A stretch of DNA of 64,000 nt from positions 186,001-250,000 of the forward strand of contig WFMF01000084.1 in the NCBI GenBank assembly GCA_011033025.1, written 5' to 3'. The DNA comes from Beroe forskalii. Lineage: Eukaryota > Ctenophora > Nuda > Beroida > Beroidae. Below, in pieces: positions 1 through 64,000 of the stretch (position 1 is the stretch's first letter; every line of letters starts with the position of its first letter). The notes beneath the pieces were generated by a model. That model was not told the DNA's origin. It saw only the letters and a program-made list of their open reading frames with translations, and ran no database searches. A program made the translations under genes and the position numbers.

Positions 1-2141
1 TTAGGAAATGGGCAGAGAATTGGATGGTATATTAGTTGTCAACTAAATCTGAGAGATAGATTTTTACTAGAGACTTCTGGAAAAGGCGAGTCTAAGAAAA
101 TCCTCTCTAATTTAGACCGCTTAGACAATCAATTCAAAAAGTGAGTTTTACAATGATTGACTCGTCAAGGACTAGGTACGATTCAATATTACGTGATGAA
201 ATTACATAAAAACTTCTTTTTCAGACATTTTTTTTCTGTAACATCTAACGATATAATTTCCTTGTAGGAATATGATGAAGATAAATAATAGATACTGAAA
301 AGGTAGACTTTTCGCATTTATACCTGTTACAGAGATGCACTAGAAGGTTTCTCATAGACTGCAAGGTACATCATGGTGCTTAAAGGTAGAGGATGGAGTT
401 CAAAACATGTTTACCATTAGGTTTATTGCGCGTTTACTATTTGGTTTAATACAAGTTTACTATGTTTACTATAAGGTTTACTATAAGGTTTATTAGGACC
501 TAATAACCTAATATTATTAGGTTCATGTTACAATGTTTACTACATGTGTTTATTTCACGTTCACTATGTTTACGAATTAGTTCTACAATTAGGTATATGT
601 TGACAATGCTTACTACAGGTATTACTAATTAGGTTTACAATAAGGTTTATTAGGTTTACAATTAGGTTTATCAGGTACCTGGTACATGTTTACAATGCTT
701 ACGACAGGTGCTTATTTCCCTCTACTATGTTAACAAGAGTGTTATCTATTTCTATCAATATTCCTCAGCACGATGTGTTGTAATACAATGATCAGCCATG
801 TTGGTTTATCATTTAGTTGATTCAGAATAAAACATATAGTGAAGTACCAACTTTTAACTTTTTAAATATGAAACGCATGTATCATAGTTAATGGTTATTT
901 AGTTTACTATGAGAAGGGAGGCTCTCTTGTCTATTTGTATCAACTTCACGGTCAGCTGACGCTCGAAAGTGTCCAAATTTAAACTTTCTCGTGCCATTCA
1001 ACGTATGAAACCGAGTCATCTATCAGATCTAAAAGTCTTCTAGATTTTTTCAAAAAGTCGTTTAGATGTTCTAGAAGACAGTTAAAAATATAAATTCTAG
1101 GCGCATGCTTTGTCGAGTAGGATGCACGTTATTATTTCATTATATGAAATCAACTTAATAAAGATTGAGTGAAAATAAAAACCCGTCGTCTTGACAAAAA
1201 ATTTAATAAGGTTATTAATGTGAACTTCGTGTGTATCACCTTGATTAAGTTATCTCTTAACTTCATGCAATAGGGTAGTTCAATTTCTCAAATCTCAATT
1301 CTCGGTTGGTAGCCTCAATCCTCCAATGTCAAAAGAAACTAGGTATAGTGACATTTATTAGGGAAAACTTTTTCCCACAACGAAAATTGGAATTTTTACC
1401 TCAAACTCATTTTATCCATTACTTTTTAAATGGGGTTTAACTCCCGGAATGGGATTTCCCATAAATTGGTGTCAAACAATTTGTCAAAATACGACATATA
1501 ACATAATGCGCCAGGTGGGTTCCAACAGAATTCTTTTTTGAAGTACTGAATATTTATCCAATGAATTGCTTTGTGTATTGATTAAATAGTAGTTCAACCA
1601 TCGATTGCTTTTTAACGTCGGTACCAACTGGCGATAGTTCCATTTGAATTTAAAGTATCACTGCATTCGTTTTAAACCTGAGTCGGGATAGATTTTTAAA
1701 ACGGCTGCTATGAGAGCGACACAACCTTATTAAATCCGAAGCAGGGCGTTGGTTTTAAAAGCAGTAATATAGTTTTTCTTCTGAAAAGGCCCAAGAAACG
1801 AATGGACATATTTCGAATACAGTATATTGCAATTGCAATTTCTCGACCTGTCTATTCAATGTTTTGCATTAATTATAATACAACTGCAACAAAATTTGGA
1901 AAGCGAAATTTGTCAAATATTGAAAATTATGGACTCCGTAAAACTTTCATCCAGACAACTCGCATCCTGAGAGACTCGTCACGGACTGATGAGCCGCTCC
2001 ATTATCAATTTTAAAGGTTACAATAGATCTAACAAACTACAAAGTAAGTATTAAAAGTGTTAGTGGAAATCCTGAAACATGACGAAAAAGTTATGCCTTG
2101 ATTTTCAAGACAGATTAGATTACGCACTAGCTGACACCTAC

Positions 2142-2289
2142 CGGCAGATTTGACCATTTCTAATCGGGCTTGTTGTTGTTGTTGTTGTTGGAGGCGTTGC
2201 GAGCGCCTCTTTTTCTGTTGTAACACGTCCTGGTCCACGCGGAGCGAAGTGACGGGAACCAATCCCTCGCTGCCGAACACGTTCCGAAC
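2142..2289 (-). CDS. PX-SH3 gene, exon 7' (second copy of exon 7)
   Basis: This is a 148-nt exon with a 3' splice site (CCTCCCAG before GTTCGG) and a strong donor (GCCG/GTAGGT). It encodes the same 49 residues as exon 7 at 11311-11458. They are the end of an SH3 domain (FGSEGLVPVTSLRV), then LQQKKRRSQRL, a Gln run and ARLEMVKSA. It enters at phase 0 and leaves at phase 1. Exon 8 at 8510-8578 lies upstream of it in transcription and also ends at phase 1, so 7' cannot follow exon 8 in frame. It could follow exon 6 as an alternative to exon 7, or belong to a further duplicated gene whose next exon lies left of the window. The reading frame is intact. Confidence 0.7.
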
Positions 2290-2369
2290 CTGGGAGGAGG
2301 GTTTTAATTGGTCCTTAGAACCATAGATATTGAAGTTAAGCAGTGCCCGAATAAACGCATATCTCAATA

Positions 2370-2725
2370 ATATGGTGCCAAAACTAACTAGTGTCAAGGG
2401 AACAGGATGCAAACATAATATTGTTTATGCCTGCACTGAGCACTGATATCTCAATTAAATGGTGTCAAAAAGAACTGGTGTCAAAACGAACTGGTGTCAA
2501 GGGATTAAGATGCACCCACACCGTACACTTCACTGTGTATACCTGCACTTAGCTCTGGTTTTCCAATTAAATGGTGTCAATACGGACTGGTGTCAAAACG
2601 AACTGGTGTCAAGGGAGGAGTAGGATGCACCCACGCCGTACACTTCACAGTGTATACCTGCACTATGCACACCCCCACAAACGTCGAAACAAATTATGGG
2701 GAAGATCACGCGTCATTAAATCGAA
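2370..2725. repeat. Tandem repeat, about 110-bp monomer with GGTGTCAA motifs
   Basis: Three monomers run in tandem, each with AATGGTGTCAA, ACTGGTGTCAAAACG, ACTGGTGTCAAGGGA, a GGATGCACCCACACCG block and TTCACAGTGTATACCTGCAC. The first is the most diverged. The same array occurs at the end of D1 copy 2. Confidence 0.8.
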
Positions 2726-2730
2726 ATATA

Positions 2731-3055
2731 TAAATATATATATGGAAGCATCAAACGCTCGGACTCCATCATTTCCGTCCTGGCAAGGACGGCAACCTCA
2801 GTAAGAAAAAAAAAAAAAAAAAAAAACTTGCGTTTGAAAATGGTGAAGGAAGCATCTGAGAGCTTTGAAACCTATCTTAAACGATTCCTCGTCAAATTTT
2901 ACGTAGAGTCGACCCCTCTCGAGTAAATGCGTATACCAAAATCTCGAGATATCCTCCCCTCGAACGTAACCTTGCCAGGACACTATACTAACATGAAAAA
3001 GTTGGGAATATTTATATTTCCGTCCTGGCAAGGACGGCAACCCCCTCACAGTAAG

Positions 3056-3087
<32 letters not shown>

Positions 3088-3300
3088 TGCGTTTGAAAAG
3101 GGTGAAGGAAGCATCTGAGGCTTTGAAACCTATCTTAAACGATTCCTCATCAAATTTTACGTAGGTCGACCCCTCTCAGTGAATGCGTATACCAAAATCT
3201 TGAGATATCCTCCCCTCGAACGTAACCTTGCCAGGACACTATACTTACAAGAAATAGTTGGGAATATTTATATACTTACTTATATACTTATATACTTATA
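2731..3300. repeat. Tandem pair of about 245-bp units with long poly-A tracts
   Basis: Two copies of a unit each start with a short hairpin (CCGTCCTGGCAAGGACGG), followed by CAGTAAG, a poly-A tract (about 21 and 28 A) and CTTGCGTTTGAAAA. The remainder is nearly identical between units. TACTTATA microsatellite closes the region. The A tracts suggest a retroposed origin before tandem duplication, but no coding sequence is visible. Confidence 0.75.
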
Positions 3301-4145
3301 GCTGATAATTTAGGACCAAATTTGAATCGCTGAGATATCGAGAACCACAAATGGTAGAGCCTTGATCGAGGGCGGGTTTTTTTCAGCAAAGATGGGAGAA
3401 TGTAATAGGCTATGTAGGAAGTTTTGGGGATCGATTTTTTTGGTGTTATGACGTCATCAAAATCGATGAAATCACGATTTTTAGCGAAAAACGTAATTTT
3501 GGACCACTTTGAAGCACTGTATCTGAAAAGTTTTCTACCGCGTCATGTTTTCCCGACTTATGTAGCATCTAGACCTGCAGATTTAGCCACAAAAGAAGTT
3601 TCATGGTGATTGGTGAAAAAATGAGGTCGTGGGGCCTCAAAAATCGAGGATCTTTACTAGGCCAAAATATGGTGACTTTGAGCATCTATATCTCAGCTCA
3701 CCAACATTGCTCCATCTTTCCAGGCGTATCAATGTTCTTTCTCAGTCAAATATCAAGGGTAAAAAGTTTCAAGTCTTCCCGATTTAAGGGGAAGTTGTGG
3801 TGGCCCCTCAAAAACGTAAATTTGAGCCGCGAAAAAAGGTCGAAAAGATTGGCTAAGTCCAATTTCAGGCCGAATTCCATAAGTGCAGGGCTGTTGTTCT
3901 ATACGATAGTGACTGAATCAACATTTCGATTTACTTGGTACTCGAATAGAACAAGAAATGGCCCATGGAAATGAAGTGCACGTGAGTTCACGTGGACGTT
4001 TTGTAGAAATTAGGGAAATTACTATTTCAACGATTTTAACAAATCATTTCTATTTTGAACGCTTGATAACATATGTTTAGATCATAATAACCTCTCACAA
4101 TTGAAAAACGGCGCCCCTGTGACTCTGTGAGGGGGTTGCTATGAC
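3301..4145. repeat. Interspersed repeat R1, copy 1
   Basis: This is a non-coding repeat of about 0.85-0.9 kb beginning GCTGATAATTTAGGACC and ending near GCCCCTGTGACTCTGTG. It is directly followed by a second copy at 4201. Diverged copies occur at about 12020-13000, 20690-21265 and, broken by MITEs, 43700-45060. Recurrent marks are ATGGTAGAGCC, TGACGTCATCAAAATCG and GTAGAAATTAGG. No long open frame and no clear terminal repeats are seen. It is an unclassified repeat. Confidence 0.75.
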
Positions 4146-4200
4146 GACCGCTTGCGGTTTTGTCTATAATATATACTTACTTACTTACTTATATGGTATA

Positions 4201-4920
4201 GCTGATAATTTAGGACCAAATTTGAATCGCTGAGATCTCGAGAACCACAAATGGTAGAGCCTTGATCGAGGCGGTTTTTCAGCTAAGATGGAGAATGTTA
4301 GGCTATGTAGGAAGTTTCGCGGATCGATTTTTTGCTGTTATGACGTCATCAAAATCGATGAAATCACGATTTTAGCGAAAAACGTAATTTTGGACCACTT
4401 TGAAGCACTGTATCTGAAAAGTTTTCTACCGCGTCATGATTTCCCGACTTATGTAGCATCTAGACCTCGAGATTTAGCCACAAAAGAAGTTTCATGGTGA
4501 TTGGTGAAAAAATGAGGTCGTGGGGGCCTCCAAAATCGAGGATCTTTACTAGGCCAAAATATGGTGACTTTGAGCATCTATATCAGCTCACCAACATTGC
4601 TCCATCTTTTCCAGGCGTATCAATGTTCTTTCTCAGTCAAATATCAAGGGTAAAAAGTTTCAAGTCTTCCCGATTTAAGGAAAGGTGTGGTGGCCCCTCA
4701 AAAACGTAAATTTGAGCCGCGCGAAAAGTCGAAAATTTGGCTAAGTCCAATTTCAGGCCGAATTCCATAAGTGCAGGGCTGTTGTGCTATACGATAGTGA
4801 CTGAATCAACATTTTGATTTACTTGGTACTGAATAGAACAAGAAATGGCCCATGGAAATGAAGTGCGTGAGTTCACGTGGACGTTTAGAAATAGGCAAAT
4901 TTGAAATTTGAGTCTTAAGA
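4201..4920. repeat. Interspersed repeat R1, copy 2 (tandem to copy 1)
   Basis: This is a direct repeat of the segment at 3301, offset by about 900 bp, with several small deletions. Its 3' end, including the GCCCCTGTGACTC end seen in copy 1, is missing. It is separated from copy 1 by a TACTTACTTA microsatellite. Confidence 0.75.
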
Positions 4921-5008
4921 CCGAATTTTCGACTTGATTTGATTGAAACAAGTCACAATGCAATAGAACACATGATTCCAGGTCCATATAACTTATGAAC
5001 AAGTATCC

Positions 5009-5692
5009 TAACAGAATTATTTCCTAATTCAAGATCATTTATTTTTTGTGAAGAATTGATTTTTTCACATAAAAATCACATTCTTGGCAAATCAACTATT
5101 TGCTATAATTCCAAATCATCAATTTTTTGATGGTGAAGTGATTTTTTGGATCAGAATCATTTTATAAATTCACAACATCATGAAATTTACATCAGCACTA
5201 AAAAGTTAGCACACTCAATGATTTTTGGTCTGAAAACACAAATTTTAAATGCAAATCATCAAAATATTGATCATGATATGATTTGCTAACAGATAGAATA
5301 ACTTTACAGCTGAAAACATCAAATATCTTGCACAGCAACATTTTTTTTGCTGTACATCTCTTTTTAATAGCAACTTCATCAACTTTTTGTGCTGAAAAGA
5401 AATACAGGGAAATATTTAAATTATTATAACGAAACACAAATTTTTTTACATTGCACACAATTATTCTTACAGAATTAATTCCTAATTCAAGATCATTCAT
5501 TTTTTGTGAAGAATTGATTTCTTCACATAAAATAAATTTCTTGGCAAATCGACTATTTGCTATTTCCAAATCATCAATTTTTTGAAGGTGAAATGATTTT
5601 TTGGATCAGAATCATTTTATAAATTCAAAACATCAAAAAATTTACATCAGCATCAAAAAGTTGGCACACTCAATGATTTTTGGTCAATTCAT
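5009..5692. repeat. AT-rich direct repeat, two copies about 460 bp apart
   Basis: The stretch of about 220 bp at 5009-5230 recurs at 5467-5692. Each begins near ACAGAATTA and ends CACTCAATGATTTTTGGTC. The DNA is strongly AT-rich, with repeated CATCAA and ATTTTTTG words. The open frames here have low complexity and no family resemblance. Confidence 0.7.
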
Positions 5693-5820
5693 CAGATGTG
5701 CACAGCCCTCATCAAAAAGTTGGTCAAAAAAAATTGTTGGCACAAGGCTGGGGGGGGTTTGTAGAAAGGGCTCGGCAAAAGATAATTCAGGGCTTCGAAG
5801 ATGCATAACATAGTCCCCAT

Positions 5821-7235
5821 TGATTGTAATTTTCAAGAGAGATGAGGGAAAATAGCTCCTGAAGAATAGACTGTCCGAAAAGGAGCTATGGCAAAATGCT
5901 CAGTTCTTTCTACATATCCTTTGGACCTACTTTTACGCGTTGCTTTCGCCCACGGCCCTTGAGAATAAATGCATGTAACCCGTGTCAATGTGCGTAATAA
6001 ATCTTAATCGAGAGCGAACCAGAGCATATTACCATATATTTGACGATTTAACGATATGATAATGGACCGTAGGTAGATAAAGCGACTGGGCCCCTCACGT
6101 ATCATCTGAAGGCTCAAGGTCACGAATATCAGTTAATATGTTTTTATGATGTTAAATCGCAAATATCACAGAATGGAGGTGAGATTGACCACTTAACAGT
6201 TGCTTACACATAAAACACATATTTCTCATGTAGTCAACAGGAGTGGTCACAATCCAATATTGCCATTCGTCATTAATATTAGTATGAGTAGGTTTCAATG
6301 GAATATTCGTAGGTTTGTCCAACATAACGTTTCTGTTGCCACACCATATGTCCGGATTTGATTTGATTATATTATGGGCATTACAATACGGTGATATCAG
6401 CCCTATATCTATAAACACCAGACGTGAAGCACTATTTTCAAATAGTGCAACGACATTATCTCGCGGGTTTTCTCTTTCTTTTTGTCTGCCACACGTCATT
6501 TTGTTACAATAAGGGCATAAAATCTACAGGAGAGGTAAATATGGAAGCGATTTTGCGTGGCATGTCAATAAGTCGTAACGCGTTATATCACGTGATAACT
6601 CGTAACGCGTAGCATGCCACGCGGTAAGTCGTGACGTGACACGTTTTGTCCTTCCCGCGATAAGTCTCGAACCGGCCACAGAACGATGTCTCGACAGTAA
6701 GCTCTTAAAAGCTTTTATTGCAGAATGTTCCTCAAAAATATCCCAAAATATGTATAAAGTAGGTTCAACATATCGATAAAACGAATATTCAAGAAAGTGA
6801 GAACTTGTAAACAGCCACTAAAACAGTATCATAACTCCATACGTCTTTACTCTTTAGTTTGTAAAATGCGGCGATTAACAATTATACATCGCTAACAAAT
6901 TAAAACGTTTTAGATTGTTCTCTGATACATTCATCATACCAGTACAAAAGTCAAGCTCTTGATGGTTTTGGATGTTGTAGGTATGGTTGATATTTTGTCA
7001 CCCAAAATTTGAAGTGTTTGCCTCAAAACATTTCTGAGTGATCGACAAAAAACTGTTTCTAAACTCCGCTTCTGTAACTGAAAACACTTTTGGTGGAATA
7101 ACTCATCAGCCATACCTGTGATATTGCCAAATCACTTCAAGGGTATCTCTTTTTTGACCATCCGGTTTAAGTCCAATATAATGTTCGGAACTTGACATAT
7201 TATATCGTAAAGTAATTTCGAAAGCTCAATATTCT
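5821..7235. other. Intergenic or intronic DNA with nothing recognised
   Basis: No recognisable exon, RNA gene or complete mobile element is seen. A short stretch near 6560-6640 repeats CGTAACGCGTTAT/GTAACGCGTAGCATGCCACG words as imperfect palindromes, which may be a small foldback remnant. If the PX-SH3 gene continues leftward, this lies in an intron. Confidence 0.4.
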
Positions 7236-7312
7236 ACCCATAAATTTATCCTAGATCTCTAGATACCATTCGTCACGGTTATCCTAGATCTCTAGATACC
7301 ATTCGTCACGGT
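7236..7312. repeat. Perfect tandem duplication of a 34-bp unit
   Basis: Two adjacent identical copies of the unit TTATCCTAGATCTCTAGATA...TCGTCACGG are present, with an internal CTAGATCTCTAG palindrome. The copies show no divergence, so the duplication is recent. Confidence 0.8.
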
Positions 7313-7469
7313 TGAGAAGCGACTATAGATGATTAATTCTTTACTTACCAACACTAAAATACCCAACCAGATATAGAAACTATAGAATACATATCAGAGT
7401 GATTTATTCTCTCAATACAGTTTTCTTTCATGTAAGCGCGGAGTCAAGTGAGTTTCAGCTAATTTAACC

Positions 7470-7915
7470 GTTATGAATAACGAATATAATACCACTAGAG
7501 TGCAGATAACCACAGTGCAATATCAGGGCGTATTGCACTCTCGTGATTTTATACGCTAATATAACTCCCCAGAAGTGATATTATTGCACTAATATGCACT
7601 CGGCTGACGCCTCGTGCACATTAGTGTACTAATCAATACTCGGCTTCGCCTCGTGTGATTAGTACACTTATTGGCACTCGGCTTCTCCTCGTGCAATAAG
7701 TTCAATAATACCACTATGCGTCGTTAAATTAGCGTATATTATTGTCCTGCTAAACGCAGGAATTCTATTTAAAATGACGACGGTGATTATACATATTACG
7801 CTGATGTAAGGGCACATAGCGGTATCGTTGAAGTGATTGCACGAGGAAGTGCGGTGTGCTGGGTTATATATACAAATCACTCGAGGCGAAGCCGAGTGTA
7901 ATTTAGAGCAATAGT
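7470..7915. mobile_element. Palindrome-rich MITE-like region
   Basis: At least five imperfect hairpins are built on CACTCGGCTTCGCCTCGTG-type words, at about 7594-7621, 7633-7660, 7675-7695, 7842-7855 and 7881-7900. The last is in the opposite order (CACTCGAGGCGAAGCCGAGTG). Between them are further short inverted words. No transposase is seen. The density of related hairpins suggests a foldback or MITE-type element, but terminal repeats and a target duplication are not clear. Confidence 0.4.
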
Positions 7916-7980
7916 CTCCCTTTCGTGGCGTTATATTGTGTCACCACCTGGTATACTCAAATTATCATGACACAGCAGTA

Positions 7981-8371
7981 CTCTTCAGTCTCAAATAGAC
8001 GGGGGGGCTGTAATAACTGTCCCCCTGTGTAGGTTTTTCAAAAATGTCGTAAAAAGGGGGGGTTGCAAATTAGAGGGAGGGGGAGGTAAATTTCAATCGA
8101 ATCGTCTAAAATACACAAATTGATCAAAGATATGGACTCAGATCGAGAAAAAGATCGTAATTCTGAGAATCAGTTGGCAAAGCTCTTAGGTTGCTGCTTG
8201 ATTTTGTTCAATTCTAACAAAAAATATGAATTTTTCTTTGATTTATGTACGTATTTTTTTCAAAATTTTCAAAATTTTTAAACGGGGAGGGTGTTAAATA
8301 ACTGTCCCCCACCGTGGTAAAAATCCAAAAAACTGCAATCGTCCCCCCCCCGTCTATTTGAGACTGAAGAG
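7981..8371. mobile_element. MITE with near-perfect long TIRs (TA-flanked)
   Basis: The element of about 390 bp begins CTCTTCAGTCTCAAATAGAC plus a G run and ends with the inverse (a C run then GTCTATTTGAGACTGAAGAG). It has TA on both sides, as in Tc1/mariner-type insertions. Inside, ACTGTCCCCC words recur near both ends. There is no transposase frame. No empty site is available in this window, so the TA target duplication is inferred from sequence alone. Confidence 0.75.
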
Positions 8372-8509
8372 TACCTGCTTTGAACGGGATTGGTTTACTC
8401 ACAAAACACATACCTGTGGACGATAATCACATGATTTTCGAAATCTTCTGAATACAATTCTCTCGTCTCAGTTATTTCGTTTAAACTTCAACCTCTTGAG
8501 GACTCATAC

Positions 8510-8578
8510 CTGTGGATCGGATGCGTTCGGCTCTTTGTTTCTGTTGTAGGAGTCTCATTGACCGGTCAGCCAGGTTTT
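8510..8578 (-). CDS. PX-SH3 gene, exon 8
   Basis: This is a 69-nt exon with acceptor CTCTTCAG before AAAACC and donor CCACAG/GTATGAG. It enters at phase 1 and leaves at phase 1. Joined to exon 7 it continues KSA-E-NLADRSMRLLQQKQRAERI-RST, echoing the LQQK basic/Gln pattern of exon 7, so the two probably form one charged helix after the SH3 domain. The phase match and the consensus splice sites are the reason for calling this short segment. Exons after it are not found within the window. Confidence 0.65.
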
Positions 8579-9177
8579 CTGAAGAGAATTCATAGATTAT
8601 CAGTGATAATATTCCAACGATCGATTTATCAGAAGTTAGAGGATCGGATGACGATTTTGTAACGATGTTATTAAAAAGTTATGTAGTTGATAGCTATGAG
8701 TCGATATGAAGGCTTATAATGGCCAATTTTTTAATCACAGTTTATGCTGGAGTGTTTGCTGGTTTGCTACAAATTTGATTGAGCTTTTTAAATCATCTAA
8801 ACTTCTCCGAGGCATGTTCATACAACTCCTTTCTAGAGGTCGTGCAGATGTTGAGATGTTCCGACTATACTCTGCGCCCGAATAATAGGCGTTTATTTTT
8901 TCAACAATTTGGCAACGCGCACAGTGTAAATGACGTCATTACGACCACCTTTTCATATTCTGAACGTATATTAGTGAGAGAAATTCATCGATAAATCATG
9001 AAACGCTCGGTTTGGTATTAACGACACTTATAAAGTCAGAATTTATATGAGGGAGGGAGGCCGAGGGGGGAGCAATGCCCACCTTTTTTGATTTTTTTGC
9101 TGTCCAATGCACAAATTGGACATGAGTTTTTCTTTAAATTTTTTCAGATAAGAACCTCAGGATTTTCAGGGTGTTAA
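8579..9177. other. Non-coding spacer with a short repeat shared with 26.95-27.06 kb
   Basis: Most of this stretch holds nothing recognisable. About 100 bp near 8890-8985 (TTTTCAACAATTTGGCAACG onward to TTCTGAACGTATATT) matches 26990-27060. There the corresponding TATATT site is occupied by a TA-flanked MITE, so this copy works as an empty-site reference. Confidence 0.5.
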
Positions 9178-11310
9178 AAAATAGGCAGAGAATTGGATTT
9201 TACTTGTCAACTAAATCTGAGCGAAAGATTTTTACTAGAGACTTCTGGAAAAGGCGAGTCTAAGAAAATCCTCTCTAAATTAGACCGCTTAGACAATCAA
9301 TTCAAAAAGTGAGTTTTACAATGATCGATTCGTCAAGAACAAGGTCTAGGATTCAATAACGTGATGAAATTACATGAAAACTTCTTTTTCAGACATTTTT
9401 TTCCGTAACCACTAACGATATAATTTTCTTGCAGGAATATGATAAAGATAAATTATAGATACTGAAAAGGTAGACTTTTCGCATTTATACCTGTTACAGA
9501 GATGCACTAGAAGGTTTCTCATAGACTGCAAGGTACATCATGGTGCTTAAAGGTAGAGGATGGAGTTTAAAACATGTTTACCATTAGGTTTATTACACGT
9601 TTACTATTAGGTTTAATACACGTTCACTATGTTTACTATTAGGTTTACTATAAGGTTTATTAGGATCTAATAAACCTAATATTATTAGGTTCATGTTACA
9701 ATATTTACTACATGTGTTTATTTCACGTTCACTATGTTTACGAATTAGTTTTACAATAAGGTTTATTAGGTATATGTTGACAATATTTACTACAGGTATT
9801 ACTAATTAGGTTTACAATAAGGTTTATTAGGTTTACAATTAGGTTTATCAGGTTCATGTTTACAATGCTTACGACAGGTGCTTATTTCCCTCTACTATGT
9901 TTACTAGAGTGTTATCTATTTCTATCTATATTCCTCAGCACGATGTCTTGTAATATGATCAGCAATGTCTCTATATAGTCGGTTTAGAAATAAACATAGT
10001 GAAGTACCAACTTTATATGAAACGCATGTATCATGGTTAATGGTTATCTAGTTTACTATGGGAAGGGAGGCTCTCTTGTATATTTGTATCAACTTCACGG
10101 TCGGCTGACGCCGTTTACCACAAAACGCTCGAAAAAGGATGAATTAAAACTTTCTATTGCCATTCAACTGAATCTTTAAAAGTACGGAGTCATCTATCAG
10201 ATCTAAAAGTCTTCTATAATTTTTCAAAAAGTCGTTAAGATGTTCTAGAAGACAGTTAAAAATATAAATTCTAGGCGCATGCTTTGTCGAGTAGGTTGCA
10301 AGTTATTATTTCATTATATGAAATCAACTTAATAAAGATCAAGTTAAAATAAAAACCCGTCGTCTTGACAAAAAATTTAATAAGGTTATTAATGTGAACT
10401 TCGTGTGTATCACCTTGATTAAGTTATCTCTTAATTTCATGCAATAGGGTAGTTCAATTTCTCAATTCTCGGTTGGTAGCCTCAATCCTCCAATGTCAAA
10501 AGAAACTAGGTATAGTGAAATTTATTAGGAAAACTTTTTCCCACAACGAAAATTGGAATTTTTACCTCAAACTCATTTTATCCATTACTTTTTAAATGGG
10601 GTTATAACTCCCGGAATGGGATTTCCCATAAATTGGTGTCAAACAATTTGTCAAAATACGACATATAACATAATGCGCCAGGTGGGTTCCAACAGAATTC
10701 TTTTTTGAAGTACTGAATATTTATCCAATGAATTGCTTTGTGTATTGATTAAATAGTAGTTCAACCATCGTTTGCTTTTTAACGTCGGTACCAACTGGCG
10801 ATAGTTCCATTTGAATTTAAAGTATCACTGCATTCGTTTTAAACCTGAGTCGGGATAGATTTTTAAAACGGCTGCTATGACAGCGACACGACTTAATTTA
10901 ATCCGAAGCAGGGCGTTGGTTTTAAATGTGAGTAATGGTTATTTTTCTGAAAAGGCCCAAGAAACGAATGGACATATTTCGAATACAGTATTGCGATTGC
11001 AATTTCTCGACCTGTCTATTCAATGTTTTGCATTAATTATAATACAACTGCAACAAAATTTGGAAAGCGAAATTTGTCAAATATTGAAAATTATGGACTC
11101 CGTAAAACCTTCATCCAGACAACTCGCATCCTGAGAGACTCGTCACGGACTGATGAGCCGCTCCGTTATCAATTTAAAAGGTTACAATAGATCTAACAAA
11201 CTACAAAGTAAGTATTAAAAGTGTTAGTGGAAATCCTGAAACATGACGAAAAAGCGGTGCTATGCCTTGATTTCCAAGACAGATTAGATTACGCACTAGC
11301 TGACACCTAC

Positions 11311-11458
11311 CGGCAGATTTGACCATTTCTAATCGGGCTTGTTGTTGTTGTTGTTGTTGGAGGCGTTGCGAGCGCCTCTTTTTCTGTTGTAGCACGTCCT
11401 GGTCCACGCGGAGCGAAGTGACGGGAACCAATCCCTCGCTGCCGAACACGTTCCGAAC
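11311..11458 (-). CDS. PX-SH3 gene, exon 7 (SH3 end and Gln-rich helix)
   Basis: This is a 148-nt exon with acceptor CTTCCCAG before GTTCGG and donor GCCG/GTAGGT. It enters at phase 0 and leaves at phase 1. Spliced to exon 6 it completes the SH3 fold: GYWL from exon 6 joins VRNVFGSEGLVPVTSLRV here, matching the usual 'W...REGLFPSNYV' end of SH3 domains. The next residues (DQDVLQQKKRRSQRLQ, then seven Gln, ARLEMVKSA) form a basic/Gln-rich segment likely to be helical. The Gln run is encoded as a CAA repeat. The intron before it (11459-22632) is about 11 kb and holds the GPCR gene on the opposite strand. Confidence 0.75.
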
Positions 11459-11504
11459 CTGGGAAGAGGGATTTCATTGGTTTAGCAGTGCCCGAATTAA
11501 CAAA

Positions 11505-11850
11505 TATCTCAATTAGATGGTGTCAATACGGACTGGTGTCAAAACGAACTGGTGTCAAGGGATTCGGATGCACCCACACCGTACACTTCACAGTGTATAC
11601 CTGCACTTAGCTCTGGTTTTCCAATAAAATGGTGTCAATACGGACTGGTGTCAAAACGAACTGGTGTCAAGGGAGTAGGATGCACCCACACCGTACACTT
11701 CACAGTGTATACCTGCACTTAGCTCTGGTTTTCCAATTAAATGGTGTCAATACGGACTGGTGTCAAAACGAACTGGTGTCAAGGGAGTAGGATGCACCCA
11801 CACCGTACACTTCACAGTGTATACCTGCACTGTGCACACCCCCACAAACG
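11505..11850. repeat. Tandem array of about 110-bp monomers (D1 copy 2)
   Basis: Three to four monomers of the same repeat as at 2370-2725 are present, more homogeneous than in the other copy. Each carries two ACTGGTGTCAA words and the block CACCGTACACTTCACAGTG. Confidence 0.8.
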
Positions 11851-11895
11851 TCGAAACAAATTATGGGGAAGATCACGCGTCATTAAATCGAAATA

Positions 11896-13140
11896 TTCCC
11901 GCCCTGGCCAGGGCGGTAACCCCCCGCGGTAAAAAGAAAACTGGCCAGGGGTATAAGTTAGAGATTTGAGTGTCACAGGGTGATATAATAATAATAAGAT
12001 ATAATAATAATATATAATATCATGATAATTGGGAGCAAATTTAAAACGATGAGATCTCAAGAACGGGAAATGGTAGAGCCATGATCGAGGTCAGGTTTTG
12101 TTGATCTAAGATGGGAAAATGTTATAGGCTATAAGAGAAGTTCTGGTGACGTCATTTTCACGTCACTATGACGTCATCAACTTAGCGAAATTTTATTTCT
12201 TTTTTAGCGAAAATAGGCCATTTTCGAGTGCATTTTTCACCAAGAAGGAAGCGAGATCGCTCTCTGATTTTTCGGAACAATTTTTAGCAAATTTAAAGAG
12301 CTTTCAGAAAATCATACGGATTATTGGGCTATCTCGATTTTTCATCGAGATATACGCGATTTTCTAAGGTACGGTGAAAAATCGATTTCCAAATTATAGG
12401 ACAAAAGTTAAATGAGTGAGGTGTCAAGAACTGCAACTTATCTTGAGATGAGACCGGTCAAAGTATGTTGTACTAAGGTGGAATTGTCTTATAGGCTATA
12501 TGGGAAGTTGGTTTGAGTCTATTTGGGTGCTGTGATGACGTCATCAAAATCGCGTAAAACCACTAAAATAGCGTATTTTGCGATAGAACGCTATTTTGCG
12601 CTACTTTGGACATCTCTTACTCAAATAGTTTTCATCGGATTATGTTTTACTTTGATATGCTGCTTTTAAGACCTTAAGATTTAGCTATAAAACGAGTTTC
12701 AGGGCGATCGGTCGAAGATTGTTGTCGTGGGAGGCTTCTAAAAATTGAACTGCAAATTGATTGAAATTACGTTTATGACGAAAAATTGTACTGTAATCCT
12801 ATTCTGTGATACGATGGTCTACTGATAATGGTTTCTCCATGTCTTGCAGTGAATAGGGATGGGAAATATACGATGAACTAGTGGAGCACGTGAGTTGACG
12901 CGGACGCTTTGTAGAAATTAGGGGATTTAAAGAAATTGATATTTACACGGGATTTTCGACTTGATAACGTTGATATGAGTTTAAATACGACTAATGCACG
13001 TGAAATTAGATCTAGTTGCCATATTTCAGCACGTGAGTACACACGGACGTTTTGTAGAAATTAGGGGATTTGAAGAAATTTATGTTTACACGGGATTTTC
13101 GACTTGATTATGTTGAAATGAGTTTAAATACGACTAACGG
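11896..13140. repeat. Interspersed repeat R1, diverged copy with tandem 3' part
   Basis: After a short GC hairpin (CCGCCCTGGCCAGGGCGG) and ATAATA microsatellite, a diverged R1 copy starts near 12020 (GATAATTGGGAGC, GGTAGAGCCATGATCGAGG). Two TGACGTCATCAA motifs follow. Its last part of about 120 bp (GTGAGTTGACGCGGACGC through TTTAAATACGACTAA) is repeated once at 13029-13140. It has no coding content. Confidence 0.65.
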
Positions 13141-13375
13141 GGGTCTGAATAACGGGGTCCGAATGACGGGGGTCCGAATGACGGGGTCCGAATAACGGGG
13201 GTCCGAATAACAGGGTCCGCATAACGGGGGCCCGAATGACGGGAGTCCGAATAACGGGGGTCCGAATAACGGGGGTCCGAATAACGGGGTCCGAATAACG
13301 GGATCCGAATAACGGGGTCCGAATAAAGGGGGTACGAATAACGGGGGTCCGAATAACGGGGTCCGAGTAACATGG
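13136..13375. repeat. Minisatellite, 14-15-bp unit GGGGGTCCGAATAAC
   Basis: About 16 tandem units vary between GGGG and GGGGG and between GAATAAC and GAATGAC. The array is open on the minus strand in several frames only because the repeat lacks stops (SDPVIRTP-type peptide), so those frames are not taken as genes. Confidence 0.9.
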
Positions 13376-13402
13376 GTTTAAACTACATACATCTGTCAAG
13401 AT

Positions 13403-13548
13403 CACCACCAAAACCGTTGGACGGTTGGTCTAGTAACCCCCCCGCGGGTTTGGATGTGACAACGGAACCTGAAAAGAGACAAAATGGGCTGATCACATCC
13501 AAACCCGCGGGGGGTTACTAGACCAACCGTCCAACGGTTTTGGTGGTG
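13403..13548. mobile_element. Short foldback element with 56-57-bp inverted arms
   Basis: The arms at 13403-13459 and 13493-13548 are inverse copies of each other, differing by one C in a C run. They start CACCACCAAAACCGTTGG and enclose a 33-bp loop. The element is all terminal repeat, typical of a small MITE or foldback remnant. It directly follows the GGGGTCCGAATAAC minisatellite. After it, the string ATATGGAAGCATCAAACGCT is shared with 2740. Confidence 0.8.
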
Positions 13549-14984
13549 TATAAATATATATATGGAAGCATCAAACGCTCGGACTCCATCATGTATATAT
13601 CAAATGCAATGCATAATATATTAAAACTATATATTACTAAGATCCCACCGAGATGGCAGGCTGTATCGTTTAGGTATTAAATTAATATATAGTATATACC
13701 CGTGTGGTGTTATTCAGTTCCCGTACCACAGGTTAACTGTTAGCCCTCTCCTTTAACCATCGTATAGAGCAATTCACATTTCGCGTGCCGATTCTTCGTG
13801 ATGCTACTATAGTTCTTGCTGTAAATTATCCTACTTAAAAACCGATTTGATACTTGGGAAAATAATTAATATTTATTCCAGTGCGGTTAGTAAAATATGT
13901 ATATTTCTTCTATCGTACGATTTTTAGATACATTCGGACTTTTTTCGTGTTGATATATCGAGTGTTGGACTTTTGGGTTACTAAGTTGCCCCGGTTCGTT
14001 TGATAAGTATAATTGACTCTTGAACATGGTAGCCAAAGTGTATAATAGTGGAAATTTACTTATTTCAATCAACAATTGACCATATTGCTGAAAATTTGTT
14101 AATGAATTGGCCAAATTGGCATAACAGTTCTGTCATTCCTGTAAAACTGCCACAATAATGTTTTTTCAAATAGTTAGTTGTCCAGCACAAGACCCCCTAG
14201 CCCACAGCACAAGGTCCGAGCTGCACTAGACAGCCAGGGAACAAGTCCCGTCCTTGTATTTTCTGTAGAACTTTTAATCACCGGAGGGGGTCTAAAGAAG
14301 CGTAATGGCTGGATATTTAAACTTTTAAAGAGTTCTGCTAACAGTGCAGTTGCCAAATAAGCATGTGGACCTGGATTTCTCATGCTTCTAATTCACCTTT
14401 TTATGTGGCATAAACGGATCGAGTATTCATCCGCTGACATAACTTGTAACTGCTTTACCGGGTTTGGCTTTGAAATTTTTAAATTACTTCACCCGGGAGC
14501 GTCTTTAATCATATTAATCATTGTACCTAGACGTGTGAGTTTTCCTCGAAGATGTCAATCTAAAATCTTGCGTGGAAGAATGGTGCATTTGCCAATCACA
14601 GCGTGATTCAAAAATCCGCTCACCGTCAATGGATCACTGCACCGGACACAATTTTAGAATCCTGTGGGTTAGTCATTAACTACTCAACTATCCGCTATAT
14701 AGTTCAGTTTAATTTCTCCATTAGACGACTTCATTGACGGGAGGGAAAGGAGAAAACCTAGTGAAATTATTAAAAGACTCGCGCACGATGCCTCGTTAAG
14801 GGGAGCTATATATTTCTTTTCCTGTGCTTGGTACAAAATACTTTCGTTTATATAATATTTCAGTTTATTCCCTGGCTTCTAATGCACATTTTTATCTATG
14901 TCTTACCAGTTTGCTGTTAAACTATCAAGGAATTCATGGAGGAGAATTATAGAAATGTGAAAGTAGGTGATTGATCATTAGTTA
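13549..14984. other. AT-rich non-coding spacer
   Basis: Nothing supportable is seen. Open frames on both strands at 14174-14383 are short and mirror each other. This is intron 6 of the PX-SH3 gene model, left of the large duplication. Confidence 0.4.
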
Positions 14985-14999
14985 TTCATTGTCTCGGTT

Positions 15000-17545
15000 T
15001 AATCAGATAAGTTAAAAGTCAATTATTGATAAATATTTGATGTCTTGCATCACTTTTCAATTTTGATTTCACTTCAAAAACTCTGTATGCTCTCAATGCT
15101 GTCGTTTGCTCCGGAAAGCGAATTTTTTGCGACCTTCACATCGTACTACATTGATATTTCTTAAATTCAATCGCAGGCAGTCGCTACTTATTAACCTCGT
15201 ACGTTTATATTTCTCAAATTAAGTTGCTACTGAACACAAAACCTGAGCTTTCCTCAAAGCATTACCAAACTCAATACAAAAGCAGCCTTCTTCAGCAGCC
15301 ATGTAATTAAGAAATTATCATAATCTAGGAAACTTTGCAAGTGACGCCGACGGACAACGGCCGTGATGCGCGCATACGTGCACTGTAATACTGCTATCCT
15401 ATTGGCTGTTACCATGGTTACCAGGGTATAGGTATACTACGTTATAGAATGCACGAATATTCCGGGCACTTTCTTAACTTGACCTCTGACAAAAGGCGAG
15501 AAAGAAAAATCAAATTAAAGATTATATCAAGATTGTTCTGAAAATATGAGTGTCTCTTGAACCGTATTATAAACCAACGTATATCATAACGGGCTGTGAC
15601 TAATTATCTGGACAAATTTAATGCTTTTGTACAAGCCGAGATTAATTTTTAAAAAGCTTTAAAAGCTTTTGGATTAGTAGATTAAGAATAACATCACGAT
15701 TTTAACATCAAGTTTTTGTTTTTCAGGCCGTTAGTCAATTCGTTCGTGATGGTGCAAATAGATTTAAACAAATTTGAAAAATAACTCACTGACAAGTGAA
15801 TAATATGAGTATATTATTATGGGAATTTGGCTTATAGGAACATTTCTGCCCATTGTTACAGTAAAGACCTTTACCGTCTACATTTTATGTCGAACATCAA
15901 GAGAATAAATAACTTTTGACACTATATTTATGTTGGATTTCTTCAAAAAAATGTTTTTGAGCAACAACGGACATTAAAGTCTTACAAGCAGACATGGGCG
16001 GTTAGTCAGTAGTCACACCTAAGCGATGTCAGGCGCATCACACCTCATGAGTTTGGACCACTTGTCTTTGTTTGCTACCCCATTGTTTTAAAGATAATGT
16101 CAGCCCTACCTATATTATATCGGCAGCTTAAAAAGGAAAACCATAAACTCTTAAATTGCTAGAGAGAACCATTCATCAGTAATTATAGGTTCTCGTCAGA
16201 GATTTAACGTTTTTCTTTTCAAGCTGCCATTCTTTAAGATGCTGGCTTCAGGCCAACCGAAACGGCCAGTCCTAACTGAGCAACTCGAAGAGTTGGTATC
16301 AACTTGTCCAAAAGCTTGTATTAAATTTGTCCAGATAATTAGTCAACCATTAGTCAACCATTTATTTGCAACGCTATAACTGACCTGCTAAGTAGTACAA
16401 GCAGCGAAAAATATATCGAAAATATTAGGCCTTAAATGCTGCATCTATTTCGATGAAAGGTTCATTTGTTGAACAGACTTCTTAATTGCTATATTGCATA
16501 TAAAGTAGTGTCTGCGTTATATCAACCAATAGCTTCATTTCTTGTTTGCCTACTAGTAAGAAACGATATTATGTAAATGAAAAGTTTTCGTTGTAAATAT
16601 ATTTATTAAGTGTTTGAATATCTTTCCGTACTTTACGCATATGATTTAAAGATTGCTAAGAAATGTGTGAATTATTCTCGACAGATTCAACGTGGACGAT
16701 TATCATTTAAAAGGGTAGGCCCTCATAATATCTCGATGGTTGTTTGAAGTTTCTTAAGTGAATGATCGGATCACTGTTTATTAATCGCATACTGTAGGTT
16801 GTTTGAAGATAAAGTTCACTCACATTTAAACATTTAGTTGAACCCAGAAACTAGGTACCACTAAGGGCTTCTTAATAAGAAATCATACAATATAAAAGCT
16901 AGGTATTATCAACAAAAAAACAGTATGGAAGTGCTGCAATCTGATCAATCCACGTCTCTATAGTTAGTAGGCAAAGAATCCAAATAGGTATACGCGCTGA
17001 TAAAGCAAAAGTGCTACTAAATATTGCATTGAAGCAATCGGATTGAAAGATTGACCCGTACAAGTGTATACAAAGCTCTCCATGATATTAGATTAAATAA
17101 AGCGGCCAAGCTACGAAATTACTAATATTAATTTTGCTTTCGTGCAATCGTCAAAGCCAGCTATAAATATCACAGGTGAGTTATAACTGATAACACTTCA
17201 GTATTTTCATAGCTGCAAGAATCTCTTTTTGAAACCTAAGAAGTTGATATTATGCTTCTTGTAAAAGCTTGTTTATATCTCCATCGGCGAAGACAATAAC
17301 TTCTACATCCGGTTTCATAAACTTAAATAAACAAATGATCGGATTTTAAAGTTTTATTACCGCTGTAGTAACTTATTAATCTTCTCGTTCAGGTATTAAA
17401 GGTGCATGACGCGAAAAAAACAACTTTGCTTAAAATAGTAGCAGATCACTACTGGATCACTTCTACGTATATCCCGCAACTCGTGCCTAATTAGATCACC
17501 CTCATTAGAGCCCTATACTAGGATAAAACCGCTGCTTCGAATTCT
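15000..17545. promoter_or_regulatory. Upstream region of GPCR copy 1
   Basis: About 2.5 kb of AT-rich DNA with no exon supported. A pyrimidine-rich AG (TCTTCTCGTTCAG, about 17392) lies just upstream of the start codon and could be the acceptor of a 5' UTR intron. Between it and the ATG this copy has about 105 bp that are absent before GPCR copy 2. No core promoter element can be assigned with confidence. Confidence 0.3.
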
Positions 17546-18646
17546 ATGAAGAATATGGAAATGGGCAGGGAGCACATGGGCGATGCCCTGAAGATCGGGG
17601 CACCTATCCGGTGGGCGGACTTCGTGCTTGCCTTCACTCTCGGCGTCGTCTCCATTCTGGGAACTCTCTGGAACGGCATAGCCACGGCCTTCTTTGACCG
17701 AGAGTTCGTTAAGGGGAACAACGTACGGGACAAGAACAAGGTGTATTTCCGGGTGATCTACCTTGCCATCTGCATCACGGATCTGATCATCTGTGTCAGT
17801 GTTTTCCCTGTGATCGATGCCCTGATAGAGGATCCCGGGTACCCTAACTTCAAGCTCCCTACCGTCTTCGGTAACATCGCGTTCTGTAACTTCTGGGGCC
17901 TGCTCTGGGAGATCCTGCCCTCGTTTTCCGTGTTCCTTGTGGGTGTGCTCAGCCTTTCCCGCCTGGTCCTCCTGGTGCGACCCCGGTACCAGTTCCACCA
18001 GTATCGTCTGTACGTTGCCATGACAACCTACGGCTTCCTCATCCTCATCTCCAAGGTCTCCCTGCTCCTGACAACGGACGTGATGGACTACGAGCCCATG
18101 TTACGCTACTGCTTCATCATCTCCCACAAGGGCATGGAGTTCCGGAGTCAGGAGATTATTACGGTGGCAGTGATGATCGCACACCTGGCCCTGCCCGTTA
18201 TCCCTGTCTTCGTGGGTTTCTTCTGCTCGCTCTTCCTCCTCCTAGGTCCCAAACAACGTGTAGCTCACTGTAAACACGTCACTACGGCCCAGGAGAACGC
18301 AGCAACTACAGTGGTTATCATCACCGTAGTGTACATCATCTTCAACATACCCATCATCATCAACAATCTCTTCTACCTGCATGGACTCAGGACACGGCCT
18401 AACGCCAAGTTCGTCGATTTGTACGACAATATACTGACGTTTTACTATTTGTGGCCCCTAACGTACATTGTGAGTGTTGCTGTGAACTCTATGGCAAATC
18501 CCCTGATTTACTACTTCAGAATGCAGATATTTAAGACTTTTGTTGACAGGTTTTTGAGGGCCATGAAGTTAAGGTTCAGTAACAGAATACAGGACAATCA
18601 TGAATTGACGATGCCAAGCCCATCGCAAGCAGTAGTTGTATTGTAA
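17546..18646 (+). CDS. Rhodopsin-class (class A) GPCR, copy 1
   Basis: An intronless gene of 366 codons. Seven membrane segments are predicted by eye near residues 24-46, 68-90, 113-140, 153-176, 205-236, 254-280 and 305-331. Class A marks are the TM1 Asn in LWNGIA, the TM2 Asp in LAICITD, a TM6 Pro (FNIPIIINNLF) and the TM7 NPLIY motif followed by a basic helix 8 (YYFRMQIFKTFVDRF). The DRY motif at the end of TM3 is replaced by SRL (LSLSRLVLLVRPRY), so G-protein coupling may be atypical. Ligand and subfamily are not recognised. The start is the first Met; Met4 and Met6 are alternatives. The CDS is much more GC-rich than its flanks. It lies in intron 6 of the PX-SH3 gene on the opposite strand. 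A second copy at 38979 differs by one residue. Confidence 0.9.
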   Translation: MKNMEMGREHMGDALKIGAPIRWADFVLAFTLGVVSILGTLWNGIATAFFDREFVKGNNVRDKNKVYFRVIYLAICITDLIICVSVFPVIDALIEDPGYPNFKLPTVFGNIAFCNFWGLLWEILPSFSVFLVGVLSLSRLVLLVRPRYQFHQYRLYVAMTTYGFLILISKVSLLLTTDVMDYEPMLRYCFIISHKGMEFRSQEIITVAVMIAHLALPVIPVFVGFFCSLFLLLGPKQRVAHCKHVTTAQENAATTVVIITVVYIIFNIPIIINNLFYLHGLRTRPNAKFVDLYDNILTFYYLWPLTYIVSVAVNSMANPLIYYFRMQIFKTFVDRFLRAMKLRFSNRIQDNHELTMPSPSQAVVVL

Positions 18647-18813
18647 TTACGACATGATCAAAGCGAATTTATTTCACTTTAATTAACCATGAATTTTCAG
18701 AGAACAAAAATGTTTAATGTGATTTTTGAGACATCAATTAAACACGCTCAATCAATCTATTTATTTATTTCGTGTTACGTGAGTCTATCTGTAATATCAT
18801 TAGTTTTTTGTTG

Positions 18814-18819
18814 AATAAA
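18814..18819 (+). promoter_or_regulatory. Likely polyadenylation signal of GPCR copy 1
   Basis: AATAAA lies about 170 bp after the stop codon and is conserved at the matching place after GPCR copy 2 (40246). Confidence 0.45.
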
Positions 18820-20689
18820 ATTCATTTCCTCCGCTTGGACAACAAGCATTTCGGAATCATAAAGGATTCACGTCACAATGAATATTAATTATTTCTCAAA
18901 TTAAATGCTGATTATTATTTATTGTTTACAGTTCCTAAATTATGTGTACACTCGTTCTGAACACGTAATATTAGACAAATAAACTCAACGCATTTGAATA
19001 CTACCGCCTTGCTCACGTGACCCAAAACTTTGAACTCACATGGGGTTAGAAACTGAAGCAACTACAGACTTGAACCTTCCAGTTCATGTAATGTGGAGGC
19101 GACACTATGTCTACTGAGTGTTTAATAGGATTTTCAGTTGGGTTCAGTTACTACCCCAGGTCAAATGGAAGTTTTGGGTCACGTGACCAAGCCGGCAATT
19201 TCAAATGCGTGGAGTGTTTCAGTATGTCTATTGAAGTGCCGGGCAGCTTACGGAAGCACCAGCAACTAACTGTAAAGGAACTTTCCTGCATTAATTTGCT
19301 AAATTAATACAACGCATTTGATCATCCATGTAGGTACTACGTTAACTGCAGGAACTTCGTTAAATGTAGGAACTTTGTTAATTAGAAACGTGAATGACAG
19401 GATATATTTCAGCAGGAGACAGCTGCCAGCTATATTTGTTCATTATAGATCCCCGACCTTCCCACCTTGTCCAGTAGATATCCCAGCTCGCTTGACGCAG
19501 TGCTCCGTCAATCCGGGTTGACACACTTGACAATTTCCACGGAGCGGAACAGCTTCCTTGTTAGATTATTTCAAGAATTATTAACTGTACACAATGTTAG
19601 ATGTTCCCCTTTCATTATTACATACATGAGCGACAACGGTCGCCTGACAAGCAGATTGCTTTGATTTAATATAATGGATTGACATGAGGCAGAGAGAGAG
19701 ATTGTGTTTCCTTTTATAATACAGAAGACACTGGATGCAAACTGACATATGGAACTGTCACAACACGCGCGATCTATTTAGCTATGGGCGGATGCAAAAT
19801 CAAGAGAATTGAGCTTAGTTAATGCATTTTATATTATTAGTCTTCATAAAAACATCAAACCGTCTAATTTAAAGTTATAAACGATATAATTTTGCTAAAT
19901 GGCCAATAAAAACTCACTTGACAGACTAGATAGTAGACACTTTAGATATCAAGCACTGTGATCTGTATTGGTTTGTCATATCATCTGCATCAGCCATAAT
20001 AGGTCATATATTGAAAACAAAATTTTGTTGAAAATACAGCGTTATTCATAAATCTAGCATTCACAACGAAACATCACAATTTTTTTTTCTAAATTTTGAT
20101 CTAGAAGCACTTTCCATATTACGGGTATTGCGCCATTGGGTATGTCCAATAGCTATGCCGCCAATAATTCAAATACTATGCAACTGACGTCAATCATCTG
20201 AAGTTAATGACGATGTCTACAAGATGGGATGTTCTGGTAATTGAATAATTTGAAGCCTTCACCGTATTGACGTACACTTGCAGATTATAGCGATCGCTGT
20301 AAGAGTTATAGCTTTATAAGTCCCCTTAACCCCACTACCACATCCTATAACGACTTTAATGATTGCCTAAGCAATAAAACATAATGTACATTCAAGAGGT
20401 GGGGGTAGTGACGTCATCATCATGCTTTAAAACGGTGAATTGATGACGATATAGCTGTTTCTGATGGTCGGCATACAGTTAAAAACCAGAACACTGACGG
20501 TTTCCGCACATAGTGTCATGTTTCACATTCTATAAATATGCTCCCTGTAGTAATCAATTCGTAATGACGAGAGATTTGAGCGCCAAATAGCGACTAGTGA
20601 GCAGAATGTTCTACAGTTCATATTATAGTGCAAGGCACTGTCAAGGAGTTGGTGGTGGTATTGGGTGGATGTATTATCACACTGTTCTC
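18820..20689. other. Non-coding DNA downstream of GPCR copy 1
   Basis: This is conserved in D2 copy B apart from a 1.59-kb insertion there. Short open frames (for example 19107-19307) are broken by small indels in copy B, which argues against coding. Nothing else is recognised. Confidence 0.45.
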
Positions 20690-21265
20690 ATGTTTGAGCA
20701 TCAATATCTTATATCTCCGCTCACGGGTATTGTGCCATCTTTTTCAAACGTATTTAGATTAGCTTCAGATACCAAATATTAGACCCATTAGAGGCGTACA
20801 AGACCATGAAGACAGTGAATTTTTGAGCCGTACACTAAAGTCGAAAGTTTGTCTAAGGACATTCGACTGATTTTGGGCTGTATTCCAGGCTAATTTTGCC
20901 ACAAGAATTACCATTATGTCTAGCGAGAATAGAAAGAGAAACGGGAATGAAGCGCAAGTGAGTTCGTGTGGAGCTTGTGTAGAAATTAGGAAAATCAGTG
21001 TTAGGAACATATTATCGACTTCCATCCATTGAAACAAGTACCAATGTGATGGATAAATTATATAAGGTCACTCGTCAGCACTCAGCCCCATGTGACATAT
21101 TTGATATTTTGAACGTGAATAATGTAGATACAGTATAACGAAAATCGCTATTTCAACGTGACTTTAACTACCAACTCCTATCTTTGTGCTTACTAACGTT
21201 CCTGTTTTGACCAAAATAACATATTTTGATATTAAAAAGTGGTGCCCCTGTGACTCTGTGGGGGG
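20690..21265. repeat. Interspersed repeat R1, diverged copy
   Basis: It shares with the 3.3-kb copies the order ATCTC...CCATCTTT, AGTCGAAA, GTGAGTTCGTGTGGA, GTAGAAATTAGG and a GTGCCCCTGTGACTCTGTGG end. Only the 3' two thirds are clear. Confidence 0.6.
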
Positions 21266-21318
21266 TCGCGGTGACCGTCGAATTATCAGACAAATTATAT
21301 TATATTTATAGATTGTAA

Positions 21319-21913
21319 GGGGGTGCACACACGTGGCTTATAAGCCATGGACTATAAGCCATGGCTTATAAGCTACGTGTGTGCTGTCGATAACTTACCC
21401 ATGGACTATTATCCATACGTGTGTCTTGGGTGAAAGTATCGACTATACTCTACAAAAGTGTGGAGATTAGTCCATGAAAAATAGCCGGTCTTAAATGTGG
21501 TATTACAATCCACATGGCTTGTAAGCCACGTGTGTCTTGTAGACTATAGTCGACACTGTACATAATTCCGAGAAAAGTTGTATACATTAACGCTAGCCAA
21601 TCAGAACGCTGTATCACGCGTGTTATTAACCAATCAAAAGCAAGAAAAGTGATAGGGGTTATGTTTCCGATTCTTCCTGTGTTGTGTTACGATCAGAGCA
21701 TCCGAGGGTATCATGTCAAATTACATCAATCAATTTCTATTCGGGGACTCAGAAGAAACTGCTTTCGATATTTTGTTACGATAACGTGTGTTGACAATAG
21801 TCTACAAGACACACGTAGGATTCGTGGCTTATACTCCACGTCGTGTGTCTTCACCCCAAAACTCGGCGTAGACTATAGTCGACATGGCTTATAATCCACG
21901 TGTGTGCAGCCCC
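21319..21913. mobile_element. MITE, TAA target duplication (PIF/Harbinger-like)
   Basis: The ends are GGGGGTGCACACACGTGG and the inverse CCACGTGTGTGCAGCCCC, flanked by TAA on both sides. D2 copy B has the empty site (GATTTTAATAC) at the matching place, confirming both ends and the 3-bp duplication. Internally, the words GGCTTATAAGCCATGG and GACTATAGTCGAC form many palindromes. No transposase frame is present. The TAA duplication fits the TWA preference of PIF/Harbinger elements. Confidence 0.85.
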
Positions 21914-21981
21914 TAATACAAGTTTATGTAGCAAGATACCGGGAGTGAGAAAAAGGAGTGTTTTGTGAGGAAGCTCCTTCC

Positions 21982-22061
21982 ACGCCTTTATCATTCTACG
22001 CCTTTATCATTCTACGCCTTTATCATTCTACGCCTTTATCATTCTACGCCTTTATCATTCT
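21982..22061. repeat. 16-bp minisatellite, five units
   Basis: Five tandem units of ACGCCTTTATCATTCT are present. D2 copy B (about 45173) has a single unit in the same flanks, so the array arose by expansion in copy A after duplication or shrank in copy B. Confidence 0.9.
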
Positions 22062-22632
22062 AAAGCGTGATTATGGATAAGTCTAAACCACATAATCGCC
22101 TGTTATTGTTAATGTGCAACTTCTGATCTGTAGAGGTACGCTGAAAAACACTTGGTACTGGAAGTCAAATACGTGTCTGGGGACAGATTCGAGTTTATTT
22201 TGGCAGCAAAGTCTTTGGCACGTGTCCAGTATGCCAAAGCACAAACACCTCTAATTGAAAAAATCTATATTTAATCGGTTTATAATAATATCGGCGTTCA
22301 AAGGACCGCGGGCAAGATGGCTATACGTTGCAGTTACTCTCGTTTATCGGTATTCGGTACAGACATCATTCATCAATTGGGTCAATTCAAGTTGGGCAGT
22401 TTGACGACATTTTAAACTGATCGAATTGATTATTGAGGGCATTTTTTGACTTGGTTTGTAGATTGGAATTACTCGGGTTTCAGAATATATTATACATCAA
22501 GAAATGCCGTACCTTATTTAGATGTATGAAAATCAACTTAGATAATTCAAATACAGGGTGGCGGGGGAATAATATGAAATTTGACGCGTGCTTAGTAAAT
22601 AATATGTGTATATATTCTTTGCAAGGACTCAC

Positions 22633-22712
22633 CAGCCAGTAGCCGGCAGGACAGCTGGAGATTCTGAGCACGTAGATGACGTCTCCTTCCTGGATAGCCA
22701 GCCCCTTCTCTT
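22633..22712 (-). CDS. PX-SH3 gene block A, exon 6 (SH3 core)
   Basis: This is an 80-nt exon with acceptor TTTGCAG before AAGAGAAGG and donor TGGCTG/GTGAGT. It enters at phase 1 and leaves at phase 0. It encodes EEKGLAIQEGDVIYVL and SSCPAGYWL, which match the RT-loop end, the 'L.F..GD.I.V' strand and the Trp of the peptide-binding groove of SH3 domains. It is continued by exon 7 at 11.3 kb. Confidence 0.85.
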
Positions 22713-23084
22713 CTGCAAATGAATCGTGATAATATCATTAATTAACGCTTTCGTCTACCTCCATAGTATTGTGAACTAGAATAAAGTTGGACAGAAAACG
22801 TTCATCATTTCAAACTTTCAAATCATTTAAAACTTTCAATTTCATGAATTCATATAGGCCATGTTATTTTTTAATTTCACATGCGCAGATTAATACAATG
22901 TCCCGACTTCCGTAGCGAAATCTTTACACCACCTACCGCGTAGTTAGGATCTTCAGACAGCTTTTAATAATATATATATAAGCGTGTATAAGAGCTCAAA
23001 CTCTGGAGAAATTAATTTATTACTTCTAATTCCAACCAGTGGATAATTATATGAAACCTGTTAAATAAACTTCAATCCACCCAC

Positions 23085-23184
23085 CTTTTAGATCTTCGGG
23101 CATCTCCCCGGAGAACACAGTAACGGCAGTGGAAACGAACATGTAATCTGGCTGGTCTTCCTTCACGGGTACTGTGCCAGCGTT
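23085..23184 (-). CDS. PX-SH3 gene block A, exon 5
   Basis: A 100-nt exon that enters at phase 0 and leaves at phase 1, with acceptor ATCCTCCCAG and donor AAAAG/GTGGGT. It encodes the PX-SH3 linker (NAGTVPVKEDQPDY) and the first SH3 strand (FVSTAVTVFSGEMPEDLK). Block B differs by one residue (VPV to VPL). Confidence 0.8.
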
Positions 23185-23387
23185 CTGGGAGGATTCAGAG
23201 GGTCACTTGAGGGGGAAATGATGAACGTTGGATAATAATTTGAGATGTATTTAAAAAATCTCGTATATTGTTGGAAAATAGTTAGATCAATAACGTCTAT
23301 TATAATCAATAATCGTACACGATTCTGATATAATCCTCAATGAACAGTTCCAGAGGTAACCTGAAACTTGTAAAAGAAAGTGCTCAC

Positions 23388-23504
23388 CAGAACCATAGCC
23401 GAAGGGACGTTATATTTCGAGGACATCACATCAAGGGTCCGGTCAGTGTTCGATAGTCTGACATCCTCCAGGGAGGGCTCCCAAAACCAGACAAACATGT
23501 CACT
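23388..23504 (-). CDS. PX-SH3 gene block A, exon 4 (end of PX)
   Basis: A 117-nt exon, phase 0 at both ends, with acceptor CTGTCTCAG and donor GTTCTG/GTGAGC. SDMFVWFWEPSLEDVRL corresponds to the last PX helix and the 'FF..RPEDL' end seen in p47phox and SH3PXD2. Block B encodes the same protein. Confidence 0.8.
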
Positions 23505-23943
23505 CTGAGACAGGCAGGTTTACAGACAGGTTGTCAGGGGGGTGAGGGGGCCGAGTGGGGTTAGTTGTCTGGGATGAGGCCGGTGTGGCTGGGGTTTAAA
23601 GAGTTGAATATTTAATAAACAACGCACTTCTACTTCCATAAACAGCGCTGGGATGATTCCAATTCAGTGGAAGTCTCGAATTCGACTTTCCGTCTTTCCT
23701 GCAAATCTTCTCAATGATTTAAAGGGAGTATGGAGTTGGCTACGTTTGGAAGGCAGCAATCCATTAAAACCCTAAATAGTTATAAAACTCTTCAGACTAT
23801 TCAGTAGTCATCCCTGGAGCAACAAATGTCTGTGATTATGCCATTCCGGACGCCGGTACTGACAGGAGCACCTTAGGTAGAAAGCAACTGACTTAGAAGT
23901 AGGTTTTGCCAGTCCTTTTTACCTGCCCCTTTTCACCTACTTT

Positions 23944-24714
23944 TTGATGAGGTGCTTTCGGCTGAGAAGCAAACATATTTCGGTATATAACAAGAGCTCT
24001 AATTGGGTCAGTTCTCATAGAGACAGTACTTTTGTTTTTGATGAATCTAAACTTATTAAGTGTGTGGAATTTTTGTTGGATAATTGTTATTTTGAAGTTG
24101 GAAATAATCTCTTTAAGCAAGTTATTGGTGTACCGATTGGTATCAATCCTGGGCCCTATATGGCTAATTTAACATTATGGTATTTTGAGAATAAGTTTCT
24201 TGATAGTACCTATAAATCCAAATATTATATTGTTAAAAAGTTGAGTAGAACATTTCGGTTAATTGACGCAATTACTACACTCAATTCTGATGGTTGTCTA
24301 GAAGAGTATTATAAACTTATTTACCCGAGTAGTTTAACTTTAAACAAAGAGAATGAAGTAGATAACTGTGCAAATGTGCTAGATTTAGAAATAAGTATCG
24401 TAGATGGTAAATTTGTAAGTAAAGTATATGATAAGCGTGATAATTTTAACTTCAACATAGTTCAATATCAACCAATTAAAAGTAACCAATCGAGTGAAAT
24501 TCTGTATGGTACCTTCTATTCACAAGTTGTAAGATATTCACGTATATGCACTGATTTTAATAATTTTTCAGAAAGGGTAATTAGGATTAACGATGATTTC
24601 ATAAAACTTGGATATAAGCAAGAAAGACTTAGTAAGATGTATGCATTAATTGTCAGTAGACATGAGCTAATGAGAAAATTCGGTAGAGAATGTAGAGATG
24701 TATTGATTACTTGA
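23944..24714 (+). pseudogene. Reverse transcriptase fragment, Penelope-like type, catalytic Asp lost
   Basis: An open frame of 256 codons that is the C-terminal half of a reverse transcriptase. Residues about 58-85 carry the GVPIGINPGPYMANLTLWYF segment, the counterpart of the GxPMGxxxxPxxAxLFL motif. The next block, usually FRYIDD, reads FRLIDAI here, so the second catalytic Asp is Ala. Later YDKRDNFNF, YGTFYSQVVRYSRIC and LGYKQERL match the thumb region of Penelope-like RTs found in many invertebrates. The N-terminal RT motifs and any endonuclease are missing. D2 copy B lacks about 1.15 kb here (roughly 23972-25126), so the fragment is an insertion into intron 3 of block A, antisense to the host gene. 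The first few codons are host sequence rather than element. It is almost surely inactive. Confidence 0.75.
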
Positions 24715-25126
24715 TACACCTCCATGTACTTTATCTAATTTGATCAGAGGTTTCATTTCAAGGCGTTGTTTATGTTACGGTTCTTGTATTCAGTCTTGCT
24801 CTGTTGCTTGCCGTGCTGTTTGATATACATACACTGTATAACGTATTAACGTATAATGCTATATATTTTTAGTTGATATTTTTTAGTTGATATTTCTTAG
24901 TTGATATTTTTTAGTTGATATTTTTATTTTATTTTATAATTGATACTTATTTCATTTATTTTAAATTATTATAGATTATTATTATCAGGATATCAAATTT
25001 AATTATGTTATTTTAGAGAATGATGTAAAGGGGATCGTCGTGCACATAAAGATGTCTTAACCCTGCCGAAGCCAGTCGGTAGCCTGGATATTATGATTTC
25101 TCTACAAAACTAAGCCTTTTACTGCT
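23972..25126 (+). mobile_element. Truncated retroelement insertion (copy A only)
   Basis: The limits come from comparison with D2 copy B, where AGAAGCAAA runs directly into TATAACAGTATGTAC (about 47220). The insert holds the RT fragment, then AT-rich DNA with four TTAGTTGATATTTTT repeats (about 24870-24920). A clear target duplication is not seen, but TATAACA words lie near both ends. Confidence 0.7.
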
Positions 25127-25266
25127 TATAACAGTATGTACATTTGTGTGGTTTTTGAAATAGGTGAACACCAACATTTTACTCCATGAAAATTCAGATT
25201 GTACCAAAGTTTAATTAATTTTTGAAATCGCGAATTTGCTTATTATAACAACAGAGCATCAATAAC

Positions 25267-25376
25267 CTGCTGAATGAAGGGAGGAATATTCAGGACGGAG
25301 TTGACGAACGTCTCTATTTGCCGCAGATGTTTCAATGTGAAGTTTTCTGTGGAAGACCGCTCGAATATCTGGCGTC
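25267..25376 (-). CDS. PX-SH3 gene block A, exon 3
   Basis: A 110-nt exon that enters at phase 1 and leaves at phase 0, with acceptor GTCTCCGCAG and donor CAGCAG/GTTATT. It encodes RQIFERSSTENFTLKHLRQI and ETFVNSVLNIPPFIQQ, the PX segment with 'R.....L..Y...L..LP..I'. Block B has Ser for the Asn of LNIPP. Confidence 0.8.
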
Positions 25377-25637
25377 CTGCGGAGACATTTATAACGTTTA
25401 GATTTATGAAATTGAGAGAAAATTTATTTGAAATATTATATAAATATTACCAAACATTTTCAAATTATTTTTCTATTAATCTACGAACTTATGTTATGCA
25501 CCGGTCTCTCGGCACTAATGGACTAATTATTAAATATACAGGAAATGTTATGTTAAAGACGTGCTTTGCGGCTAAACTTTCCGGTGAAGATTAAATTTTA
25601 GGATTTTAGAAATGAAAATGATCGTCCTCTGGGTAAC

Positions 25638-25714
25638 CTGCTAATTTGACAAGTCCGCCATCTTTAGTTATGCTGCTGATGTAGGAGTACAGTTCGAAGA
25701 CTTGATCGTACGAT
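25638..25714 (-). CDS. PX-SH3 gene block A, exon 2
   Basis: A 77-nt exon that enters at phase 2 and leaves at phase 1, with acceptor AACACTTTCAG and donor TAGCAG/GTTACC. Joined to exon 1 it gives VYR-SYDQVFELYSYI, the PX 'RRYS.F..L' motif whose Arg contacts the 3-phosphate of phosphoinositides in the family. The second Arg of the usual RRY is Ser here. The protein is the same in block B. Confidence 0.8.
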
Positions 25715-25854
25715 CTGAAAGTGTTAAATTTTGACGCTAATCGATTACTTCAATTCGACAGCTGTACAGACAAGGAATGTCTAAGGAGTTGCAATGTCTA
25801 AGGAGTTACATACTGCAAAGTGCCTCTATGTTAACAAGAGTTGCAATGCCCGAT

Positions 25855-26065
25855 GGGGCACTCACGGGTGGCTTAGTTGTTAAAGGGTTGCCATGGGACT
25901 GCTAAACTCTTAAAAGGCTTTTTAAACTTTTTAAAAAGGTTGTGCAGAGGTTAAGACAGCGTTTTTTCAATCGAGAAGTAGGTGGTTCGATTCCCAGCCA
26001 TGCCTATCGTTCTCAGGGTGATAAATCTCACCAAAGCAGCCAAGCGTACAGGAAACTGTACGGGA
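25855..26065. repeat. tRNA-derived SINE-like sequence (copy A)
   Basis: GTGGCTTAGTTGTTAAAGGG resembles a pol III A box, and GTGGTTCGATTCCC, about 110 bp later, is a good B box (GGTTCGANTCC). A second A-box-like AGAGGTTAAGACAGCG lies closer to the B box. There is no cloverleaf with a credible anticodon arm, so a tRNA gene is rejected. The segment lies in intron 1 of block A and is present with extra internal repeats in block B. Confidence 0.4.
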
Positions 26066-26330
26066 GACGGGAGTTTTAAATGAGGAGCTGCCCATTGCAG
26101 CGAAGTCTCGGGCGAATTAAGAATGGATTAGACTTCCTTAGCCGTAACTGGCTTGATTTAACTCGAATCCTTCGATTCCTGTCAAAATTGAAAAGGATTG
26201 ATACTGTTACTAGTGGTTGCTTAGCGGTTAATAACGCGTTTTGCAAGGGTTTGTTTACTAGAAATGATTGCATCTAAACACCAGAAAGGGGCTGCTAAAT
26301 GCAGTCACAGGCAGAAGTGGGGTTTCTAAC

Positions 26331-26488
26331 CTGTAAACACGCCGAGTGCTTCCATCACTCCACGTAACGTCTATCTGATAAGCGAAGTACTTCTTGGGCT
26401 TGTGCAACCTTTTCAAGTTCCCTAACAAATCAAGCTCAAGAATGTGTCCGTAGGTACGAGTTGGTACTTTACCAGACCACTTGGGCAT
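26331..26488 (-). CDS. PX-SH3 protein (p47phox/NOXO1/SH3PXD2-like), block A, first coding exon
   Basis: This exon opens a gene for a PX-SH3 scaffold of the type that binds phosphoinositides and organises NADPH oxidase or podosomes. It encodes MPKWSGKVPTRTYGHILEL, then FAYQIDVTWSDGSTRRVYR. That is the first PX strands, where SH3PXD2 and NOXO1 have a similar 'YVYxIxVTWSDG...VYRRYS'. The start is the Met at 26488, in line with the short N-termini of these proteins. An upstream AG (TTTCCATTAG) could instead be an acceptor. The donor is TTTACAG/GTTAGA, leaving at phase 2. Exons 1-6 encode 214 residues with a complete PX and most of an SH3; exons 7 and 8 lie 11 kb away. All six splice junctions keep frame. 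Which family member it is cannot be settled here. Confidence 0.8.
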
Positions 26489-26522
26489 ATCTAATGGAAA
26501 TGTAACGAAATTACATGAGAAT

Positions 26523-28304
26523 CCCATATCAACATCGTATCTAATTGGTCATCCCCGAAGTGAAATTTGGTCATCCATTTTTTGAATTTTTTTCTGGAAC
26601 AAAAAATATATTGATTTTTAAGCTTTAAAACTCAATGGTATTCAGGAAATTTTGATCGAAGATTTTAGACAAATAGATTATGTTATAATCAACAATCATT
26701 CATTATGTTAGTTTCTACAGGGTTGGCTGACATGGGCATAGGTCATAAGTAATAAATTAAAATGTATTATACCTACCTGTGGGCGAACTTCGACATGTTA
26801 GAACAAAAGAGCTAGTATCAAAACAACACTGTGAAGTTTTTCGTGGTTCATGTGCTTGATAAATTTATTCGCATACTATAGGTACAATTGAGAACATTCC
26901 AAATTCCCCCATATCAGCGTATCTATCCGGTCCCAGCCAAGTAAGATCGTATTATCACTCAATTATACCCCACACGCGAAAAAAAGGCGGTTATTTTCAA
27001 CAATTTGACAGTGCATACAGAGTTGATGGCGTCATTGCGGCTGCCTATTTATTCTGAGCATACCTTATTGTAGGAAATTAAGCACTCAGAAAATTAAGCA
27101 CCAATGCCTCGAAAAGGGCTTAATTTCATGGTGCTTAATGACATGCTGGCTTAATTTTTGTATGCCTTAATTTTCATATAATTTTGGGAATTTTAAATGT
27201 CAAAAAATGTTCGATATTTTGCTATATTATGTACAGTGGTAATTTAGAACAATGAAAGTAAAGTATCTTGATAATAATTTAATGATGAATTGAAAAAATG
27301 GAATTATCAAATATCCTCGTCATAAGCCTCCATCTCCTCGTCTTCAGCTTCCACAAAGTCTTGGTTCTACATTCTTTTGAATCATCCTTGTCAGATCTTT
27401 AAAAGCTGTAGCTCTCCTTGATGTACGCAGAGAACACCAAAAAGTCTGACCTGACTCTTGATCTACAGCCCTCCTTGTGTGGTTGATGACCGGAACTGTT
27501 CTTCAGTCAGAACTTAAATCTGTTTTAGATAACAGACGCACATTAAAATTAGCACGTCATCTGAATAAATTGTGAAAAATTTGATTAAGCTTACAAGTAA
27601 TTAGGCCTACCTGAAATCAAGCCTTCATGTAATTAAGCACCATATGTGTTAAAAGGGCCTAATTTCATGGTGCTTAATGACGTGTAGGCTTAATTTTTTG
27701 AGTGCTTAATTTCCTACAATAAGGTATATTATGTGATATCATGATGCCTCTGCGCTCAAGAGCTCAAGGATGACCAAAATCATAGAGATACATTATGATC
27801 AAATCTAATTAGCTTGCCAACGTTAATATATGATTTTCTGGCTTTACGGAGGTGAGAATCGCAAATCTCACCTCCAGAACCCCTAAAAAGTATCACTTAC
27901 ATAGATCAAAGTAGAAAATATATAGCGTTTGGTAATCACATTCCTGGTCATCCAGCAGAGCTTTGTATCCGTAGTATCTGCTGCAGCTTTAATAAATTGA
28001 TGGCTGTTCTGTTTAACCTTTTACCGTCACTAATTCAATACATTGGAACACTATAATGATGTAAAACTCATCCGCCTACTGTTCGTACTTACCTATATAT
28101 CTTTCATTATAATAGCTGAAACAATGCTTCTATGTTTTCAACGTATTTCGAAAGCGCGATAAAAGAATTGTATGGGTATTTCGCTGTCCTATTTACTCAT
28201 TGAAAATTAAGAAAACCAAGCAGCAAATTTTTAATTAAGTAATTAAGTCATGACGTTTTGGTCATCCCCATATGGTCATCCGTTCTCAATGATATTGATC
28301 AGGG
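26523..28304. mobile_element. hAT-like non-autonomous element with 8-bp target duplication
   Basis: ATGAGAAT occurs on both sides (26515-26522 and 28305-28312) and once in D2 copy B, where the site is empty. The ends are imperfect inverted repeats (CCCATATCAACATC against CCCTGATCAATATC). GGTCATCC words recur near both ends. Eight-base target duplications fit hAT elements. The 1.78 kb includes a nested 662-bp MITE. No transposase frame is visible. Confidence 0.8.
27063..27724. mobile_element. TA-flanked MITE, family M1 (nested)
   Basis: The TIRs are CCTTATTGTAGGAAATTAAG and its inverse, flanked by TA. The related sequence at 8960-8975 (GAACGTATATT) has the empty site with a single TA. The internal words GGGCTTAATTTCATGGTGC and CATGTAATTAAGCACC recur near both ends. 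There is no open frame. It lies inside the hAT-like element, so it is younger than that insertion or was carried with it. Confidence 0.85.
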
Positions 28305-28312
28305 ATGAGAAT

Positions 28313-29661
28313 GATCACCCTCTCCGATCGATTAAGTGAAATTTCGCTAGTTGATGAATAATACTCTAAATTTGTTACACACTTGATACTTAAATTATAG
28401 GTTAAAAGTATAGATTGGAAAGGTATCTTAATATGAATAAATCATTGACATAATTTTACGAGTAGGAACTGTTTTATGCTAGAATTTTCATTTGTAGATG
28501 ACATGAAAAATACATGTATTGGAAAATATTTATATTGATTTTTGAAGGCTTGACTTAACTTCCAATACATATTTCCACGCTTCGTGGAAATTTCTTCCAA
28601 AACGTTAAATCTTTTTCACAGAAACCATTGAGGGTGACATGTGAACAGGCACAATTTGTCAGGAATCCAAATGCCCTATGAATGTTTTTAAACGGGGAAT
28701 AAAGATTTCAATTAGGAACTGTCAGTTTGGGATATGCAAAGTTTACGGTTATTAAATCTCTATATTGGCTTTTACACATATGTCGCAATAGTTCGGTCAT
28801 ACGATTTAAGACCTCAGCAACGAAAAAGGGGGCGCTTCGAATTCAACATTTTAGCATCTACAACCACAGGATTGAAAGGCAATGCCAACAACAAACTTTG
28901 ATATCTTTAGCTATTGACTGGCTACCTGATAAGCACAACATACTCGAATAACAGTCAGAAGTTCTGCTTACATACAAGTGAAAGTATTCCTTTAGGTATT
29001 CGGTTAAAGCAAACCATGCAATGGAAGCAAACCTATCAATCAAAGCAAGTCATGTGTACTCGAATCTCATGGATATATTTCCGGGTTCTTTTCAAAGTTG
29101 AAGTCAATATTCATATTGTTACGTAACATATTCATATTAATAGAAAACAAGTCTTGCAAAAGGTATCAATCCTGTCGAAAAACTCATAAACAAACACAAA
29201 TCTAACACCAAACTTGCAGAAATGATAGATTAGATTAGTGTTAAAACTTGATGTACTAACATTATCTTTTAATATGAGACGTGACCTAACAAGATATCAA
29301 AATGTAATATGACAAATTACATGAATTTAAGCAGAATAGAAAATGTCATAAACCGGACCCACGATAAGATACAGCACAGTTCAAAATTGCCGCTCGAAAG
29401 CAAACAGAGTAGCGCTCGATTTTTTTTTCACTGGTAATAATATGTCATAATGCGCGGCGCGAACAATTAATATTGCGAACCGAAAAGTTATAAAGTTTAA
29501 ATTTCATTTGAAACAACTTCTTTGCAAAAACCTTTCTAGTTTATTAACAAGCTGTTTAGCTGTTTTAAAGCACGATCAAAACCTGGTTCATCAAAACAAA
29601 GGGAACGTTGCCACAGATTACGTGTTTGCCCTAACCAGCGCCCGGCCCTGTTTTTGGGTCA
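28313..29661. other. Non-coding flank shared by both D2 copies
   Basis: This is upstream (promoter side) of block A of the PX-SH3 gene and is conserved with 48700-49960. It contains a CCACGCTTCGTGGAAATTTC hairpin at about 28576. Open frames here (28727-28951) are disrupted in copy B. It may contain the block A promoter, but no element can be assigned. Confidence 0.4.
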
Positions 29662-29900
29662 GTCTCCCATATAAACGGGAGCCTTCATTATCTATGACGA
29701 TGACGTCACTCAGAAAAATATGATTAAGCGCATCTAGTGCTTTAGGCAGTAAGGTTAGGGTTCTTGTTAGGGTCAGGATTTGTTAGGTTTAGGACAAGGA
29801 TTAAGGTTAGGGTTTTGGTTAGGGCAATGGTTAGGTTTATGATACAGAAAAATTGACGTTTAGATCTGTGACGTCACTCAGAGCCGTTTATATGGGAGAC
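29662..29900. mobile_element. Short TIR element with internal TTAGGG-like repeats
   Basis: GTCTCCCATATAAACGG at the left and the exact inverse at the right bound 239 bp. Inside, 29750-29840 is a degenerate run of GTTAGGG/GGTTAGG words, and TGACGTCACTCAG occurs near both ends in direct orientation. No target duplication is obvious. Confidence 0.65.
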
Positions 29901-30510
29901 ATACCTGTTTTTGTCAGGCGTTGCTTGACCCCCTCGCGCGCGACGTCAGACAACCCTGTTCTGCGCGCGCGTATTGCGTATCGTAGGATGTTACCCTACC
30001 CGCGCGCGCGGCGCAACGTTCCACATTTGGACGTCACTTTGCAACCTCGCCAGTCAGAAGAAATAGACGGGGCAACGTCCGTCGAATTGCGTAAGCATGG
30101 CACCTGGTTGGGTGAAGTTACATGTCCTTTTTGTTTGCGCTTTGCCCTAACCAGGACCCTGGTTACGCGCACGAAGTGCGCGGCGCGGCAAGCGACGCCC
30201 CTGGTTAGGGGAAGTTTGCGCTTTTCGTACAAAATTTTTCTCTAAAGAGGCGCACTCACACGCGCAAAATAAAGCTCCGTATATCTTTGTTTGCGTTGCG
30301 TAGGGAAGCGCCGCGCGCGTACACACACCTATGCGTGCTTAGGAAGGCTCCGTAACATGGAGTAACCCGGACGTTACCCTACCTTTCATCTAACCAGATG
30401 CATGATGCTCATGCGCGCTCGGCCTTCACTTCGAGGTTACTTGCCAGTGCAGACGTTGTCTGTCCCATAATTCGCGCGCGCAGGGGGCCAGGCAACGCCT
30501 GGCAAGAGGT
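29901..30510. other. CpG-dense region with GCGCGC runs
   Basis: This GC-rich patch in AT-rich surroundings has many GCGCGCG runs and repeats of CCCTGGTTAGGG/CCTAACCAGG in both orientations. The long plus-strand open frame here (29853-30245) is explained by base composition. Similar sequence follows D2 copy B at 49965-50345, part of it in the opposite orientation. Confidence 0.55.
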
Positions 30511-30734
30511 TACAGGGGTAAGCCAAGAGCCATAGCAGCAGAAATGGAGACACTGGACCTCAATCTCATACCTAAAGCAGAGAATTAGCTGATCTTGGAT
30601 CTATCCAAGAAGTATCATTGGTCATTATGGAATTATGAACATCTTTTGAACTTTTAAGTTTATGGTGCCAGCTGTTATTTTATGTAGTTCATGCATGTTG
30701 TTTTTTCTTTTCATAAAGTGGGCTGTAAAAAATT

Positions 30735-31885
30735 TCTTGGAGAGTCTCCTTGACCCTGGGAAAGCCTCCATGTCCCTGGAATAAACTCCTTGATTCTAGG
30801 ACAGACTCTTTACCCGGATGCATTCCTTGATCCTAGGTCTGATTCCTTGTTTCTGGGATGGGATTCTTGATCCTAAAAAAGTGTCCTCGATCCTGGCCTA
30901 GGATAGTCTCCTTGATCTTGGGATACACTCATATATCCAGGGATGCACTTCTTGATACTGGAAAAGAATCCTCTTTCTTGGGACAGACTCCTTCATCCAA
31001 GCTGCACTCCTTCATCACTAGGTACATTCCTTGATCCTGGGAATGGATCCTTGATCCTGCAAAATTTTCCTTGATTCTGAGAGAGTCTCCTCGATCCTAA
31101 GAGAGTCTCCTTGATCCTGAGAGAGTCTCCCTAATCCCAAGGAAGACTATGATCCTGGGATATGCTTCTTGATCCTGGGAGAGTCTCATTGATCATAGGA
31201 AGACTCTAGATCCTGAGAGTATCCTTCATCCTGGGAGAGTTTCCTTGATCCTAGGGAAGACTCTATGATCCTGAGAGAGTCTCCTTGATCCTGAGAGATT
31301 CCTTCATCTCAGGATGCAGTCCTTGTTCCTAGGACTGACTCCTTCATCCTGGAAGAGTGTCCTTGATCCTGAGGGTCTACTTGGTCCTGAGAGAGTCTCC
31401 CTGATATTGAGAGAGTCTCCCTGATCCAAGGGAAGACTCAATGATCCTCAGAGAGTCTCCTTGATCCTGAAAGAGACTCTTTCATCTCAGGATGCAGTCC
31501 TTGTTCCTAGGACTGACTCCTTTATCATTTAATCGAATATTGAATTCCTTATTTTATTAAAGTTGTTTTTGTTATTTGTATATATGTGCTATTGCATTTT
31601 ATAACCTAATTTCAATCATGATTATCTTATAAGATGAAGAGAAATTGATATGATTAATATTGGTGTAATGTGCTACAAAATATAACCTTTTGTTTTTATT
31701 AACCTTTTGTTTTTATTATTTTTATCCTGGAAGAGTGTCCTTGATTCTGAAAGAGTCTCCTTGGTCCTGAGAGAGTCTCCCTGATCCTGAGAGAGTCTCC
31801 TAACTCCTTGATCCTGGCCTGGGACAGTCTCCTTGATCCTGGGAAAGACTTCATAATCCTGCAAACATCTGCATTTGCCAGACTC
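30735..31885. repeat. TCCTTGATCCTGGGAGAG-type minisatellite, array 1
   Basis: The degenerate unit is about 20-21 bp, for example CTCCTTGATCCTGAGAGAGT, with higher-order blocks. The array is interrupted at about 31530-31725 by AT-rich DNA. Larger blocks (TCCATGTCCCTGGAATAAAC ... GATGCACTTCTTGATACTGG) align with the second array at 50.8-52.3 kb. Confidence 0.9.
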
Positions 31886-33299
31886 CCCCTCTTCACAGAC
31901 ATGTATCCAGGTTCCATTCAAGTATCCTTTTTAACTTTAAATTATTATATACAGGGTGTTTCATATTAAGTGTTGGCACTGATTATCAGTCTTCTTGTTA
32001 TGCCAATATGATTGGAATTTATGCCCAAAAAGTTTCCAGATGATTGTAATTATTCATTTTTTCACAAATCGACCTTTTGCTAGGGCACAGTTTCAGAAAC
32101 TGAAAATTTCCAAATTTGATGCATGCTAGGAGATTTGCTGTTTCGCTTACCATTTAGGCACTGTACTAAGTTTTGTTGTTACAACTGAGGCTGTGTGGTG
32201 TCTGGGGGGCAGGGACCTGGTTCTTTCCAGTTGGGGCCTCACGCACCTCCCCCTCCCGAGTGTGCCAACTGCACTTCCCCGTGCAGTTGGTATCATCCAC
32301 ACCTTCCACCTGCTGGGTACTCTCTAGTACCACTCACCAGCTAAGTATCATAACTTCACTATCCAGCCCCTCACAGTATATTAACTTTTGATTTCACATT
32401 ATAACTGCCCTAGCCCCCTCTTTCTATATCTATACTATTCTTCTATCTTTTTACTTAATTCATTATAATTCAGGTACACTACTTGAAGACTGTCCTCAAA
32501 GGGAATGATCAACCCATACATACATATTATATACTGTAACAACATTGGCACATCCTAGTAGTCATAACCCACTTTGTACTACAAAAACCAACATGGCTTC
32601 GTCCATCAAACTATCAAAGGCCACTCAAGAAGCCCTGATAAAAAAAAAAAATTTTCTCCTCATACAACTTGTTAAAGTTCAGATCCCTCCAAGGTTCCTC
32701 AGCACCATCATGAAATAAATTTTGTTTCATTCTGGAATCAGCAGTTGCATTGGCAACCCCTGCATTATCAACCCTCTTACTGCTATAAAAATTAGCCCAC
32801 TGTCCAACTCTCCCATATTATATCCAATAAGTAAACAACATTTTATTTCGTTATATCTCCCACTTTCATTACCCTCACCTGCTGGGTACTCCGTACTTCA
32901 AACCAGCTAAGTCTCTTTACCTCACCACTTCTGTCAAGTAACAAATTTCTGTACATCTAGACCCATAGAAATAAATACAATAAACTGCAGCCCATTTCGG
33001 AAAGGGATGTCCCCTCCCAATAAATCTGATTTAGCAACATTACTATGATTAATGAACAATAATACAACACCAAAACAGCACCAAAACTAACAATCAGTTC
33101 CCTCTCTTCTTTCCAGGTAGTACCCCATAGCTATTTTGCCCATTGATCCCAGCATAACTCCAATCAATGGGAATATTATTTACACAGTCTGGTTGGGTCA
33201 GACCTCCTGTGGCTCCTGTCAGACGAGAGGGAGGTGGTACATAGCCACCTCCGCTGATCTCCCTTAATCTGCAGGCAGCATCGACTTGCTTTGCAGTCT
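31886..33299. other. Spacer between the two D2 copies
   Basis: No gene is supported. It contains a hairpin at 32264-32293 (CCAACTGCAC...GTGCAGTTGG) and two copies of a CACCTGCTGGGTACTC...CCAGCTAAGT segment at about 32303-32345 and 32876-32910. It also has C/T-rich stretches. Confidence 0.4.
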
Positions 33300-33490
33300 G
33301 TTTGAAAGCCAGGGGCGTTGGTAGCTTACTGTCCAGTGAGGTCCTGGACGGGTGGGCTACCTCAGCCCAGGATATCTCCCGCAGCGGTCGGGTGGCCTAA
33401 AACCACCCAGGAGTTCACACCCTTCGCCTAGTGTACTAGGGATAGTCTCCATGCTCAGCATGGCTGCCACCGCCTGGTTGATTAAACCGA
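33300..33490. repeat. GC-rich interspersed repeat at the D2 copy B boundary
   Basis: About 190 bp (GAGGTCCTGGACGGG, CTCAGCCCAGGATAT, CGGTCGGGTGGCCT, ACCCAGGAGTTCACAC, GCCTGGTTGATTAAACC) matches 37345-37530 inside the CACTA-ended element. Similarity ends exactly where D2 copy B begins, so this repeat marks the duplication junction. Its class is not recognised; a SINE is possible. Confidence 0.6.
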
Positions 33491-35829
33491 TTATTCATTG
33501 TCTCGGTTTAATCAGATAAGTTAAAAGTCAATATTGATAAATATTTGATGTCTTGCATCACTTTTCAATTTTGATTTCACTTCAAAACTCTGTATTCTCT
33601 CAATGCTGTCGTTTGCTCCGAAAGCGAATTTTTTGCGACCTTCACATCGTACTACATTGATATTTTAAATTCAATCGCAGGCAGTCGCTACTTATTAACC
33701 TCGTACGTTTATATTTCTCAAATTCAGTTGCTACTGAACACAAAACCTGAGCTTTCCTCAAAGCATTACCAAACTCAATACAAAAGCAGCCTTATTCAGC
33801 AGCCTAGTAATTAAGAAATTATCATAATCTAGGGAACTTTGCAAGTGAAGCCGGACGGACAACGGCCGTGATGCGCGCATACGTGCACAGAAATACTGCT
33901 ATCCTATTGGCTGTTGTCATAGTTACGAGGGTATAGGTATACTAGGTTATAGAATGCACAGATATTCCAGGCACTTTCATAACTTGACCTCTAACAAAAG
34001 GCGAGAGGGGGAAAATCAAATTAAAGATTATATCAAGATTGTTCTGAAAATCTGAGTGTCTCTTGAACCGTATTATAAACCGCCGTATATCATAACGGGC
34101 TATGACTAATTATCTGGACAAATTTAATGCTTTTGTACAAGCCGAGTTTAATTTTTTTAAAGCTTTTAAAGCCCTTGGATTAGTAGATTAAGAATAACAT
34201 CACGATTTTAACATAAAGTTTATGTTTCTCAGGCAGTAAGTCAATTTGTTCGTGATGGTGCAAATAGATTTTAACAAATTTGAAAAATAACTCACTGACT
34301 AGTAAATAATATGAGTTTATTATTATGGGAATTTGGCTTATAGGAACATTTCTGCCAATTGTTACAGTAAAGACCTTTGCCGTCAACATTTTATGTTGAA
34401 CATCAAGAGAATACTTAACTTTCGACGCTACAGTATATTCATGTTGAATTTCTTCAAAAGAAAGGTTTTTGAGCAACAACGGGTGTGAAAGTCTTAAAAG
34501 CGGACATGGGCGGTTTAGGTATAATAGTCAGTAGTCACACCTAAGCAATGTCAGGCGCATCACACCTCATGGGTCTGGACCACTTGTCTTTGTTTGCTAC
34601 CCCATTGTTTTAAAGATAATGTCAGCCCTCCTATATATCGGCAGCTTAAAAAGGAAAACCATAAACAGTTAAATTGCCAGAGAGAACCATTCATCAGTAA
34701 TTATAGGTTCTCGCCAGAGATTTAACGTTTTTCTTTTCAAGCTGCCATTCTTTAAGATGCTGGCTTCAGGCCAACCTAAACGGCCAGGCCCAACTGAGCA
34801 ACTCGAAAGGTTGGTATCAACTTGTCCAAAAGCTTGTATTAAATTTGTCCAGATAATTAGTCAACCATTAGTCAACCATTTATTTGCAACGCTATAACTG
34901 ACCTGCTTAGTAGTACAAGCAGCGAAAAATATCATATATCGAAAATATTAGGCCTTAAATGCTGAATCTATTTCGACGAAAGGTTCATTTGTTGAACAGA
35001 CTTCTTAATTGCTATATTGCATTTTAAGTAGTGTCTGCGTTATATCCACCAAAAGCTTCATTTCTTGTTTGCCTACTAGTTAGAGACGATATCATGTAAA
35101 TGAAAAGTTTTCCTTGTAAATATATTTATTAAGTGTTCGAATATCTTTCCGTACTTTACGCATATCATTTAAAGATTGTTAAGAAATGTGTGAATTATTC
35201 TCGACAGATTCAACGTGGACGATTATCATTTAAAAGGGTAGGCCCTCATAATATCTCGATGGTTGTTTGAAATTATTTAACACTAAGGCCACATGCCCGG
35301 GATTCCCGCATTTTGAAGTTCGGGAATCCCTCATTTTGGTGCCAAACTGCGATTTTTCGGGATTCCCGAGCAAAAAACCGGTCAAATTCCGAATTCCGAA
35401 TCTCGTGTTTTGGAACACGAGATTCGAGATTCTGAACGGAATTCCGCGGAATTTACTAGGAAGTTCAATGGCTTCCGCTGATTATACCATTACACGATCA
35501 ACCTATTATCACATTACATTATAATTAGTTGCCTACACAACCACTGGAATACACTTTCATGCCAGCTTCTCTTGCTGACAATACAATGAGACAATGGTTC
35601 ACGTTTGGGCACTGAGAATCCATGACTTTAAATGAAGGAATTTTTAGTGAGAATTTTTGAGAATTCAAGGATCAATTTCGATGCATACGTGCTGATGCTA
35701 CTGTAAGCATTACCATTTAGCCATCAACTTATATGTTGGTACTTATACTATAGACCCCTACATAATTTATAAAAACCCATAGGCAGGTTATGGGCCCATA
35801 GGCAGGTTATGGGCCCATAGGCAGGTCAT

Positions 35830-37230
35830 GACGTATCACTGACACCAATCTGACGTATCGCTGACATACGTGACACCAGTCTGATGTATCTCTGACACCA
35901 GTCTAACCAGTCACTGACATTAGTCTGACCTACCACTGACACCAGTTTAACGTATTGCTCCACTGAGATACTATGACACCTGGCATGGGGATTATCATGA
36001 CACTGAGCGCAGTGAATCAGTTATTCAGTTGTTTCAAGACCAAAGACATCAGATTGGTTTGGAAAGCAAAGAGGATTCACCCTCACAAAGATTTATTGAG
36101 AAGATGTATTATTTTTATATAGCAACAGGATCCTGAGATGCATGCGGCTGTAACACTGTTCCCTCAACTTGTGCGCACAAGTGAAGCAGTGTGGGTCAGT
36201 GACGTTGTGGGCTCCGAGCACCCCGACCCTGCGGCCGCCTTGGTTTATTGTTTTGGAGATGAAACGAAGTGGTGGAAAGGCAACAGAGCTGATAACAGAC
36301 TGAAGTGGCCTTGATAAGGCTGGTGGCATCACAGGCTTTCACACGGTGTGTGACAATTCTTGCAGTGCCCTGACTCCTGACCATTGATGGTTCTAAATAT
36401 GCCGCCAGAAATGGCGAGGAAGTATTGGGAGTAGGGTGCGGTGTGTAGGTCATGACAACACTTAACACACTTTTGATATTTATTATTATTACTTTGTGCG
36501 CAAGAACGCGTTGTGACTCCAGTCTAACGTATCACTGACGCTAGTCTGACCTACCACTGACACCAGTTTAACGTATCACAGACATCAGTCTGACGTATCA
36601 CTGACACCATTCTGTAGTATCACTGACACCAGTGTGACGAATCACTGATGAAAGTCTGACTTATCACTGACACCAGCCTGACGTATCGCTGACAGCAGTG
36701 TGACGTACCACTGTCATTGGTACGTCAGGTTGGTGTCAGCGATACATCAAACTGGTGTCTGTGATACACCAAACTTGTATCAATGAAACGTCAGACTGGT
36801 GTCACTGTCAGTGATACGTCAGACTGGTATCAACTATCAGTCAGACTTTTGTCAGTGATGCGTCAGACTGGTGTCAGTGATACGTCAGGCTGGTGTCACT
36901 GTCAGTGACACGACAGACTTTCAGCAGTGATTCGTCACACTGGTGTCAGTGATACTACAGAATGGTGTCAGTGATACGTCAGACTGGTGTCTTGATACGT
37001 CAGATTGGTGTCACTCATGTCAGCGATACGTCAGATTGGTATCAGTGATCCACTGACACCAGTCTGACATAACAGTGTAACACTGACACCAGTCTGTCGT
37101 GTCACTGACACCAGTCTGACGTATCACTGACACCAGCCTGACGTATCGCCAATTCCATTCTGACTTATCACTGACACCAGTCTGACGTACAACTGACACA
37201 CATCTGAGTATCTGACGTATCGCTGACATT
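35830..37230. repeat. Satellite of about 22 bp, in both orientations
   Basis: The unit is CTGACACCAGTCTGACGTAT. It runs forward at 35830-35960 and 36515-36712, inverted at 36713-37050, then forward again to about 37225. The inverted blocks could fold into hairpins of several hundred bases. Confidence 0.85.
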
Positions 37231-37344
37231 GTCCGGATTGATTCGATCGGCAGAGTCGATTCGGTAGGCTTATTCTCGTTAAATGGCCGATTCGAGTCGA
37301 GTGGCCTGGTCAAATTAAGGTGAGTGATCACCGGGTGTAGGTGT

Positions 37345-37530
37345 TGGCCGCTCGCCGGTCCAGTGGGGTCCTGGATTGGCGGACTGCTCTCAGCCCAGGA
37401 TATCCCCGGCAGTCGGGTGGCCTGTCCACCCAGGAGTTCACACTCTTGGCCCAATAGCTTAGCCTTGTGTATAGGGAAGTATCTATGCTCTGCATGGCTG
37501 ATACTGGCCTGGTTGATTAAACCAACCTTG
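37345..37530. repeat. GC-rich interspersed repeat, second copy
   Basis: It matches 33300-33490 in the same orientation, with small deletions (GGTCCTGGATTGGCGG, CAGCCCAGGATATCCC, CCTGGTTGATTAAACC). It sits inside the CACTA-ended element. Confidence 0.6.
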
Positions 37531-38978
37531 GCCACTATACTAAGACTACTATCACAGATCATGATTGTCAAGTTTGGTTGGCGAATCAAGTGGTTCAGTC
37601 CAAAAGTCGAGTCAAGTCTTCGAGTCAGGTTACATGAATTGACTCGAAGACGAAAACTCGACTATTGACTCAATACCCATTAAACCAATCAGACGATTAA
37701 ATGTGACGTTCCTAGATTGGTTTGTTTGTCATCTTACTCAAAGGATATCACGTGATAGGCAGTGGATTGGCCGAGCACGGCGCCAATTATGAATGCAGCT
37801 GAAGTATATTCCGATAATCACTTTGAGGCATTGGATAAAAATTAATGATTTTCCGAGGGCCAAAGCCCCCCGCCAGGGGCCTTGCCCCTGTTCTTGGGCT
37901 TGCTTCGCTCGCCCAGCTACCCAACTCTAAAATACGAACGACAGGCCATGTAATTTTTTGGCCAGAATTGTTATACAAACACTACAATTTAACAATTACT
38001 GTTTACATAATGATGGATAAGTTTCACAACACCTATGTACTGTCGTATTGATCCATCAACGGAAACTGTGTAGATACATGGTCTCATTAATAAACCATTA
38101 AACTATTATACCATAAAAGTATCCGTGAATCCACGCGCACTGAAATTCGTAATTCTGGGCATGTAGCAACTAACCCCATTTTACGGGATTTTGAATACGG
38201 AATTCCGCTCGGGAATCCCGCGCGGTTTTCAGGGCATGTGGCCAAAGGGTTAGTGAATGATCGGATCACTGTTTATTAATCGCATACTGTAGGTTGTTTG
38301 AAGATAAAGTTCACTCACATTTAAACATTTAGTTGAACCCAGAAACTAGGTACCACTAAGGGCTTCTTATTAAGAAATCATACAATATAAAAGCTAGATA
38401 TTATCAACAAACTACAGTCTGGAAGTGCTGTAATCTGATCAATCCACGTCTCTATAGTTAGTAGGCAAAGAATCCAAATAGGTATACGCGCTGATAAAGC
38501 AAAAGTGCTACTAAAATATTGCATTGAAGCAATCGGATTGAAAGATTGACCCGTACAAGTGTATACAAAGCTCTCCATGATATTAGATTAAATAAAGCGG
38601 CCAAGCTACGAAATTACTAATATTAATTTTGCTTTCGTGCAATCGTCCAAGCCAGCTATAAATATCGCAGGTGAGTTATAACTGATAACACTTCGGTATT
38701 TTCATAGGTGCAAGTATCTCTTTTTGAAACCTAAGAAGTTGATATTGTATGCTTCTTGTAAAAGCCCCAACTTTTCGAAGGCAAGGGCTGAACATTGTGC
38801 AGTGCCAGAATTTATATTTTCCTCGGTTAAGACAAGAACTTTAACATCCGGTTTCATGAACTTAAATAAACAAATGATCAGATTTTAAAGTTTTATTACC
38901 GCTGTAGTAACTTATTAATCTTCTCGTTCAGGTATCAATAAATGGCTATACTAGGATAAAACCGCTGCTTCGAATTCT

Positions 38979-40079
38979 ATGAAGAATATGGAAATGGGTA
39001 GGGAGCACATGGGCGATGCCCTGAAGATCGGGGCACCTATCCGGTGGGCGGACTTCGTGCTGGCCTTCACTCTCGGCGTCGTCTCCATTCTGGGTACTCT
39101 CTGGAACGGCATAGCCACGGCCTTCTTTGACCGGGAGTTCGTCAAGGGGAACAACGTACGGGACAAGAACAAGGTGTATTTCCGGGTGATCTACCTTGCC
39201 ATCTGCATCACGGATCTGATCATCTGTGTCAGTGTTTTCCCTGTGATCGATGCCCTGATAGAGGATCCCGGGTATCCCAACTTCAAGCTCCCTACCGTCT
39301 TCGGTAACATCGCGTTCTGTAACTTCTGGGGGTTGCTCTGGGAGATCCTACCCTCGTTTTCCGTGTTCCTTGTGGGTGTGCTCAGCCTTTCCCGCCTGGT
39401 CCTCCTGGTGCGACCCCGGTACCAGTTCCACCAGTATCGTCTGTACGTTGCCATGACAACCTACGGCTTCCTCATCCTCATCTCCAAGGTCTCCCTGCTC
39501 CTGACAACGGACGTGATGGACTACGAGCCCATGTTACGCTACTGCTTCATCATCTCCCACAAGGGCATGGAGTTCCGGAGTCAGGAGATCATCACGGTGG
39601 CAGTGATGATAGCCCACCTGGCACTACCCGTTATCCCAGTATTCGTGGGTTTCTTCTGCTCGCTCTTCCTGCTCCTAGGTCCCAAACAACGCGTAGCTCA
39701 CTGTAAACACGTCACTACGGCCCAGGAGAACGCAGCTACTACAGTTGTTATCATCACCGTGGTGTACATCATCTTCAACATACCCATCATAATCAACAAT
39801 CTTTTCTACCTTCACGGACTCAGGACACGGCCCAACGCCAAGTTCGTCGATTTGTACGACAATATACTGACGTTCTACTATTTGTGGCCCCTAACTTACA
39901 TTGTGAGTGTTGCTGTGAACTCCATGGCAAATCCCCTGATTTACTACTTCAGAATGCAGATATTTAAGACTTTTGTTGACAGGTTTTTGAGGGCCATGAA
40001 GTTAAGGTTCAGTAACAGGATACAGGACAATCATGAGCTGACGATGCGAAGCCCATCACAAGCAGTAGTTGTACTGTAA
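38979..40079 (+). CDS. Rhodopsin-class (class A) GPCR, copy 2
   Basis: This is the intronless 366-codon paralogue of the receptor at 17546, with the same seven membrane segments and motifs (LAICITD, LSRLVLLVRPRY in place of DRY, NPLIYYF). By direct comparison there are about 37 nucleotide differences and only one changes the protein: Pro to Arg in the C-terminal tail (TMRSPSQ). About 27 of the 37 fall in the last 490 bp. Such a pattern means both copies are under protein-level constraint. The 5' flank differs from copy 1: about 105 bp just before the ATG are missing, and a segment of about 60 bp near 38766-38830 is different. The polyadenylation signal AATAAA is conserved. No function more exact than orphan class A receptor can be given. 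Confidence 0.9.
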   Translation: MKNMEMGREHMGDALKIGAPIRWADFVLAFTLGVVSILGTLWNGIATAFFDREFVKGNNVRDKNKVYFRVIYLAICITDLIICVSVFPVIDALIEDPGYPNFKLPTVFGNIAFCNFWGLLWEILPSFSVFLVGVLSLSRLVLLVRPRYQFHQYRLYVAMTTYGFLILISKVSLLLTTDVMDYEPMLRYCFIISHKGMEFRSQEIITVAVMIAHLALPVIPVFVGFFCSLFLLLGPKQRVAHCKHVTTAQENAATTVVIITVVYIIFNIPIIINNLFYLHGLRTRPNAKFVDLYDNILTFYYLWPLTYIVSVAVNSMANPLIYYFRMQIFKTFVDRFLRAMKLRFSNRIQDNHELTMRSPSQAVVVL

Positions 40080-40245
40080 TTTCGACATGATCAAAGCGAA
40101 TTTATTTCACTTTAATAAACCATGAATTTTCAGAGAACAAAAATGTTTAATGTTATTTTTGAGAAATCAATTAAACACGGTCAATCAATCTATTTATTTA
40201 TTTCGTGTTACGTAAGTCTATCTGTAATATCATTTGTTTTTGTTG

Positions 40246-40251
40246 AATAAA
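40246..40251 (+). promoter_or_regulatory. Likely polyadenylation signal of GPCR copy 2
   Basis: AATAAA about 170 bp after the stop codon, matching the signal after copy 1. Confidence 0.45.
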
Positions 40252-40847
40252 ATTCATTTCCTTCGCTTGGACACCAAGCATTTCGGAATCATAAAGGATT
40301 CACGTCACAATGAATATTAATTATTTCTCAAATTAAATGCTGATTATTATTTATTGTTTACAGTTCCTAAATTATGTGTACACTCGTTCTGAACACGTAA
40401 TATTAGACAAATAAACTCAACGCATTTGAATACTACCGCCTTGCTCACGTGACCCAAAACTTTGAACTTTGAACTCACATGGGGTTAGAAACTGAAGCAA
40501 CTACAGAATTGAAACCTCCAGTTCACTTAATGTGGAGCCGACACTATGTCTACTGAGTTTTTCAGTTGGGTTCAGTTACTACCCCAAGTCAAATGGAAGT
40601 TTTGGGTCACGTGACCAAGCCGGCAATTTCAAATGCGTGGATTGTTTTAGTATGTCTATTGAAGTGCCGGGCAGCTTACGGAAGCATCCAGCAACTAACT
40701 GTAAAGGAACTTTCCTGCATTAATTTGCTAAATTAATACAACGCATTTGATCATCCATGTAGGTACTACGTTAACTGCAGGAACTTCGTTAAATGTAGGA
40801 ACTTTGTTAATTAGAAACGTGAATGACAGGATATATTTCAGCAGGAG

Positions 40848-42438
40848 GGGGGGGGATCATCTTTTTTTTGTATTTTTTTGTATTTTTTTGTCCAACCATT
40901 TTTTGTCCAACTTTTGAAAATAGGTACACTTTTGGACAAAAATACAAAAAATACAAAAAATACAAAAAATTGTTTTCTTTGTATGGACATATATATAAGT
41001 GTGACAAAATATTGTGACATATCTTTAGGTTCGTGATTTTAAATTGAATTGTTCCAAAAACAAAGTTGACAAATTTTACAACAGATGGTGAAAACTATGC
41101 ATCTAATGGCACAACAACTTGTGAGAAATATAGTACCTAATTATATTATATTAAAATATACTCATTAAGTCATTAGAGTACAGCATAACCTGTAGAACCG
41201 TTTATAAGGACATCTTAGGAGAAACTGAACTTCACTGCAACCAGTTCTTATCAGTGAAAGGGCAAAGGAGTATAAAAATTAACTAGTGCAGTATTGCAAT
41301 TGGTAATAAGGAGCAATAAAAAAGATAATAAATTTACAACTCTTTCATTGAACTAGTTTTTGTTCCCTTAATCTAAGTTTGCTCGGAAACCTGCAGAGAA
41401 ATGGCGACCTTTTAAATTGAAAAAAAAAATTCTTAAAATAGATGGAACTATCATAACGTTATAATTTCTGTATGGCCTAATACGGATGTAATTTAAAACA
41501 ATGGAAACCCGATATTTCTCAGTCTAATAAAGAACCATCTATTAAATTGTTAATAGAAAGGCAAAACATACGGAGAACAGGGAATGTTGGAAAATGAATA
41601 TTTATATGTGTAATTATACTATCGACAGTATACACGGCATACAGTGTTATCAATCGATCATTTTCCTCGAAATACGATCAATTCGAGATTATCAGTTTGA
41701 TTTTAAAACCAGAACCGAAACCATTCTTAGCAGCAGAAAATATCCAAGTTTCAACTACATCAAATATTCGTGAACTGCAGTTAACTAGACCTTTGTTCCA
41801 CAATATTGTAGGATGATATATGCACTGAATATCCTACTCATTTAATGTTGTGGAGTACCTATAAAGACAAAAGCAGATGGGAACATAAAACATACAATGT
41901 ATTCCATTACAAGACAAATTCTAAAATCAAAAAGTATGGTGCCAGAGGGAGAGGGAGAGACAGCCAAACAAACAATAACATAGAACGGTAAAAAGAAAAC
42001 ATCGCGCAACGATATTCATCAGACCTGAACGTTGTTTTGACAAGACTCAATTTCCCGGTAAATTTAATTTGCAACTTCGGTGATTTCCTCTCTCCATGAA
42101 ACATAAAAAATCTAATAATAATCATGATCATAGAGCGGATGAAACAGTTCCGTCGTGGTCACATTATAGTCATTAGTCTGCTAATCAAAGCAATACGTGG
42201 AATGCAATCGGAGACGATCTACATTCTTAATATTGTTGATTGAGGAATGCAAAATCGTACATAGATGCCTGAATGGTAGAAGTTCTTTCTCATTTTTTTG
42301 TATTTTTTGTATTTTTTTGTATTTTTTTGTATTTTTTTGTATTTTTTTGTATTTTTTTGTCCAATGATTTTTTGTCCAACTCCAAAAAACAAGGTACACT
42401 TTGGACAATTATACAAAAAAAAGATGATCCCCCCCCCC
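40848..42438. mobile_element. TIR element with poly-G/poly-C ends (copy B only)
   Basis: The ends are eight or more G followed by ATCATCTTTTTTTTGTAT, and the exact inverse ending in a C run. AGGAG flanks both sides and occurs once in D2 copy A (TTTCAGCAGGAGACAGC), which shows the empty site. Both ends carry TTTTTTTGTA microsatellite and two GTCCAA words. The interior is AT-rich with no transposase frame. The superfamily is not assigned. The length is about 1.59 kb. Confidence 0.8.
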
Positions 42439-43919
42439 AGGAGACAGCTGCCAGCTATTTGTTCATTATAGATCCCCGACCTTCCCACCTTGTCCAGTAG
42501 ATATCCCAGCTCACTTGACGCAGCGCTCCGTCAATCCGGGTTGACACACTTGACAATTTCCACGGAACAGCTTCCTTGTTAGATTATTTCAAGAATTATT
42601 AACTGTACACAATGTTAGATGTTCCCCTTTCATTATATTACATACATGAGCGACAACGGTCGCCTGACAAGCAGATTGCTTTGATTTAATATAATGGATT
42701 GACATGAGGCAGAGAGAGATTGTGAGTGTTTCCTTTTATAATACAGAAGACACTGGATGCAAACTGACATATGGAACTGTCACAACACGCGCGATCTATT
42801 TAGCTATGGGCGGATGCAAGAGAATTGCTTGGGTTAATGCATTTTATATTATTAGTCTTCATAAAAACATCAAACCGTCTAATTGTAAGTCATAAACGAC
42901 ATAGTTTTGCTAAATGGCCAATAAAAACTCGCTTGACGGACTTGTTAGTAGACACTTCAGATATCAAACACAGTGATCTTTATTGATTTGTCATATCATC
43001 TGCATTAGCCATAATAGGTCATATATTGAGAACAAAATTTTGTTGTCAGTTAAGATCAGTTGAAAACACAGCGTTATTCAAAAATCTAGCGTTCACGACG
43101 AAACCTCACAAACTTCTTTCTAAATTTTTGATCTAGAAGCACATTCCATAGTGCGGGTATTGCGCCATTAGCTATGCCCAGTAGCTATGCCGCCAATAAT
43201 TCAAACACTATGCAACTGACGTCAATCATCTGAAGTTAATGACGATGTCTACAAGATGGGATGTTCTGGTAATTGAATAATTTGAAGCCTTCACCGTATT
43301 GACGTACACTTGCAGATTATAGCGATCGCTGTAAGAGTTATAGCTTTATAAGTCCCCTTAACCCCACTACCACATCCTATTACGACTTTAATGATTGCCT
43401 AAGCAATGAAACATAATATGTACATTCAAGAGGTGGGGGAAAGTGATGTCATCATCATGCTCTAAAACGGTGAATTGATGACGATATATCTGTTTCTGAT
43501 GGTCGGTATACAGTTAAAACCAGGATAGTGACGGTTCCCACACATAGTGTCATGTTTCACATTCTATAAATGTGCTCCCTGTAGTAACTATCAATTCGTA
43601 ATGATGGGAGATTTGAGCGCCAAATAGCGACTAGTGAGCAGAATGTTCTACAATTCATACTTTCAAGGTTCTGTCAAGCAGTTGGTGGTGGTATTTATTC
43701 CATAACATAAATTCTGTTACACGAATTGCCATTTTGTCTTACTAGAATAAAAAGGGAACAGCTGATGGAAATGAAGAGCAAGTGAGTTCGTGTTTAGCTT
43801 TTGTAGAAATTAGGGAAAGCAGTGTTAGGAACAGATTTTCGACTTCAATCCATTGAAAAAATTCCCATGCAATAGATACACATAAGGTCACTGGTCAGAG
43901 CTCAGCTCCATGTGACATA

Positions 43920-44614
43920 CCTTATTACAGGAAATTAAGTTTACATATAATTAAGCCCTAAGGTCTCAAAAAGGGCTTAATTTCATGCACCTTAATGACA
44001 TGTATTCTTAATTTCATGAGGACCAATTTTTGAAGCAAATTTGATTATAATAAGTTCGAAAACATTGATTTTTTTCAATTATTTATAATTCAGTATTGAT
44101 TAAGCTTTGATATGGTGCCGGATGGAAAGCCACTGGTATTGCCAGACAGATCTTGGAGCTCACTCCTTGACAATGTTTCCAATGCCGTTATGATAATCAG
44201 CTATTATGTGGTGTTTTGTGGAAACATATTCCATCATTAATTTGATGTAACTGATAAGATTCTCATGATGCTGTGATAATTTATTCTATAGGTTATTTGG
44301 TCATAGTAATTTTCGTCTCTGAAAATTCCCCAATTTTTATTAATTGTGTTAAGTGGTAATTGGAGAATAATTTAAACTATCAGTGTCAAATTAAGAAATA
44401 AGGCCAAAAATTCCCAATTCCCATGTCTTAATTATTTGCATACAAGACTGAAATTTCTATCTCATGAAATTTATATCTCCACAATGATAATTTGGCTGCA
44501 TGTATTTAAGAATGCATCAAATTAGGCTTACATGTAATTAAGCCCTAGAGCCTCAAAAAGGGCTTAATTTCATGTAGGCTCATTTTTCTGAAGGCGATAT
44601 TTCCTGTAATAAGG
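43920..44614. mobile_element. TA-flanked MITE, family M1
   Basis: The TIRs are CCTTATTACAGGAAATTAAG and CGATATTTCCTGTAATAAGG, with TA on both sides. It shares the AGGGCTTAATTTCATG and CATGTAATTAAGCCC blocks with the nested copy at 27063. The single TA of the empty site is seen in D2 copy A (GTGACATATTTGAT). It has no coding potential. Confidence 0.85.
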
Positions 44615-44616
44615 TA

Positions 44617-44884
44617 CCTTAGTACACTTAAGAACGGCGTCACTTAATTAGTGCGGTTTGGGAAAAACCGCACTAATTAAGTGTACAGTAATTAAGTGCA
44701 CATGAAATTAAGTGAACAATTTCGTGAATTTTGCGTTTTTCGAATTCGTTTTTATACATATTTCGGTTCTCAATTCCATATCGATTATCGTTTTCGATCT
44801 CAAGTCATAAAAACCGCACTAATAAAGTGCGCCGATCTTAAAGTGCGCGCCAATTACGTGATGCCGTTCTTAGGTGTACTAAGG
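44617..44884. mobile_element. TA-flanked MITE, family M2, adjacent to M1 copy
   Basis: The 268-bp element has ends CCTTAGTACACTTAAGAACG and CGTTCTTAGGTGTACTAAGG, the right end with one extra G. It shares a TA with the M1 element on its left and has TA on its right. Inside is a strong hairpin, CTTAATTAGTGCGGTTT...AAACCGCACTAATTAAG. Its TIR shares only CCTTA with M1. Confidence 0.85.
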
Positions 44885-45738
44885 TATTTGATATTTCGAA
44901 GTGAGTTCTGTAGATATTACGAAAATCGCTATTTCAACGTGACTTTAACTACCAACTCCAATCTTTATACTTACAAACGTTCCTGTTTTGACCAAAATAA
45001 CCTCTATTGATATTATTAAAAAGCGGTGCCCCTGTGACTCTGTGGGGGGTCGCGATGACCGCCGAATCATCAGACAAGTTATATATTTATAGATTTAATA
45101 CTTTAATATAGGTTTAGGTAGTAAGACACCGGGAGTGAGAAAAAGGAGTGTTTTGCGAGGAAGCTCCTTCCACGCCTTTATCATTCTAAAGCGTGATTAT
45201 GAGTAAGTCTAAACCACTTAATCGCCAATTATTGTTAATGCGCAACTTCTGATCTGTAGTGACATGCGCTGAACAACACGTCATGGTACTGGAAGTCATA
45301 TACGCGTCCGGGGACAGATTCGAGTTTATTTTGGCAGCAAAGTCTTTGGCACATGTACAGTATGCCAAAAGCACAAACACCTCTAATTGAAAAAATCTAT
45401 ATTTAATCGGTTTATAATAATATCGGCGTTCAAAGGACGCGGGCAAAATGGTCATACGTTGCAGTTACTTTAATTTATAGGTATTCGGTACAGATATCAT
45501 TCATCAATTGGGTCAATTTACGTGGGGCAGTTTGTCGACAATTTTAACTGATCGAATTGATTATCGAGGGAATTTTTAACTTGGTTTGTAGATTGGAATT
45601 ACTCGGGTTTCAGAATATATACATCAAGAAATACCGTACCTTATTTAGATGTATGAAAATCAACTTAGATAATTCAAATACAGGGTGGCGGGAAATAATA
45701 TGAAATTTGACGCGAGTTTAGTGAATAATATGTGTATA

Positions 45739-45924
45739 CCTTATTGTAACAAATTTAGTAAGCAACTAATTAATCGTCAGGAAAATAAGAAAGCATCAAA
45801 TTAAGAAACTTTTTAAAGGTTGAACATTAATTAAGAAGCTTTTAAGAAATTAAGATGCAGTTTATTAAGAAACTTTTTTGCCCGGTTTCGTAATTAACTG
45901 CTTTCTTAATTTCATGTAATAAGG
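45739..45924. mobile_element. Short TA-flanked MITE, M1-like
   Basis: The 186-bp element begins CCTTATTGTAAC and ends ATGTAATAAGG, with TA on both sides. D2 copy A lacks it (GTGTATATATTCTTTG). Internal words AATTAAGAAGCTTTTAAG differ from the long M1 copies, so it is a derived or deleted relative. Confidence 0.8.
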
Positions 45925-45944
45925 TATTCTTTGCAATGACTCAC

Positions 45945-46024
45945 CAGCCAATACCCGGCAGGACAGTTGGAGATTCTGAGCACGTAGATAACGTCTCCTT
46001 CCTGGATAGCCAGCCCCTTCTCTT
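45945..46024 (-). CDS. PX-SH3 gene block B, exon 6
   Basis: Counterpart of 22633-22712 with the same splice sites and phases. One residue differs (ISNC in place of ISSC). The nearest copy of exon 7 downstream is at 11.3 kb, more than 34 kb away and beyond block A. A short MITE lies just 20 bp past its donor. Confidence 0.8.
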
Positions 46025-46402
46025 CTGCAAATGAATTGGATGATATCATCAATTAACACTTTCTGTCTGCCTCCATTGTAACCTCCATTGTAACAAAAAA
46101 GTTGGACAAAAAAACGTTAATCATTTTAATTAAACTTTCAAATCATTTCAAACTTTCAACTTCATGAATTCATATAGGCCATGTTATTTTTTAATTTCAC
46201 ATGCGCAGATTAATACAATGTCCCGACTTCCGTAGCGAAATCTTTACACCACCTACCGCGTAGTTAGGATCTTCAGACAGCTTTTAATCATATATATAAG
46301 CGTGTATAAGAGCTCAAACTCTGGAGAAATTAATTTATTACTTCTAATTCCAACCAGTGGATAATTATATGAAACCTGTTAAATAAACTTCAATCCACCC
46401 AC

Positions 46403-46502
46403 CTTTTAGATCTTCAGGCATCTCCCCAGAGAACACAGTAACGGCAGTGGAAACGAACATGTAATCTGGCTGGTCTTCTTTCAGGGGCACTGTGCCTGCG
46501 TT
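46403..46502 (-). CDS. PX-SH3 gene block B, exon 5
   Basis: Counterpart of 23085-23184. The frame and splice sites are intact. It reads VPLKEDQPDY in place of VPVKEDQPDY. Confidence 0.8.
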
Positions 46503-46634
46503 CTGGGAGGATTCAGAGGGTCACTTGAGGAGGAAATGATGAACGTTGGATGATATTTTGAGATGTTTTTTTGGAAAATAGCTAGATTAATCATGGTCAT
46601 AATTTAAAATAACCTGAAACTTGTAAGAACTCAC

Positions 46635-46751
46635 CAGAACCATTGCCGAAGGGACGTTATATTTCGAGGACATCACGTCGAGGGTCCGGTCAGTGTTCGA
46701 TAGTCTGACATCCTCCAGGGAGGGCTCCCAAAACCAGACAAACATGTCACT
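46635..46751 (-). CDS. PX-SH3 gene block B, exon 4
   Basis: Counterpart of 23388-23504. Only synonymous changes are seen in the 39 codons, with acceptor and donor conserved. Confidence 0.8.
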
Positions 46752-47359
46752 CTGAGACAGGCAGGTTTACAGACAGGTTGTCAGGGGGTGAGGGGGCCGA
46801 GTGGGGTTAGTTGTCTGGGATGAGGCCGGTGTGGCTGGGGTTTAAAGAGTTGAATATTTCATAAACAACGCACTTCTACTTCCATAAACAGCGCTGGGAT
46901 GATTCCAATTCAGTGGAAGTCTCGAATTCGACTTTCCGTCTTTCCTGCAAATCTTCTCAATGATATAAAGGGAGTATGGAGTTGGCTACGTTTGGAAGGC
47001 AGCAATCCATTAAAACCCTAAATAGTTATAAAACTCTTCAGACTATTCAGTAGTCATCCCTGGAGCAACAAATGTCTGTGATTATGCCATTCCGGACGCC
47101 GGTACTGAAAGGAGCACCTTAGGTAGAAAGCAACTGACTTAGAAGTAGGTTTTGCCAGTCCTTTTTACCTGCCCCTTTTCACCTACTTTTTGATGAGGTG
47201 CTTTCGGCTGAGAAGCAAATATAACAGTATGTACATTTGTGTGGTTTTTGAAATAGGTGAACACCAACATTTTACTCCATGAAAATTCAGATTGTACCAA
47301 AGTTTAATGAATTTTTGAAATCGCGAATTTGATTATTATAACAACAGAGCATCAATAAC

Positions 47360-47469
47360 CTGCTGAATAAAGGGAGGAATACTCAGGACTGAGTTGACGA
47401 ACGTCTCTATTTGCCGCAGATGTTTCAATGTGAAGTTTTCTGTGGAAGACCGTTCGAATATCTGGCGTC
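47360..47469 (-). CDS. PX-SH3 gene block B, exon 3
   Basis: Counterpart of 25267-25376, with Ser for Asn in LSIPPFIQQ. The intron that follows it is about 0.6 kb, against about 1.76 kb in block A, where the RT fragment is inserted. Confidence 0.8.
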
Positions 47470-47720
47470 CTGCGGAGACATATATAACGTTTAGATTTAT
47501 AAAATTGGGAGGAAAATTATTTGAAATATTATTCACGAAATATTTTCAAATAATTTTTCTATAATCTACGTTTATATAATGCACCGGTCTCTCGGCACTA
47601 ATGGGCTAATTATTAAATATACAGGAAATGTTATGTTAAAGACGTGCTTTGCGGCTAAACTTTCCGGTGAAGATTAAATTTTAGGATTTTAGAAATGAAA
47701 ATGATCGTCCTCTGGGTAAC

Positions 47721-47797
47721 CTGCTAATTTGACAAGTCCGCCATCTTTAGTTATGCTGCTGATGTAGGAGTACAGTTCGAAGACTTGATCGTACGAT
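47721..47797 (-). CDS. PX-SH3 gene block B, exon 2
   Basis: Counterpart of 25638-25714, identical in protein (SYDQVFELYSYISSITKDGG...). The phases and splice sites are the same. Confidence 0.8.
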
Positions 47798-47954
47798 CTG
47801 AAAGTGTTAAATTTTGACGCTAATCGATTACTTCAATTCGACAGCTGTACAGCCAATCATAGGTCCGAGTAACAGACAAGGAACGTCTAAGGAGTTGCAA
47901 TGTCTAAGGAGTTACATACTGCATAGTGCTTCCATGTTAACAAGAGTTGTAATG

Positions 47955-48250
47955 CCCGATGGGGCACTCACGGGTAGCTTAGTTGTTAAAGGGTTGCAAA
48001 GGGGTTGCTAAACTGTTCACATGGGTTGCCAAATACGTCCGTTTGGGTTGCTAAACAGTTAAAAGGGTTGCCATGGGACTGCTAAACTCTTAAGAGGCTT
48101 TTTAAACTTTTTAAAAAGGTTGTGCAGAGGTTAAGACAGCGTTTTTTTCAATCGAGAAGTAGGTGGTTCGATTCCCAGCCATGCCTATCGTTCTCAGGGT
48201 GATAAATCTCACCAAAGCAGCCAAGCGTACAGGAAACTGTACGGGAGACG
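47955..48250. repeat. tRNA-derived SINE-like sequence (copy B) with GGGTTGCTAAAC repeats
   Basis: This has the same A-box and B-box words as at 25855-26065 (GGTAGCTTAGTTGTTAAAGG, GTGGTTCGATTCCC). Three or four extra GGGTTGCTAAAC-type units are inserted between them and are absent from copy A. Confidence 0.4.
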
Positions 48251-48511
48251 GGAGTTTTAAATGAGGGGCTGCCCATTGCAGCGAAGTCTCGGGCGAATTA
48301 AGTATGGATTAGACTTCCTTAGCCGTAACTGGCTTGATATAACTCGAATCCTTCGATTCCTGTCAAAATTGAAAAGGATTGATACTGTTACCAGTGGTTG
48401 CTTAGCGGTTAATAACGCGTTTTGCAAGGGTTTGTTTACTAGAAATGATTGCATGTTAACACGAGAAAGGGGCTGCTAAATGCAGTCACAGGCAGAAATG
48501 GGGTTTCTAAC

Positions 48512-48669
48512 CTGTAAACACGCCGAGTGCTTCCATCACTCCACGTTACGTCTATCTGATAAGCAAAGTACTTCTTGGGCTTGTGCAACCTTTTCAAGTT
48601 CCCTAACAAATCGAGTTCAAGAATGTGTCCGTAGGTACGAGTTGGTACTTTACCAGACCACTTGGGCAT
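48512..48669 (-). CDS. PX-SH3 protein, block B, first coding exon
   Basis: Counterpart of 26331-26488, encoding the same 52 residues and leaving at phase 2 at TTTACAG/GTTAGA. The upstream flank matches copy A once the hAT-like insertion there is removed. Block B thus keeps its own start codon, all five internal junctions and 5' flank, with only three amino-acid changes over six exons. No exon 7 of its own lies between block B and the left edge of its duplication unit. It must therefore splice over block A to reach exon 7, end within its own intron 6 as a truncated protein, or be read in series with block A. Confidence 0.8.
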
Positions 48670-49964
48670 ATCTAATGGAAATGTTACGAAATTACATGAG
48701 AATGATCACCCTCTCCCATCGATTAAATGAAATTACGCTAGTTAATGAACAATACTCTAAATTTGTTACACACTTGATACTTAAATGAAAGGTTAAAAGT
48801 ATAGATTGGAAAGGTATCTTAATATGAATAAATCATTGACATAATTTTACGAGTAGGAACTGTTTTATGCTAGAATTTTCATTTGTAGATGACATGAAAA
48901 ATACGTGTATTGGAAAAGATTTATATTGATTTTTGAAGGCTTGACTTAACTTCCAAAACATTTTTCCACGCTTCGTGGAAATTTCTTCCAAAACGTTAAA
49001 TCTTTTTCACAGAAACCATTGAGGGTGACATGTGAACAGGCACAATTTGTCAGGAATCCAAATTCCCTATGAATGTTTTTAAACGGGGAATGAAGATTTC
49101 AATTAGGAACTGTCAGTTTGGGATATGCAAAGTTTACGGTTATTAAATCTTTATATTGGCTTTTACACATATGTCGCAATAGTTCGGTCATACGATTGAA
49201 GACCTCAGCAACGAAAAAGGGGGCGCTTCGAATTCAACATTTTAGCATCTACAACCACAGGATTGAAAGGCAATGTCAACAACAACCTTTGACATATTTC
49301 GAATAACAGTCAGAAGTTCTGCTTACAAACAAGTAAAAGTAGGTATTCCTTTAGGTATTCGGTTAAAGCAAACCATGCAATGGAAGCAAACCTATCAATC
49401 GAAGCAAGTCATGTGTACTCGAATCTCATGGATCAATTTCCGGGTTCTTTTCAAAGTTGACGTCAATATTCGTATTGTTACGTAACATAGTCATATTAAT
49501 AGAAAACAAGTCTTGCAAAAGGTATCAATCCTGTCGAAAAACTCATAAACAAACCCAAATCTAACGCCAAACTTGCACAGACATGATGGACTTAGATTAG
49601 TGTTGAAACTTTATGTACTAACATAATCTTTTAATATGAAAGGTGACCTAACAAGATATCAAAATGTAATATGACAAATTACATGAATTTGAGCAGAATA
49701 GAAAATGTCATAAACCGGACCCGGCCCAGGATAACATACAGCACAGTTCAAAATTGCCGCTCGAAAGCAAATAGAGTAGCGCTCGATTTTTTTTTCACTG
49801 GTAACAATATGGCATAATGCGCGGCGCGAACAATTAATATTGCGTACCGAAAAGTTATAAATTTTCATTTGAAACAACTTCTTTGCTAAAACCTTTCTAG
49901 TTTATTAACAAGTTGTTTTAAAGCACGGTTAAAACCAGGTACATCAAAACAAAGAGAACGTCCG

Positions 49965-50345
49965 GCGCGGCGCGGCGATGCGGCATTCTACGATTTGTCA
50001 AATCGTAGGGCGCGGGCGCCGGACGCCCGGACGTTATTTTACCTTCCATGTATGTAACCAGATGCTCACGGCTATAAATTTGCTAAACACGTATACACCT
50101 GTTATCGTCACGTGGCGCGCTTTCCCCTAAGCAGGGGCCGCGCCGCGCACTCCGTGCGCGTTACCAGGGTCCTGGTTAGGGCAAGGCGCGCTTCTTTAGG
50201 GAATTAGCGCGCGGCGCGTACTTGCTAAACACGTATATCCCTGTCTGCGTTGCGCGGCGCGCTTCCTCAGAACAGGAGGGTAGCGCGGCGCGCGTACGCA
50301 CACCTATGCGGGCTTAGGAAGGCGCGTACACACACCTATGCAGGC
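49965..50345. other. CpG-dense region following D2 copy B
   Basis: Rich in GCGCGC, GGCGCG and CCCTGGTTAGGG-type words. The segment CCGCGCACTCCGTGCGCG plus ACCAGGGTCCTGGTTAGGG is the inverse of one at 30140-30210. The TACACACACCTATGCGGGCT part keeps the direct orientation and is duplicated once. Confidence 0.5.
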
Positions 50346-50770
50346 TTAGGAACAAGCCGCGGAAATCAATGTTTGATAATATAGAGAATATATGAAATCT
50401 GAGTTATTATTCCATTATATTTTTGGCAATTTGATTTCCATTCAATTCAATTCAATTATACATTTTTACAGCACACACCTGAGTTCAATGGTGCGTATTA
50501 GTGTTATCTATTGTTCTTGTTAATCGTCTATGTGAAGAGTGATGGTTAAATACCATTATCCTTATGTTATATGTTATGTTAACAGTATACTCTTGTTGCT
50601 TGATATGTGGAACTTGAATTGAATAGCTGTGCCAACATATCTTGACTCAGGATTGACACGTCTTTCATCCTCTGAAGTATCAACTTGGATTATGGAAAAG
50701 TTGTCAAAATCATCAAACCTTTGTTATGTATCCAATTACCTCAGCTATCAGTTTAACATAATCACATACC
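50346..50770. other. AT-rich spacer
   Basis: Nothing recognised. It is not similar to the equivalent place after D2 copy A. Confidence 0.4.
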
Positions 50771-52325
50771 CACTTTATCCTGGGACTGAATCCTTGGATA
50801 TCCCCTTTGATCCTGGGAGAGTCTCCTTGACCCTGGGATAGCCTCCATGGACCTGGAATAGACTGACTCTTTGATCCTTGGATATCCCCTTTGATCCTTG
50901 GAGAGTCTCCTTGACCCTGGGAAACCCTCCATGTCCCTGGAATAAACTCCTTGAATCTAGGACAGACTCCTTCCCCGGATGCATTTCTTGATCCTAGGTC
51001 TGATTCCTTGTTTCTGGGATGGGATTCTTGATCCTAGAATAGTGTCCTCGATCCTGGCCTGGGAGTCTCCTTGATCTTGATATACACTCATATATCCTGG
51101 GATGCACTTCTTGATACTGGGAAAGAATCCTCTTTCTTGGGACAGACTCCTTCATCCAAGCTGCACTCCTTCATCACAAGGTACATTCCTTGATCCTGGG
51201 AATGGATCCTTGATCCTGTTAAATTTTCCTTGATCCTGAGAGAGTCTCCTCGATCCTGGGAGAGTCTCCTCGATCCTGGGAGAGTCTCCTCGATCCTGGG
51301 AGAGTCTCCTCGATCCTGGGAGAGTCTCATTGATCCTGAGAGAGTCTCCCTAATCCCAGGGAAGACTCTATGATCCTGGGATGTGCTTCTTGATCCTGGG
51401 AGAGTAACATTGATCCTAGGAAAGATTCTAGATCCTGAGAGAGTATCCTTGATCCTGAGAGAGTCTCCTTGATCCTAGGGAAGACTCTATGATCCTGAGA
51501 GAGTCTCCTTGATCCTGAGAGATTCCTTCATCTCAGGATGCAGTCCTTGTTCCTAGGACTGACTCCTTTATCCTGGAAGAGTGTCCTTGATCCTGAGGGT
51601 CTACTTGGTCCTAAGAGAGTCTCCCTGATATTGAGAGAGTCTCCCTGATCCTAGGGAAGACTCAATGATCCTCAGAGAGTCTCCTTGACCCTGGGAAACC
51701 CTCCATGTCCCTGGAATAAACTCCTTGAATCTAGGACAGACTCCTTCCCCGGATGCATTCCTTGATCCTAGGTCTGATTCCTTGTTTCTGGGATGGGATT
51801 CTTGATCCTAGAATAGTGTCCTCGATCCTGGCCTTGGAGTCTCCTTGGTCTTGGGATACACTCATATATCCTGGGATGCACTTCTTGATACTGGAAAAGA
51901 ATCCTCTTTCTTGGGACAGACTCCTTCATCCAAGCTGCACTCCTTCATCACAAGGTACATTCCTTGATCCTGGGAATGGATCCTTGATCCTTTTAAATTT
52001 TCCTTGATCCTGAGAGAGTCTCCTCAATCCTGGGAGAGTCTCCTTGATCCTGAGAGAGTCTCCCTAATCCCAGGGATTCCTTCATCTCAGGATGCAGTTC
52101 TTGTTCCTAGGACTGACTCCTTTATCCTGGAAGAGTGTCCTTGATCCTGAGAGTCTACTTGGTCCTGAGAGAGTCTCCCTGATATTGAGAGAGTCTCCCT
52201 GATCCTAGGGAAGACTCAATGATCCTCAGAGAGTCTCTTTGATCCTGAAAGAGACTCTTTAATCTCAGGATGCAGTCCTTGTTCCTAGGACTGACTCCTT
52301 TATCCTGGAAGAGTGTCCTTGAGAT
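50771..52325. repeat. TCCTTGATCCTGGGAGAG-type minisatellite, array 2
   Basis: The unit is the same as at 30735-31885, but longer. A higher-order block of about 0.8 kb occurs twice within it (starting about 50893 and 51680). A homogeneous stretch at 51232-51330 has five near-identical CTCCTCGATCCTGGGAGAGT units. Frames open across it are repeat-derived. Confidence 0.9.
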
Positions 52326-52973
52326 TACACTCTCCCCATTCCCCTCACCTTAAATTCTCCTTGTATTGGCCCTCAAATTAATTTTTCCTCATCTTAATTG
52401 CCCTCTCCCCATTTCCTCTCTTCAACCCATTTCCTCACTTCACCTCACTTCACCTCACCCCATCTTCCCCTTGCGCTATCTTCCCCTCTTCTTACAATCA
52501 ACATTCCTCTCAATCACTTTCTCTCACCCCATTTTACCCCCACCTAACAATCATTCCCCTCACCTTACATTCTATCTTGCAGTCTATCTTGTAAAATACA
52601 TCTCTCTTGTGATTGGAACATATTTGTTGTGAAGGCTCAAATAAACTCCAATGTATTGATCAAAAACTCTTTTTCATGGGATTTGTCATTGTCAAAACAA
52701 ACACTTGAAATAGATAATAAAACAATTTTAATTAAATTACATCTGCCTCACAACCCTTTCTACTACCCTTTTGACAATGTGCTTTTCACTGATGAGCATA
52801 AATATGCATTATTTCTCATCAAATTTTCATGAGAATACTATCTTGCTTTCAAACCTACAAGATGAGTATCAAATAACACGTGATGCAAATATGTCAGCAT
52901 TGTGAATTGTTACTATTTACATGTCTCCACATCATGATACATGTGAATGTGTTGAAAATGTTCCAAAGTTGCA
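52326..52973. other. Pyrimidine-rich then AT-rich spacer
   Basis: At 52326-52590 the plus strand is dominated by CTCCCC, CACCTCACTT and TTCCCCTC words. After that it is ordinary AT-rich DNA. No gene is supported. Confidence 0.45.
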
Positions 52974-53697
52974 CTATGCATTCAAAGTATTCTTCTTTTT
53001 TGATGCAGTCATCTGTAGAATCCTCATTGTATCATCATGGACTAGTTGAACATTGTTAAGTCTCTCATGGAAATCATTTATCTGTTCTGCCCACACCCCT
53101 GGGAAGCCCAAATCTTGTGTGATTGGCTCCTGCCTCAGCCATAATGGATACATTCCCATTCCTGCCTGAGAATGATCTGGTGGGTGGTTGAATATTTGCT
53201 GTCCTTGCCTATTGCCAATTGGCTGAGCCTTTGCCACATTTTCAGCTCTTGTTGAAATTCTCCGTTGAGCTTGTGAGAGGTTCTGTCCAGCAGAGAAAGC
53301 AGGGACCCTTGGTCCCTGAATTTGCTGTCCCTGTAGGGGTTGGTACTGTCCTGGAGACATCTGGAATTGTCTCTCCGGTATTTGGAATGGCTGTGTGGGC
53401 GGGATTTGAGCTATTGGAGGGTACCCTGGAGATACTGGTGGTTGTCTTGAATGCTCAGCTTTCTCAATGGATATCCTGGGAGGCAGTGTCTGAGGTGCTT
53501 GCCTCGGCTCAGGTGATAATGAAAGCTGAGGGGAGGGCATTTGAGGGGGGCCGGGTGACAACTGCTGCTGCCTTGTCGACAAGGTCTGTGTTCCAAGTGA
53601 TAAGTGTTGGAGACCAGGTGAGAGTTGCTGTTGTCGTGGTGTCCGGGAATTTGTCAGTAGTTGCTGTTGTTCTGTGTGCAATGGTGGAAACATAGTT
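52974..53697 (-). CDS. Gln/Pro-rich hypothetical protein or terminal exon
   Basis: An open frame of 239 codons from a Met at 53693. A pyrimidine-rich acceptor (TGTTTATCTCCAG) ends just before it at 53698, so it may be the last exon of a longer gene. Residues 1-165 are low complexity, rich in Gln, Pro and Ser, with repeated QQQLSPG words. The last 70 residues are ordinary in composition (WLRQEPITQDLGFPGVWAEQ, then NDFHERLNNVQLVHDDTMRI) and may form a helix. No family is recognised. The uninterrupted frame and the non-repetitive C-terminus support coding, but a shadow of biased composition is possible. No polyadenylation signal was identified. Confidence 0.45.
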
Positions 53698-55476
53698 CTG
53701 GAGATAAACAGATTTTGGTATTTCTTATGCTAAATTTGAAAGATAATATTGGAATTCAAAAGAATATGGTATGGTACTGTCAATTGCCAGGTTTCTCAAC
53801 TTTAATAAAATGTTACAGATTTGATTACTGATTAATTTTCACAAATTAATTGAACTGCTGTCTAAAGAATTAAAGGGCGTGTCCTTACATCGCAGTACAA
53901 TTCGTCAATTGAAGCATGAATAAGATTCATTTCGTATTTTGAAAATACCGCACATTAAAGTAATCACTTCATACATATGTAGTATCAAATTAATATGCTT
54001 TCGCCCTATATTTAAATTGGCTCAAATCGGCCTATGATAGTGTGTACTAACGAACTAAAAGTAGAAGTTTTCTGAACAAGATACTCAGCACTGTATCCCA
54101 GAAAAGGATAAGAACTTGGAGCTAACGAAACTGAAACAGCACATGATGCACGTAAATGATACTTAAATGATTTACGGGCACTTTCCCTTACTGAAGCAGG
54201 GAGGTATTTAAAGCAATACGGATTTAATAATGGTCACAATATACGGGGATTGAGGAGGAATCTATAAAGCCTATCACGAACTATATAGTATATATGTGAA
54301 TATTTTACTACTATCAATCAGGCCAATTATCTAAGCAAGGCCGGTAAGAAGAATTTATGAATGGATCATGTAAATGTCTGACGTATTATCTGGGTAGGTA
54401 CCTTGTGTAACGAAATGAAAAAAGTTACATAATTACTTGCTATGTAAGTGGTCTCCCATTTATATCTGTGTTTCTTGAAGGAAACTGCATTGAACGACTT
54501 GCCTATAATATGTATATATTCATGAAGTATTTTTTGTTTTATATCTGACTGTAAAGGAAGGAAGACGTGAATGGCGTCAGTTCATTACCTAGTTCACTAT
54601 GTTCAGATGAGTTAATTGTCGTAACCATAACTTCACCTTCACTGTGATGATTGAATTGAGGATTTCCTTGGCGTAACTTGGCACGAAACTGAAATACGTT
54701 AATCATACCTACTTTCATTGCTCGGTAAATAGGTAGAGTGAAGAAATAAAAGTAATACGTATAATATTAAGTATGTTAAGTATAAAATAAAATATGATAA
54801 ATCTATTCAACATCACTCTAAATTAGCAAAAGGCAAACATAAACAAGATCCTTCCTATGCAATAATTTTTGCTGTTGAATATCCACAACGTAAAAACGGT
54901 TTAAGGCTGTGGTCTTGACCAGACATAATAAATTTTATGTAAATACTGCTAGTAACTTAGACGTTCTTCAGTGCTATTATATACTTGAATCTGGAGCTAT
55001 TTCCTGTTTACATCTGAAAGATTCAAGACATAAAGTGCTGGGCAATCGATTCCCATATATATCAAGGACTGTGTTTTAAGGACTGTGTTATATAGTCTAC
55101 TTGATTTCTGAAAGTCTGAAACACAGACTGTGTCTATGACGAAACGAATGGACGTCTATTGAAGCACAAATTTGAGGCAGTCTAGCTTATAAATTATCGA
55201 TATGATACCACATTCAACCGTATACTATCGGATACTATAATTCGGGTAGAAAATATTATGTTCAGACAACATATTGCCTTGTATTATAAATCACTCAATT
55301 ATGCAAAGATATAAGTTACGTCTATTTAAATAAAACTGAAATCATTTCTATTTTTCATTTGAAGGTTTTACTCCTATTCCAACTGCCGTATGGCCTTTAG
55401 GTATGACAGGCATCGAAGTATTAAATTATTTCCTAACGATCGTCAATAATCATCAAATTTGAGCACTAGATAAGCC
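53698..55476. other. AT-rich region upstream of the phosphate carrier gene
   Basis: No exon is recognised. It must contain the promoter and 5' UTR of the plus-strand phosphate carrier unless a 5' exon lies further upstream. No core promoter motif can be assigned. Confidence 0.4.
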
Positions 55477-55543
55477 ATGGTATTTGAACGACAGAAGGAA
55501 GCTTTCTTTGGAGGACACAATAAACAGCTGGTTGCGGCGTCAG
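55477..55543 (+). CDS. SLC25A3: Mitochondrial phosphate carrier, coding exon 1
   Basis: The ATG at 55477 opens MVFERQKEAFFGGHNKQLVA and the exon ends at GCGTCAG/GTATAC, phase 1. Exon 2 continues in frame with GSQYSCEVGSAKFY. The gene encodes the inner-membrane carrier that brings phosphate with H+ into the matrix for ATP synthesis. In animals the mature protein starts with a YSC.FGS segment after a variable N-terminus, as here. The short basic/amphipathic N-terminus is not a classic long presequence. The exon is called from phase agreement, the good donor and the Met. The N-terminus is the least certain part of the model. Confidence 0.65.
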
Positions 55544-55940
55544 GTATACATTCTACTGTAGAACAATTAATTAATTATTAGACTTCTTACTTGTTATACT
55601 ACTGCTTGATGAATTGGTGGTTTGGCTTCATGATTCATCACCACTGTGAATCAGTGAACGATGACAATCGCGTCTTCTACCGCATTTAATTATTTGAGAT
55701 CCGACCCTATTCGATTAACCATGTTTTAGCAAGGATCACTCTACTTGCAGAGTTCTAAATAAAAATAGCCGGTTCAACGTCTATTTCTCGTGCGGGCATA
55801 TTATTCGGAACTATTTGCAGGAACATGATCTGAATTCAGACCAAGTAAACAATGCAACTCTCGGATATTACCCCACTATTAAACAACTGATACTTGCAGG
55901 AAGTCAGTACAGCTACTATATCAAACAACTGCTACTTCAG

Positions 55941-56068
55941 GAAGTCAGTACAGCTGCGAGGTTGGGAGCGCTAAGTTCTACGCCCTCTGTGCGTTCGGAG
56001 GCCTCCTCAGTTGTGGAATAACTCACACTGCTGTCGTGCCATTGGATCTCGTCAAGTGCCGTATTCAG
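55941..56068 (+). CDS. SLC25A3: Mitochondrial phosphate carrier, coding exon 2
   Basis: A 128-nt exon that enters at phase 1 and leaves at phase 0. It encodes SQYSCEVGSAKFYALCAFGG and then SCGITHTAVVPLDLVKCRIQ, the first transmembrane helix with the mitochondrial carrier signature PLDLVKCRIQ (Px[DE]xx[KR]). The acceptor is CTGCTACTTCAG. A 41-bp tandem copy of the acceptor region precedes it (decoy AG at 55899, which would shift the frame by two). The donor CATTCAG/GTACGAGTG is the first unit of the 28-bp array that fills the next intron. Confidence 0.93.
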
Positions 56069-59000
56069 GTACGAGTGTTATTAGTGCCGTATTCAGGTAC
56101 GAGTGTTATTAGTGCCGTATTCAGGTACGAGTGTTATTAGTGCCGTATTCAGGTACGAGTGTTATTAGTGTTGTATTCAGGTACGAGTGTTATTAGTGTC
56201 GTATTCAGGTACGAGTGTTATTAGTATCGTATTCAGGTACGAGTGTTATTAGTGCCGTATTCAGGTACGAGTGTTATTAGTGCCGTATTCAGGTACGAGT
56301 GTTATTAGTGCAGTATTCGGGTACGAGTGTTATTAGTGTCGTGTTCAGGTACGAGTGTTATTAGTGCCGTATTCAGGTACGAGTGTTATTAGTGCCGTAT
56401 TCGGCTACGAGTGTTATTAGTGCTGTATTCAGGTACGAGTGTTATTAGACGTATTAGTGTGTATTCACGAGTGTTATTAGTGTCGTATTCAGGTACGAGT
56501 GTTATTAGTGTCGTATTCAGGTACGAGTGTTATTAGTGCCGTATTCAGGTGAGTGTTATTAGTGCCGTATTCAGGTACGAGTGTTATTAGTGCAGTATTC
56601 GGGTACGAGTGTTATTAGTGTCGTGTTCAGGTTTAGTTATTAGTGCCTTATTCGGAGTGTTATTAGTGCCCGTATTCGGCTACGAGTGTTATTAGTGTTA
56701 TTATTTCTCGTGTTATTCATTGATTTAGTGCCGTGTCGTATTCAGGTGTTCTTGAGTGTTATAAACAACACGTATTCTAAAACATTGTTATTAGTGCCGT
56801 ATTCAAGTACGAGGTTTTGAGTGTTATTAGTTGGTAGAATGGTTCGTAGATCAGTCAATGAAAAGTATTATTGCCGTAGTGTTCAGGTACTGGGTTATTT
56901 AGTGCCGTATTCAGGTACGGTGTTATTAGTGCCGTATTCAGCGTGTTATGGTGGTTATTCAATTTGTTGTGCCGTATTCAGGTACGAGTGTTATTCAGGT
57001 ACGAGGTCAGTTATTAGTGAATTCGTATTCAGGTACAGTGTTATTGGTGCCGTATTCAGGTGAGTGTTATTAGTGCCGTATTCAGGTACGAGTGTTGTGG
57101 TGCTGTGTATTCGGGTACGAGTGTTATTAGTGCTGTGTTCAGGTAATGAGGTGTTATTAATCAGTATTCAGGTACGATCAGTGTATTGGGGTTAGTGCCG
57201 TATTCAGGTAGCAAGTGAATGAGTGTCGTGTTCAGTGACGAGTGTTATTAGTTCCGTGTTCAAGTACGAGTGTTCAGTATTCAGGTACGATTGGTGTTGT
57301 TATTATCCGTATTAGTGGGTGCAGTATTTGTTGGTACTGGGTAAGAGTGTTATTCGTGCCGTATTCTAGACCATTGAGAGTGTTAGGTCAGTGTTCGGGT
57401 ACCATGAGTCGAGTGCCGTATTAGGTACGAGTGTTATTGGTGTCGTATTCAGGAAAGATTAAAGTGTTATTATTGCCGTATTCGGGTACGAGTGTTATTA
57501 GTGCGGGGTTCGGCAGTGTTATTGTGCCGTATTCCAGGGGGTACAAAATAGTGTTATTAGTGTCGTATTCAGGTACAGTTTTATTCCAAAAAGTATTCAG
57601 GTAATGTTATTAGTGCCGTATTTTTACGAGGTGTTACTTGGTGCCGTATTTCAAATTTTGAGTGTTATTATGAATAAAATTCAGGGCAAATTTATAGTGT
57701 CGTTTAAGTGCAGTATTCAGGTACGAGTGTTATTAGTGCCGTATTCAGGTACGAGTGTTATTAGTGCCGTATTCAGGTACGAGTGTTATTAATTGTATCG
57801 TATTCAGGTACGAGGTTGTTGCATTATTCAGGCCGTATTTATAATCCGTATGATATCAAATAGTGCCGTATTCAGGTACGAGTGTTAGTGCCGTATTCAT
57901 ATTATGAGTGTTATTAGTGCCCGTATTCAGGTACGAGTGTTTTAGTGACCCGTATTAATGTATTGTGTAAAGTGTTATTCAGGTACGAGTGTTCGTAAAA
58001 TCGTCATTCAGTAAGTGTTATTAGTATCGTATTCAGGTACGAGTGTTAGTGCCGTATTCAGGTACGAGTTATTAGTGCCGTATTCAGGTACGAGTGTTAT
58101 TAGTGCCGTATTCAGGTACGAGTGTTATTAGTGCCGTATTCAGGTACGAGTGTTATTAGTGCCGTATTCAGGTACGAGTGTTATTAGTGCCGTATTCAGG
58201 TACGAGTGTTATTAGTGTCGTATTCAGGTACGAGTGTTATTAGTGCCGTATTCAGGTAAGAGTGTTATTAGTGTATTACGTATTCAGGTACGAGTGTTAT
58301 TAGTGCCGTATTCAGGTACGAGTGTTATTAGTGCCGTATTCAGGTACGAGGTTATTACTAGTGCCGTATTCAGGTACGAGTGTTATTAGTGCCGTATTCA
58401 GGTACGAGTGTTATTAGTGCCGTATTCAGGTACGAGTGTTATTAGTGCCGTATTCAGGTACGAGTGTTATTAGTGCCGTATTCAGGTACGAGTGTTATTA
58501 GTGCCGTATTCAGGTACGAGTGTTATTAGTGCCGTATTCAGGTACGAGTGTTATTAGTGCCGTATTCAGGTACGAGTGTTATTAGTGTCGTATTCAGGTA
58601 CGAGTGTTATTAGTGTCGTATTCAGGTACGAGTGTTATTAGTGCCGTATTCAGGTACGAGTGTTATTAGTGCCGTATTCAGGTACGAGTGTTATTAGTGC
58701 CGTATTCAGGTACGAGTGTTATTAGTGCCGTATTCAGGTACGAGTGTTATTAGTGTCGTATTCGGGTACGAGTGTTATTAGTGCCGTATTCAGGTACGAG
58801 TGTTATTAGTGCCGTATTCAGGTACGAGTGTTATTAGTGTCGTATTCAGGTACGAGTGTTATTAGTGCCGTATTCAGGTACGAGTGTTATTAGTGCCGTA
58901 TTCAGGTACGAGTGTTATTAGTGTCGTATTCAGGTACGAGTGTTATTAGTGCCGTATTCAGGTACGAGTGTTATTAGTGTCGTATTCAGGTACGAGTGTT

Positions 59001-59559
59001 ATTAGTGCCGTATTCAGGTACGAGTGTTATTAGTGTCGTATTCAGGTACGAGTGTTATTAGTGCCGTATTCAGGTACGAGTGTTATTAGTGCCGTATTCA
59101 GGTACGAGTGTTATTAGTGTCGTATTCAGGTACGAGTGTTATTAGTGTCGTATTCAGGTACGAGTGTTATTAGTGTCGTATTCAGGTACGGGTGTTATTA
59201 GTGTCGTATTCAGGTACGAGTGTTATTAGTGCCGTATTCAGGTACGAGTGTTATTAGTGCCGTATTCAGGTACGAGTGTTATTAGTGCCGTATTCAGGTA
59301 CGAGTGTTATTAGTGTCGTATTCAGGTACGAGTGTTATTAGTGCCGTATTCAGGTACGAGTGTTATTAGTGCCGTATTCAGGTACGAGTGTTATTAGTGC
59401 CGTATTCAGGTAAGAGTGTTATTAGTGCCGTATTCAGGTACGAGTGTTATTAGTGTCGTATTCAGATACGAGTGTTATTAGTGCCGTATTCAGGTACGAG
59501 TGTTATTAGTGCCGTATTCAGGTATAGTACGAGTGTTATTAGTGCCGTATTCAGGTAAA
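56057..59559 (+). repeat. 28-bp minisatellite derived from the exon 2/intron 2 junction
   Basis: The unit is GTACGAGTGTTATTAG followed by TGCCGTATTCAG. The last 12 bases equal the last four codons of exon 2 (Cys-Arg-Ile-Gln), and the first 16 equal the start of the intron. Roughly 120 units are present. The most common variant is TGTCGT for TGCCGT. Units are nearly perfect at 56057-56600 and 58020-59559 and badly scrambled between about 56640 and 58020. Each intact unit has a complete donor (CAG/GTACGAGT) and an AG that could act as a weak acceptor. Confidence 0.95.
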
Positions 59560-60085
59560 ATTAGAATTTATATTCGAATTCAGGTGCAACAATTTTATTT
59601 AGATAAGTTTCGTGTCATATAAGGCAAACAAGGATAACGCTTGATGTTACGAAAAAGGTTCTACCACCCGTGCCCTGGTAGTAACTGATTTTCAATGGTT
59701 GGTAAGATAAGCATATAGACTATAAGTTCTGCAACTTGGGATAGAGGTAGAAACAAAGACACCAAAGGAGAGGTTGAACAATCAACTCCAATAAGGGAAG
59801 GTATAGCTTATTAATATGGGAGGATAAGCGACAGAGGAAAGGAGCAATTATAATGTGGATCAAAGGATAGAAATATTGGGGAAATTTTACGGGAGGAAAG
59901 CTGCTAACGTATGACGTACTAACACATTAGTGCCCTATTCAGGTACAACGGGACCCCCTATAACGGGTGAATTGTACGGTGATGATCCGTAATGATTGAT
60001 GTTTCACTTCATTATTTGATCGAGCATTATTCTAATAGCTCTCTGCCTCCCCTAATATCCGACATTTAACAGTTCCCTCCTTCAG
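56069..60085 (+). other. Intron 2 of the phosphate carrier gene, mostly a 28-bp array
   Basis: The 4,017-bp intron begins GTACGAGTG and ends CCCTCCTTCAG. About 3.5 kb of it is the tandem array. The remaining 0.5 kb (59560-60085) is ordinary AT-rich DNA with one stray CCCTATTCAGGTAC at about 59932. The acceptor is strong and pyrimidine-rich. Confidence 0.9.
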
Positions 60086-60265
60086 GTTGACCCCGACAAG
60101 TACAAGAGCCTTGGAAATGGTTTCAAAGTGTCCGTCAAGGAGGGAGGCATGAAGGCCCTGACCCTCGGATGGGCACCTACCTTCATCGGCTACTCCATGC
60201 AGGGAGTCGGAAAATTCGGCTTCTACGAGGCTTTCAAGAACCTGTACAGTGGCTTGCTCGGCGAG
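60086..60265 (+). CDS. SLC25A3: Mitochondrial phosphate carrier, coding exon 3
   Basis: A 180-nt exon, phase 0 at both ends, 60 codons. VDPDKYKSLGNGFKV, LTLGWAPTFIGYSMQG and KFGFYEAFKNLYSGLLGE match the matrix loop and second helix of phosphate carriers very closely (GWAPTFxGYSMQG is a family hallmark). The acceptor is CCCTCCTTCAG and the donor GCGAG/GTAGGA. Confidence 0.95.
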
Positions 60266-60429
60266 GTAGGATCATGATTTCATTTTTCTGTGTTGTCTTG
60301 CGTTACTTCTTTATCTAACGGGATTTCTTGACCAATTTCTCATTATTGGCAGGATTACTATTCAGGATAACTAATCACTGCCTACTAGTTCCCCCTATTA
60401 TCAACTAACACACACCCTCCTCATCTCAG

Positions 60430-60574
60430 GAGAACACATACACCTACAGAACCTCCATGTACCTGGCTGCTTCAGCTTCAGCAGAGTTCTTTGCAGATAT
60501 CTTCCTCTGTCCCATGGAGAGTGTAAAAGTCAGGATCCAGACTACCCCCGGCTGGAGCCAGACTCTCAGAGAAG
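60430..60574 (+). CDS. SLC25A3: Mitochondrial phosphate carrier, coding exon 4
   Basis: A 145-nt exon that enters at phase 0 and leaves at phase 1. It encodes ENTYTYRTSMYLAASASAEF, FADIFLCPMESVKVRIQT and TPGWSQTLRE, the third helix with the second carrier signature (PMESVKVRIQ). The acceptor is CATCTCAG and the donor GAAG/GTAGTA. The second half of the carrier (helices 4-6 and the third signature) is not found up to 64000, so the gene runs out of the window and intron 4 is at least 3.4 kb. Confidence 0.95.
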
Positions 60575-62190
60575 GTAGTAAAATCAATTTAGTCTCTTAA
60601 ATCCTATCTTAAACACGTACACACTACACACAGGTTTCGAAAAATAAGAATCATTCTGGAATTTCCGAGTCGCGCGGCACCTTGTTCGTTCGTGGATAAT
60701 GGATATACTGTTAAACCAGTGTCACATAAGTACAAATGGCTGTGTTCTCAGAACTGCGACATCTACGTTAGTCGCTTTTGGTGTGTGCATCTGCTGAGAA
60801 TTCCGTACAGTTCATGATTTTCGTCTGGACTCTCTGGATGCAAACTCCTCTTGTGAATTCATCGTATTTCTGAATCTTACGGAAAATAATCTCAGCATTA
60901 TTTGTACAGTTGTCTATCATGCACTTGCGTGCGAATAAGAAAACATTGAACTAGTACATTATTCGTATTTTTAGCATCCCATAGATTATTATATATTGCA
61001 ATTTAATTTATCGCAGGAATAATGTATTGTCTACTGAGTGTAGCCAAGATTACTTAGGGTGTATAACTTAGGGTTTATCACTAATAGGATATTAATCCTC
61101 TGTACATTGCTTTGTTGTATGTAAGTCGTAAACTCGAGGTATTAACCTACAAGGCTACACCCAGCTAATAAATTAAATCAAGCAAATTTTTGCATAAGGC
61201 AATTAAATATTCAGCACTTTGTGCAACTAACAACTTCAGCTTTGTATTCTGACTACTTTATTGCATGGAAATTGGAACACGGATGTTTTGTATTTAGCAT
61301 GTATTCAGAATGTTCATTGCACTTCATAAGTTAGCAGTGACCAGTGTACTATGCTGAACATGCATAGTGTACACATTGTGCAATTTGTACTATAAATTGC
61401 ACTATAATGTACATTCTAGCCTAGGATATCTGTGTTGCTATGGCAATGGTATGCAGTAATCGGTACGTCTAACATTTTAATGGAATGCTGTGTATTTGCA
61501 AGTCCATTGTACACATACCTACAATCTTTAAAAAATTACTACAGTGGGAATATGGGCAATCTCATTTAGTCAGAAGGAATGCATTTATGCTGAATCTTAC
61601 ATTATAGCCAAAGTTAATGTAGCTTTTCATAGATATTGGACAAGGGAGATTTAATAAATGGGGTGAATATATGGGATACCGGTTATCCGGATCAATCTGA
61701 TAAATCCGGATAAATTCATTTTCAAATGATTTAGAAAAGTGTTAGGTAGAATGTTACGATAAATCGGTTCACTTGTCCTTCACTTCTCATCTGGCTTCCT
61801 GGCAAACCATGCACACTGTTCAGGTGTTACATGATATCGTATTTAGAGTTACCAAGTTTTACCCTGAGTATTAAGAATTCGAATGATATGCAATGCTATG
61901 CATACATTATGTACAGCTAAATAATCGGGAGTGTGTGAAATTTAATATTTGCATTTCGTTGAGTTACATTTTTGAATTATCGCTAGGAGTAAGGACGTTA
62001 TCATTGGTCTAGGAGGGAGGGTGTGAGGTCAATCCGGTCTGGGGCATAAGCTGAATTAAACAGAATTAAACAGAATTAAACAATTTTAGTCCAAAGAAGC
62101 ACTAACACTTCTGTCTGGACGGATACATACATCAACAAATTTTCATATTTCAACCCGCCACAAAATCACTGAAAAAGCGCGGCAGCAACG
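60575..62190. other. Intron 4 of the phosphate carrier gene, AT-rich part
   Basis: No exon is seen. It includes a short triple repeat of CAGAATTAAA at about 62053-62080, just past the stop of the antisense ORF1 gene. Confidence 0.5.
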
Positions 62191-62193
62191 AGT

Positions 62194-63297
62194 TCACGTA
62201 TTAGCGCCATTTGCTTTGATCTGCAATTTAGCATCAATTGCCATTGCGCTCCTAAGCAAGTCCTCGGCAGTCTTTTTGCCAGCCTTTTCGCGAGCAGCGG
62301 ATGGGCGAGTTGCAGAAGTGGGTGCAGTCTTAGGGGGTGCTGCAGGAGCTGTCTTAGGGAAGGAAGCTTGGGCAGGGACAGGGGGAGCAGCAGGAGTAGA
62401 TGTACGGGCTGCAGTAGCACAGGCAGTGGGAGAAGTCTTGGTGGGAGCAGGAGGGGAAGGTGCATTTTGAGCATGACTCCAAATCTCACCTTTGAAGATG
62501 TAGAAGTGCTGCTCAGGGCTGGCTCTCTTCTTCGCTTTCATGAGGTCCACAAGTTTCTTCCGTTCTTCTCTCTCCTCACGAGTCAGGTCTGGTGCTACAA
62601 AGACCCTTCGTGTAGTTGGGATTTCTCGTAATATTTTCCCACATTTACGAAGACGGACAGCAGCATCACTGTTCGTTAGGCACACTTTGATGGGGCGGGG
62701 CTTGTCAGTAGTCTTCTTCCCCAACCTCTCGCAAAAGCCAATGTGAGGCTTTTCTCCAACTCTGCTGAACACCTCACTCACCGTCTTCTCTGTCTCAATG
62801 CTGGGATCTTCTGTAACGCCATAGAGAATGATGTTCTTGCTCCTGTCCTCCGTTTTCACCACATTCTTGACAACACCAGCAATGTCCTTGGTGGAAATAG
62901 TCGGAACTTGGGTACTGAAACTGGAGGCAACAACATCACTGTAACTTTTCAGCTCTGATTTCAGCGTTGTTTGGAGTTTTCCGACAGTCTCACTCTGACT
63001 TTCACGAAACTGATTCATTTGGTTCTTAAGCTCATCATTCTGCAGTCTAATAACCTCCTCTTTCAGCTGATCAATCTTTCCCGTTGACACTCTCAGGACA
63101 TCATAGCATAATTCAAGTTGCTTCATAGCCTCCACAAACCACATTGAGACACCTTCTTTCTTATAATTAGCACCTGCAAACACATCAAGAGGAATTTGAT
63201 TGACATCAGAACATTTCGTTTGGAGACAAAACTCGTGTAACATGGTAGAAACATCAAACAGTACATTCTGAGCACTTTCCAATGAATACTGATCCAT
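62194..63297 (-). CDS. LINE ORF1-type protein (L1-like), no partner RT
   Basis: An open frame of 367 codons. Residues 1-75 are unassigned. Residues about 75-120 look like a coiled coil (IDQLKEEVIRLQNDELKNQM). Residues about 145-270 match the RNA-binding domain of non-LTR retrotransposon ORF1 proteins: KNIILYGVTEDPS, CERLGKKTTDKPRPIKVCL, AAVRLRKCGKILRE, VFVAPDLTREEREER and FYIFKGEIW. The tail of about 90 residues is Ala/Pro/Thr-rich and ends KKTAEDLLRSAMAIDAKLQI. Such proteins bind RNA in the retrotransposition particle. No reverse transcriptase or poly-A tail follows within the 1.6 kb downstream (62190 to 60575), so this is a solitary or truncated copy, or a captured gene. It lies antisense in the presumed intron 4 of the phosphate carrier gene. 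The frame is fully intact. Confidence 0.75.
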   Translation of the reverse strand: MDQYSLESAQNVLFDVSTMLHEFCLQTKCSDVNQIPLDVFAGANYKKEGVSMWFVEAMKQLELCYDVLRVSTGKIDQLKEEVIRLQNDELKNQMNQFRESQSETVGKLQTTLKSELKSYSDVVASSFSTQVPTISTKDIAGVVKNVVKTEDRSKNIILYGVTEDPSIETEKTVSEVFSRVGEKPHIGFCERLGKKTTDKPRPIKVCLTNSDAAVRLRKCGKILREIPTTRRVFVAPDLTREEREERKKLVDLMKAKKRASPEQHFYIFKGEIWSHAQNAPSPPAPTKTSPTACATAARTSTPAAPPVPAQASFPKTAPAAPPKTAPTSATRPSAAREKAGKKTAEDLLRSAMAIDAKLQIKANGANT

Positions 63298-63439
63298 GGT
63301 GACCGGAGATATAATTGTACAATCTTATACACGGTAGCTGTATTCCATGTATATCATGAGCAGGTTACAAACGGTGTGTGATGCGCTTATAAGTTATTGC
63401 AGAGAGATAAAAACGCAACGAAATGCAAATTGATGACTT

Positions 63440-63965
63440 TTACCTGTGAACATGCGTGTGCTACTACTGGTGTGAAATGGTGTCTGGGTCTAACTGGTGT
63501 CAAAGTTGAGTGACGTAGCTCAAACTGGTGTCAGGGTCTCATTGGTGTCAGATTGAAGAAGCGTCAGTTGATTGGTGTCAGGGTCTAACTGGTGTCAGAC
63601 TAGAGTGACTTCAGTATAAACGGGTGAAGTGACATCAGTGTAAACTGGTGTCAGAGTGAAGTAACGTCAATATAAACTGGTGTCAGGGTTTGACTGGTGT
63701 CAACGTGAGGTTGTGTTAGCGTTAACTGCTGAACTGGTGTCAGAGTCTTACTGGTATGAGAGAAGTGAAGTCAGCGTAAACTGGTGCCAGGGTCAAACTG
63801 GTGTCAGAGTGAAGTAGCATCAGTGTCTACTGATGTCAGGGCCAAACTGGTGTCAGCGTGAAGTAACGTCAGTGTAAACCGGTGTCAGGGTCTATTAACT
63901 GGTTTCAGGGTCCAACTGGTGTCAAAGTGAAGTCAGGGTCTGACTGATGTCTAACTGAAAGCACT
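63440..63965. repeat. Degenerate tandem array built on ACTGGTGTCAG
   Basis: About 20 occurrences of ACTGGTGTCAG or a one-base variant alternate with AGTGAAGTAACGTCAGTGTA-like words. The period is irregular, often 25-55 bp. It resembles the CTGACACCAGTCTGACGTAT satellite inside the CACTA-ended element, read in inverse. Confidence 0.8.
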
Positions 63966-64000
63966 TATGCGTGGTTAATTGTTTTCCGCGTAATCGTCCT

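Follow-up and report, generated by a model that had tools for sequence, protein, structure and literature searches.

A 28-bp minisatellite that repeats the 5' splice site of SLC25A3 intron 2 in the ctenophore Beroe forskalii and is probably tolerated

Results

The SLC25A3 locus

The window analysed here, a stretch of 64,000 nucleotides, lies on a 558-kb contig of the 216-Mb assembly of Beroe forskalii and contains the first four exons of a gene (Table 1) whose later exons run into the adjoining continuation (L013), with a stop codon near joined coordinate 67376. The predicted product gave a PF00153 (Mito_carr) domain match with an E value of 1.3e-25, and its closest named relative among the best 120 of 7,509 matches was an SLC25A3-like protein of Bolinopsis microptera (92% identity). 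Judged from this domain and a full-length match, the gene is a complete SLC25A3, the mitochondrial phosphate carrier, and is presumably essential for the animal. The peptide encoded by exons 2-7 was 100% identical to database protein P0001 over the full query, and when exon 1 was added all 334 residues of the predicted protein agreed with P0001. With 334 residues encoded in 1,194 nt, the P0001 contig has no room for introns and would therefore be a spliced, transcript-derived contig; the 19 remaining members of alignment A1 have a different N-terminus, and P0001 thus probably comes from the same species. Since P0001 is the product expected when position 56068 is joined to 60086, this junction yields a real product.

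Table 1. Features of the SLC25A3 region in window coordinates; intact donors are exact copies of CAGGTACGAGT
Feature	Position	Strand	Remarks
SLC25A3 exon 1	55477..55543	+	MVFERQKEAFFGGHNKQLVAASG; donor CAG/GTATAC; identical to N-terminus of P0001
41-bp tandem duplication over intron 1 acceptor and exon 2 start	55877..55955	+	TRF
SLC25A3 exon 2	55941..56068	+	128 nt; final residues CRIQ at 56068
5' splice site, first donor	56069..56070	+	CAG/GTACGAGT; joined to 60086, product is P0001
28-bp minisatellite	56055..59559	+	unit TGCCGTATTCAG (exon) plus GTACGAGTGTTATTAG (intron); TRF and unit parse
5' zone of array	56057..56447	+	14 units; 96% identity; nearly substitutions only, no insertions; 12 intact donors
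Middle zone of array	56448..58049	+	57 units; 78% identity; 2 perfect; indel-rich; 12 intact donors
3' zone of array	58050..59559	+	53 units and a partial one; 98% identity; 33 perfect; 46 intact donors
Lone diverged unit remnant	59926..59946	+	20/21 identical; about 370 bp beyond the array
SLC25A3 exon 3	60086..60265	+	180 nt, in-frame length; acceptor TTCCCTCCTTCAG
SLC25A3 exon 4	60430..60574	+	later exons past the window, in L013 (continuation)

A whole-genome protein search with exons 2-4 as the query, in which scores were obtained for the best candidates only, gave four matches, three of which were the exons at this locus and the fourth a weak match to another carrier. A single SLC25A3 copy was found, and no version lacking the array was among the candidates that were scored. 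When the window and the 10-kb continuation were searched with exon 2 by tblastn, no convincing second copy was detected, the next best match (E 0.63) being an 8-residue match within the array described below.

Several other features of the neighbourhood were recorded. Intron 5 (2,631 bp; L013:244-2889, joined 64244-66889) is flanked by a 15-bp direct repeat, CAAATACGTGGTACC. P0001 demands its removal; 0 of 16 registers in the repeat give GT-AG (GT-AC or GT-TG at best), and two search patterns for a micro-exon of 9 or 12 nt bounded by AG and GT yielded no candidate. It is either a non-canonical intron or a target-site-duplication insertion missing from the allele of the transcript. Within it lies a long inverted repeat (L013:1005-2707; arms of about 370 and 356 bp, 98-99% identity) with open frames that we take to resemble a GIY-YIG/Penelope-like element, and a piece of about 290 bp near it (L013, about 413-703) accounts for most of 49 genome matches. 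Upstream of SLC25A3 there is a large imperfect direct duplication (14982-31526 and 33491-52322, with blocks 84-98% identical), and window positions 6-2729 recur at 9179-11896 (91%); these are either segmental duplications or uncollapsed haplotype. Two mutually related, degenerate 20-bp minisatellites (TCCTTGATCCTGGGAGAGTC) occupy 31028-31479 and 51187-52322. On the reverse strand, an open frame of 376 aa at 62194-63324, which had no Pfam match at E 0.001, resembles a retrotransposon ORF1.

Anatomy of the array

Intron 2 is 4,017 nt long by arithmetic from the exon coordinates, and the array occupies 87% of it. TRF called the array at 56055-59557 with a period of 28, 124.6 copies and a score of 3717; parsing into units gave 125, the last one partial and the first starting at 56057 within exon 2. 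Each unit consists of the final 12 bases of exon 2, which code for CRIQ, followed by the first 16 bases of intron 2. The exon joins and the unit parse thus agree with the first-pass annotation, made from the letters alone, in the identity of the gene, the start of the array inside exon 2 and the composition of the unit. Its figure of about 120 donors holds for the units but is too high for intact donors: within 56055-59560 the exact donor CAGGTACGAGT occurs 70 times with the real donor included (for the split among zones, see Table 1), CAG/GT 91 times and TTATTAG 89 times. Forty-two of the 124 full units are equal to the consensus. The exact donors are identical over 11 nt and spaced mostly at 28 nt, and all eight units immediately after the real donor carry the exact sequence.

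With a 21-base piece of the unit and up to two mismatches allowed, a search across 216 Mb gave 76 matches, 75 of them within this array; the remaining one was a stray with two mismatches, located on a different contig. The same search with the reversed pattern as a control found 0. The array is no chance match. Its final unit passes into GTAAAATTAG, and the ancestral start of the intron therefore cannot be read with certainty. We considered a transposable element as the source of the intron tail beyond the array and rejected it, as a genome search with 59600-60085, which omits very common words, found only the query itself. Predicted folding of four array units gave -32.4 relative to -23.15 ± 2.79 for shuffled sequences (z -3.3, 0 of 200 shuffles as good), and the quasi-palindromic character of the unit perhaps bears on the instability of the array.

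The 41-bp duplication at the other end of exon 2 provides two acceptors, an upstream CAG at 55897-55899 and the CAG at 55938-55940 that gives the P0001 product; use of the upstream copy would break the frame and yield a truncated product of 62 residues. Taken with the donor array, this means that both borders of exon 2 carry junction duplications.

Minisatellites of this size are common in the genome. A sample of 200 kb from outside the window, non-random in that it was taken at a fixed offset from every fiftieth long-enough contig together with two chosen regions, contained 16 arrays with a unit of 8-100 bp that were 150 bp or longer, and 3 that reached 1 kb or more, which extrapolates to the low thousands of kb-scale arrays with the wide error expected from three. 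The SLC25A3 array was the longest of the sample, though the array at L025 is truncated where that locus ends. If about 200,000 splice junctions are assumed, a 28-bp seed would cover one in about 2-3% of cases, so that dozens of junction-seeded arrays would be expected before selection.

Products of the first and later donors

If the second donor were joined to 60086, 28 nt would be added and exon 3 would be read out of frame, ending the protein after 75 residues; with the third donor, the out-of-frame reading of exon 3 would end it after 105. For the next 11 donors, which were computed as far as +452 nt, the stop comes after 88 residues, and any donor beyond +452 nt contains the same array stop and so would truncate too. 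All 13 later donors computed therefore truncate the protein. The first-pass annotation had placed the stop in the third added unit, which is correct from the third later donor on; with the first two later donors translation ends in exon 3 instead. The frame would stay open if one, two or three 12-nt mini-exons were included (338, 342 and 346 aa). Skipping of exon 3 would be in frame (274 aa) and skipping of exon 2 out of frame.

Products of this kind were sought among 240 homologues, made up of the best 120 of 7,509 matches to the normal protein and the best 120 of 295 matches to the 88-aa aberrant product, a query comprising exons 1 and 2 and the array read-through up to its stop. Neither an array read-through isoform nor one with the extra CRIQ-coding insertions proposed earlier was found among these 240 proteins, and six array-coded peptide words, CCIQ and CRIQCRIQ were absent from them. 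This is a weak negative for leaked isoforms, because decayed transcripts rarely enter such a database.

The same proteins bear on the age of the intron. The motif at the end of exon 2 was present in 236 of those retrieved, and a filter set 69 aside as not spliced-looking; from the 69 we dropped seven vertebrate proteins with a second or rearranged exon region (P0018-P0021, P0025, P0027 and P0121) as well as P0195 and P0224, both of which start VDP. All 60 remaining read-through ORFs continue with V, as GT would, at CR(I/L/M)Q/V. One of them, P0124, is an 84-aa ORF from a 4.46-Mb ENA contig, probably from a ctenophore, with a ctenophore-like exon 2; it reads through the exon 2/intron 2 junction into VWFSFERVYSV..., and there is no array in these 21 codons. 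No array was seen in any of the 60, many of whose tails are short and little informative. Since the 60 ORFs share the junction position and lack the array, the intron predates it. Intron gain by AGGT tandem duplication (the Rogers model) was rejected on the same ground, the intron position being shared by array-free ORFs. Several fish proteins carried the SLC25A3 exon twice, in keeping with vertebrate SLC25A3 having exons 3A and 3B that are mutually exclusive.

Donor sequence and predicted accessibility

Over the two clean zones, 10 substitutions or deletions fell on the 11 donor positions and 28 on the other 17; 19 of these 28 were at unit position 3 (18 C-to-T and 1 C-to-A); when position 3 is left out, there were 10 changes over the 11 donor positions relative to 9 over 16 others. 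The corresponding numbers for the middle zone were 124 over 11 and 150 over 17. We rejected selection on the donors, as these counts show neither a sign of conservation nor clear disarming. Two 3'-zone units, at 58244 and 59398, read GTAAGAG, for which the U1 match is better (-11.0 kcal/mol) than for the real donor (-7.1 kcal/mol). In local folding, the predicted probability of being unpaired over 9 nt was 0.0002 for the first donor, 0.0000 for that of unit 2 and 0.0004 for that of a 3'-zone unit; control values were 0.0000 for the exon 3 donor and 0.0167 for the exon 4 donor, and the 32 other CAGGT sites of the window had a median of 0.0078, with 25% under 0.001. Accessibility was therefore discarded as the cause of first-donor choice, all tested array donors being predicted to be paired, the first no less than the others. 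By a crude measure, the pyrimidine fraction of the unit acceptor TTATTAG was 0.47, relative to 0.59-0.76 at five real SLC25A3 acceptors.

Soundness of the array

The middle zone is either an older part of the array or poorly assembled. It is possible, if somewhat unlikely, that the array is real and that its length, mainly that of the degenerate middle zone, is a product of badly corrected reads. Identity changes abruptly, 98% versus 78%, at 58050, and indels make up 51% of the edits in the middle zone (191/373), a share 2.4 to 3 times the 16-21% of the three other arrays whose identity is comparable (0.79-0.81; window 51187, window 31028 and L032). Array edges usually decay first, and clean ends around a degenerate middle form the opposite pattern. 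Neighbouring middle-zone units also shared no extra edits (17 versus 18.4 expected); of the control arrays, one had an excess of such sharing (31 versus 22.7) and the other none. Other observations count against read error: the transition/transversion counts of 79/103 are close to those of one control array (92/112), and high indel shares also occur in two arrays of the sample that are cleaner (51% at L025 and 72% at L024). Moreover, 24 pairs of middle-zone units shared at least 3 edits, compared with 5.7 ± 2.5 under a column-shuffle null (0/300), a figure to which correlated alignment gaps may contribute in part; the control array likewise shares edits (37 pairs versus 10.2 ± 4.0). Pure read error in the middle zone is suggested by the indels but contradicted in part by the shared edits. 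Because variant units are shared and one remnant lies outside the array, we consider its existence likely to be sound, and we are unsure of its exact length.

Discussion

By its sequence, the array may be filed with two human VNTRs that carry a 5' splice site next to a junction, since its unit contains that site and the donor of the first unit yields P0001. The human ABCA7 intron 18 VNTR (PMC5954066) is built of 25-bp units and opens with the two bases that form the canonical donor of exon 18; the allele lengths named range from 315 to 9,711 bp. As there, the array studied here is a donor array lying on the real donor, within the same range of lengths; unlike there, where the units begin at GT and include no exon bases, the SLC25A3 unit repeats 12 exon bases, and it does so in a metabolic carrier gene of a ctenophore rather than in human ABCA7. 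Reports on human CBS (PMC2630376; PMC1395315) place a 31-bp VNTR at the exon 13/intron 13 junction (c.1444_1467+7), whose unit, like ours, spans the junction and begins within the exon (24 exon and 7 intron bases), and which has 16-21 units as opposed to about 124, about six times more, here. The two VNTRs thus overtake the first-pass remark that no such case was known. Alternative splicing at the CBS VNTR was reportedly described by Lievers et al. in 2001. We found no earlier report of this array, or of any ctenophore case, in the open-licence literature searched, and the SLC25A3 array extends the kind to an animal outside Bilateria and to a gene that is presumably essential, with about six times as many units as CBS. 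New introns of fission yeast (PMC3629103; PMC4974935) also have short tandem units with AGGT at the intron borders; there the duplication created the intron, whereas here the intron position is common to array-free sequences.

We consider it quite probable that the array is an ordinary minisatellite (VNTR) seeded at the junction and tolerated since the exon-proximal donor wins. A short segment over the exon 2/intron 2 boundary would have been tandemly duplicated and would have grown to about 124 units, presumably by ordinary slippage or unequal exchange. The first unit would be the exon end, hence coding would be unaffected; the spliceosome would join the first donor at 56068 to 60086, everything between being intron. 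The later donors would be tolerated decoys, leaks from which would meet a premature stop and presumably be removed by nonsense-mediated decay. Exon definition from exon 2 would be the likeliest cause of first-donor choice, and we infer that the first donor is used in array-bearing animals. The identity of P0001 with the first-donor product supports indirectly this win of the nearest donor, which the first-pass annotation had offered as one possibility.

The human precedent, by analogy, would favour tolerance: in PMC5954066, retention of one ABCA7 unit, which shifts the frame, was observed at only 2 ± 1%, independently of VNTR length. According to the same paper, cycloheximide increased the stop-bearing isoforms, and the 2% figure was thus lowered by decay, which counts against the precedent. 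Other points also count against tolerance through the first donor: the animal that gave P0001 may have had no array or a shorter one, two later units have the better U1 match, and predicted RNA structure fails to single out the first donor. An exon-proximal win is, in addition, contrary to the tendency given in PMC6002489, that the intron-proximal of two comparable donors tends to be favoured, by a means that is described there as not known. The U1 footprint cited in that paper covers 23 nt on the upstream side and 12 nt on the downstream side, 35 nt in all; as this exceeds the 28-nt spacing of the array, adjacent donors could presumably not both be occupied.

Besides the length error weighed above, which would leave the junction origin in place, the array might be confined to one allele and the transcript evidence come from an array-free allele. 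Minisatellites are usually length-polymorphic, and P0001 may come from a different individual. In the assembly, however, one gene copy was found and no version without the array was among the candidates scored, and we regard a one-allele array as rather unlikely.

That the internal donors compete measurably, their leaks decaying so that the number of units sets how much phosphate carrier is made, with in-frame exon 3 skipping perhaps contributing, appears improbable to us. The 70 exact donors, the intact state of the eight units right behind the real one, the truncation caused by all 13 later donors computed and the frame-preserving length of exon 3 speak for such a function, and longer ABCA7 arrays raise exon 19 skipping and accompany lower expression (PMC5954066). 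Against it stand the missing leaked isoform among the 240 retrieved proteins, a weak detector of decayed RNA, the lack of a conservation sign in the donors and the length-independence of ABCA7 unit retention (PMC5954066). A length-tuned rheostat of mitochondrial phosphate import, working through loss at internal donors or in-frame exon 3 skipping, is doubtful to the same degree. The decoy or recursive-splicing ladder that had been suggested from the sequence at first reading is thus without support from the isoforms, the acceptor, the length of the would-be intron or the conservation of the donors. Splicing through a ladder in which GT-16 nt-AG introns flank 12-nt CRIQ mini-exons, or in which the units are zero-length exons, can hardly be credited, for although the CAG/GT and AG geometry is present in the units and mini-exon inclusion preserves the frame, by our crude measure the TTATTAG/T acceptor has a lower pyrimidine content than any of the five real ones, CRIQCRIQ occurs in none of the 240 retrieved proteins, and a 16-nt intron is, to our knowledge, far under the animal minima.

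The tolerated, junction-seeded minisatellite that we prefer is of wider interest because the choice among comparable 5' splice sites is, according to PMC6002489, an open question, of which the array would be a good natural test: dozens of donors identical over 11 nt differ mainly in where they lie, and the one nearest the exon seems to be chosen. If a rheostat did operate, array length would set the share of transcript lost, and the array would test an exon-proximal win against the usual intron-proximal preference. Together with ABCA7 and CBS, the SLC25A3 array suggests that minisatellites with donors are recurrent among animals and could be surveyed in long-read genomes.
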